Program-made: the position numbers and the translations under genes
The notes under the pieces: model-generated
Told to the model about the DNA's origin: nothing
Databases searched by the model: none
What the model saw: only the letters and a program-made list of their open reading frames with translations
From: Betaproteobacteria bacterium
Lineage (GTDB): Bacteria > Pseudomonadota > Gammaproteobacteria > Burkholderiales > Casimicrobiaceae
Assembly: GCA_005881895.1 (NCBI GenBank)
Contig: VBCG01000005.1
Coordinates: 2,595 to 41,233 of the forward strand
Reading direction: 5' to 3'
DNA: 38,639 nt
Shown: positions 1 to 38,639 of the stretch, piece by piece
Layout: each line of letters opens with the position of its first letter
How positions within the stretch are numbered: the first letter of the stretch is position 1

Positions 1-356
1 CCGGATTCCTGTCGGTATCGAACACACTTCGCATGGTCGGCCGCAACTACGGACTTTCCGGGTTGTCGTACGTTGCGCGGATTCTCATTCCCGCGGCGTT
101 TCAGAGCATTCTCACCGGACTGAAGATCGGTTGGGCGTTCGCGTGGCGCACGCTCATTGCCGCCGAGCTCGTGTTCGGTGTGTCATCGGGGTCGGGCGGA
201 TTGGGCTGGTTCATCTACGAGAACAAGAACCAGCTCGAGATCCCCAGCGTGTTCGCCGGTTTGCTGACCGTCATCGTGATCGGGCTCCTGGTCGAAAACG
301 TCATCTTTCGCGTCATCGAGGCGCGCACGGTGCGCAAATGGGGCATGCAGAATTGA
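1..356 (+). CDS. ABC transporter permease, SsuC/TauC type (3' part)
   Basis: The reading frame is open from the window edge and ends at a TGA at 354-356, so only the C-terminal part (about 118 residues) of an inner-membrane permease is present. The segment contains an AWRTLIAAE stretch that fits the cytoplasmic loop contacting the ATPase in binding-protein-dependent permeases. One clear hydrophobic helix (VFAGLLTVIVIGLLVENVIF) follows, with the RTVRKWGM tail usual for nitrate/sulfonate/taurine permeases. It probably works with an ATPase and a periplasmic binding protein encoded upstream, outside the window. The next gene begins 13 nt downstream on the same strand, so co-transcription is likely and the substrate may be the one handled by the two dehydrogenases. 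The substrate cannot be read from the sequence. Confidence 0.88.
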   Translation, partial: GFLSVSNTLRMVGRNYGLSGLSYVARILIPAAFQSILTGLKIGWAFAWRTLIAAELVFGVSSGSGGLGWFIYENKNQLEIPSVFAGLLTVIVIGLLVENVIFRVIEARTVRKWGMQN

Positions 357-369
357 TGAGCGACTAATC

Positions 370-1302
370 GTGCGCATCGTCATCAGCGAATTCATGGACG
401 AACGCGCGGTCGCGATGCTGGCATCGCACTTCGATGTCTGCTATGACAAGAGTCTCGTCGAACGGGAAGCCGAATTCACGCGGTCGCTGGCGAGCGCCGA
501 TGCGCTGATCGTACGCAATCGAACGCAAGTGACGGCTGCGCTGATCGATGCCGCGCCGAAGCTGTCGGTCGTCGGCCGGCTTGGCGTCGGCCTCGACAAT
601 ATCGATATCCCCGCTTGTGCAGCGCGTGGGATCACGATCTTTCCTGCGACCGGCGCGAACGCGCAAGCCGTTGCTGAATACGTGATCGCGGCGGCCATGG
701 TGTTGCTGCGCGGCGCCTATGGATCGACGCGAGCGGTGGCGAACGGCGAATGGCCGCGCGGTGCTTTATCGGACGGCCGTGAGCTTTTCGGCAAAACGAT
801 TGGGGTGATCGGTTTCGGCAGCATTGGACGCGTTACCGGTCGGCTCGCGCGCTTGCTCGGCATGCGCGTCGTTGGCTCCGATGCGAACCTGCCGGTGACG
901 TCTCCCGTGTGGGCCGAGGAGGCGACAACCGGACGAACGCTGGATCAGCTGCTTGCTGAGGCCGACGTCGTGTCGTTGCATGTCCCGCTGACGGCGGAGA
1001 CGCATCATCTGATCGATGTGACGAAGCTCGCCGAAATGAAGCCCGATGCGATTCTCATCAACACCGCGCGAGGCGGCGTCGTCGATGAAGCGGCAATCGC
1101 CAATGCGTTGCGTGCGGGCAAACTAGGCGGCGCCGCGCTCGATGTGTTCGACCAAGAGCCGCTTCCGGCCGGTTCACCGCTGGCAGTTTGTCCCCATTTA
1201 CTGTTGACGCCGCACATCGCGGGCGTCACGCGCGAGTCGAACGTTCGCGTGTCGATTCTGATCGCCGAAAAAGTCGCGGCAGCGCTCTCCGCACGCAGCT
1301 AA
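370..1302 (+). CDS. slcC: D-2-hydroxyacid dehydrogenase, SlcC-like ((S)-sulfolactate dehydrogenase candidate)
   Basis: This 310-residue NAD-dependent 2-hydroxyacid dehydrogenase starts at a GTG, giving the N-terminus MRIVISEFMDE. The NAD-binding glycine motif GVIGFGSIG lies at about 145-153. The family catalytic triad is visible as Arg234 (NTARGG), Glu263 (DQEP) and His282 (TPHIAG). The N-terminal half, with SEFMDE, IVRNRTQV, VVGRLGVGLDNID and ATGAN, resembles (S)-sulfolactate dehydrogenase SlcC as I remember it, more than serine-pathway SerA, and there is no ACT domain. It is followed after 13 nt by an Ldh2/ComC-type enzyme. SlcC and ComC together are known to racemise sulfolactate. The sulfolactate assignment is an inference; a glyoxylate/hydroxypyruvate reductase or another 2-hydroxyacid enzyme is the alternative. 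Confidence 0.8.
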   Translation: MRIVISEFMDERAVAMLASHFDVCYDKSLVEREAEFTRSLASADALIVRNRTQVTAALIDAAPKLSVVGRLGVGLDNIDIPACAARGITIFPATGANAQAVAEYVIAAAMVLLRGAYGSTRAVANGEWPRGALSDGRELFGKTIGVIGFGSIGRVTGRLARLLGMRVVGSDANLPVTSPVWAEEATTGRTLDQLLAEADVVSLHVPLTAETHHLIDVTKLAEMKPDAILINTARGGVVDEAAIANALRAGKLGGAALDVFDQEPLPAGSPLAVCPHLLLTPHIAGVTRESNVRVSILIAEKVAAALSARS

Positions 1303-1315
1303 CGGAACAAAGCAA

Positions 1316-2317
1316 ATGCCGATCTATTCCGTTGCGGCGCTGACCGATCTCGCGATGCGAGCGTTATCACGAGCCGGTGCGAACGCGACGATGGCGGCGG
1401 CAACTGCCGAAGCATTGGTCGATGCTGAATTGCAAGGGTTGGCATCGCACGGCATCTCGCGCATTCCGCAATACGTGATGCATTTGCGCAATGGCCGCGC
1501 CGATGGCGGGGCGGTTCCGGTCATCGTCAAATCCAAAGGCGGCGCGGTTCTCATCGATGCGCAGAATGGACTCGCCTTTCCCGCCTGTGCGTTAGCCGTG
1601 CAGGAAACGATTCGGCGCGCGCAGGAGCTCGGCGTCAGCTTCGCCGGCGTCACCCGGAGCCATCATTTCGGTGTTGCCGCGCATCACCTGCAACCGGTCG
1701 GCGACGCCGGCCTCGTCGGACTCGCATTCGGCAATTCGCCGGCCGCGATGCCCACTGCCGGCGGACGTCATCCCGTCTTCGGCACGAACCCGATCGCGGC
1801 GACGTTTCCGCGTAAGCACGGGCCGCCTCTGATGATCGACCTCTCGCTCTCGGAAGTCGCGCGCGGCAAAGTGATGATGGCGGCGAAGGAGGGGAAGGCG
1901 ATTCCGCTCGGATGGGCGCTCGACCGGGACGGCAATCCGACCACCGATGCCAGGGCGGCACTGACCGGATCGATGCTCGCGCTGGGCGGCACCAAGGGCG
2001 CAATGCTGGCGCTCATCGTCGAGCTTCTGGCGTGCGCATTGACCGGCGCCGCGTTCGGATTCGAAGCGGACACATTCTTCGTCGATGAAGGCAATCAGCC
2101 GAACCTCGGGCAGGCTTTTCTGACGATCGATCCCGGTGCGTTGGCGGGACGCGACGTGTATCTCGCTCGCATCGAAACGCTTGCCGGCGAGATGATGAAG
2201 GACCCCGGCGTGCGCTTGCCGGGCACGAGGCGTCGCGAACTCGCCGCGCGGCATCAAGTCACAGGTATTACGATCCCCGATGCTCTCGCGACCGAGGTCG
2301 AGCGTCTGGCCGGATAG
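1316..2317 (+). CDS. comC: Ldh2/malate-lactate dehydrogenase family, ComC-like ((R)-sulfolactate dehydrogenase candidate)
   Basis: A 333-residue cytoplasmic NAD(P)-dependent oxidoreductase of the Ldh2 family (YlbC, MdhA and ComC relatives). Recognisable elements are SHGISRIPQYV at about 44-54 with the conserved His45, SHHFGVA at about 115-121, the GTNPIA turn at 156-161 and IDLSLSEVARGK at about 174-185. The length is normal for the family. Its ATG follows the previous stop by 13 nt, indicating an operon with the 2-hydroxyacid dehydrogenase. Ldh2 enzymes act on malate, lactate, ureidoglycolate or sulfolactate. The pairing with an SlcC-like protein and a sulfonate-type permease makes (R)-sulfolactate the preferred guess, but no sulfolactate sulfo-lyase (suyAB) is visible in the window. 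Confidence 0.78.
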   Translation: MPIYSVAALTDLAMRALSRAGANATMAAATAEALVDAELQGLASHGISRIPQYVMHLRNGRADGGAVPVIVKSKGGAVLIDAQNGLAFPACALAVQETIRRAQELGVSFAGVTRSHHFGVAAHHLQPVGDAGLVGLAFGNSPAAMPTAGGRHPVFGTNPIAATFPRKHGPPLMIDLSLSEVARGKVMMAAKEGKAIPLGWALDRDGNPTTDARAALTGSMLALGGTKGAMLALIVELLACALTGAAFGFEADTFFVDEGNQPNLGQAFLTIDPGALAGRDVYLARIETLAGEMMKDPGVRLPGTRRRELAARHQVTGITIPDALATEVERLAG

Positions 2318-2327
2318 AATACAAACG

Positions 2328-3557
2328 ATGACATTATCGAAAACGCGATCGACCGCGCTGCTGCTGAACGTTGCGCACGCGCTCGATCACATGTTCCTGC
2401 TCATCTTCGCGACGTCGGTCGGCGCGATCGCCGCGGACTTCGACATCGCTCGCTGGGAAGATCTGATGCCGTACGGCGTCGGCGCGTTCGTATTGTTCGG
2501 ATTGGGCTCGCTGCCGTCCGGCCGGCTCGGCGATCATTGGGGCCGCCGTAAGATGATGCTCGTGTTCTATTTCGGCATGGGCGCTTCGATGTTGCTCATC
2601 GCGACGACGCAAAACGCGTGGCAGCTTGCGCTGGCGTTGACGCTGATGGGCGCGTTCTCTTCGATTTATCATCCGGTCGGCATTCCAATGCTGGTGCGCG
2701 GCGCGAAACGTCCCGGGTTAACGATCGGCGTCAACGGCCTCGCAGGGAATCTCGGCGTTGCGCTGTCGGCGGCAACCACGGGCTTTCTCGTTCAATTTGC
2801 CGGCTGGCGCGCCGCGTTCATCGTTCCATCGCTCATCGCCATCGCGTGCGGCATTGCATTCGCGCGCATCGCACCCCACGAGCCGGTCGCACCAGCCAGA
2901 CGAGACGCAACACAACGCGAACTGCCCCGATCGCTTCTCGCACGCGTTTTTGCAGTGTTGACGATCGCGTCAGTTACGGCGAGTCTGCTGTTCAATTTCA
3001 CCACCAACGGCAATGGCCAGCTGCTGCGTGAACGTTTCTCCGGGATCGTCACGGATCCGGCACTGCTGGGTTTGCTGCTGGCGCTCGTCTACGTCGTTGG
3101 ATCATTTGCGCAGATCGCCGTGGGATCGCTGCTCGATCGCGTACCGCTCAAATGGCTGTACTTCGGCATCGTTGCGTTTCAGATTCCGCTGTTCGCGTTC
3201 GCGTCGGCGGCGCACGGCTGGTCGCTGTACCTCTTGATGATCGGCTTCATGATCGTCGTCTTCGGCTCGATTCCATTCACCGACGCAATGATCGTCCGCT
3301 ATGTCGACGACCGGATGCGTTCGCGCGTCTCGGGGATGCGGCTCACCGTTGCGTTCGGCGTCAGTTCGCTCGCGGTGTGGCTGCTGGGCCCGATCGTCAA
3401 AGCCGCGGGATTTGCAACACTGCTATGGGTGATGGCCGGCATCGCGGCGCTTACGTTGCTGGCCATCACGTGGCTGCCGAGCCATGCGCGGACGTCGGCG
3501 GCGATGCGACCGATTACGCCGGAAGCGCCGCCACAATCGCCTCGCGCAGCGGATTGA
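2328..3557 (+). CDS. MFS transporter, fosmidomycin-resistance (Fsr)-like
   Basis: A 409-residue major facilitator with about 12 hydrophobic segments. The start ATG at 2328 lies 10 nt after the upstream stop. An in-frame ATG at 2280 would overlap the previous gene and add a non-hydrophobic tail, so I reject it. The loop 2-3 motif is seen as GRLGDHWGRRKMM, and the N-terminus LNVAHALDHMFLLIF with FSSIYHPVGIPML is typical of the Fsr/MFS_1 group. The protein likely exports or imports a small organic anion at the inner membrane. It is the last gene of the plus-strand group, and its 3' end overlaps the 3' end of the convergent inositol-phosphatase gene by 44 nt. Its substrate is unknown. Confidence 0.85.
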   Translation: MTLSKTRSTALLLNVAHALDHMFLLIFATSVGAIAADFDIARWEDLMPYGVGAFVLFGLGSLPSGRLGDHWGRRKMMLVFYFGMGASMLLIATTQNAWQLALALTLMGAFSSIYHPVGIPMLVRGAKRPGLTIGVNGLAGNLGVALSAATTGFLVQFAGWRAAFIVPSLIAIACGIAFARIAPHEPVAPARRDATQRELPRSLLARVFAVLTIASVTASLLFNFTTNGNGQLLRERFSGIVTDPALLGLLLALVYVVGSFAQIAVGSLLDRVPLKWLYFGIVAFQIPLFAFASAAHGWSLYLLMIGFMIVVFGSIPFTDAMIVRYVDDRMRSRVSGMRLTVAFGVSSLAVWLLGPIVKAAGFATLLWVMAGIAALTLLAITWLPSHARTSAAMRPITPEAPPQSPRAAD

Positions 3558-4323
3558 ACACGCCGGGCGCAGCGGCAATCACTTCGTTGGTTCGCAGGAA
3601 TTCGGTGCCGCCGGCAAAATCGCCGACGCGTCCGCCGGATTCGTTGACGAGAAGCGCGCCGGCGGCGACGTCCCACGCGCGTAAGCTCGTCACCCAGAAA
3701 CCATCGAGCCGTCCCGACGCCAGATGCGCGAGGTCGAGCGCGCATGCACCCGCACGGCGAACGCCCGCGCATTGCTCGACGAGCGCCCCGAATACCGGCA
3801 GATAGCTCGCGAGCGCCGGGCTCTTGCGCGGCGGAAAGACGGTGCCGACCAGCGCGTCAGACAACCGCGTGCATGTCGACACGCGCATTGGCGCACCGTT
3901 GCGTTGCGCGCCTTTGTCCCTGATTGCGGTGAAGAGCTCGTCATGCGCCGGATCGAGGATCACCGCGTGCGTGATTTCGTCGCTCTTCGCGAGGGCCACC
4001 GAGACTGCGAAGTACGGAAAGCCGTGCACGAAATTGAGGCTGCCATCAATCGGATCGACGATCCAGCGATACGGTGATTCGGGGTTGCCCGCTTTTACCT
4101 CGCCCGAGTCTCCGGTCAGAATCGCGTGCTCGGGGAACGCCGCCGAAATCGTCGCCACGATTGCGCTTTCCGCTTCGGAATCCGCCGCCGCGACAATGTC
4201 GCCATGCTCTTTGGAGAATGTCGGAAGGCGGCGAAGATCGCGCGACGCGTCGATGATGACGCTGGCGGCGCGCCGCGCAGCGCGAACGGCGACGGCCAGG
4301 ATGGGATCGGAGGTCGTGTTCAC
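3514..4323 (-). CDS. Inositol monophosphatase family protein (SuhB-like) with altered metal ligand
   Basis: A 269-residue protein of the inositol monophosphatase/SuhB family, starting at GTG 4323 (MNTTSDPILAVAVRAARRA), 10 nt after the oxidase stop. A TTG at 4341 is a possible longer start. The second metal motif DPIDGSLNF sits at 90-98, and the third motif WDVAAG carries Asp218. In SuhB the first motif reads ITEESGE, where the first Glu binds metal. Here the aligned segment reads LTGDSGE (69-75), so that Glu is replaced by Gly71 followed by Asp72. The enzyme may use a shifted ligand or have reduced activity. It is the last gene of a minus-strand row with the oxidase and TonB receptor. A link to copper or PQQ metabolism is not evident. 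Confidence 0.85.
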   Translation of the reverse strand: MNTTSDPILAVAVRAARRAASVIIDASRDLRRLPTFSKEHGDIVAAADSEAESAIVATISAAFPEHAILTGDSGEVKAGNPESPYRWIVDPIDGSLNFVHGFPYFAVSVALAKSDEITHAVILDPAHDELFTAIRDKGAQRNGAPMRVSTCTRLSDALVGTVFPPRKSPALASYLPVFGALVEQCAGVRRAGACALDLAHLASGRLDGFWVTSLRAWDVAAGALLVNESGGRVGDFAGGTEFLRTNEVIAAAPGVFNPLREAIVAALPA

Positions 4324-4333
4324 AGCGTCAGAA

Positions 4334-5930
4334 TCACGCAACTTTCACGCCAAGCATCATGCCGCCATCCTCGTGCTCGAGATTGTGGCAATGGAACACG
4401 TACGTTTGCGGGCCGGAAAACGGCATTGCGAACCGAATCGCGACGTTCGCCGGGCCAGACGAGCACGGTGTCTTTGCGTCCGAGATCGGCAGCGAGCCGC
4501 CCACGCTCGTCGATCGCATGCGCGTGGACGAAATCCGGCGAGGTTTCACGCTCGAGTATCTCGAAATGAAAGCCGTGCAGATGCATCGCGTGCGGCATGC
4601 TGGTGTGGTAGTTGCGCAGGAGCCAGATTTCCGTCGAATCGCGCGCGACTTCGATCGGCGTCTCACCCATGACGAAGACGCGATCGTTGATCCGCCAGCG
4701 GCCTTTGTTGAAGCCCAGCCGAAACGGCCTCTCGCGCGCATTTGACGTGTCGGTTGGCACAACGCTGGAGAACGATGACGGAATGTGGCGATCATAGACG
4801 ACATGCTCGCGCACACGTAACTGGAGCAACGCTCGTGCGATACCTTCAGGCCACGCGCTGCCATGATCGTGTGCGGCGTGTTCGGTTGCCGTCGCGCCCG
4901 TCGTCTCGGTATGCATCGGATCGAATGCAAGCGATTCGAGCACCAACGTCTCGCCGACCGGCGCATCGCGCAAATCCACCAGAATATCGAGGCGCTCCGC
5001 TGTCGCAACAAAAGCCTGTTCGGCACGCTGCGGCGCGGGCAAAAGACCGCCATCGTTACCGATGACGATAAATGGAATCCGTGCCGACGCGGAGCCGCGC
5101 AATGCAAGCCGCAACGTACGTGCATTGCAGGCATTGAGAATGCGCAATCGATAGACGCGCGACGCGACATCGAGATACGGGCATCGCGTGCCATTCACGT
5201 AGAGCTCATCGCCGAAAAAACCGTGCATCAGGTCTGCGGCGGACGGCAGATATGAAGAGTCCGCTTTGCGATCCTGCATCACCAGCGCGATTTCGCTGCG
5301 GCCGGGCACAAGGTCGAGCGCCTTGCGGAGCGAATCTTCGTCGTCGTCCTCGAGTGCGATCGCGCCGTACAGACCGTTGTACATCTGCCGCGCCGTCTCC
5401 CCATGCGGATGCGGGTGATACCAATAAAGGGCGCCCCGGTCTGTTGCCGCGAAATCGTAGGCATAGCTTTCGCCGGGTGCGACCAGATTCATCCCGGCGC
5501 CGTCGTTGTGGGTGTCGACTGCCAGGCCGTGCCAGTGGGCGATCGTCGGTTTGTCGAGGCGGTTGACAAGCTCGATCTGCACGCGCTCGCCGCGGCGAAC
5601 GACGAGCGTTGGATTGATGTAATCGCGACCTTTGTGCTGCGCGCGATACGCGATCGGACCGTGCACGATGCCGGGAGGCAAGGCCCCAACCGCGCTGGCG
5701 ATCAGCGTCAGCGGCTTGCCACGCAGCGCGAGTCGACCGAGATAACCGCTATCGCCCGGAATAAATAGCGTGGTTGCTTTGCCGTCGCCCGTCGTACAAA
5801 AATCGGCGCCCACTGCGGAATCGGATTGCGTCGGACGGAAGACTCCGGCGAGACCGAGAGCGCCGATACTTTGCAAAAAGTAGCGGCGCGAAGCGCGGTT
5901 CGAAGGATTCGTCGAAGGGAGTCGTCGCAT
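4334..5930 (-). pseudogene. Tat-exported multicopper oxidase, frameshifted near the 3' end
   Basis: A periplasmic multicopper oxidase of the CueO/CopA/bilirubin-oxidase type. The N-terminus carries a Tat motif SRRYFL at 14-19 followed by a hydrophobic stretch. Copper motifs are HWHG at 132-135, YHPHPHG at 171-177 and HLHGFHFEI at 450-458. The last motif, HCHNLEHEDGG, is encoded in a different frame. The first frame runs through DTVLVWPGER (ending at residue 496), and the continuation AIRFAMPF...HCHNLEHED is read from the next frame and stops at 4334. The unshifted frame runs to 4320 with a non-homologous tail. The shift maps to about 4441-4446 and fits loss of two bases from a GTGT-like stretch. 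It is either a real inactivating mutation, since the type 1/type 3 copper ligands would be lost, or a sequence error. The gene follows the TonB receptor by 9 nt. Confidence 0.85.
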
Positions 5931-5939
5931 CGAGCAAGT

Positions 5940-8237
5940 CTAACGCGCGTCGGCATGCCTCGAGTCGAACGCATAGCGCAATCCGACCCAAACGCCGCGC
6001 GGCGCCCCTGGTGCGCGAAATTGTCCGGCCACAGGATCAACGCCGTTGGCAGGCCCGAAGCTGCCGCCGGGTCCGGTAAAGGCATTTGCCCCGAGAAGCG
6101 CAAGACTTTGGTAGCGACGGTCGAACAGGTTGTTGACGAGCATGAACAGCTGCAGCTCCCGCGTCGCTTGATAACGCGCGTCGAGATGGACGACGGTGTA
6201 CGCGGGAAGGCGACCGTGAATGTCGGCATTGTTGTCGTCGCCGAGCGCATATTGCGATGATGCATAAACAACGTTGATGCCGACTGAAATCAAATCGCTG
6301 GGTTCGTAAGCACCACGCAATTTCGCCGAGTCGCTCGGAATGCCGGGAATACGGTCGCCCGGCTGCACGGTGATCGCGCCGTTTGCGTCGGCGCCGGAAT
6401 TGTTCGGGCTCGCGGCGGTGAACGTCGAGCGGAACGTTGCATCGATGTGGTTGTAGCGGAGATTGAGCGACCAGTCCGCGACGCGCGTCGCCGCGTTGAG
6501 CTCGATCCCTTGGCGGCGGGTACGGCCGACGTTCTGAAAATAGCCGGCGTTCGTTGCGCCGCTGCCGCTCGCGATAAACGCGATGTCGTCGTACGAGTCA
6601 GTCCGATACACCGCCAGCGACCAGCTCGTCGCGGCGCCGAACTTTCCACGCGCGCCGCCCTCGATGGTCTTCGCCACCACTTTCGAGAGCGGCGGGTCGG
6701 CCAGAAACTGGTTCGGTAGTTTGCACGGTGCCGTCGGATCGGCGCAGGTGAGCTCGATCGGCGTCGGCGCGCGCATTCCCTCGTTGTAACCGGCGTACAC
6801 CGTCAGCGTCTGGCTTGGATTGTAGTTGGCGCCCACCGCGGGATTGAAGCGCGAGAACGTGTGCGTGCCGTTGAGAGCTTCGTCTTCGCCGGTACGATCG
6901 GTGATCGACACGCGCGCATGGTTGTAGCGGCCGGCAAGCGTGAGCGTCCATTGTTCGGACAGCGCAATCGTATCGGTCGCAAAGACGCCGACATAATCGT
7001 TACGAAGATCGGCGTCGGTCTCGGTGGCAAACGCACCCGTGGCGAATGTGCCGCGGTCCGGCGTGAAATTCGCCGTCTGCGACTCTTGCATGAACCGCGT
7101 GCGCCCGAAATCGCCGCTGGTTCCGACCACGAGCTGATGCGCATAACCGTAAAGCTTGCCGCTTGCGGTCAGTTGTGTGCCGATGCCCCAGCTGGATTGG
7201 TCAATCGTCGCGCGATCGTTGGTGGCTTCATTCGTTTGCGGCATTCCGGTTTGCGGATCGATTTCGCCGTAATCGTCATTCACGTTGCTGCTGAAGTTGC
7301 TTGTCCGGTAGCGGCGGTAATAAGCATTGCCGCCGAGCAGCAGCGTATCGCTTAGAAAACGGCTTCCTTTTGCCGCGATAAACGTGAGCCGGTTCTCGTT
7401 GATGTCGGGATACGTGTAGGCCTGTTTCGGGTTCGACAACAACGACAGCGGCAAGGTCTGCGTGCCTTGCAGCGAGTTGTCCGCAAGCGTGGCGCTGACA
7501 TCGAAGTCGGTGATCTCGTCCTGATAGCCGACTTTGCCGAAGAATTGCTTGACGCGGCTCGGGTTGTGCTCAGCCCAGCCGGCGTCATCGGCGAAATGGC
7601 CGGTCGCGTAGTAATCGATGCGATCGCCCTTTCCGCCGTACTCGAACACGGCATCCTTGCGACGAAATGATCCACCGGAAACTTCGACCGACGCCCCCGG
7701 ATATTGCGCGCCGCTCTTCGTATAAATTGCGAGCGCGCCACCCAGCGTGTTCAATCCGAACGCCGAAACCGAACCGGGAATCAACTGGACGCTCGATATC
7801 GCCGACGGCGGAATCAAATCCCAGTTGACGACGTCGCCGAACGCCTCGTTGATCCGTACGCCGTCCTGAAAGACAGAGACGCCCTGTGGCGTCCCGAGCA
7901 GCGGCGAGGCGGCGAAGCCGCGAAAATTGAGCGACTGCTGGAACGCATTGCCCTGGCCCGCCGCGGCGTTGACGCTGTTCGCGTTCTGATCGAGGAACTG
8001 CGTCAATGTCGGCGGCCGCTGATTCGCGATCGCGCGATTGCCAAACACCTGAACGTTCGCCGGCACGTCGCGGAGCGCTGAGCCAAGGCCTGGAAGCGGC
8101 GTCGTACCGATGACCTCGACGGCAGGCAACTCGAACGCCTCGGCCGGATTTTCGGCTGCTGCTGTGGCCATCGGCGTCCCGCTTGCCAGCAGCGCAGCCA
8201 GAAGACCGCCGACGCGGCGCGTCGCGAAGGGACGCAC
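5940..8237 (-). CDS. TonB-dependent outer-membrane receptor (first of two)
   Basis: A TonB-dependent receptor of about 765 residues. It has a signal peptide (MRPFATRRVGGLLAALLA, ending around TAAA), a short TonB-box-like region LPAVEVIGTTPLPG, a plug domain and a 22-strand-type barrel ending in a terminal aromatic strand (GLRYAFDSRHADAR tail). The start is uncertain. GTG 8237 gives a clean signal peptide, while the frame stays open to TTG 8279 inside the upstream gene. A 17-bp sequence is duplicated across this start (see repeat). It lies 20 nt after the YncE-like gene and 9 nt before the multicopper oxidase, so the three are probably one transcript. The substrate is unknown. Iron or copper chelates, or a cofactor related to the neighbouring PQQ system, are possible. 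Confidence 0.88.
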   Translation of the reverse strand: MRPFATRRVGGLLAALLASGTPMATAAAENPAEAFELPAVEVIGTTPLPGLGSALRDVPANVQVFGNRAIANQRPPTLTQFLDQNANSVNAAAGQGNAFQQSLNFRGFAASPLLGTPQGVSVFQDGVRINEAFGDVVNWDLIPPSAISSVQLIPGSVSAFGLNTLGGALAIYTKSGAQYPGASVEVSGGSFRRKDAVFEYGGKGDRIDYYATGHFADDAGWAEHNPSRVKQFFGKVGYQDEITDFDVSATLADNSLQGTQTLPLSLLSNPKQAYTYPDINENRLTFIAAKGSRFLSDTLLLGGNAYYRRYRTSNFSSNVNDDYGEIDPQTGMPQTNEATNDRATIDQSSWGIGTQLTASGKLYGYAHQLVVGTSGDFGRTRFMQESQTANFTPDRGTFATGAFATETDADLRNDYVGVFATDTIALSEQWTLTLAGRYNHARVSITDRTGEDEALNGTHTFSRFNPAVGANYNPSQTLTVYAGYNEGMRAPTPIELTCADPTAPCKLPNQFLADPPLSKVVAKTIEGGARGKFGAATSWSLAVYRTDSYDDIAFIASGSGATNAGYFQNVGRTRRQGIELNAATRVADWSLNLRYNHIDATFRSTFTAASPNNSGADANGAITVQPGDRIPGIPSDSAKLRGAYEPSDLISVGINVVYASSQYALGDDNNADIHGRLPAYTVVHLDARYQATRELQLFMLVNNLFDRRYQSLALLGANAFTGPGGSFGPANGVDPVAGQFRAPGAPRGVWVGLRYAFDSRHADAR

Positions 8238-8257
8238 GCGTCGCGAAGGGACGCACG
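8222..8257. repeat. 17-bp direct repeat, 19-bp period, at receptor start
   Basis: TCGCGAAGGGACGCACG occurs at 8222-8238 and again at 8241-8257. The copies span the gap between the beta-propeller stop and the receptor start, and continue into its first codons. The 19-bp period is not a multiple of three, so the duplication changes which start codon is in frame. Confidence 0.9.
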
Positions 8258-9208
8258 TCAGTGAATCGCAACGCCCCAAGGCAACGAGCCCACCGGAACT
8301 TCGGCGATTTTCTTGTTCGATTCGGTGTCAACGACGGCGACGGCGTCCGATCGGCCGCAGGCGACATAGAGTTTTTTTCCATCGGCGGTAATCGCCATGT
8401 TCCACGGCCGCTTGCCGACGGGAATCGTCGCGACGATCGTATTGCTGCCCGTGTCGATCACCTGAACCGTGCCATCGCCGCCGGACGACACATAGACGCG
8501 CTTTCCATCCGGGTGCACGGTGACCCCGTTGCTGCGTTTGCCGGCCTTGATCCGCGTGATCACTTCATGCGTTTTCGTGTCGAACACGTTGACGGTGTCG
8601 GCGTTTTCCGCGGCGACGTAGGCGCGACTGCCGTCGGGCAAAAAGCCGATTCCCCGCGGCCGGTCTCCAACGGTCACCGACTTGATCACTTCGCCGCGGC
8701 CGACGTCGACGATATCGACGCTGTCGGCCTCCTCGGCGCTCACGTAGAGCCATTTACCGTCGGGGCTGAACACGGCATGCTCGGGATTCTTGCCCTTCAT
8801 CTTGACGCGCCGCGCAATGGTGAGCGTCGAAGCGTCGACGATCAGCACCTGATTGTCTTCCTCGATTGCGGCGGAGAGCCATTTGCCGTCGGCCGAGACG
8901 TAGATCGCTTCAGGCGACTCTCCCAACGTTACTTGCGTGATTTCCGCGTTCTTCCCGGTATCGATGACACGAAGCGCGTTCGCCGTCTGATCGCTGATAT
9001 AAAGCCGTTTGCCATCGGGCGAAATCGCGATCCCGCGAGGCTTCTGTCCGATTTTCATCGTCGATACGACCTTATCCGTGGCAGTATCGATGATGGAGAT
9101 CGACGCCGAGCCCTCGTTGGAGACATAAGCGAAAGGCGCGGCCTCTGCGCCAACGACAGTCGCGCAGCAAACAAGCAGGACGATGGCTGGGAGGAATGAT
9201 GATTGCAT
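8258..9208 (-). CDS. YVTN-family beta-propeller protein, YncE-like, periplasmic
   Basis: A 316-residue secreted beta-propeller. The start ATG 9208 is preceded by a GGAG ribosome site and gives a signal peptide MQSSFLPAIVLLVCC ending near AEAAP. The open frame continues upstream to 9460 but without signal-like sequence. The mature part consists of about seven repeats of the type SPDGKRLY(I/V)S with IDT and VG turns, as in the YVTN family. It is divergent from the YncD/PqqU-like receptor gene, the same pairing as yncE/yncD in E. coli. It is also followed co-directionally by another TonB receptor. YncE has been described as a periplasmic propeller of uncertain role, and a function in handling the imported cofactor would be inference. 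Confidence 0.88.
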   Translation of the reverse strand: MQSSFLPAIVLLVCCATVVGAEAAPFAYVSNEGSASISIIDTATDKVVSTMKIGQKPRGIAISPDGKRLYISDQTANALRVIDTGKNAEITQVTLGESPEAIYVSADGKWLSAAIEEDNQVLIVDASTLTIARRVKMKGKNPEHAVFSPDGKWLYVSAEEADSVDIVDVGRGEVIKSVTVGDRPRGIGFLPDGSRAYVAAENADTVNVFDTKTHEVITRIKAGKRSNGVTVHPDGKRVYVSSGGDGTVQVIDTGSNTIVATIPVGKRPWNMAITADGKKLYVACGRSDAVAVVDTESNKKIAEVPVGSLPWGVAIH

Positions 9209-9278
9209 GCGAATTCTCCGGAACGGCGCAAGGCGCATGATGCGTTTCTTGGCTGCGCCTGCTCGCTGAAAATTGGAT

Positions 9279-9307
9279 ATGCTAACGGGGATTGCGTGGG
9301 ATGATAA
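9279..9307 (-). promoter_or_regulatory. Weak sigma70-like promoter for the beta-propeller operon
   Basis: On the minus strand TTATCA (9302-9307) and TAGCAT (9279-9284) are separated by 17 bp. Each matches the consensus at four of six positions. The pair lies in the 139-bp divergent region between the YncE-like and PqqU-like genes. I see no convincing Fur box in this region. Confidence 0.3.
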
Positions 9308-9347
9308 CGAAAGCGACCCATTGGGCATTTGACAGTCGCTTGTGTAC

Positions 9348-11438
9348 ATGATGCGAATCCATTGGCGGGTCGGAACAATCTGTTTGGCGTTCCTGTCTAC
9401 GCCGGTCTGGGCGCAAGCAGAGGCCCCCGTCCCGCTAGAGCCGATCGTCGTGACCGCCACGCGTCACGAAGAACGCGCCTTCGACGTGCCGGCGTCGGTC
9501 GACATCATCACGGGTACGGTGATCCGCGATGGTCAGCCGGCCGTCAACATATCGGAAACGTTGCCGCGCGTGCCGGGCGTCTTCGCAGCGAATCGCCAGA
9601 ACTACGCGCAGGACCTGCAAATCAGCTCGCGCGGCTTCGGTGCGCGTGCGGCATTCGGTGTGCGTGGCGTGCGCCTTTACCAGGACGGCATTCCGGTCAC
9701 GATGCCTGACGGACAGGGACAAACCGGCAGCTTCAGTCTGCTGTCGGCCGAACGGATCGAGGTCCTACGCGGCCCGTTCTCGACGCTATACGGCAACGCG
9801 TCCGGCGGCGTGATCTCCGTTTTCAGCGAAAGCGGTACGCCCGAGCCGGCGCTGACGCTGAGCGGTGGGGCGGGCAGCTACGACATGTGGACCGCCGGCG
9901 CCAAGCTCCGCGGCACAGCAGGCAATGTCGGTTATGTGGCGGCGGTGAGCGAATTCCAGACCGATGGCTATCGCGATCACTCGTCGGCCCGGCGCGATCT
10001 CTTCAACCTGAAGCTGCGCTTCGATCCCACCGACGCGACGCACGTCACGCTGATCGGCAATTATCAATATCAGCCCGAAACGCAGGACCCGCTCGGGCTG
10101 ACGCGCGCACAGTGGGACACGAATCCGCGCCAGGTCGATCCGTCGGCGCTCCAGTTCGACACGCGCAAGACGATCGACCAGACGCAGGGCGGCGTCGCGG
10201 TCGATCATCAGTTCAATCCTGACACGACGCTTCACGTCGCCTCGTACGTCGGACGCCGACTGATTCGGCAGTACCTTGCGCTAAGGGGTGAGGTACCCGC
10301 CACGTCCTCCGGGGGTGTCGCCGATCTGGATCGCGATTTCGGTGGCGTGGGCGCGCGGGTCTCGTGGCGGACGCAGGCGCTCGGCGGTCCGCTGACGCTC
10401 ACCGTCGGCGCCGACGCCGATCGGATGAAGGAGCATCGCCAAGGCTTCGTCAACAACAACGGCGTGCTCGGCGCTCTGCGCCGCGACGAGGATGACACTG
10501 TCCGGAGCGTCGACGCTTACGCTGAAGCGGAATGGCGCTTTGCGCCCGCGTGGGCCGCCACCGTCGGCGTGCGCTCGAGTGTCGTGAACTATGACTCTGA
10601 CGATCACTACGTCACGCCCGCCAACCCCGACGACAGCGGCTCGCGCAAATTTCGCAATACGAGCCCTGTCCTCGGCCTCGTTTTTCACGCTACACCCGAC
10701 GTCAACCTGTACGCGAGCTACGGAAACGGCTTTGAAACACCGACGTTTGCCGAGATGGCGTACAACCCGACCGGCACCGGACTCAATCTCGCGCTGAATC
10801 CCGCGACAAGCCGCGCGGTGGAAGTCGGCATCAAAACGGTGATCGCGCAGAAACATCGGATCAATGCCGCCCTTTTTCACATCGACACCGACGACGAGAT
10901 CGTCACCGATACCGCAACGGGCGGCCGCACGACGTTCAAGAACGCCAGCAAGACGCGACGCAATGGCGCGGAACTTCTATGGGATGGCGAGTTGCCGGCC
11001 AACCTCCACGCCCATGTCGCGCTCACGTATCTGCGCGCGGTTTTTGTCGATTCATTCACGACGGGGCTTCCGCCACTGCCGGTCGCGTCTGGCAACAAGC
11101 TGCCGGGCGTGCCGCCGCAGCAGGCATATGGCGAGCTGACGTGGACGCCGGGCCGCTGGGGCGGCTTCAACACGGGGGTTGAAGTGCAATATGTCGGAAA
11201 GCTGTACGTCAACGACCGCAACACCGATGCTGCGCCTGCTTACACTGTGACAAATCTTCGCGCCGGTTTAGCCCAACGTGCGGGTCGCGCGACGTTCACC
11301 GAGTTCGTGCGCGTCAACAACGTGTTCGATCGCCGCTACGCCGGTTCCGTCATTGTCGGCGACACCAACGGACGGTTCTTCGAGCCGGCGCCGGGTCGCA
11401 ATTGGTTCATAGGTGCAAGCATCGATGTCGCCATCTGA
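9348..11438 (+). CDS. pqqU: TonB-dependent receptor, PqqU/YncD homologue (PQQ uptake)
   Basis: An outer-membrane receptor of 696 residues with signal peptide MRIHWRVGTICLAFLS...VWAQA, TonB-box region EPIVVTATR, plug and barrel. Many blocks match E. coli YncD as I remember it: NRQNYAQDLQ, GFG, DGIPVTMPDGQGQT, EVLRGPFSTLYGNASGGV, FDTRKTIDQTQ, SDDHYVTP, GFETPTF, DTDDEIV, GGRTT(F/Y)KNA(S/G)KTRR, GSVIV and NGR(F/Y)(F/Y)EP(A/S)PGRN. YncD has been shown to import pyrroloquinoline quinone and renamed PqqU. The gene is divergent from a YncE-like gene as in E. coli, and a PQQ dehydrogenase gene lies 1.5 kb downstream. ATGs at 9348 and 9351 are both possible starts, and no strong ribosome site is seen. 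Its stop overlaps the b561 start by 14 nt. Confidence 0.9.
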   Translation: MMRIHWRVGTICLAFLSTPVWAQAEAPVPLEPIVVTATRHEERAFDVPASVDIITGTVIRDGQPAVNISETLPRVPGVFAANRQNYAQDLQISSRGFGARAAFGVRGVRLYQDGIPVTMPDGQGQTGSFSLLSAERIEVLRGPFSTLYGNASGGVISVFSESGTPEPALTLSGGAGSYDMWTAGAKLRGTAGNVGYVAAVSEFQTDGYRDHSSARRDLFNLKLRFDPTDATHVTLIGNYQYQPETQDPLGLTRAQWDTNPRQVDPSALQFDTRKTIDQTQGGVAVDHQFNPDTTLHVASYVGRRLIRQYLALRGEVPATSSGGVADLDRDFGGVGARVSWRTQALGGPLTLTVGADADRMKEHRQGFVNNNGVLGALRRDEDDTVRSVDAYAEAEWRFAPAWAATVGVRSSVVNYDSDDHYVTPANPDDSGSRKFRNTSPVLGLVFHATPDVNLYASYGNGFETPTFAEMAYNPTGTGLNLALNPATSRAVEVGIKTVIAQKHRINAALFHIDTDDEIVTDTATGGRTTFKNASKTRRNGAELLWDGELPANLHAHVALTYLRAVFVDSFTTGLPPLPVASGNKLPGVPPQQAYGELTWTPGRWGGFNTGVEVQYVGKLYVNDRNTDAAPAYTVTNLRAGLAQRAGRATFTEFVRVNNVFDRRYAGSVIVGDTNGRFFEPAPGRNWFIGASIDVAI

Positions 11439-11937
11439 CCGTTACACGCGCACTGCGGTAATTCTGCATTGGCTGATCGCCGCGCTGTTGCTGGTCGAAG
11501 TTGCGCAGGGCTGGTTGATGCAGGAAATCCCGAAGCAGCCGCCCGGCTTGCGGGCCGATCAGTTCAATCTCCATAAGTCGTTCGGGCTCGTACTTTTTGC
11601 CTTGCTTCTCGTGCGCCTTGGCTGGCGATTGCTGAATCCACCGCCGCCGATGGTCGGTGTCGCACGTTGGCAAATGCGGGCCGCCAAGACGAATCACGCG
11701 ATCCTCTACATCGCAATGCTGGTGCTTCCGCTGTCGGGCTATCTCGGATCGGTGTTCAGCGGTTATCCGATCAAGTGGTTCGGCATCATGCTGCCGTCGT
11801 GGGGCACGCAGAACGCCGCGGTCAAGGATCTGATGAGCACGGTCCACTGGGCAACGAGCTGGATATTGGTTGCGTCGACCACGCTGCATATTGCGGGCGC
11901 GCTTAAGCACGAGCTTGGCTTGCGGGACAGCATGTGA
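11425..11937 (+). CDS. Cytochrome b561 family protein
   Basis: A 170-residue inner-membrane dihaem b-type cytochrome with four hydrophobic helices. Candidate haem ligands are His15 (ILHWLIA), His50 (NLHKSFG), His141 (VHWATSW) and His155 (TLHIAGA), as in CybB-type b561. The start ATG 11425 lies inside the receptor gene (14-nt overlap), so the two are translationally linked. It probably moves electrons between the quinone pool and a periplasmic acceptor. Its tight coupling to a PqqU-like receptor next to a PQQ dehydrogenase suggests a role in that electron chain, which is inferred from position only. Confidence 0.88.
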   Translation: MSPSDRYTRTAVILHWLIAALLLVEVAQGWLMQEIPKQPPGLRADQFNLHKSFGLVLFALLLVRLGWRLLNPPPPMVGVARWQMRAAKTNHAILYIAMLVLPLSGYLGSVFSGYPIKWFGIMLPSWGTQNAAVKDLMSTVHWATSWILVASTTLHIAGALKHELGLRDSM

Positions 11938-12020
11938 TGGCGCGAATGTCCCTCCACCGCGGTTTACGACGCGCGTCTGCTCGGGCGCCGCTCGCGACGC
12001 CGCCGTCGGCCTGATAAGCG

Positions 12021-12764
12021 CTACGGTCGTTCAGCGATCTGCGCCAATAGCTGCGCAGTTTCGTCGTGCTTCGCGTCGCGCGCGATATCGGCCGCCGTTT
12101 TCCCGCGGTTGTCCTTGAGGCTTGTTTTCGCGCCCGCCGCCAGAAGCATCTTCACGGTTTCCGTTCGGCCGTAGCCGGCGGCCCACATGAGCGCCGTCAG
12201 ATCGTTCGCATAGGCGGCGTTCGGGTCGACACCCTTGTCGAGCAGCAGCTTGACGATGTCGGAGCGTCCTTCGCCCGCCGCATAGATGATCGCGTTCTTC
12301 TTTAGCCGATCGACGACGGCAATATCGGCACCCTTGGCAACGAGGGTGCGGGCGATTTCCGTGTGACCGCCGTAGGCGGCCGTCATCAGCGGCGTCACAC
12401 CGTTAATTGCCGCTTGATTGACGTCGGCGCCGGCGTCGAGCAGCACGCGCGCCAAGTCGACACGATCCTTTTTCAGCACGATGATGAGCGCACTTTCGCC
12501 CAATCGATTCCGCGAATTGACGGCGGCGCCTTGCTGCAACGCGCGTGCGATCGCCGGTCCATCGGCATTGCGCGCCGCGACGAGCAGCTTCGCGTTCAGC
12601 GGCAAATCGTCATCGGACGCTCGAACGGCGGTCGCCGCCATCGCCATGAGCACCGCGAGAATCGAACCAAGGACGCGAAAGCCGGCGCCGTTGCTGCGGT
12701 GCAATAGAGCGCTATGGCGTCGGGAATCTGGAACGAGTCCTCGCGTAAAGGCACATGAAATCAT
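12021..12764 (-). CDS. Ankyrin-repeat protein, probably exported
   Basis: A 247-residue protein with a hydrophobic segment at about 32-48 (VLGSILAVLMAMAATAV), followed by four to five ankyrin repeats. These show typical units such as GVTPLMTAAYGGHTEIARTL, DLTALMWAAGYGRTE and VKLLL-KGVDPN. The ATG is preceded by an AAGGAAG ribosome site. The N-terminal segment fits a signal peptide or single anchor with an unusually long charged front, so a slightly later start cannot be excluded. The gene is convergent with b561 and divergent from the PQQ dehydrogenase. Exported ankyrin proteins often accompany periplasmic redox enzymes such as catalases. A protein-interaction role is likely, but the partner is unknown. 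Confidence 0.85.
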   Translation of the reverse strand: MISCAFTRGLVPDSRRHSALLHRSNGAGFRVLGSILAVLMAMAATAVRASDDDLPLNAKLLVAARNADGPAIARALQQGAAVNSRNRLGESALIIVLKKDRVDLARVLLDAGADVNQAAINGVTPLMTAAYGGHTEIARTLVAKGADIAVVDRLKKNAIIYAAGEGRSDIVKLLLDKGVDPNAAYANDLTALMWAAGYGRTETVKMLLAAGAKTSLKDNRGKTAADIARDAKHDETAQLLAQIAERP

Positions 12765-12816
12765 CGGCTTCCTTTGCGGTTTTATGAGGGAGGCGCGCGC
12801 GGCGGCGAGCTGTAGA

Positions 12817-12845
12817 TTGCAACGCGCGCAAAAACTGACTATAAA
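12817..12845 (+). promoter_or_regulatory. Sigma70-like promoter of the PQQ dehydrogenase gene
   Basis: TTGCAA (12817-12822) and TATAAA (12840-12845) are separated by exactly 17 bp, about 85 bp upstream of the dehydrogenase ATG. It is the best promoter match I found in the window. Confidence 0.6.
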
Positions 12846-12896
12846 CCATGCTGCATCATGGTCTTGGGGGACTTCGCGCGCTCCTCGTCGCGAAGT
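12845..12896 (+). other. Operator-like palindrome and 5'-UTR hairpin before the PQQ dehydrogenase
   Basis: ACCATG-CTGCAT-CATGGT (12845-12862) is a 6-bp inverted repeat over the expected transcription start. ACTTCGCG (12871-12878) pairs perfectly with CGCGAAGT (12889-12896) across a 10-nt loop and would fold in the leader RNA. The first could be a regulator site and the second a leader hairpin. Neither matches a regulatory element I recognise. Confidence 0.45.
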
Positions 12897-12929
12897 GAGA
12901 CGTCCTTAAAAATTTCAGTGGAGGGTGTA

Positions 12930-14642
12930 ATGAACCACCGAATCACGATCGCCGTCGCCGCAGTCGCGTTCGCATTGAGCGTCGCCGATGTCGGCGCGCA
13001 AGAGACCGGTGCAGCGACGACGAGCGCCAAGCCGATGTCGGGCAATTTGACGTCGATTTCCGACGTGATGCTGCAAAACGCCGCGAGCGATCCGAAAAAC
13101 TGGATCCATCCGAACGGCAATTACGCGAACACACGCTATTACCCCGGCGCGCAAATTACCGCGGCCAACGTTGGCAAGCTCACGCCCAAGTTTGTGTTCC
13201 AGACCGCGGTGCTGGAATCGATGGAAACCGCACCGATCGTCATCAACGGCGTGATGTTCCTGACGACGTCGTTCAACCATGTCTACGCGATCGACGCGAC
13301 AACCGGCGAGGAGTTCTGGCATTACAAGCACAAGATGGGACCGATCACGACGTTCTGCTGCGGTCCCAACAATCGCGGCGTTGCCGTGTCGGGCGACACG
13401 TTGTACATGGGGACGCTCGACGCAAAGCTTGTCGCGCTCGATGCGAAGACCGGCAAGGTCCTATGGGAGAAGCAAATCGCTGATCCCGACAAAGGCTATT
13501 CGGAAACGATGGCGCCGGCCGTCGTCGACGGCAAGGTGCTGATCGGCACGAACGGCGGCGAGTACGGCATTCGCGGCTTCGTCAAGGCATACGACGCGAA
13601 GACCGGCGAGCTGTTGTGGACGTTCTATACGATCCCTGAAAAGAGCGAAGGCGATTGGGCCGTGAACGACCTGACCGGGCGCAACATGCATCGCAATATC
13701 GATGCGGAGAAGGCTGCGTACGCGAAGGACAGCTCGTTTTATCAGACGCTCGGCGGGGGTGTATGGATGACGCCCGCGGTCGATCTGAAGACGCGCACGG
13801 TGTTCTTCGTGGCCGGCAATCCGTCGCCGGACTTGTATGGCGCGATTCGTCCGGGCGACAACCTTTATACGAACTCGATGGTCGCGGTTGATTTGGACAA
13901 GGGCACGTACAAGTGGCACTCACAATACATCGCGCATGACGTGTGGGACTTGGACGCGGTAAGCCCGGTCATCCTCACGCAGGCAAAAGACGCGAGCGGG
14001 AAGATGGTCGACGTCGCGATCCACGGCGGCAAGACGGGACACGTCTACGTGCATGAGCGCGGCACCGGCAAGCTGGTCCGCTTCTCGGAAGCGATGATCC
14101 CGCAAGAAAACATGTGGGTGCTGCCGACGAAAGAGGGCGCGCGAATGCTGCCCGGCGCGAACGGTGGCGTCGAGTGGTCACCGATGGCGATCAATCCGAA
14201 GCTGCGGATGGCGTATGCCGCCAATCTGCATCAACCGATGACCTACCATGTCGAAGAGTCGCCGTATCCGGGCGGCAGCAAGCTGTGGCTTGGTGGCGCG
14301 TTCAAGGTGATTCCGAGCGAGCAGCAGTGGGGCCGGCTCGTCGCGGTCAATATCGATACCGGCAAGGTCGCGTGGGGCGCGAAAACGCCGCAGCCGCTGA
14401 TCGGTGGCGTGCTCGCGACGGCGGGCGATCTCGTGTTCAACGGTGAAGCGAACGGGTGGTTCAAGGCGTTCGATGCACGTAACGGCAAGGAACTGTGGAA
14501 GTACAACTGCGGCGCAGGCGTCAACGCGCCGGCGGTGTCGTACATGGTCAACGGCAAGCAATATGTCGCAGTCGCTGCCGGCGGCAACGTGCAGATCGAC
14601 GCGAAGCGCGGCAATAGCGTGTTCGTGTTCGCGCTGCCTTAA
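12930..14642 (+). CDS. PQQ-dependent dehydrogenase (methanol/ethanol dehydrogenase family), periplasmic
   Basis: A 570-residue quinoprotein. The start ATG 12930 has a GGAGGG ribosome site and a signal peptide [24 protein letters not shown]. The eight-bladed propeller W-motifs are seen as repeated DA(K/T)TG(K/E)xxW units. Active-site features are the vicinal disulfide Cys143-Cys144 (TFCCGP), Glu211 (GGEYGIRG), Asn297 (AGNPSP) and the catalytic Asp340 in HDVWDLDAV. Asp342, two residues after the catalytic Asp, is the position that distinguishes lanthanide-dependent XoxF from calcium MxaF. However, glucose-dehydrogenase-like quinoproteins also have DxD. There is no C-terminal cytochrome domain, and a separate dihaem cytochrome c follows. 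The substrate is probably an alcohol or sugar and cannot be fixed from sequence. Confidence 0.9.
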
Positions 14643-14664
14643 TCAACAAGTTTTGCAAGGACTC

Positions 14665-14699
14665 ACGGCCGCTCCGTGAACGGGGTGGCCGTTTTTTTT
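14665..14699 (+). terminator. Rho-independent terminator after the PQQ dehydrogenase
   Basis: ACGGCC (14665-14670) pairs with GGCCGT (14686-14691 region), with an inner CCG/CGG pair, and eight T residues follow (14692-14699). It ends only about 25 nt before the cytochrome c ATG, so that gene needs read-through or a start site within the terminator region. Confidence 0.85.
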
Positions 14700-14723
14700 G
14701 TCTAGCTCTGTCCGACCAAAAAT

Positions 14724-15302
14724 ATGAATAACGCCATTCTTACCGTTGTTGGTCTGGCCATTGCGATCGCGTCAGCCGATGCCCGGTCCCAGGCGGATGC
14801 TGCCGTCAAGGACAAGGCGCAGACGTGCGCCGCGTGCCACGGCCCGAACGGCAATTCCACCGATCCGCAGTACCCAATCCTCGCCGGTCAAACGGCGCGG
14901 TACATTTTTCTCGAGCTGCGCGATTTCAAGGCGGGCCGCCGGCACGATCCGCAAATGGATCCGATGGCGGGCAATCTCACGCCGGACGACATGCTGGCGC
15001 TCGGAGACTACTTTTCGAAGCAGACCAAGGCGCCGAACGGCTTCAACGCCGACGGCGGCAAGGTTGCCCTAGGCGCGAAAAAATCCGACGAGGTGCTGTG
15101 CACGATGTGTCATGGGGGAGGTTTCCTTGGACAGAACGAGATTCCGCGCGTCGCGGGTCAGCACTACGCGTATATCAAGAAGCAGCTCGCCGATTTCAAG
15201 GCGCGCCGGCGCACAAACGACGCCGGCAACATGACGAGCGTCGCCGGCACGCTGTCCGACGCGGACATCGAGAACTTGGCGCAGTACCTCGCGAACCTCT
15301 AG
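14724..15302 (+). CDS. Dihaem cytochrome c (c4-like), periplasmic
   Basis: A 192-residue secreted cytochrome with signal peptide MNNAILTVVGLAIAIASADA. It has two haem-binding motifs, CAACH at 35-39 and CTMCH at 126-130, in two similar halves of about 90 residues each. Each half has a LAGQ/VAGQ element and a candidate Met ligand (MAGNLTPDDM; NMTSVAGTLSDADI), as in cytochrome c4. It is the natural electron acceptor for the PQQ dehydrogenase immediately upstream. No clear ribosome site is seen before the ATG, and a strong terminator lies just upstream, so its expression may be lower or separately controlled. Confidence 0.9.
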   Translation: MNNAILTVVGLAIAIASADARSQADAAVKDKAQTCAACHGPNGNSTDPQYPILAGQTARYIFLELRDFKAGRRHDPQMDPMAGNLTPDDMLALGDYFSKQTKAPNGFNADGGKVALGAKKSDEVLCTMCHGGGFLGQNEIPRVAGQHYAYIKKQLADFKARRRTNDAGNMTSVAGTLSDADIENLAQYLANL

Positions 15303-15434
15303 GCGGCGGACGAACGTTCCGCTCGGCGCTTTGCGCCTGTGACGACACTTTGCGTCGATTTTCTCGAAGCAGTATCCTTGCCTTCCGCCCGACCCGCTCA
15401 CGGGGCGTGCGGCGCCCACAGTAGAGGAGGCCAC

Positions 15435-15908
15435 GTGTCCATTCCCCTTGCATTGACCGTCAACGGCAAAGCCGTGAAAGCGGACATCGATCCGCGACTT
15501 CTGCTCGCCGATTTCCTGCGCACGACGCTTGGATTGACCGGGACGCACATCGGTTGCGATACCGCGCAGTGCGGCGCGTGCACGATTCATCTCGACGGTC
15601 GCGCGATCAAATCGTGCAACGTGCTGGCGCTGCAAGCGCAGGGCGCCGACGTCGTCACGATCGAGGGTCTCGCCGAGTCCGATGGCACGATGCATCCGAT
15701 GCAGGCGGCCTTCAAGGAATGTCACGGCTTGCAGTGCGGCTTTTGCACGACCGGCATGGTGATGAGCGCAATCGATCTCGTCGCGCGACATCCGAACGCC
15801 GATGAGAAGACGATTCGCGAAGAGCTCGAGGGCAACCTGTGCCGCTGCACCGGTTATCACAACATTGTCAAGGCGGTGCAGCAGGGTGCCGCCGCGATGG
15901 CGAAATAG
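15435..15908 (+). CDS. coxS: Molybdenum hydroxylase small (2Fe-2S) subunit, CoxS-like
   Basis: A 157-residue iron-sulfur subunit. The start GTG 15435 is chosen for the perfect GAGGAGG ribosome site 4 nt upstream (15424-15430). An in-frame start at 15339 would add sequence with no family resemblance. The N-terminal plant-type ferredoxin cluster ligands are Cys41, Cys46, Cys49 and Cys61 ([11 protein letters not shown]). The C-terminal cluster ligands are in the CGFCTTG and CRCTG motifs. It passes electrons from the molybdenum centre of the large subunit to the FAD subunit. It begins the cluster, with the large subunit starting 14 nt after its stop. Confidence 0.93.
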
Positions 15909-15922
15909 GGAAGGTCGCGATT

Positions 15923-18289
15923 ATGGGCGCAATCGAGTCAGGATTCATCGGCCAATCGGTCCGGCGCAAGGAAGACGCGCGCTTCCTGCTGGGCGCCGGC
16001 CAATACACCGACGACGTCACGTTGCCGAACCAGACGCACGCGTATTTCCTTCGCTCGCCGCACGCGCACGCGAAGATCCGCGGCATCGACACGGGCAAGG
16101 CGAAGAAAGCGCCGGGCGTCATCGCCGTTTATACGAGCGCCGACCTCGAAGGCGTGAACGGGCTGCCTTGCGGTTGGCTCATCACCGACGTGGACGGCAC
16201 GCCGATGAAGGAGCCGCCTCATCCTGTGCTCGCAAAAGGCAAAGCTCGTTACGTCGGCGACCACGTCGCGCTCGTCATCGCGGAGACGCAGAACCAAGCG
16301 AAAGACGCGGCCGAGCTGATCGACGTCGATTACGAAGTGCTGCCGGCGGTCGTGAATGTCGTCGACGCGTTGAAGCCGGGCGCGCCGCAGATCCATGACG
16401 AGGCACCCGGCAACAAGTGCTACACGTGGGCAATCGGCGACAAGAGTGCGGTCGATGCGGCGTTCGCGAAGGCGGCGCACGTGACCAAGCTCGACATCGT
16501 CAACAATCGCCTCGTGCCGAATGCGATCGAGCCACGCGCGGCGGTCGCAACGTACAGCCGCGCCGACGATAGCTATACGCTTTACGTCGCGAATCAGAAT
16601 CCCCACGTCGAGCGCTTGCTGATGACGGCGTTCGTGCTGGGCCTTCCCGAGCACAAGGTTCGCGTCATCGCGCCCGACGTCGGCGGCGGTTTCGGCTCGA
16701 AGATTTATCTCTATGCCGAGGAAACGGCGATGGTGTGGGCGTCGAAACGCGTGAACCGGCCGATCAAGTGGGCGGCCGAGCGCAGCGAATCGTTTCTCTC
16801 CGATGCGCATGGCCGCGATCACGTGACGCATGCGGAGCTGGCACTCGACAAGGACGGCAAGTTTCTCGCGTTACGCGTCCACACGACGGCGAACATGGGC
16901 GCGTACCTGTCGACGTTCGCGTCATGCATTCCGACCATTCTTTACGCGACGCTATTGGCCGGCCAGTACACGACGCCCGTTGTCTATTGCGAGGTGACGG
17001 CGGCTTTCACGAACACCGCGCCGGTCGACGCCTATCGCGGAGCCGGTCGTCCCGAAGCGACGTACGTGATCGAGCGGATCGTTCACCAGGCCGGCGCCGA
17101 AATGGGTATTCCGCAAGACGAAATCCGCCGGCGCAATTTCATTCGCACGTTTCCGTATCAGACGCCCGTGGCGCTGCTGTACGACACCGGCGGGTACGAC
17201 GCCTGCCTCGACGAGGCGATGCGGATCGCCGATGTCAAAGGGTTTGCGGCGCGCAAATCCGACGCCGCGAAACGCGGCAAGCTCCGTGGGTTGGGCTACG
17301 CAGCGTATATCGAAGCCTGCGGAATCGCGCCGTCCAACGTCGCGGGCTCGCTCGGCGCGCGCGCCGGATTGTTCGAGGCCGGCGAAGTGCGCGTCCATCC
17401 GACCGGCAGCGTGACGGTCTTTACCGGCTCGCACAGTCATGGCCAGGGCCATGAGACGACCTTCGCCCAAGTCGTCGCCACGCGCCTCGGTATCCCGATC
17501 GAAAACGTCGACGTCGTCCACGGCGATACGGGACGCGTCCTGTTCGGCATGGGCACGTACGGCTCGCGGTCGCTGGCCGTCGGCGGAACGGCCATCGTGA
17601 AGGCGCTCGACAAGGTCATTGCAAAGGGCAAGAAGATCGCCGCCCATCTGCTCGAAGCCGCAGAATCCGACATCGAATTCAAAGACGGCAAATTCACCGT
17701 TGCAGGGACGGATCGCAGCAAGGCGTTCGGCGAGATCTCGCTCGCGGCGTACGTGCCGCACAACTATCCGCTGGACAAGCTCGAGCCCGGCTTGAACGAG
17801 ACGGCGTTCTACGATCCGACCAACTTCACGTTTCCCGCTGGCACACACATCTGCGAAGTGGAGGTCGATCCCGACACGGGTGTCGTGTCGATCGTCAGTT
17901 TCAGCGCGTGCGACGACTTCGGCAACATCATCAACCCAATGATCGTCGAGGGCCAAGTGCATGGCGGGTTGTGCCAGGGGATCGGGCAGGCGATGCTCGA
18001 GCATTGCATCTACGACAGTGAAAGCGGGCAACTGCTGACCGGCAGCCTGATGGATTACGCATTGCCGCGCGCGGACGACGTTCCATCGTTCAAAGTGGAA
18101 ACGAAAGTGACGCCGTGCACGCACAATCCGCTTGGCGCAAAAGGGTGTGGCGAAGCGGGAGCGATCGGCTCTCCGCCCGCGCTGATGAATGCGGTGATGG
18201 ACGCACTGTCGAGCGTCGGGGTCACGCATCTCGATATGCCGGCATCGCCGCATCGCGTGTGGCAGGCGATTCAAAGTGCTCGGGCTTAA
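15923..18289 (+). CDS. coxL: Molybdenum hydroxylase large subunit, CoxL form II type
   Basis: A 788-residue molybdopterin-cytosine-dinucleotide subunit of the xanthine oxidase family. The start ATG 15923 is chosen because the upstream extension overlaps coxS in another frame. The active-site loop reads AYRGAGR at 370-376. True form I CO dehydrogenases have AYxCSFR with the copper-binding Cys, so this is form II or another aldehyde/heterocycle hydroxylase. Other family marks are DVGGGFGSK (about 252-260), [10 protein letters not shown] and the catalytic Glu in [10 protein letters not shown] near the C-terminus. It assembles with the adjacent S and M subunits in the cytoplasm. CO, aldehydes and N-heterocycles are all possible substrates, with aldehyde or heterocycle oxidation more likely than CO. 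Confidence 0.93.
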
Positions 18290-18300
18290 GGAGCATCACT

Positions 18301-19095
18301 ATGTACACGTTCGAATACCAACTTCCGAAAACGCTCGCCGACGCTGCAAAGGCGCTTGCGAGCACGGGCGGCAAGCCGCTCGCAGGCGGGCAAAGTCTTG
18401 TCGCAGCGATGAAGCTTCGACTTGCACAACCCGGCACGCTCGTCGACCTTCGCGGCATTTCCGAATTGGCCGGCATTCGCAAAGAAGGTGACGCCCTCGT
18501 GATCGGCGCGATGACGCGGCATGCCGACGTGGCCAACTCGGCGGTGGTGAAGGGCGCGATCCCGGCGCTCGCCGTGCTTGCCGACGGCATCGGCGATCGT
18601 CAAGTGCGCAACATGGGCACGCTCGGCGGCTCGATCGCCAACAATGATCCTGCCGCGGATTGGCCCGCTGCGGTTGTTGCGTGCAACGCGACGGTCCAGA
18701 CGAACAAGCGCAAGATCGCCGCCGGCGATTTCTTCAAGGGCATGTACGAAACGGCGCTTGGAGCGGACGAGATCATCACGGCGGTTTCGTTTCCGATCCC
18801 GAAAAAGGCGGCGTACGCGAAGTTTCCCAATCCAGCATCGCGATTCGCGCTGGTGGGCGTTTTTGTCGCGCAGTTGGCGGACGGCAGCGTGCGCGCCGCT
18901 GTGACAGGGGCCGCGCCTGCGGTATTTCGCGCCGCGCCGATCGAAACCGCGCTCGCGAAAAGTTTCACGCCCGATGCAGCGAAAGCGGTCAAGGTCGACG
19001 CGAAGGGATTGAACAACGATCTGCATGGCTCCGCAGCCTATCGCGCTCATCTCGTCTCGGTCATGGCGGGCAGAGCAGTGGCGGCGGCTGGATGA
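18301..19095 (+). CDS. coxM: Molybdenum hydroxylase medium (FAD) subunit, CoxM-like
   Basis: A 264-residue FAD-binding subunit of the CO dehydrogenase/xanthine oxidase family. The AAGGAG ribosome site overlaps the coxL stop, and the ATG is at 18301. FAD motifs are AGGQSLV (about 32-38) and the NMGTLGGSIANNDPAADWPA segment (about 104-123). It takes electrons from the CoxS clusters to an outside acceptor. It closes the three-subunit structural set, here in the order S-L-M, whereas the classical Oligotropha order is M-S-L. A strong hairpin follows 36 nt downstream. Confidence 0.92.
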   Translation: MYTFEYQLPKTLADAAKALASTGGKPLAGGQSLVAAMKLRLAQPGTLVDLRGISELAGIRKEGDALVIGAMTRHADVANSAVVKGAIPALAVLADGIGDRQVRNMGTLGGSIANNDPAADWPAAVVACNATVQTNKRKIAAGDFFKGMYETALGADEIITAVSFPIPKKAAYAKFPNPASRFALVGVFVAQLADGSVRAAVTGAAPAVFRAAPIETALAKSFTPDAAKAVKVDAKGLNNDLHGSAAYRAHLVSVMAGRAVAAAG

Positions 19096-19131
19096 CACGA
19101 TAAAGGCCTTCGCTCCGGTCGATGTATTCTG

Positions 19132-19168
19132 TCGGGCGGCGGACATAAATCCGCCGCCCGATTCTTTT
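19132..19168 (+). terminator. Strong hairpin between coxM and coxD
   Basis: TCGGGCGGCGGA (19132-19143) pairs perfectly with TCCGCCGCCCGA (19150-19161) across the loop CATAAA, followed by TTCTTTT. It resembles a terminator with a weak T-tract. It ends 2 nt before the coxD ATG, occupying the place of a ribosome site. Confidence 0.75.
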
Positions 19169-19170
19169 CG

Positions 19171-20088
19171 ATGAAGCCTTCAGCGCATCCCGCCACCGTC
19201 GACGCGACGCTCGAACTGCTCGAGCGACAGGATTACATTGCCGATCGCCGTCTTGCGACCGCGGTGTTCCTGTCATTGAACATGGCGCGGCCGCTTTTTC
19301 TCGAGGGCGAAGCGGGTGTGGGCAAAACCGAGATCGCAAAAGTGCTTGCCACCGGACTCCGGCGTCGTCTCGTGCGCCTTCAATGCTATGAGGGGCTCGA
19401 CACTGCCGCGGCCGTTTACGAGTGGAACTATCCGCGGCAGATGATCGAGATACGGCTGGCGGAAGCCGCCGGCGGCGTCGAGCGGAGCGAGCTCGCGCAC
19501 GACATTTTCACAACCCGTTTTCTGCTGAAGCGCCCACTGCTGCAAGCGCTCGCGCCGGAGGACGGTGTCGCGCCCGTTCTGTTGATCGACGAGCTCGATC
19601 GCACCGACGAGCCGTTCGAAGCGTATCTGCTCGAAGTGCTGTCCGAATACCAGGTCACGATTCCCGAGCTCGGCCCCATTCGAGCGCAGCAGCCGCCGAT
19701 CGTGGTGATCACGTCGAACCGTACCCGAGAGATTCACGACGCCATCAAGCGGCGCTGTCTCTATCACTGGGTCGATTATCCGGATGCGCGTCGCGAGCTG
19801 GCGATCGTTCGGCGCAAGTGTCCGCGGGCCGCTGAATCGCTCGCGCGCGAAATCGTCGCATTCACTCAGCGGCTCCGCTCGATGGATCTGTTCAAGGCGC
19901 CGGGCATCGCCGAAACGCTGGATTGGGCCGAAGCGTTGCTGGCGCTCGACCGTATCGCGCTCGATCCGCAGACGGTCGCCGACACGCTGGGCGTGCTGCT
20001 CAAGTATCAGGACGATCTGGCGCAACTCGGCCCCGATGTCGCGGCGACGCTCGTCGTGGAGGCGAAGGCGGAGGGCATTCGCCTGTGA
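19171..20088 (+). CDS. coxD: MoxR-type AAA+ ATPase, CoxD-like
   Basis: A 305-residue AAA+ ATPase of the MoxR family, with Walker A GEAGVGKT at 46-53 and Walker B VLLIDELD at 135-142. A sensor-type TSNRTRE element and an arginine-rich ALR/KRRC segment follow. In Oligotropha, CoxD unfolds or remodels apo-CO dehydrogenase so that the active-site sulfur and copper can be installed. Here a role in maturation of the adjacent molybdenum hydroxylase is likely. It pairs with the downstream VWA protein, whose GTG overlaps the coxD stop by 4 nt. No ribosome site is visible; the upstream hairpin reaches almost to the ATG. Confidence 0.9.
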   Translation: MKPSAHPATVDATLELLERQDYIADRRLATAVFLSLNMARPLFLEGEAGVGKTEIAKVLATGLRRRLVRLQCYEGLDTAAAVYEWNYPRQMIEIRLAEAAGGVERSELAHDIFTTRFLLKRPLLQALAPEDGVAPVLLIDELDRTDEPFEAYLLEVLSEYQVTIPELGPIRAQQPPIVVITSNRTREIHDAIKRRCLYHWVDYPDARRELAIVRRKCPRAAESLAREIVAFTQRLRSMDLFKAPGIAETLDWAEALLALDRIALDPQTVADTLGVLLKYQDDLAQLGPDVAATLVVEAKAEGIRL

Positions 20089-21326
20089 CGCCGGATCCGG
20101 CGTCCCGGGGCGCCGCATTGACGATTCCGTTCGTGGTCAACGGTCGTCTGGTCGAAAACATCGTCCACTTTGTCCGCATTCTTCGTGCGGCGGGATTGCC
20201 CGTGGGACCGGCGCGCGTGCTCGACGCACTGGCCGCCGTGCAATCGGTCGGCATCGACCATCGCACCGATTTTCGTGCCGCGCTATGTTCGGTGCTCGTG
20301 TCGCGGCGCGATCATCTGCCGCTGTTCGAGCAGGCGTTCGACGTGTTCTGGCGCGATCCGAAACTGCTCGAGAGAATGATTGCCGCGCTTTTACCGAAAG
20401 TGCATGGCCGGCTCGGTGATGTCCAAACGCCGCAAATGCCGGCACGGCTCGCGCAGGCGCTGATCCAGTCCCCGAAGCCTCTCGATCATTCGGAAACGCG
20501 GGAAATCGAATTCGATGCGGCGTTCACATTTTCCGCGCGTGAAGTGCTGCAGAAAAAAGACTTCGCGACAATGACGCCGGAGGAGTTGATCGAAGTGAGG
20601 CAAATGCTCGCGGGGCTCACGCTGCCGCTACCGGAAATCGCCGTCCGTCGTACGTGCGCTGCGACACGTGGTCACGCCATCGACTTGCGCGCGACGATGC
20701 GCGGCATGGTGGGCGCTGCTGGCGCCGTTGCACCCCTTCGCTATCGCGCCAGACGTCAGCGAACGCCGCCGCTCGTCGTGTTGTGCGACATATCGGGCTC
20801 GATGGATCGCTACGCGCGAATGCTGCTGCATTTTTTGCATGCGATCACCAATGACCGTCACCGCGTGCATGCGCTCGTCTTCGGCACGCGGCTCACGAAC
20901 ATCACGCGCCACTTGAAGCACCGCGATGTGGATGTCGCGCTCGCCCATGTGACCGCAGCGGTGGCTGATTGGGCGGGAGGCACCCGCATCGGTGCGTCGT
21001 TGGCGGAGTTCAATCGCCGGTGGTCGCGCCGCCTGTTGGGCCAGAGCGCGGTTGTCCTGTTGATCAGCGACGGCCTGGACGCGGACGCAGGACAGGGACT
21101 TGCATTCGAAATGGAACGGCTCGCGAAATCGTGCGCGCGCTTGGTCTGGTTGAATCCTTTGCTGCGCTATTCAGGCTTCGAGGCGCGGCCGGCCGGGATC
21201 CGCGCGATGCTGCCGCATGTCGACGATTTTCTGCCGGTCCATAACCTGGCATCGCTGAGGGACCTTGCAGTGGCGCTCCGCGCCAAGCCACACCGTGACG
21301 AGTCGATGTTCCCGCAAGCGGCCTGA
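20085..21326 (+). CDS. coxE: VWA-domain protein, CoxE-like
   Basis: A 413-residue protein with a C-terminal von Willebrand A domain. The MIDAS motif DISGS begins at Asp235 (LCDISGSMDRYARM), and the SDGLDAD segment downstream completes the metal site. The start GTG 20085 overlaps the coxD stop in a GTGA arrangement; the open frame extends further upstream only inside coxD. MoxR ATPases and VWA partners form chaperone pairs, and CoxD/CoxE act together in CO dehydrogenase maturation. The protein is cytoplasmic, with no signal peptide. The N-terminal half is the usual CoxE region (DUF58-like VWA architecture is absent). Confidence 0.9.
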   Translation: MTPDPASRGAALTIPFVVNGRLVENIVHFVRILRAAGLPVGPARVLDALAAVQSVGIDHRTDFRAALCSVLVSRRDHLPLFEQAFDVFWRDPKLLERMIAALLPKVHGRLGDVQTPQMPARLAQALIQSPKPLDHSETREIEFDAAFTFSAREVLQKKDFATMTPEELIEVRQMLAGLTLPLPEIAVRRTCAATRGHAIDLRATMRGMVGAAGAVAPLRYRARRQRTPPLVVLCDISGSMDRYARMLLHFLHAITNDRHRVHALVFGTRLTNITRHLKHRDVDVALAHVTAAVADWAGGTRIGASLAEFNRRWSRRLLGQSAVVLLISDGLDADAGQGLAFEMERLAKSCARLVWLNPLLRYSGFEARPAGIRAMLPHVDDFLPVHNLASLRDLAVALRAKPHRDESMFPQAA

Positions 21327-21356
21327 CCAAATCAAAAGCGCTAGCCGAACGTTCGG

Positions 21357-21596
21357 TCAGCCCCCGAGGTCGAAGCTAACGCGACCGCGACCGGCACGGG
21401 CAATTCGCTCCAGCTCCACCGCCGGGCGCACGCTTGCGCGACGCAGCGTCATCGAGGCGCCCATCTTTCCGGCCGCTTCAGCGAGGATCAACAGATCAGC
21501 AACGGGCAATCCGGCATCGACGGTCACGCTACCCTTTGCGTTCAAAAGCGTCAGCGCGGTCCGCGCAAGCGGCGTTTGCGGAGCAGTGCTCATCAT
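21357..21596 (-). CDS. Small hypothetical protein within the cox cluster
   Basis: A 79-residue open frame on the minus strand between coxE and coxG, starting with two adjacent ATGs (21596 and 21593). It has no coding rival on the plus strand and fills the gap exactly, so it is probably a real gene. The sequence is mixed helix and strand: a SVTVDAGLPVADLLILAEAAG segment, then MTLRRASV, PAVELERIARAG and a RVSFDL end. It has no signal peptide, membrane segment or cysteine. I do not recognise a family. Its opposite orientation splits the accessory genes, and its 55-nt upstream gap is shared with the coxG start as a divergent promoter region. Confidence 0.6.
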   Translation of the reverse strand: MMSTAPQTPLARTALTLLNAKGSVTVDAGLPVADLLILAEAAGKMGASMTLRRASVRPAVELERIARAGRGRVSFDLGG

Positions 21597-21652
21597 TTAG
21601 AGTAGCATAAAGCGCCGGTGGAATTCTTGCCCCGGACGAAGGGATTTACGCT

Positions 21653-22225
21653 ATGGAAATGTCGAGCATACGCGTCGTGCATGCGGCTCCGGATGCGGTC
21701 TGGAATGCCCTCAACGATCCATCGGTGCTCAAGGATTGCATCCCGGGTTGCGAGTCGCTCGAACGCTTATCGGACAGCGAATGGCGCGCGATCGTAGCGG
21801 CTAAAGTAGGACCGGTGTCAGCGCGCTTCAACGGCACGATGCGAATCATCGATCCGACACCGCCCACGGGGTACACGTTGAAATTCGAAGGGCAGGGTGG
21901 CGCCGCGGGATTTGCGAGCGGCGAAGCGAAAGTTTCACTTGCCACGTCGAACGGCGGCGATACGGCGCTGTCCTACACGGCGAAAGCCAATGTGGGTGGC
22001 AAGCTCGCACAAATTGGTTCGCGTTTGATCGATGGCGCTGCAGCCAAAATGGCCGACGATTTTTTCGCACGCTTCGCCGAGCGCGTCGCACCGCAAGAGG
22101 TCGCAGCGGGCCAGGCAACGACGCCGATGGTAGCGGAGACCGCACGCAGTCATTGGGTGCGCTACATCGCACTGGCGGCGATTGTGATCATCATCATCGT
22201 GCTGGCGATTCGTGGATTCAAATAA
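21653..22225 (+). CDS. coxG: CoxG-like SRPBCC protein with C-terminal membrane anchor
   Basis: A 190-residue protein with an SRPBCC (START-like) fold in residues 1-145. The fold shows SSIRVVHAAPDAVWNALNDP and CIPGCESLE, both typical of CoxG. A charged linker leads to a single C-terminal hydrophobic helix (about 170-187, ALAAIVIIIIVLAI) ending in RGFK. CoxG of Oligotropha anchors CO dehydrogenase to the cytoplasmic membrane. The same tail-anchor architecture here predicts that this molybdenum hydroxylase is held at the membrane, close to the quinone pool. The xdhC-type gene follows after 15 nt. Confidence 0.88.
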   Translation: MEMSSIRVVHAAPDAVWNALNDPSVLKDCIPGCESLERLSDSEWRAIVAAKVGPVSARFNGTMRIIDPTPPTGYTLKFEGQGGAAGFASGEAKVSLATSNGGDTALSYTAKANVGGKLAQIGSRLIDGAAAKMADDFFARFAERVAPQEVAAGQATTPMVAETARSHWVRYIALAAIVIIIIVLAIRGFK

Positions 22226-22240
22226 CGCAACGAGGCAACA

Positions 22241-23254
22241 ATGGACAGTGTCGATCTCGAAGTGCTGAAACGCAGCGCCGAATGGATAGACGACGGCAGG
22301 CGCGTGCTGCTCGTGACGGTCGTGAAAACCTGGGGCAGCTCGCCGCGTCCCGAGGGCGCGATGCTGGCGGTGCGCGAAGACGGTCTCGTCGTCGGATCGG
22401 TTTCGGGCGGCTGCATTGAGGACGACATCGTCGATCGGACGCGGCGCGACGGACAGAAGGCCACGCGCTGCGAAGTTGTCACCTACGGCATCACCGCGGA
22501 CGAAGCGCGTCGCTTCGGGTTGCCTTGCGGCGGCACGATTCAGCTCGTGCTGGAACCGCTGACGCGCGAATCGGGAATTCGTGCACTGTTGCGCGAAGTA
22601 GAGGCCGGGCATCTGGTTACGCGGCGCCTCGAGCTTGCATCGGGGTTCGCCACGCTGCATCCGGCGCAAGCCGTCGACGGCCTTACCTTCGACGGCAAGA
22701 CGCTGACGACGATTCACGGCCCGCGCTATCGGATGCTCGTCATCGGCGCATCGCAGCTGTCCAAGTATCTGGCGCAGATCGCCGTCGGTCTCGACTATCA
22801 AGTGACGATCTGCGATCCGCGCGAAGAGTATACGGAGACATGGGACATTCCGGGTGTCAAGCTCGTTCGGACAATGCCCGACGACACGGTCAAAGCGATG
22901 AAGCTCGACGAGCGTTGCGCCGTCGTCGCGCTGACGCACGACCCCAAGCTCGACGATCTCGCGCTGATGGAAGCGTTGAAATCGCCGGCGTTCTACGTCG
23001 GCGCACTGGGATCGCGCGCGAACAACGCGAAACGCCGTGAGCGGCTGCGCGAATTCGATGTCTCGGAAGAGGAGATCGCGCGTCTGCACGGACCCATCGG
23101 CCTGTACATCGCCAGTCGCACTCCGCCCGAAATCGCGGTTTCGATACTTGCGGAGATCACCGCGATCAAGAACGGTGTCGGGCAGGATGAAATTCTGCCG
23201 GTCGCCGTCGCCAAGGAAAAGCACGGCGCATCGGTTGCATGCGCGACGAGCTAG
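22241..23254 (+). CDS. XdhC/CoxF-family molybdenum cofactor insertion protein
   Basis: A 337-residue protein with both XdhC domains. The N-terminal part has WGSSPRPEGAMLAV and GSVSGGCIEDDIV (about 29-65), and the C-terminal Rossmann domain has RMLVIGASQLSKYLA, DPREEY and YVGALGSRANNAKR. XdhC binds molybdenum cofactor and supports its sulfuration before insertion into xanthine-oxidase-family enzymes; CoxF and CoxI are the equivalents in CO dehydrogenase clusters. It is the last maturation gene of the cluster, 15 nt after coxG and 15 nt before the LuxR gene. I give no symbol because coxF and coxI cannot be told apart here. Confidence 0.9.
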   Translation: MDSVDLEVLKRSAEWIDDGRRVLLVTVVKTWGSSPRPEGAMLAVREDGLVVGSVSGGCIEDDIVDRTRRDGQKATRCEVVTYGITADEARRFGLPCGGTIQLVLEPLTRESGIRALLREVEAGHLVTRRLELASGFATLHPAQAVDGLTFDGKTLTTIHGPRYRMLVIGASQLSKYLAQIAVGLDYQVTICDPREEYTETWDIPGVKLVRTMPDDTVKAMKLDERCAVVALTHDPKLDDLALMEALKSPAFYVGALGSRANNAKRRERLREFDVSEEEIARLHGPIGLYIASRTPPEIAVSILAEITAIKNGVGQDEILPVAVAKEKHGASVACATS

Positions 23255-23269
23255 TGTGAACAGGCCCTA

Positions 23270-24301
23270 ATGAAACGCCTGGCGCTCGAGGGCACATATG
23301 AGACCCACGCGCAGTTCGCGCGCGCAGGCGTTATCGCCCTTTCGTCAGCCATCGGGTCCGATCTGACGACGCTGTCGGTTTGCAATTTGCGAACCGGACG
23401 GCGGCGGGTTTTGAGCGATCCTCCCAACGCGTTGTCCAACGCCGACATCGCTGCGTTCAACCGATATTTTCATTCACATCCGCTCGTGCGCTACCACGCG
23501 GCGCATCAGGACGGCGGCGCGCATCGCATTTCGGACTCGCTTCCTACGCGGGCGTTTCGCCGCACGCCGTTGTATGGCGAGTACTACCAACGCATCGGGA
23601 TCGCGCACGCGATCGCCGTTCCGCTCCATGTTGACGACCGCACGTTGGTCAGCTTCGTGCTCAATCGAACGCATCGCGATTTCAATGACCGCGAGCGCGC
23701 GGACCTCGACATCGTCCGCACGCCGCTTGCGCTCGCCTACCGCCATGTCACGCTGCTTGCCGACGCTCGCCGAACGATCGCGCGCTATCGGCAATGGGTC
23801 GAGACCGAAGGTTGGGCCGAGGTGAACGTGGGAAAAGGGTTCAAGATCTTGGCGGCGTCACGTCGCGGATGCGCGTTATTGGCGGCGGTCTGCCCGGGTG
23901 CTCGGCCAAGGGTGGGCGGTGCGCTGCCCACCGCAATCGAGGACTGGCTACGGCGCGCCGACCGCGGCTCTCGTGAATTCGCGTCCTCCCGGTTGCCCGA
24001 GGGTGCGCCGGTCGTTGCGCTGCACGCAATGCGTGGCGCGATGGGCAAATGGTTGCTTTATTTGCGCGAAGACGCCGATGCGTGTCGGCGCGAGACGTTG
24101 GACAACGAGTTGCCGCTGACGCCGCGCGAGCACGAAATCCTGCATTGGGTTGCCAGCGGGAAAAGCGACGCGCAAGTCGCGAGCATTGTCGGCGCCAGCG
24201 TTCGCACGGTTCAGAAGCATCTCGAGCACGTCTACGCGAAGCTTGGCGTGGAAAGCCGCACGGCGGCAGCGATGCGAATCGTTCGCGCTGCCTTGCGTTA
24301 A
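23270..24301 (+). CDS. LuxR-type transcriptional regulator with GAF-like sensor region
   Basis: A 343-residue regulator. The C-terminal LuxR helix-turn-helix lies at about 278-340 (LTPREHEILHWVASGKSDAQVA...VRTVQKHLEHVYAKLGVESR). The N-terminal 170 residues, with PLYGEYYQRIGIAHAIAVPL and FNDRERADLDI, look like a GAF-type sensory domain often found in LuxR proteins near oxidoreductase genes. There is no receiver domain or autoinducer domain. It starts 15 nt after the xdhC-type gene on the same strand, so it is probably co-transcribed with the cluster and may autoregulate it. The signal sensed is unknown. Confidence 0.88.
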   Translation: MKRLALEGTYETHAQFARAGVIALSSAIGSDLTTLSVCNLRTGRRRVLSDPPNALSNADIAAFNRYFHSHPLVRYHAAHQDGGAHRISDSLPTRAFRRTPLYGEYYQRIGIAHAIAVPLHVDDRTLVSFVLNRTHRDFNDRERADLDIVRTPLALAYRHVTLLADARRTIARYRQWVETEGWAEVNVGKGFKILAASRRGCALLAAVCPGARPRVGGALPTAIEDWLRRADRGSREFASSRLPEGAPVVALHAMRGAMGKWLLYLREDADACRRETLDNELPLTPREHEILHWVASGKSDAQVASIVGASVRTVQKHLEHVYAKLGVESRTAAAMRIVRAALR

Positions 24302-24311
24302 CTGCGCACGG

Positions 24312-25655
24312 TCAAGCCGGTCTCGTCGCACCCTGCCGATTCGCCGCACGATGCGCGAAAAAACGCGCGACGTCAGCCGGCGTATCGACGTCCCAAAGAG
24401 CGTCGAGCTCCATGCAACTCGCCCGTAACGCGGTCACTCTTGCACGAGTGACGGCCATGACGCCCTGCGTGCTCCACGGCACATCTGAAAAGATATCGAC
24501 GTCGCGCGACAGCGCCACGAGCACATAGCCGCCGTCTTCGGCTGGACCGATGACGGCGTCGTGTCGTGTGAGCGCCAGAGCGGCACGGGCGAGATAAGCC
24601 GTATCGAGCATCGGGCAGTCGGTCCCGATCAAGATCGCCGACGTGCCGGTCGAGATGGCGGCCGACAGCGCCTGATGCATCCGCTCGCCGAGGTCGACGC
24701 CGCGTTGGGTTTTCAGCGTGACGTGATAACGATCGCGCCAATCAACGAATGCCGCGCGATGTTCATCCGGATCGCACCACATTTCAATCGCGGAAATGAT
24801 GCCCATCGTTCGCGCGGTGGCCGCGGTTTGGAGCGTGCCCTCGACCAGGTCGCGATAGAGATCCGCGGCCGCTGCGTCACCCATGTTGCGCGCAAGCCGC
24901 GTCTTGACCATTCCCGGCACGGGATCCTTCGCGAAGATCTGCAGCGCGGGCTTCCGGCCCGTTGCCTCGTGTCGATAACGGCGCGCAACGGTGGCGGCAT
25001 CGATGCCGCGCCAGTAATCGAAGCGCAGCCGCCACATCAAAGCGATCGTGCGCCACGCGCCTTGCGTATCCCAGCGACGGCCCGAAGTGACGACCCGTTT
25101 GCAAAGACAAACCGGGCGTCCCACGGCACGAAGCAGCGCCTTCGATAGTGCAACGTCCTCCATCAAAGGAATGGAAGGAAAGCCGCCGACTATTTCGAAC
25201 GCCTTGCGCGAGACGAACATCGCTTGGTCGCCCGTGGCGATGCCGGTGACGCGCGAACGCAGATTCATCAGCGAAGAAACGGCAGGCAGGAGCTTGGAGC
25301 GTCCTTCGATCGTCGCGTCGAAGCGTCCCCAGCGCCGATCGTGCCGCAGGGCGTCGCGGATCGTCATAAGCGCGTCGCTCGGCAGTCGCGAGTCTGCGTG
25401 CAGGAACAGGATGATTTCTGCGTCGTTGGCAGCGCGCGCGCCGGCATTCATCTGCGATGCGCGACCCGGCGGTGCGTCCAACGTGCGGATCGACGGATAT
25501 CTCGCCAGGACGCTGCGGCTCGAATCGCTGCTGCCGCCGTCGACGGCGATCACGTCGACCCCTTCGAATGCGCCGATTGCATCGAACAACGCCGCGAGCG
25601 TCTTCGGCAACGCGGCGGCTTCATTCAAGAATGGAATGACAACCGCGAGCTTCAC
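24312..25655 (-). CDS. Fused glycosyltransferases (TIGR04283 + TIGR04282 types)
   Basis: A 447-residue fusion. Residues 1 to about 230 are a family 2 glycosyltransferase (VVIPFLNEAAALPKTL, VDGGSSDSS, FLHADSRLP). Residues about 235-447 are the second type, with DUF2064 signs such as IFAKDPVPGMVKTRLA, IGTDCPML and GPAEDGGYVLVAL. These are the two transferases called rSAM/selenodomain-associated transferases 2 and 1, here in one chain. The GTG start overlaps the upstream VTT gene stop by 4 nt. The selenodomain radical-SAM partner is not in the window. The nucleotide-sugar and acceptor substrates are unknown. Confidence 0.88.
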   Translation of the reverse strand: MKLAVVIPFLNEAAALPKTLAALFDAIGAFEGVDVIAVDGGSSDSSRSVLARYPSIRTLDAPPGRASQMNAGARAANDAEIILFLHADSRLPSDALMTIRDALRHDRRWGRFDATIEGRSKLLPAVSSLMNLRSRVTGIATGDQAMFVSRKAFEIVGGFPSIPLMEDVALSKALLRAVGRPVCLCKRVVTSGRRWDTQGAWRTIALMWRLRFDYWRGIDAATVARRYRHEATGRKPALQIFAKDPVPGMVKTRLARNMGDAAAADLYRDLVEGTLQTAATARTMGIISAIEMWCDPDEHRAAFVDWRDRYHVTLKTQRGVDLGERMHQALSAAISTGTSAILIGTDCPMLDTAYLARAALALTRHDAVIGPAEDGGYVLVALSRDVDIFSDVPWSTQGVMAVTRARVTALRASCMELDALWDVDTPADVARFFAHRAANRQGATRPA

Positions 25656-26392
25656 CGGCTCACCTTCACGGCGGCTTGCCGAGAACGGATCTTCTGCACG
25701 ATGACCGGGACGAGCGCGAGCATCGCGAGCAGCAGGAGGCTGCCGATAAGCTCGGGCGATACGAGTCCCTTCAGCGAATCGATGCTGCCAAGCGCCTGAC
25801 CCAGGTTAACGAACACAAACGTGCCTGGAATGATTCCAACGGCGGTTGCGACGACAAACGTGGAGAGCGGAATCGTGGTGAAGGCGGGCGCGAGATTGAC
25901 GAGAAAGAACGGGAACAGAGGGACGAGCCGCAGAAACAGCAGATAGAGAAAGCCGTTTTCGGTAAAGCCGGCGTTGATTCGTTCGCCGACGGCGCCAAGG
26001 CGCTTGCGCGCTGCGTCGGCGAAAAGGTAGCGGGCGGCAACGAACAGCAACGCCGCGCCGACCGTGGCGGCCGTAACGACAATCGCCGTGCCGACCCAGC
26101 GGCCGAACAGGAAACCGATCGTCAGCGAAAGAACGATTGCGACCGGCAGACTAAATGCCGTCGCCGCGGCATAAACGAGGAAGGCAATCAACAGCGCAGG
26201 CGCATAGTGCATCGCGACGAACGCCTGCAATGCGTCGCGATGATGCTTGACCGTCTCGAGACGCAGATATTCGTCACCGCCGAACGCGAAGAAGGCGACC
26301 AGCGCGCCGACGAAGATGGTGACGATGACCAAGCGGGGCCAGATGCGCCGGCGCCCGCTGAGCCGCTGTCCTGCACCGTCGCCGCGCATCAT
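25652..26392 (-). CDS. VTT/TVP38/TMEM64-family membrane protein
   Basis: A 246-residue inner-membrane protein with about five to six hydrophobic segments and the VTT/SNARE-associated core (FGRWVGTAIVV, FLRLVPLFPFFLVNLAPA, IPGTFVFVNLGQALGS). The ATG at 26392 overlaps the preceding flavoprotein stop by 4 nt (ATGA). A longer start at 26563 lies inside that gene and is rejected. VTT proteins are proposed lipid scramblases or transporters. Its neighbours, a mercuric-reductase-like flavoprotein and glycosyltransferases, form a recurrent bacterial grouping whose function is unknown to me. Confidence 0.88.
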   Translation of the reverse strand: MMRGDGAGQRLSGRRRIWPRLVIVTIFVGALVAFFAFGGDEYLRLETVKHHRDALQAFVAMHYAPALLIAFLVYAAATAFSLPVAIVLSLTIGFLFGRWVGTAIVVTAATVGAALLFVAARYLFADAARKRLGAVGERINAGFTENGFLYLLFLRLVPLFPFFLVNLAPAFTTIPLSTFVVATAVGIIPGTFVFVNLGQALGSIDSLKGLVSPELIGSLLLLAMLALVPVIVQKIRSRQAAVKVSR

Positions 26393-27819
26393 CCGCCCTG
26401 CAATCGAAAGATCCGCTTGATCCACATTTTCGCGCGGGGCGTCAACGCTTCCTTGAGCCGCACGTCGGCGACGCGCCGGTTGATCTGGGCGAGCGTCGGA
26501 TACGTGTGGATCGACGCCGACAGATCGCCGGCTTTCATGCCATTGCCGATGGCCAGCGCGCATTCGGCGATCAATTCTCCGGCGTGCGGTCCCGCGATTG
26601 CAGCGCCGAGCACCTTGCCGCGCGGACTCGTGACGAGCTTGGCCATTCCTTCGATTTCGCCTTCGGCGCGCGCGCGATCGATGTCGCTGAACGGAAAACT
26701 GTAGACGCGATGATCAACGCCGGTCTTTTTCGCTTCGGTTTCCGAAAGTCCGACGCGGGCCAATTCAGGATCGGTGAATGTGCACCACGGCACGACTGGG
26801 GATGGCTTGGTCCACCTGAGCTTGAAGATCGCATGCCGCAAGACGATGCCGGCATGGTGCTCGGCCAAATGCGTGAACTGGTGACCACCCGCGGCGTCGC
26901 CGATGACGTAGACGCGAGAATTGGTCGTCGACAATCCGTTCTCGAGCACGACGCGTCCGCTCGACACGTCGACGCCTGCGGCATCGAGACCGAGGTCCTC
27001 GATGTTCGCCGTGCGGCCGGCCGCGAGCAGCAGATGTGTTGCATCGATTGGCGCCGGCGTGCCGTCGCGCTCGCGCAACAGCAATCGAATTCCCATCGGT
27101 GTGCGGTCGATTCTTGCAATCGATGCGCCGAGATGATAGCGAACGCCTTCGCTCTGGAGTTGCTTGAACACGATCGCGGCGAGATCGGCGTCCTCGCGCG
27201 GCAAAATGCCTGCTGCGATATCGACAACGGTGACCTCGCTGCCAAGCCGTCGGAACGCCTGCGCCATCTCGCTGCCGACCGGTCCGCTGCCGACGACGAC
27301 CAAGTGGGGGACCGCTTCCCGCAGATCGAAGATCGTTTCGTTGGTCAGATAGCGGACCGATTTGACGCCGGGAATCGACGGTATCGACGGCCGCGATCCC
27401 GTCGCGATCACAAACGTATGCGCCTTCAATTGTCGTCCAGCGACTTCGAACGTCGCGGCGTCGACGAAGCAGCCGCTGCCAAAAATAACGTCGACGCCCA
27501 TCGCGCGAAATCGCTCGGGGCTGTCGTTCGGTTCGATGCTCTTGATGACCGACGCGACACGCTCCATCACGCGCGGCAGCTCAGGTCTTGGATCGTGCGG
27601 CGTCAGCGCAAAGCGTGCGGCGTTGCGCATCATGTAGGCGACGCGCGCCGATTTGATCAGCGTTTTCGACGGAACGCAGCCGGTCCACAGACAATCGCCG
27701 CCGAGCTTGTGCTTCTCCACCAGCGCGACCTTTGCGCCGAGCGCAGCGCCACCCGCCGCGACGACGAGGCCGCCCGAGCCGCCGCCGATGACCACGATGT
27801 CGAATTCGGGCCGCGCCAT
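26389..27819 (-). CDS. Mercuric-reductase-like FAD pyridine nucleotide-disulfide oxidoreductase
   Basis: A 476-residue class I flavoprotein. It has FAD motif GGGSGG at 12-17, redox-active disulfide GGDCLWTGCVPSK (Cys43 and Cys48), NAD motif VVVGSGPVGSEMAQ, the second FAD motif VYVIGDAAGG and a C-terminal dimerisation domain with SIHTYPTLAQ. In lipoamide dehydrogenase the C-terminal His is followed by Glu, but here it is Gln. There is no N-terminal heavy-metal-associated domain and no C-terminal Cys pair, so it is probably not a mercuric reductase. The ATG lies 23 nt after dnaE2, and the next gene overlaps by 4 nt, so dnaE2 to the glycosyltransferase may be one transcript. Confidence 0.9.
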   Translation of the reverse strand: MARPEFDIVVIGGGSGGLVVAAGGAALGAKVALVEKHKLGGDCLWTGCVPSKTLIKSARVAYMMRNAARFALTPHDPRPELPRVMERVASVIKSIEPNDSPERFRAMGVDVIFGSGCFVDAATFEVAGRQLKAHTFVIATGSRPSIPSIPGVKSVRYLTNETIFDLREAVPHLVVVGSGPVGSEMAQAFRRLGSEVTVVDIAAGILPREDADLAAIVFKQLQSEGVRYHLGASIARIDRTPMGIRLLLRERDGTPAPIDATHLLLAAGRTANIEDLGLDAAGVDVSSGRVVLENGLSTTNSRVYVIGDAAGGHQFTHLAEHHAGIVLRHAIFKLRWTKPSPVVPWCTFTDPELARVGLSETEAKKTGVDHRVYSFPFSDIDRARAEGEIEGMAKLVTSPRGKVLGAAIAGPHAGELIAECALAIGNGMKAGDLSASIHTYPTLAQINRRVADVRLKEALTPRAKMWIKRIFRLQGG

Positions 27820-27842
27820 GGCGCGATGTTACGCGAAGCCCG

Positions 27843-30800
27843 CTAGTGAAAGTCGCGGGACTTCGTCGGCAGCGTGCCGAGCATCGGCGTCATGTCGACG
27901 AGCCTGCCGGCGATCACGTGTACGACTTCGCCTTCGCGCTCGACCCTGCCATAGACTGCCATCAGCCGCGCATTGAAAAGCTCGCGCCGTTGGCGGTCGC
28001 CGACATCGCGCCAGACGATGACGTTGGTTGCGCCGGTTTCGTCCTCGAGCGTAACGAAAACGACGCCACTTTTTGTATCGGGCCGCTGGCGTCCGATGAC
28101 GATGCCGGCGACGCGCGTGAATCGTCCATGCGGCGTGCGCGAGATGTCTTCCGCTGTGACGATTCGCTTTGCGCGCAATTGCCCTCGTAACAATGCCAGC
28201 GGGTGGCGCCGCAGCGTGAGCCCCAGGCTACGGTAGTCGGCGACGATTTCTTGTCCTTCGGTCGGTGCGGGCAAGGCGGGGGCCGATTCGGCGAAGGTTG
28301 CGCCGGCGAGAATTTCCGGTAATCGCTCGACGCCGGCGACTTCCCAGACCGCGGCGTGACGATGGCCGCTGAGCGGGACGAGCGCATCGGCATCGGCGAG
28401 GGCGGTCAAGTCGCGGCGATCGAGCTTCGTGCGGTGGGCAAGATCGGTGACCGATTCGAACGGCGCCGCGCAGCGCGCTTCGACGATCCGTTTCGCGCCC
28501 GCTTCGGTGAGGCCCTTCACCATGCAGAGGCCGAGGCGCAACGCTGCTTCATCCAACCTGCAATCCCAATCGCTTACGCTCACATCGACGGGCCGCACAT
28601 CGACGCCATGTCGCCGCGCATCGGCGACCAACTGCGCCGGCGCATAGAAGCCCATCGGTTGCGAGTTGAGCAGCGCACCGCAAAACGCCGCGGGCTCGTA
28701 GTGCTTGAGCCACGACGATATGTAGACCAGCAGTGCGAACGACGCCGAATGCGATTCCGGAAACCCGTATTCGCCGAAACCGAGAATCTGTTGATAGATC
28801 TGGCGCGCGAATTCCTCCGCGTATCCACGCGCCGCCATTCCATCGATCAATCGCTGCTCGAATTTTTCGAGACCGCCCTTGCGCCGCCATGCGGCCATCG
28901 AGCGACGCAAGCGGTCGGCTTCGCCCGGTGTAAATCCAGCGGCAACGATCGCGAGCTGCATCACCTGTTCCTGGAAAATCGGCACGCCGAGCGTGCGCTC
29001 GAGGACACTCTTCACGGCATCGCTCGGATAGGTCACGTCCTCGAGGCCCTGGCGGCGTTTTAGATACGGATGCACCATGCCGCCCTGTATCGGCCCGGGA
29101 CGCACGATCGCGACCTCGATCACGAGATCGTAGAAAGTTTTGGGCTTCAACCGGGGCAGCATCGACTGCTGCGCGCGCGATTCGATCTGAAACACGCCGA
29201 TCGTGTCGGCATGCTGGATCATCGCGTAGACGCTCGGATCTTCCGGTGGAATGTCCTGCATCTTGAGCTCGCGTCCATCGCGTTGCGAGATCATCGCCAG
29301 TGCGCGGCGGATCGCGGAGAGCATACCGAGCGCCAAACAGTCGACCTTGAGGAGCCCAAGCGCGTCCAGATCGTCCTTGTCCCACTGGATCACGGTACGC
29401 GCGTCCATCGCCGCGTTCTCGACCGGCACCATGCGCTCGAGCAGACCGCGCGCGATGACGAAACCGCCGACGTGCTGCGACAAATGCCGCGGAAAGCCCA
29501 TCAGTTCGCCGGTCAGCGCAATGAGTCGCGCGATCAGCGGATTTTCGGGATCGAAACCGGCTTCGCGAATGCGTCGCGGATCGATTGCACGACCGTCCCA
29601 CCACGCGAAGATGCCGGCGAGGCGATCGACTTGCGCGAGATCGAGACCGAGCGCCTTGCCGACGTCGCGCACCGCGCTCTTCGGCCGATACGTGATGAGC
29701 GTCGCGGCGAGCGCCGCGCGGTCGCGGCCATACTTCTTGTAGACGTACTGCATCACCTCTTCGCGGCGCTGATGCTCGAAGTCGACATCGATGTCCGGCG
29801 GTTCGTTGCGCTCGCGGGAAATGAAACGCTCGAACAGCGTCGAGATCCGCGCCGGATCGACTTCGGTGATGCCGAGCGCGTAGCAGACGGCGGAATTCGC
29901 CGCTGAGCCGCGGCCCTGGCAGAGAATCTTCTGCGAACGCGCGAAAGCGACGATGTCGTAGACGGTGAGGAAATAGGGCTCGTAGCGGAGCTCGGCGATG
30001 AGCGCCAGCTCGTGGTCGACCAGTTCGCGCACGTCCTCCGGCACACGATCGCCGTAGCGCTGTTGCAATCCGGCTTCGGTGAGCTTGCGGAGATAGGACG
30101 CGGGCGTCTCGCCGGATGGCGCGATCTCCTCCGGATACTCGTAGCGCAACTCATCGAGCGAGAACGTGCAGCGCTCGACGAGCGCGAGCGTCTGCGCCAG
30201 AAGCTCGGGCGGATAGATTGTCGCGAGCTTGGCGCGGGAACGCAGATGCCGTTCACCATTGGGGAAGAGCGCGTAGCCGCAGTCGGCGAGCGGCGTCTTC
30301 AGCCGGATCGCCGTCAACGTATCTTGCAATGCGCGTCGCGCGCGCACGTGCATGTGAACGTCACCCGCGGCGACGAGGGGCAAGCCGCAGGCACGGGACA
30401 ATTCGCTCAATCGCGCGAGCCGCAGCCGGTCGCCGGCGCGCGCGACGAGTTCGGCCGCCATCCATGCGCGTCCGCCGAATACGTCGGCGATCCAGCTTAG
30501 GGTCAGACTCCAATTTTCGCCGTCTACGCCATGAGCATGCGAGTCCGCATGAAAATTGGAGTCTGACCCTATCGGAAACCACAATGCGAGACAACGTGAG
30601 CCAAGCGCCGCGACGTCGTCGCGCGTCAATGCGTAGCGCCCCTTGACGGCGTTACGTCGCCCGCGCGTGATCAGTTGCGCAAGGTCGCCGTAGCTCGCGC
30701 GATCAGTCGCGTAGAGCGCGAGCTTCAATCCATCGACAAGCGTGAACTCGCTGCCGATGACAAGCTTGAGTCCAACTTCTTTGGCAGCCAGATGCGCTCG

Positions 30801-30950
30801 AACGGCGCCGGCGAGCGAGCATTCGTCGGTGAGCGCCAGCGCTGTGTAACCCAATGTCTGCGCGCGCTCGACCAGCTCTTCGGGGTGCGAGGCGCCGCGC
30901 AGAAACGAGAAATTGGAAAGGCAGTGGAGCTCGGCGTAGGCAGGGAGCAT
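27843..30950 (-). CDS. dnaE2: Error-prone DNA polymerase DnaE2 (ImuC), with in-frame palindromic insert
   Basis: A 1035-residue alpha-subunit-like polymerase with the start ATG at 30950 (MLPAYAELHCLSNFSFLRGA, the usual DnaE2 N-terminus). The PHP domain is at the N-terminus, the palm Asp motif PPDIDVDFEH is in the middle, QWDKDD follows, and an OB-fold lies near the C-terminus (RVAGIVIGRQRPDTKSG). DnaE2 with ImuA and ImuB performs mutagenic repair synthesis under SOS control. Here imuA and imuB are not adjacent. Residues about 127-152 (IGSDSNFHADSH...SLTL) are encoded by a 74-bp perfect-armed palindrome and have no counterpart in the DnaE2 sequences I remember. The frame stays open across it. 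Confidence 0.92.
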   Translation of the reverse strand: MLPAYAELHCLSNFSFLRGASHPEELVERAQTLGYTALALTDECSLAGAVRAHLAAKEVGLKLVIGSEFTLVDGLKLALYATDRASYGDLAQLITRGRRNAVKGRYALTRDDVAALGSRCLALWFPIGSDSNFHADSHAHGVDGENWSLTLSWIADVFGGRAWMAAELVARAGDRLRLARLSELSRACGLPLVAAGDVHMHVRARRALQDTLTAIRLKTPLADCGYALFPNGERHLRSRAKLATIYPPELLAQTLALVERCTFSLDELRYEYPEEIAPSGETPASYLRKLTEAGLQQRYGDRVPEDVRELVDHELALIAELRYEPYFLTVYDIVAFARSQKILCQGRGSAANSAVCYALGITEVDPARISTLFERFISRERNEPPDIDVDFEHQRREEVMQYVYKKYGRDRAALAATLITYRPKSAVRDVGKALGLDLAQVDRLAGIFAWWDGRAIDPRRIREAGFDPENPLIARLIALTGELMGFPRHLSQHVGGFVIARGLLERMVPVENAAMDARTVIQWDKDDLDALGLLKVDCLALGMLSAIRRALAMISQRDGRELKMQDIPPEDPSVYAMIQHADTIGVFQIESRAQQSMLPRLKPKTFYDLVIEVAIVRPGPIQGGMVHPYLKRRQGLEDVTYPSDAVKSVLERTLGVPIFQEQVMQLAIVAAGFTPGEADRLRRSMAAWRRKGGLEKFEQRLIDGMAARGYAEEFARQIYQQILGFGEYGFPESHSASFALLVYISSWLKHYEPAAFCGALLNSQPMGFYAPAQLVADARRHGVDVRPVDVSVSDWDCRLDEAALRLGLCMVKGLTEAGAKRIVEARCAAPFESVTDLAHRTKLDRRDLTALADADALVPLSGHRHAAVWEVAGVERLPEILAGATFAESAPALPAPTEGQEIVADYRSLGLTLRRHPLALLRGQLRAKRIVTAEDISRTPHGRFTRVAGIVIGRQRPDTKSGVVFVTLEDETGATNVIVWRDVGDRQRRELFNARLMAVYGRVEREGEVVHVIAGRLVDMTPMLGTLPTKSRDFH
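30498..30571. repeat. 74-bp palindromic element inside dnaE2
   Basis: A 20-bp arm TAGGGTCAGACTCCAATTTT (30498-30517) is perfectly inverted at 30552-30571, around a 34-bp centre that holds a smaller CATGCG/CGCATG palindrome. No target duplication is obvious. The arms resemble short REP-like palindromes that I associate with RAYT transposases, from memory. It encodes an in-frame loop in DnaE2. Confidence 0.85.
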
Positions 30951-30985
30951 CGTAAGCGGCGCGCACCTGGACGAACGGCGCACGG

Positions 30986-31005
30986 TACCGTACGGATATA
31001 CGGTA
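30986..31005 (-). promoter_or_regulatory. Operator-like palindrome upstream of dnaE2
   Basis: TACCGTA-CGGATA-TACGGTA is a perfect 7-bp inverted repeat 36 to 55 bp before the dnaE2 ATG, with an overlapping ACGGTACCGT palindrome at 30983-30992. The site is well placed for a repressor. It does not match the E. coli LexA box, but LexA motifs vary among proteobacteria. Confidence 0.45.
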
Positions 31006-31023
31006 TGTTAGCACAAAGCACCA

Positions 31024-31133
31024 CTGTCATCCTGAGCGAAGCGAAGGACCTGCTTTTGCGTTCGGAAAGCAGGTTTCTCGGCCGATAAGGCGTTGGCCTC
31101 GGAATGACAGGCGAAACGGCCTCGGAATGTCAG
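31024..31133. repeat. Dispersed-type repeat (GTCATCCTGAGCGAAGCGAAGG class)
   Basis: CTGTCATCCTGAGCGAAGCG at 31024 begins an element whose far end, GGAATGACAG (31101-31110), is its imperfect inverse. Inside is a hairpin CCTGCTTT/AAAGCAGG (31049-31056, 31066-31073). A partial second copy of the end, GGCCTCGGAATG(A/T)CAG, lies at 31095-31110 and 31118-31133. I recognise this start as a sequence repeated in many bacterial genomes. Confidence 0.75.
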
Positions 31134-31141
31134 ATCGTGCG

Positions 31142-31654
31142 CTACGGAAACGCCGGAACGGTCGGCTCGATCCCTCGATTGCTCGCTTCGGGATGACGAC
31201 GCTCGAGGAGCTCCTGAATCTCCTCGACGCGCTGGGCGGGGACGTCGATCATCAGCAAGATCTGTCCCTTGTCGATTTCGTCCGCGAAGCGCCGCAGTTT
31301 TGAATTGGGCACAGAGCTGCCGACAAGCGTCGACGCGAATACGCCGAACAGCGCACCGAACGCGATGATCAGCAGGATGCCGCCTTGACGTATTTCCAGC
31401 CCCTCGAGCGGGAATTGCGCCATCAGCCAGGCTGCCAGTGCACCGATCAGTGCGCCGAGGAAGAGACCGCGTCCCGCGGCATGACGGACGTCCGTTTTCT
31501 GCAGCACGGACGCCTCGTGCAACGACTTCAGATCGGTCCCGCGGCGCGCGAGAACATGCATGTGCCGGTCTTCGATGCGCGCCAGCAGCAAGTCGTCAAC
31601 GGTACGCCGCGCACTCTCGACATCGGGCAACAACCAATACAGTCTGCGCCTCAT
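31142..31654 (-). CDS. DUF1269-like membrane protein
   Basis: A 170-residue protein. ATG 31654 is chosen for the AGGAGG ribosome site just upstream; the frame stays open to 31801 without family resemblance. The N-terminus MRRRLYWLLPDVESARR and the middle part RRGTDLKSLHEASVLQKTD fit a group of small membrane proteins annotated as DUF1269 or hypothetical. A glycine-zipper-like pair of hydrophobic segments follows (GRGLFLGALIGALAAWLM; GGILLIIAFGALFGVFASTL). The acidic C-terminal region (RVEEIQELLERRHPEA) is a short helix. The function is unknown; a stress role has been suggested for relatives. It stands alone, flanked by repeats on both sides. Confidence 0.8.
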   Translation of the reverse strand: MRRRLYWLLPDVESARRTVDDLLLARIEDRHMHVLARRGTDLKSLHEASVLQKTDVRHAAGRGLFLGALIGALAAWLMAQFPLEGLEIRQGGILLIIAFGALFGVFASTLVGSSVPNSKLRRFADEIDKGQILLMIDVPAQRVEEIQELLERRHPEASNRGIEPTVPAFP

Positions 31655-31731
31655 GATCAACCTCCTGTGAGCGGGAAGGCCGGACGCGTAGAAGATGCGG
31701 CGTACCCCAGCCATTTCTCCCTGTTTAGTGA

Positions 31732-31895
31732 TGTGTAACAGGAGAATCGATAGTGTCTGGCATGCTCTCCGTGCCGATTGCTTCGTTGCCGCTGCTTGCA
31801 AGGGGACCTACCCTTGCTTCGCAGCGTCGCCTTGCTCTCGACTCGGATAGCGCCGCCATAACGCTATCGCTCACTACCGATTCCCCTGTTACACA
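31732..31895. mobile_element. MITE-like inverted-repeat element, 164 bp
   Basis: The 24-bp ends 31732-31755 and 31872-31895 are inverted copies with two mismatches (TGTGTAACAGG...ATAGTG). The centre holds a strong stem GCAAGGG/CCCTTGC (31798-31804, 31811-31817) extended by GCTGC/GCAGC. It has no coding capacity. It accounts for most of the 369-nt gene-free stretch between 31655 and 32023; I see nothing else there. Confidence 0.65.
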
Positions 31896-32023
31896 CCACC
31901 GATATTGTAGGACCGGCAGCCGCATTGCACAGTTCCGAGCGCTTTATCGCGCCCATGTCAACCTTGACGCCCTGTGGACTGCGCGTTGACACTCCCGGAC
32001 TTTGTCTATCGCTGACTTTTCTC

Positions 32024-33709
32024 ATGGCTGCAATTGCTTTCGACCGCTTCTACCGCTACGCCGAATTGAGCGAAGTCCTGCACACGCTCGCGCGCGAGCA
32101 TCCCCAGCTGCTCGCCATCGAATCTATCGGCAAGAGCCACGAAGGCCGCGACATCTGGGTAGTGACCGCCACCAACACGCGGACGGGGCTCGCTGCCGAA
32201 AAACCGGCATTTTGGGTCGACGGCAACATCCATTCGACGGAGGTTGCTGCGTCCGCGGCGAATCTGTATCTCCTTCACACACTCGTCACGCAATACGGAA
32301 GCGACGCCGACGTGACGCGCGCTCTCGATACGCGTGCGTTCTACATTTGTCCGCGGATCAATCCCGACGGCGCCGAATGGGCGCTCGCGGACAAGCCGAA
32401 ATGGGTGCGCTCGAGTACGCGACCGTATCCCCACGACGAAGAGGAGATCGAGGGGCTGATCGTCGAAGATATCGACGGCGACGGACGCATTCTGCAAATG
32501 CGGATTCCCGATCCCAACGGGCTATGGAAGCCGCATCCCGATGAGCCCCGGCTCTTGATCCGCCGCGAGCCTGCGGAGACGGGCGGAACCTATTATCGAC
32601 TGATCCCCGAAGGCCGACTCGAGCACTACGACGGCTTTATGTTGCGTATCAAGAAGCCAAAACAAGGCCTTGACCTGAATCGCAATTTTCCGGCCAGCTG
32701 GCGGCAGGAGTTCGAGCAGCTCGGCGCCGGACCCTACCCAACGTCGGAACCCGAAGTACGCGCCGTCGTCGACTTCATCGTCCGCCATCCGAATCTCACC
32801 GGCGGGACGAGCTTCCACACTTGGAGCGGCGTCTTGCTGCGTCCCTTCGAGCATCAGCCCGACGAAGAGATGCACGCCGAAGATCTATGGGTCTACCAGA
32901 CGACCGGAAAGAAAGGCACGGAGCTCACCGGTTACCCGAACATCTCCGTCTATCACGAATTCCGTTATTACCCGAAGTCGGTGATCGGCGGGACATGGGA
33001 TTGGATTTACGAGCATCTCGGAATTTTCAGTTGGGTCGTCGAGATCTGGTCGCCGATGCGCGAAGCGGGCATCACCGGTTACAAATACATCGACTGGTTC
33101 CGCGATCACTCGACCGATGACGACCTGAAGCTCATCCGCTGGAGCGACGAGAAGATCGACGGCCTCGCCCATATTCCGTGGCGCGCGTTCGATCATCCGC
33201 AGCTTGGCAAAGTCGAGATCGGCGGTTGGAATCGCTTTCACGCATTCGGCAATCCGCCGCCCAAGTTACTCGAGCGCGAGCTGGCGCGTTTTCCGAAGTG
33301 GTTGGTCTGGCAGGCGCTGCTATCGCCCAAGCTCGAGTTGCTGCACGCCGGCGCGCAGGCGCTGGGGAACGGCGCATGGAAAGTGACGCTGGTCGTCCAG
33401 AACACCGGTTGGCTGCCGGCGTATGTGTCGAAGCGCGCGCTTGCGCGCAAAGTCGTCCGTGGGCTCATCGCCGAGATTGGCTTGCCGGATGGTGCGACGC
33501 TCGCATCGGGAAAATTGCGCGAGGAGATGGGCCAGCTCGAAGGGAAGGCGTACAAGCACACCGGCGTCTCTTTTTGGCCTGACTATCATGTGACCGACGA
33601 TCGGATGAAGATCGAGTGGATCGTCAGCGCGAAGGCGGGTGACACGGTCAATCTGACCGCACGGCACGATCGCGCCGGCACCGTGCGCGCCGAAGTCAAG
33701 CTGGCGTGA
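32024..33709 (+). CDS. M14-family zinc carboxypeptidase, no signal peptide
   Basis: A 561-residue metallopeptidase. The start ATG 32024 (MAAIAFDRFYRYAEL) matches the family N-terminus; the open frame to 31925 is upstream noise. Zinc ligands are His70 and Glu73 in GNIHSTE and His264 in TSFHTWSG. The catalytic base is probably Glu339 in SWVVEIW. Family marks NPDGAEW and DLNRNFPASW are present. A C-terminal beta-sandwich of about 130 residues follows (KVTLVVQNTGWLPAYVSKRA). M14 enzymes of this kind cleave C-terminal residues or gamma-linked peptides. The lack of an export signal suggests a cytoplasmic role. The ATG has no strong ribosome site. Confidence 0.88.
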   Translation: MAAIAFDRFYRYAELSEVLHTLAREHPQLLAIESIGKSHEGRDIWVVTATNTRTGLAAEKPAFWVDGNIHSTEVAASAANLYLLHTLVTQYGSDADVTRALDTRAFYICPRINPDGAEWALADKPKWVRSSTRPYPHDEEEIEGLIVEDIDGDGRILQMRIPDPNGLWKPHPDEPRLLIRREPAETGGTYYRLIPEGRLEHYDGFMLRIKKPKQGLDLNRNFPASWRQEFEQLGAGPYPTSEPEVRAVVDFIVRHPNLTGGTSFHTWSGVLLRPFEHQPDEEMHAEDLWVYQTTGKKGTELTGYPNISVYHEFRYYPKSVIGGTWDWIYEHLGIFSWVVEIWSPMREAGITGYKYIDWFRDHSTDDDLKLIRWSDEKIDGLAHIPWRAFDHPQLGKVEIGGWNRFHAFGNPPPKLLERELARFPKWLVWQALLSPKLELLHAGAQALGNGAWKVTLVVQNTGWLPAYVSKRALARKVVRGLIAEIGLPDGATLASGKLREEMGQLEGKAYKHTGVSFWPDYHVTDDRMKIEWIVSAKAGDTVNLTARHDRAGTVRAEVKLA

Positions 33710-33740
33710 TCCGCATTGCGCGGACGTGTGGGGAGGAACG

Positions 33741-35222
33741 ATGACTCGGAGTCTACTGCGTAGCATCGCGATCGCTGCGGGGATGGCGGCCGGTCTCACC
33801 GGCTGCACGACGACGCAGCCAAGCTCATCGGGACTCGATCGCATACAGCACATCGTCGTCATCTATGCGGAAAATCGCAGCTTCGACAATCTCTACGGAC
33901 TTTTTCCCGGCGCCGACGGCATCGCGAACGCGACGCCCGTGCAATACACGCAACTCGATGTCGACGGCAAGCCGCTGCCACATCTGCCGCCCGTGTGGAA
34001 AGGCAAGGATGCGGATCCGGCCTATCCCAAGGACTTGCCGAACAAACCGTTTCGGATTGACGCGCCGCCGATCAACATGGCGTTGTCAGTGCCGACGCGG
34101 GACCTGATCCACAAGTTTTATCAGCAGCAGGAGCAAATCAACGGTGGCCGCAACGACCGCTTCGCCGAGGTTTCGGATGCGGGTGCGCTGGTGATGGGCC
34201 ACTACGACGGCTCGACGTTGCCGATGTGGAAGTGGGCGCAGGATTACGTTCTCGCCGATCATTTCTTCATGGGGGCGTTCGGCGATTCGTATCTCAATCA
34301 CTTCTGGCTGATTTGCGCGTGCACGCCGCTCGATGCCGGACCGCCGAATCAGCGCGCACAACTCGACGAGCGCGGATGGCTCAAGCGGCGACCCGAATCG
34401 CCCGTATCGGCGCTCGCCGGCCCCGCCGTGTTCGTTGCCGGGGAATTCACGAATGACGGTTATTCGCTCACGACGAATCAGCCGCCGTATCAGCCATCGG
34501 CTGCGCCGCCCGCGCCTGGCGGTGACCCGCGTTTCGCGGATCCGGCGAGACGAATCCTTCCGCCGCAGACGCAGAAGACGATCGGCGACACGTTGTCGGC
34601 GAAAGGGATTTCGTGGGCTTGGTACTCGGGTGCGTGGAATGCCGCGGTGAAAGACGGCATGCAGCCGGGCGACGCAAAGCGCATGGTCATCTACAATAAC
34701 ACGCCGCCTTCGCCGTATTTCGTTGCGCACCATCAGCCGTTCAACTATTTCGCGCGTTTCGCGCCGGGTACGGCGGACCGCGAACGGCACCTCAAGGATT
34801 ACACCGATCTTGTGAGCGGCATTGAAAAAGGCGAGCTGCCGGCGGTGGCGTTCTACAAGCCGCAAGGGACGTTCAACGAACATCCGGGCAATACGGACGT
34901 GATGTCAGGCGACATCCATATTGCGGAACTCGTCGCCAAGATCAAAGCGAGTCCGTTATGGCCGTCGATGGCCATTATCGTGACGTACGACGAGAACGGT
35001 GGCTTCTGGGACCACGTGCCGCCCCCTAAGGGCGACCGCTGGGGTCCGGGAACGCGCATTCCGGCAATCATCATCTCGCCGTTGGCGAAACGCGGTTACG
35101 TCGATCACACGTCCTACGATACGACGTCGATCATCAAGCTCATCACGCGCCGCTTCGGGCTCGAGGCGTTGCCGGGCGTTCGCGCGAACGCAGGCGATTT
35201 GACGAACGCATTTGATTTCTAG
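33741..35222 (+). CDS. Lipoprotein phosphoesterase, AcpA/phospholipase C family
   Basis: A 493-residue enzyme of the phosphoesterase family (PF04185: acid phosphatase AcpA and phospholipase C). The start ATG 33741 follows a GGGAGG ribosome site. The N-terminus has a lipobox ending LTGC at Cys22, so it is probably a lipoprotein. Family motifs are IYAENRSFDNLYGLFP (about 34-49), GDSYLNHFWL and TYDENGGFWDHVPPP with the metal-binding region. It probably hydrolyses phosphate monoesters or phospholipid head groups outside the cytoplasm. It stands 31 nt after the carboxypeptidase gene and 11 nt before the MFS gene; this order may be operonic. The substrate is not determinable. Confidence 0.9.
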   Translation: MTRSLLRSIAIAAGMAAGLTGCTTTQPSSSGLDRIQHIVVIYAENRSFDNLYGLFPGADGIANATPVQYTQLDVDGKPLPHLPPVWKGKDADPAYPKDLPNKPFRIDAPPINMALSVPTRDLIHKFYQQQEQINGGRNDRFAEVSDAGALVMGHYDGSTLPMWKWAQDYVLADHFFMGAFGDSYLNHFWLICACTPLDAGPPNQRAQLDERGWLKRRPESPVSALAGPAVFVAGEFTNDGYSLTTNQPPYQPSAAPPAPGGDPRFADPARRILPPQTQKTIGDTLSAKGISWAWYSGAWNAAVKDGMQPGDAKRMVIYNNTPPSPYFVAHHQPFNYFARFAPGTADRERHLKDYTDLVSGIEKGELPAVAFYKPQGTFNEHPGNTDVMSGDIHIAELVAKIKASPLWPSMAIIVTYDENGGFWDHVPPPKGDRWGPGTRIPAIIISPLAKRGYVDHTSYDTTSIIKLITRRFGLEALPGVRANAGDLTNAFDF

Positions 35223-35233
35223 ATCGCGTGGCG

Positions 35234-36451
35234 ATGACCACGCAAATCGCAACCAAAAGTGCACGACGCGGTCTTGCGGCAATTCCCCGAGGCGTGTGGG
35301 CGCTCGGCATCGTCAGCCTGTGTATGGATCTGTCGTCCGAGCTGGTCCATTCGCTGCTGCCGCTGTACATGGCGGTCGGTCTCGGCGCGAGCACATTCGT
35401 CATCGGCATCGTCGAGGGCGTGGCTGAAGCTCTGGCGCTCATCGTCAAGGTATTTTCCGGCGTGCTGTCGGATATGTTCCGCAAACGCAAATCACTCGTC
35501 GTCGCCGGTTACGGACTCGCCGCGCTGACCAAATTCATCTTCCCGCTTGCCCCGACGCTCGGTTGGGTCGTCACCGCGCGTTTCGCCGATCGCGTCGGCA
35601 AGGGGATCCGCGGCGCGCCACGCGATGCGCTCATTGCCGATATCGCACCTGCCGACGCGCGTGGAGCCAGCTTCGGCTTGCGTCAGGCGCTCGACACGGT
35701 AGGTGCGATCGGCGGACCGTTGCTGGCGCTTGCCGCGATGGTCTATTTCGCCGGCAACTTCCGTGCGTCGTTCTGGGTCGCCGTGATCCCGGCGGTCATC
35801 TGCGTCGCGGTTTTGGTTTTCGGCGTGAGCGAACCGGCGAAGGTCGGTGGTGACAACGCTAAGACGCATTTGCGCCTTGCCGACGCCAAGCGGTTTCCGG
35901 CGAGCTACTGGATCGTCGTCGGCATCGCCGGTGTACTGACGCTTGCGCGTTTTTCGGAGGCCTTCTTGGTGTTGCGGGCGCAGAACGTGGGTTTGCAAGT
36001 CTCGCTGGTGCCCTGGGTGATGGTCATCATGTCGACGGTGTACGCCGCCGTCGCGTATCCGACCGGCGCCGCGGCTGACCGGGGCGCTGGCGCGTACCTG
36101 TTGTGGAGCGGGTTGGTCGCGCTCATCTCCGCCGACATCGTGTTGGCGCAGGCCGCAACGCCGGCCGTCGTCTTCGTGGGCGCGGCACTCTGGGGCTTGC
36201 ACATGGGTCTTACGCAGGGTCTGCTGTCGGCACTCGTCGCCAATGCAGCACCAGCGGACCTTCGGGGTAGCGCGTTCGGCATCTTCAACCTCGTAAGTGG
36301 CGTCGCGCTGTTGATCGCGAGCGCGCTGGCAGGATGGCTGTGGGACGCGTACGGGCCGCGCTTCACGTTCTACGCCGGGGCGGCGTTCACGGCCATTGCG
36401 TTGATTGGGCTGATGACACGCGGCAGAAAGATCGGCACGCTCGAACGTTGA
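35234..36451 (+). CDS. MFS transporter
   Basis: A 405-residue 12-helix major facilitator. The start ATG 35234 is preferred over the GTG at 35228. The family motif between helices 2 and 3 is GVLSDMFRKRKSLVV, and a second recognisable segment is ADRVGKGIRGAPRDALIADI, which is typical of a large uncharacterised MFS_1 group. It is followed by a gap of 60 nt to the next gene. The substrate is unknown. The position behind a phosphatase could suggest export of a released product, but this is weak. Confidence 0.86.
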   Translation: MTTQIATKSARRGLAAIPRGVWALGIVSLCMDLSSELVHSLLPLYMAVGLGASTFVIGIVEGVAEALALIVKVFSGVLSDMFRKRKSLVVAGYGLAALTKFIFPLAPTLGWVVTARFADRVGKGIRGAPRDALIADIAPADARGASFGLRQALDTVGAIGGPLLALAAMVYFAGNFRASFWVAVIPAVICVAVLVFGVSEPAKVGGDNAKTHLRLADAKRFPASYWIVVGIAGVLTLARFSEAFLVLRAQNVGLQVSLVPWVMVIMSTVYAAVAYPTGAAADRGAGAYLLWSGLVALISADIVLAQAATPAVVFVGAALWGLHMGLTQGLLSALVANAAPADLRGSAFGIFNLVSGVALLIASALAGWLWDAYGPRFTFYAGAAFTAIALIGLMTRGRKIGTLER

Positions 36452-36511
36452 CGTAAGCTCTGCCATGCGCGTAGCGACTGTGTGTAGGTATGCCTGGCTG
36501 GGAGTAATCGG

Positions 36512-37369
36512 ATGGACGATGTAACCGCTTCGGCGTCGACGACTGCGCCCATCGCGGGCCGGCTCTACTATCGACACAGTTTGCCGGTGCGGGTCATGCA
36601 TTGGATCAACGTGATCGCGTTGACGATTATTTTCATGAGCGGCCTCATGATCTTCAACGCGCATCCAGCGCTCTATTGGGGCAAATCGTCGTATACCGGA
36701 CGTCCGCCGATCCTCGAGATCGGCGCACGGGACGGCGGCGCGACGGGCGCGATCGGCTACACGAAAATCTTCGGGCACGAGTTCAATACCACCGGTGTGC
36801 TCGGCTTGTCGCGCGAGCCGAGCGGCCGCCCGGCGGCAAGGGCATTCCCTTCGTGGCTGACCATTCCCGACATGCAATGGCTGTCGATGGCGCGTTCATG
36901 GCATTTCTTTTTCGCCTGGATCTTCGTCGTCAACGGGCTCTGTTACGTTGCGTATTCACTGTGGAGCCGGCATCTCGCGCGCGATCTCGCTCCAACACGC
37001 GGCGAGCTCGCAAAGATCGGTCAGTCGATCAAGGATCATCTGTTGTTTCGCCATGAAACCGGCGAAGCGGCAACGCGGTACAACGTCTTGCAGAAGATCA
37101 CCTACCTCGTCGTGATCTTCGTCCTGTTGCCATTGGCTATCCTGATGGGGCTTGCGATGTCGCCGCGCATCGATACGGTTTTTGCCGGATGGGTCGATTG
37201 GGTCGGCGGCCGTCAATCGGCGCGCACGATCCACTTCATCGCCGCGTGGTTGATCGTTGCGTTCGTCTTGATCCATGTGTTCGAGGTCGTCATCACCGGG
37301 CTATGGAACAACTTGCGCTCGATGATCACCGGCCGTTACCGGATTCCACCGGAGGCACCGCATGAATGA
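36512..37369 (+). CDS. Cytochrome b561-type membrane subunit for the Tat molybdoenzyme
   Basis: A 285-residue dihaem cytochrome b of the bacterial b561/Ni-Fe hydrogenase b-subunit type, with four transmembrane segments. Candidate haem ligands are His30 (VRVMHWIN), His131 (SWHFFFAW), His241 (TIHFIAAW) and His255 (LIHVFEVV). A GGAG ribosome site lies just before the ATG. The gene overlaps the next by 8 nt, so the two products are expected to form a complex that transfers electrons between quinone and the periplasmic molybdoenzyme. The periplasmic loop between helices 1 and 2 is long (about residues 50-125). Confidence 0.9.
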   Translation: MDDVTASASTTAPIAGRLYYRHSLPVRVMHWINVIALTIIFMSGLMIFNAHPALYWGKSSYTGRPPILEIGARDGGATGAIGYTKIFGHEFNTTGVLGLSREPSGRPAARAFPSWLTIPDMQWLSMARSWHFFFAWIFVVNGLCYVAYSLWSRHLARDLAPTRGELAKIGQSIKDHLLFRHETGEAATRYNVLQKITYLVVIFVLLPLAILMGLAMSPRIDTVFAGWVDWVGGRQSARTIHFIAAWLIVAFVLIHVFEVVITGLWNNLRSMITGRYRIPPEAPHE

Positions 37370-38138
37370 ACGAACGCGATCGTCGCGCCGACGGTTTCTT
37401 GCGCGCGCATTAGGTGCCGCAGGAGCGTTGTTTCTAGCCGGATGTGAACGCTTGTCGGAAAGCCAATGGTTTCCGAAGGTGCTTGCAGCGGGCGAGAGGC
37501 TTAGTGAAGCGGCGCAAACGTTGGTCACCGGACGCAAGGCGATGGCGCAGGAATTTTCGGAAGCGGACCTCTCGCCGAGCTTTCGCAGTAACGGAACCGC
37601 CGAACCTGACAGCGAGGCGTACGCGGCGCTCGCAGCTAAAGGCTTTGCCGATTACAAGCTGGAGGTCGGCGGATTGGCCGCTTCGCCGCGAAGTTTCTCT
37701 CTCGCCGAATTGCGCGCGCTCGAATCGCGTACGCAAATCACGCGCCACGATTGTGTCGAAGGCTGGAGCGCGATCGGCAAGTGGAAGGGGGCGAAGCTCT
37801 CGGCGGTCCTTGATGCGGTAAAGGTCAAGCCGGAAGCGTGCTATGTCGTGTTCTATTGCGCCGACCCGATGGCGGACGATGGCACCGATCTCTACTACGA
37901 GAGCATCGACATGGACGATGCGTGGCATCCGCAGACGATCCTCGCGTACGAGTTGAACGGTGAGGCGCTGCCGATCAAGAACGGGGCGCCGGTTCGGCTG
38001 CGGGTCGAGCGGCAACTGGGGTACAAGCACGCGAAGTACGTGATGAAAATCGAGCTCGTCGATAGCTTCGCGCACATCGCCGGCGGCAACGGTGGCTATT
38101 GGGAGGATCAGGGCTACCAGTGGTACGCGGGCATCTGA
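37362..38138 (+). CDS. Tat-exported lipoprotein molybdopterin oxidoreductase (sulfite oxidase/MsrP-like)
   Basis: A 258-residue molybdopterin-dependent protein of the sulfite-oxidase/YedY fold. The N-terminus has a twin-arginine motif SRRRFLARAL at 8-17, followed by a lipobox FLAGC at Cys28, so it is probably a Tat-exported lipoprotein. The Mo-binding Cys is Cys131 in RHDCVEGWSAIGKWKG, and the C-terminal LGYKHAKYV element is the family's anchor for the cofactor. There is no dimerisation domain, as in YedY/MsrP. The cytochrome b561 partner upstream overlaps it by 8 nt. MsrP repairs methionine sulfoxide; relatives with b561 partners have other substrates, and which applies here is not clear. 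Confidence 0.88.
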   Translation: MNERTRSSRRRFLARALGAAGALFLAGCERLSESQWFPKVLAAGERLSEAAQTLVTGRKAMAQEFSEADLSPSFRSNGTAEPDSEAYAALAAKGFADYKLEVGGLAASPRSFSLAELRALESRTQITRHDCVEGWSAIGKWKGAKLSAVLDAVKVKPEACYVVFYCADPMADDGTDLYYESIDMDDAWHPQTILAYELNGEALPIKNGAPVRLRVERQLGYKHAKYVMKIELVDSFAHIAGGNGGYWEDQGYQWYAGI

Positions 38139-38273
38139 AAGCCAAACGGTAAGCTTTCTTCTCCTCGTTCGACGAAGTACGGTAAGGCGAGGGCAAAAAC
38201 GGACGCTCTTGCCGACGCGATGAACGCGAAATGCGTCGCGCTTCCACGACTTTTGAATCGAGGAGATCGCATC

Positions 38274-38639
38274 ATGTTGGATACTGTCATGTCGAAAGCA
38301 GCCGTTGTTGCGCTGGCGCTCGCGACGCTGGTTCCCGGAATCGTTCGTGCTGATAATGTGGTCACCGTACCGGCTAGCGGCATCGTCAAAGTCAAAAGCG
38401 CGTATTCAGTCCCTGAAACGATCGCGCGGATCAAGAAGGACGTCGCAGACAAGGGCATCCGCTTCTTTCAGGAGGTCGATCAACAGAAGCTAGCCGCCGA
38501 TGCAGGCATCAAGCTGCGGCCGTCCACGTTGCTGGTCTTTGGTAATCCACCGCTCGGCACTTTATTCGTCAGTGCCAATCCGCTCGCGGGACTCGATTGG
38601 CCCGTCCGCGTGCTCGTGCTCGAGGACGAAAACGGGGAC
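38274..38639 (+). CDS. DUF302-domain protein, exported (5' part)
   Basis: The frame opens at ATG 38274 after a GAGGAG ribosome site and stays open to the window edge (122 codons, incomplete). The N-terminus is a signal peptide (MSKAAVVALALATLVPGIVRA in the middle of the first 27 residues). A DUF302 domain follows, recognised by the run SAYSVPETIARIKKDV and by LLVFGNPPLGT and LDWPVRVLV. DUF302 proteins are small periplasmic or cytoplasmic beta-alpha proteins of unknown function. The preceding 135-nt gap holds only weak repeats of ACGGTAAG; nothing else is seen. Confidence 0.88.
   Translation, partial: MLDTVMSKAAVVALALATLVPGIVRADNVVTVPASGIVKVKSAYSVPETIARIKKDVADKGIRFFQEVDQQKLAADAGIKLRPSTLLVFGNPPLGTLFVSANPLAGLDWPVRVLVLEDENGD

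Follow-up and report, generated by a model that had tools for sequence, protein, structure and literature searches.

The gene for a PqqU-type receptor in the window (the whole stretch of DNA that was analysed, 38,639 nucleotides) stands next to a PQQ-dependent alcohol dehydrogenase, and we consider it likely that the two are parts of a locus for scavenging and using cofactors, in which PqqU would feed the dehydrogenase and a divergent arm would probably supply its metal. At the level of sequence, four observations bear on this reading: the identity of the receptor and its signature residues, an intact PQQ and metal site with a D-x-D motif in the dehydrogenase, no matches to pqqC, pqqD or pqqE in the genome, and a conserved linkage between receptor and enzyme. 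In the mechanism that we propose, PqqU would carry free PQQ across the outer membrane in a TonB-energised step, and the periplasmic dehydrogenase would bind it and oxidise an alcohol. Electrons would then pass to the diheme cytochrome c, the probable acceptor of the dehydrogenase, and perhaps to cytochrome b561. The coxSLM-like enzyme, the probable next oxidation step, would take the aldehyde further, and the divergent operon (propeller, second receptor and multicopper oxidase) would probably supply the active-site metal, most likely a lanthanide.

A PqqU receptor in a locus for PQQ use

Open reading frames and domain models recovered every gene named in the preliminary description, in the order it gave (Table 1). 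As it also proposed, the propeller heads a second operon with another TonB-dependent receptor, an operon that a multicopper oxidase then ends and whose open reading frames overlap or lie 9 bp apart. The propeller and PqqU genes are separated by ~110-140 bp, and the cytochrome b561 frame overlaps the 3′ end of PqqU. By eye, the N-terminus of the multicopper oxidase looks twin-arginine-like. The preliminary description was silent on the ankyrin-repeat gene and on the coxSLMDE-like genes. Promoter and terminator scans gave hits at chance level, and alignment of the divergent intergenic region gave no convincing conserved operator.

Table 1 Features of the locus, in window coordinates
Feature	Position	Strand	Remarks
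Multicopper oxidase, end of divergent operon	4320..5930	-	PF07732, PF07731
Second TonB-dependent receptor, candidate lanthanide-chelate receptor	5940..8279	-	PF00593/PF07715
YVTN beta-propeller, exported	8258..9238	-	ORF open to 9460 (8258-9460); likely start 9238 or 9208
Short divergent intergenic region, propeller/PqqU	9239..9347	.	
PqqU-type TonB-dependent receptor (predicted outer-membrane PQQ importer)	9342..11438	+	Start 9342 or 9348, likely 9348
Cytochrome b561	11413..11937	+	PF01292, 95.6 bits
Ankyrin-repeat protein	12021..12764	-	PF12796, 152.7 bits
PQQ-dependent alcohol dehydrogenase, lanthanide-type D-x-D	12858..14642	+	PF01011, 277 bits; likely start ~12930
Diheme cytochrome c	14724..15302	+	PF00034, two stretches
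coxSLM-like molybdenum hydroxylase and coxD/coxE-like genes	15339..21326	+	Small and large subunit by model scan; coxM, coxD and coxE presumptive, named largely by position

Judged by its sequence, the receptor is PqqU, as the preliminary description had suspected. It scores 653.9 bits against the PqqU model NF041535, with the next model at 184. The curated cut-off of NF041535 is 1200 bits, above the score of the window receptor; it is passed by none of 61 relatives and, among 14 controls, by E. coli only, and we infer that it was chosen with close homologues of the E. coli receptor in mind. The solved structures 6v81/9c4o match the window receptor at E ~1e-160, and the alignment to E. coli PqqU holds 286 identical residues of 680 (42%). 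Equivalents of Q84, Y99 (as F), Q121, K274, R304, Q308, R365, Y481 and R536 of E. coli PqqU are kept, and two contact positions differ, N477 being replaced by A and Q310 falling in a gap. The PqqU signature described by Munder et al. 2025 consists of Y/F/W99, R304 and R365 in E. coli numbering (PMC12124388), and the window receptor carries it as F105, R306 and R366. In a tree with 14 other receptors as outgroup, the window receptor falls inside a 72-row PqqU clade that includes E. coli PqqU (support 1.0), in a 40-row subclade with the E. coli protein (support 0.94); 69 of the 72 clade members, the window receptor among them, have the signature. The only named relative found is a homologue in a Thiobacillus MAG, 50% identical.

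The dehydrogenase retains the residues CC167-168, E235, N321, D364 and D366. The rule for lanthanide-type enzymes, as given in PMC11996626, is an aspartate at the catalytic position and at +2; the enzyme has D364-L-D366 and is thus predicted to use a lanthanide, a motif that separates little since it is common among the PQQ dehydrogenases seen here. The cox large subunit carries AYRGAGR, which we take to be the form II motif; on this motif we set aside a carbon-monoxide dehydrogenase and regard an aldehyde- or alcohol-related enzyme as likelier.

PQQ synthesis genes and conservation of the linkage

The preliminary description saw no pqqABCDE in the window and suggested that the organism may scavenge PQQ. 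The first observation holds for pqqB-E: in a tblastn search with these genes from a relative, no window hit improves on E 0.03, and no hidden copies came to light. A search of the organism's own genome (96% complete), which covered PqqC, PqqD and PqqE of the set, gave no match to any of the three. Because the same genome nevertheless holds four PQQ-dehydrogenase loci, scavenging is the best reading. PQQ synthesis by the organism itself is improbable.

Relatives show what can lie at this site. In a genome of the sister genus (G077, locus L066) pqqABCDE and a sensor kinase/regulator lie between PqqU and the propeller, and in another (G029, locus L112) this gene set runs divergently from PqqU, and no propeller is seen before the contig ends. 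Set against the ~110-140 bp present here, these arrangements suggest that the window has the scavenging form of a make-or-import locus. Sister genomes that differ in pqqABCDE beside PqqU also constitute a natural experiment.

The survey of genomes that the preliminary description had proposed shows that the linkage of PqqU to a PQQ dehydrogenase recurs. An orthologue of the dehydrogenase (71-100% identity) is present in 16 of 64 family genomes, and in all 14 whose contigs permit the test it lies beside PqqU or a PqqU fragment. Within the genus, the dehydrogenase occurs in 8 of 9 PqqU carriers (G021 being a carrier by a fragment) versus 1 of 13 other genomes (Fisher p 2e-4). Among the 16 family loci with the window layout, 12 have cytochrome b561 and all 16 keep the ankyrin-repeat gene in place; the diheme cytochrome c adjoins the dehydrogenase in family loci, where the cox genes are co-conserved. 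We therefore reject a chance neighbourhood, given that the arrangement recurs across the family. In 10 of 12 other family PqqU carriers a PQQ dehydrogenase was not found in the fetched flanks, and in two genomes (G005 and G078) PqqU and the cox genes stand side by side without the dehydrogenase.

The divergent operon and alternative readings

The propeller scores 228.8 bits against TIGR03866 (cut-off 287.3) and 100 bits against the YncE model NF052280 (cut-off 400), and is 33% identical to a Variovorax TIGR03866 (PedA2-type) protein versus 21% to E. coli YncE. It had been described as YncE-like and divergent from the receptor as in E. coli; the layout stands, but on identity and model score we reject a YncE orthologue, and with it the idea of a partner equivalent to that in E. 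coli. Of the two named propeller families compared, the PedA2-type is the nearer, so that its sequence places the propeller closer to the PedA2/LutB-like proteins, a type found in lanthanide uptake systems.

The second receptor does not carry the PqqU signature and has none of the PQQ-contact residues of PqqU at the aligned positions, and we reject it as a second PqqU. It is absent beside PqqU in four family loci (L041, L046, L065 and L067) and is therefore not indispensable; L046, L048, L065 and L067 also have the multicopper oxidase in their divergent arm. We surveyed 38 loci outside the window that hold homologues of the second receptor. Of these, 16 are accompanied by at least one of four features: a PQQ dehydrogenase, pqq genes, a propeller of this kind, or PqqU itself. 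In the fetched flanks of the other 22 no such feature was seen, counting only strong dehydrogenase matches; one of them (L162) has just a weak dehydrogenase-like match. On Burkholderia and Variovorax plasmids the homologues have D-x-D PQQ dehydrogenases and pqq operons as neighbours, while 3 of 9 plasmid neighbourhoods opened have neither PQQ dehydrogenase nor pqq genes. In another genome (G383) the homologue adjoins a XoxF-type enzyme, which scores 836 bits against 6dam. TIGR03866 propellers also accompany homologues, two of them (L155 and L142) scoring over the cut-off. The marker of lanthanide ABC importers, TIGR03863, reaches at best 71 bits in the organism's own genome (cut-off 413.6); the cut-off is reached in two of 45 genomes, G201 and G390.

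Since the dehydrogenase has the D-x-D motif, the divergent arm may import lanthanide, a suggestion that draws on this motif and on the homologue neighbourhoods. Tentatively, we extend it to a two-cofactor locus, in which two distinct TonB receptors would supply the two parts of a single active site: PQQ would enter via PqqU and a lanthanide chelate via a LutH/LanA-like receptor and a PedA2/LutB-like propeller, and the holoenzyme would be assembled wholly within the periplasm. The bacterium would then lack both PQQ synthesis and the known lanthanide ABC importer, and the locus would have arisen through loss of pqqABCDE from a make-or-import cassette.

We regard it as rather unlikely that, with PQQ import and use read correctly, the divergent operon is instead an ordinary iron or copper arm, its receptor importing a ferric siderophore or a chelate of copper, its oxidase handling copper or iron. 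The best general model of the second receptor is the siderophore receptor TIGR01783 (160 bits, under the cut-off of 223.5), the oxidase is CueO-like (211 bits, also below cut-off), three family loci have propeller and oxidase without the receptor, and an Ideonella homologue lies near methanobactin-type copper genes. Weighing against such an arm, the sole solved chain matching the receptor at E <= 1e-3 is the enantio-pyochelin receptor, at E 2e-5, and in other families a strong PQQ dehydrogenase adjoins the homologue at 6 of the 38 loci, where 0.62 would be expected (three genera; Poisson p 5e-5, uncorrected for relatedness).

That the second receptor and propeller work alongside PqqU, importing or handling PQQ in another form or complexed with a metal, strikes us as improbable. 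In its favour, both are collinear with pqqABCDE in G077, all on one strand, and homologues occur near PqqU in three other members of the class (G201, G300 and G390). Against it, the contact residues are all missing, and there are homologues that have pqq operons, or XoxF-type or other D-x-D enzymes, as neighbours while the fetched flank holds no PqqU. Least credible, and in our view very unlikely, is that the ligand of the first receptor is something other than PQQ and its place beside the dehydrogenase incidental. The sub-cut-off NF041535 score and the altered N477 and Q310 positions fit this, whereas the signature residues and tree position fit PqqU, and linkage to the PQQ enzyme, or in relatives to pqqABCDE, is conserved. 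We retain cofactor scavenging and use as the preferred reading.

Comparison with known systems

Scavenging through PqqU has already been published. In the parts of Munder et al. 2025 on which we draw, the sole synteny reported for PqqU is with the biosynthesis operon, and this in four Burkholderiales genomes (PMC12124388). What is new is the clustering of PqqU with a PQQ dehydrogenase, together with a possible two-cofactor design. The physical linkage joins PqqU to the enzyme that it probably feeds. With E. coli PqqU and its family the window receptor shares the equivalents of Y/F99, K274, R304, R365 and R536, and the window genome likewise lacks matches to pqqC, pqqD and pqqE; unlike those systems, it has PqqU in a cluster that also holds a PQQ dehydrogenase, cytochromes and a second receptor. 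The beta-propeller gene is divergent from pqqU in E. coli as in the window, but here it leads an operon whose other members are a receptor and an oxidase.

PedA2 is described as part of the La3+ transporter PedA1A2BC (PMC6839425), and in Methylocella xoxF1 has LutBAH homologues as neighbours (PMC9291206). The sections of the former paper used here give Pseudomonas putida no close homologue of the known lanthanide receptors (PMC6839425). The second receptor offers a concrete candidate for lanthanide uptake across the outer membrane outside methylotrophs. In the lut cluster of Methylorubrum (LutH, LutB) and in PedA1A2BC, as here, a YVTN/TIGR03866-like propeller and a TonB receptor are neighbours in the vicinity of a D-x-D PQQ dehydrogenase, a likeness of gene context; in contrast to both, the window adds PqqU and a multicopper oxidase, and its genome has no TIGR03863 substrate-binding component over the cut-off. 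The closest solved relative of the dehydrogenase is PedH, the lanthanide-dependent PQQ ethanol dehydrogenase (6zcv/6zcw), with which it has in common the disulfide pair, the PQQ and metal residues and the D-x-D motif. Unlike PedH, the window enzyme scores just under the TIGR03075 cut-off (465.7 versus 480.05 bits), and its genomic partners are a diheme cytochrome and a coxSLM-like enzyme.

Gene layout and identity of the PqqU receptor

All of the genes named in the preliminary description, which saw in them a locus for the import and use of PQQ, are present where it placed them. The names coxM, coxD and coxE are ones that we presume to apply.

Genes of the PqqU locus in the window
Feature	Coordinates	Strand
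TonB receptor (PqqU)	9342-11438	+
Cytochrome b561	11413-11937	+
PQQ dehydrogenase	12858-14642	+
Diheme cytochrome c	14724-15302	+
coxSLMDE-like genes	after diheme cytochrome c, to 21326	+
Propeller	about 9238 to 8258	-
Second TonB receptor	8279-5940	-
Multicopper oxidase	5930-4320	-
Ankyrin-repeat gene	12021-12764	-

A strong stem followed by seven T (14665-14692) lies in the gap between the dehydrogenase and cytochrome c genes; taken overall, the terminator scan does no better than chance.

Phylogeny bears out the proposal that the first receptor is PqqU. A tree built from 86 receptors, with 14 others as outgroup, places it inside a PqqU clade of 72 rows (support 1.0), where it shares with E. 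coli PqqU a 40-row subclade (support 0.94); position 274 is K in 39 of these 40. L076, L086 and L097 were dropped before the count because the identical places were already included as L119, L118 and L120. Against NF041535, the PqqU model, the receptor scores 653.9 bits, the next TonB model reaching 184; the curated cut-off of 1200 is attained neither by this receptor nor by any match in the 61 genomes scanned. The E. coli PqqU structures 6v81 and 9c4o align to it with E about 1e-160, and 286 of 680 aligned residues match those of the E. coli protein. The receptor retains counterparts of Q84, Y99 (as F), Q121, K274, R304, Q308, R365, Y481 and R536, whereas N477 is replaced by A, and Q310 falls in an alignment gap. 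The receptor thus carries the signature Y/F/W99, R304 and R365 given by Munder et al. 2025 (PMC12124388), who describe the Q310A variant as comparable to wild type; the signature is missing from three of the 72 clade rows (L077, L078 and L088).

Association of PqqU with a PQQ dehydrogenase

The side-by-side placement of PqqU and a PQQ dehydrogenase, remarked on in the preliminary description, recurs across the family. PqqU (E <= 1e-50) is found in 26 of 64 family genomes and an orthologue of the dehydrogenase (71-100% identity) in 16 of 64, and in 14 of these 16 the orthologue adjoins PqqU or a PqqU fragment; contig ends leave the adjacency unreadable in G016, both of whose contigs end in pieces of the ankyrin gene, and in G020. 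Within the genus, eight genomes have both genes (G021 via a PqqU fragment), one has PqqU only (G005), one the dehydrogenase only (G020, at a contig end) and 12 neither (Fisher p = 2.4e-4). That the adjacent dehydrogenase would be supplied by predicted PQQ import through PqqU is well supported at the sequence level; scavenging of PQQ by PqqU is already published (Munder et al. 2025, PMC12124388).

Twelve family PqqU carriers are without the orthologue. Another PQQ dehydrogenase lies nearby in G030 and G071, and the fetched flanks of the other ten hold none; in G005 and G078, cox genes adjoin PqqU with no dehydrogenase between. The G005 locus (L040, 6560-8200) lacks the dehydrogenase and cytochrome c, and the gap holds a regulator-like open frame. 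The G078 locus (L116), from which both genes are also absent, runs from PqqU through b561 directly to coxL, and the ankyrin gene was not found in it.

Sixteen family loci have the window layout (the window, L038-L046, L048, L052, L065-L067 and L113). All 16 have the ankyrin gene, on the opposite strand between PqqU/b561 and the dehydrogenase, and 12 have b561. The divergent arm consists of propeller, receptor and oxidase in the window and L048, of propeller and receptor in L043, L045 (contig end) and L066 (stretch start; fetched part only), and of propeller and oxidase in L046, L065 and L067; in L039, L042 and L044 the receptor has no propeller on its own strand, and L041 has neither of the two. 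Outside the family, a PQQ dehydrogenase lies within about 12 kb of PqqU on the same contig in at least four of 45 PqqU genomes (G190, G300, G322 and G331), with no immediate neighbours among the matches listed.

PQQ biosynthesis in the genome and its relatives

The genome of the window, 96% complete, has four PQQ-dehydrogenase loci. As to whether it carries pqqABCDE, a question raised with the suggestion of scavenging, a genome-wide search covering PqqC (TIGR02111), PqqD (PF05402) and PqqE (TIGR02109) gave no match. In 14 control genomes the PqqD search matched three; the PqqE search matched all 14, each time below its cut-off. The PqqC search matched none of the 14, and its extension to 73 genomes (G020, G021 and 71 that carry PqqU) therefore serves as its positive control: 19 matched, 18 over the cut-off.

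Among the 28 family genomes searched, only G029 and G077, both of one sister genus, have PqqC, in each case on a PqqU contig. In G077 (L066), pqqB, C, D and E each pass their NCBIfam cut-off. Together with a PqqA-like peptide they fill the space from a kinase/regulator pair, which precedes PqqU, to the genes for the propeller and receptor, whose direction they share. G029 (L112) has PqqU, regulator, kinase and pqqA-E in the same order, the genes beyond PqqU being 76-86% identical; the final kilobase of its contig shows neither a propeller nor a second receptor. PqqU, pqqB-E and a related kinase/regulator pair (47-59%) also occur together in G052, of another family. In the window, the equivalent site is the PqqU/propeller gap of about 110-140 bp, where no pqqB-E relic was found, in agreement with the earlier remark that the window holds no pqqABCDE. 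Loss of pqq biosynthesis is the simpler account, though the operon may instead have been gained in the sister genus.

The divergent arm and known lanthanide systems

The neighbours of the divergent arm, together with the D-x-D site of the dehydrogenase, suggest a lanthanide role for the arm. Not one of the residues with which PqqU contacts PQQ is found at the aligned positions of the second receptor, and its only solved relative is weak (E 2e-5). Its homologues (E <= 1e-100) occupy 39 places in 37 of 370 genomes of the class. A strong PQQ dehydrogenase, one of them XoxF-like (836 bits to 6dam), lies in the fetched flank of six of the 38 non-window loci, from three genera, against 0.62 such genes expected from gene density (Poisson p 5e-5, relatedness ignored). 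Pqq biosynthesis genes occur at two of the 38, a propeller at nine and PqqU at three; at least one of these four partners is present at 16 and none at 22, among which we placed L162, with its weak dehydrogenase-like match. A plasmid search gave 1114 records at E <= 1e-5, 25 over 80% of the length. In nine neighbourhoods opened among the 20 matches listed, a PQQ dehydrogenase adjoins the homologue in three (H1, H3 and H17), pqq genes are near it in six (H1, H3, H4, H6, H12 and H17), and three (H5, H16 and H18) have neither.

Counting against a lanthanide role is the ABC-importer binding-protein model TIGR03863, which exceeds its cut-off in two of 45 genomes tested (G201 and G390) and reaches 71 bits in the genome of the window, under the cut-off of 413.6. 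ExbB, ExbD and TonB genes stand beside the second-receptor homologue in these same two genomes; the loci (L119 in G201, L120 in G390) also have a kinase/regulator pair and lie near PqqU. In a distant class member (L118, G300), PqqU, a second-receptor homologue, a D-x-D PQQ dehydrogenase and fhcD, which belongs to C1 metabolism, fall within about 15 kb. On Paraburkholderia and Caballeronia plasmids (L129, L130 and L131), cytochrome b561 and pqqBCDE precede the homologue, and L130 and L131 also hold fhc genes, an arrangement that resembles a methylotrophy island.

In a limited literature search, PqqU together with lanthanide returned only Munder et al. 2025 (PMC12124388), and PqqU together with YncE returned nothing. 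The description of the propeller as YncE-like does not hold up well: it is 21% identical to E. coli YncE, as against 33% to a TIGR03866-annotated protein of Variovorax, along an alignment of 303 residues. This family name is carried by P. putida PedA2 (PMC12997753), part of PedA1A2BC, without which about 100-fold more La3+ is required (PMC6839425), and such a propeller accompanies a TonB receptor in XoxF3 clusters of Acidobacteria and Gemmatimonadetes (PMC10875860). The dehydrogenase keeps adjacent cysteines 167-168, E235, N321, the catalytic D364 and D366. Two PQQ-dehydrogenase-like proteins encoded elsewhere in the genome (L110 on C229, L111 on C53) are without the cysteine pair at aligned positions. 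D-x-D is common, L062 (D-x-T) alone differing among PQQ dehydrogenases with a readable site near PqqU or the second receptor; it is taken as the lanthanide signature of these enzymes (PMC11996626), as for PedH versus PedE (PMC5487730), and PedH is the nearest solved structure to the window dehydrogenase.
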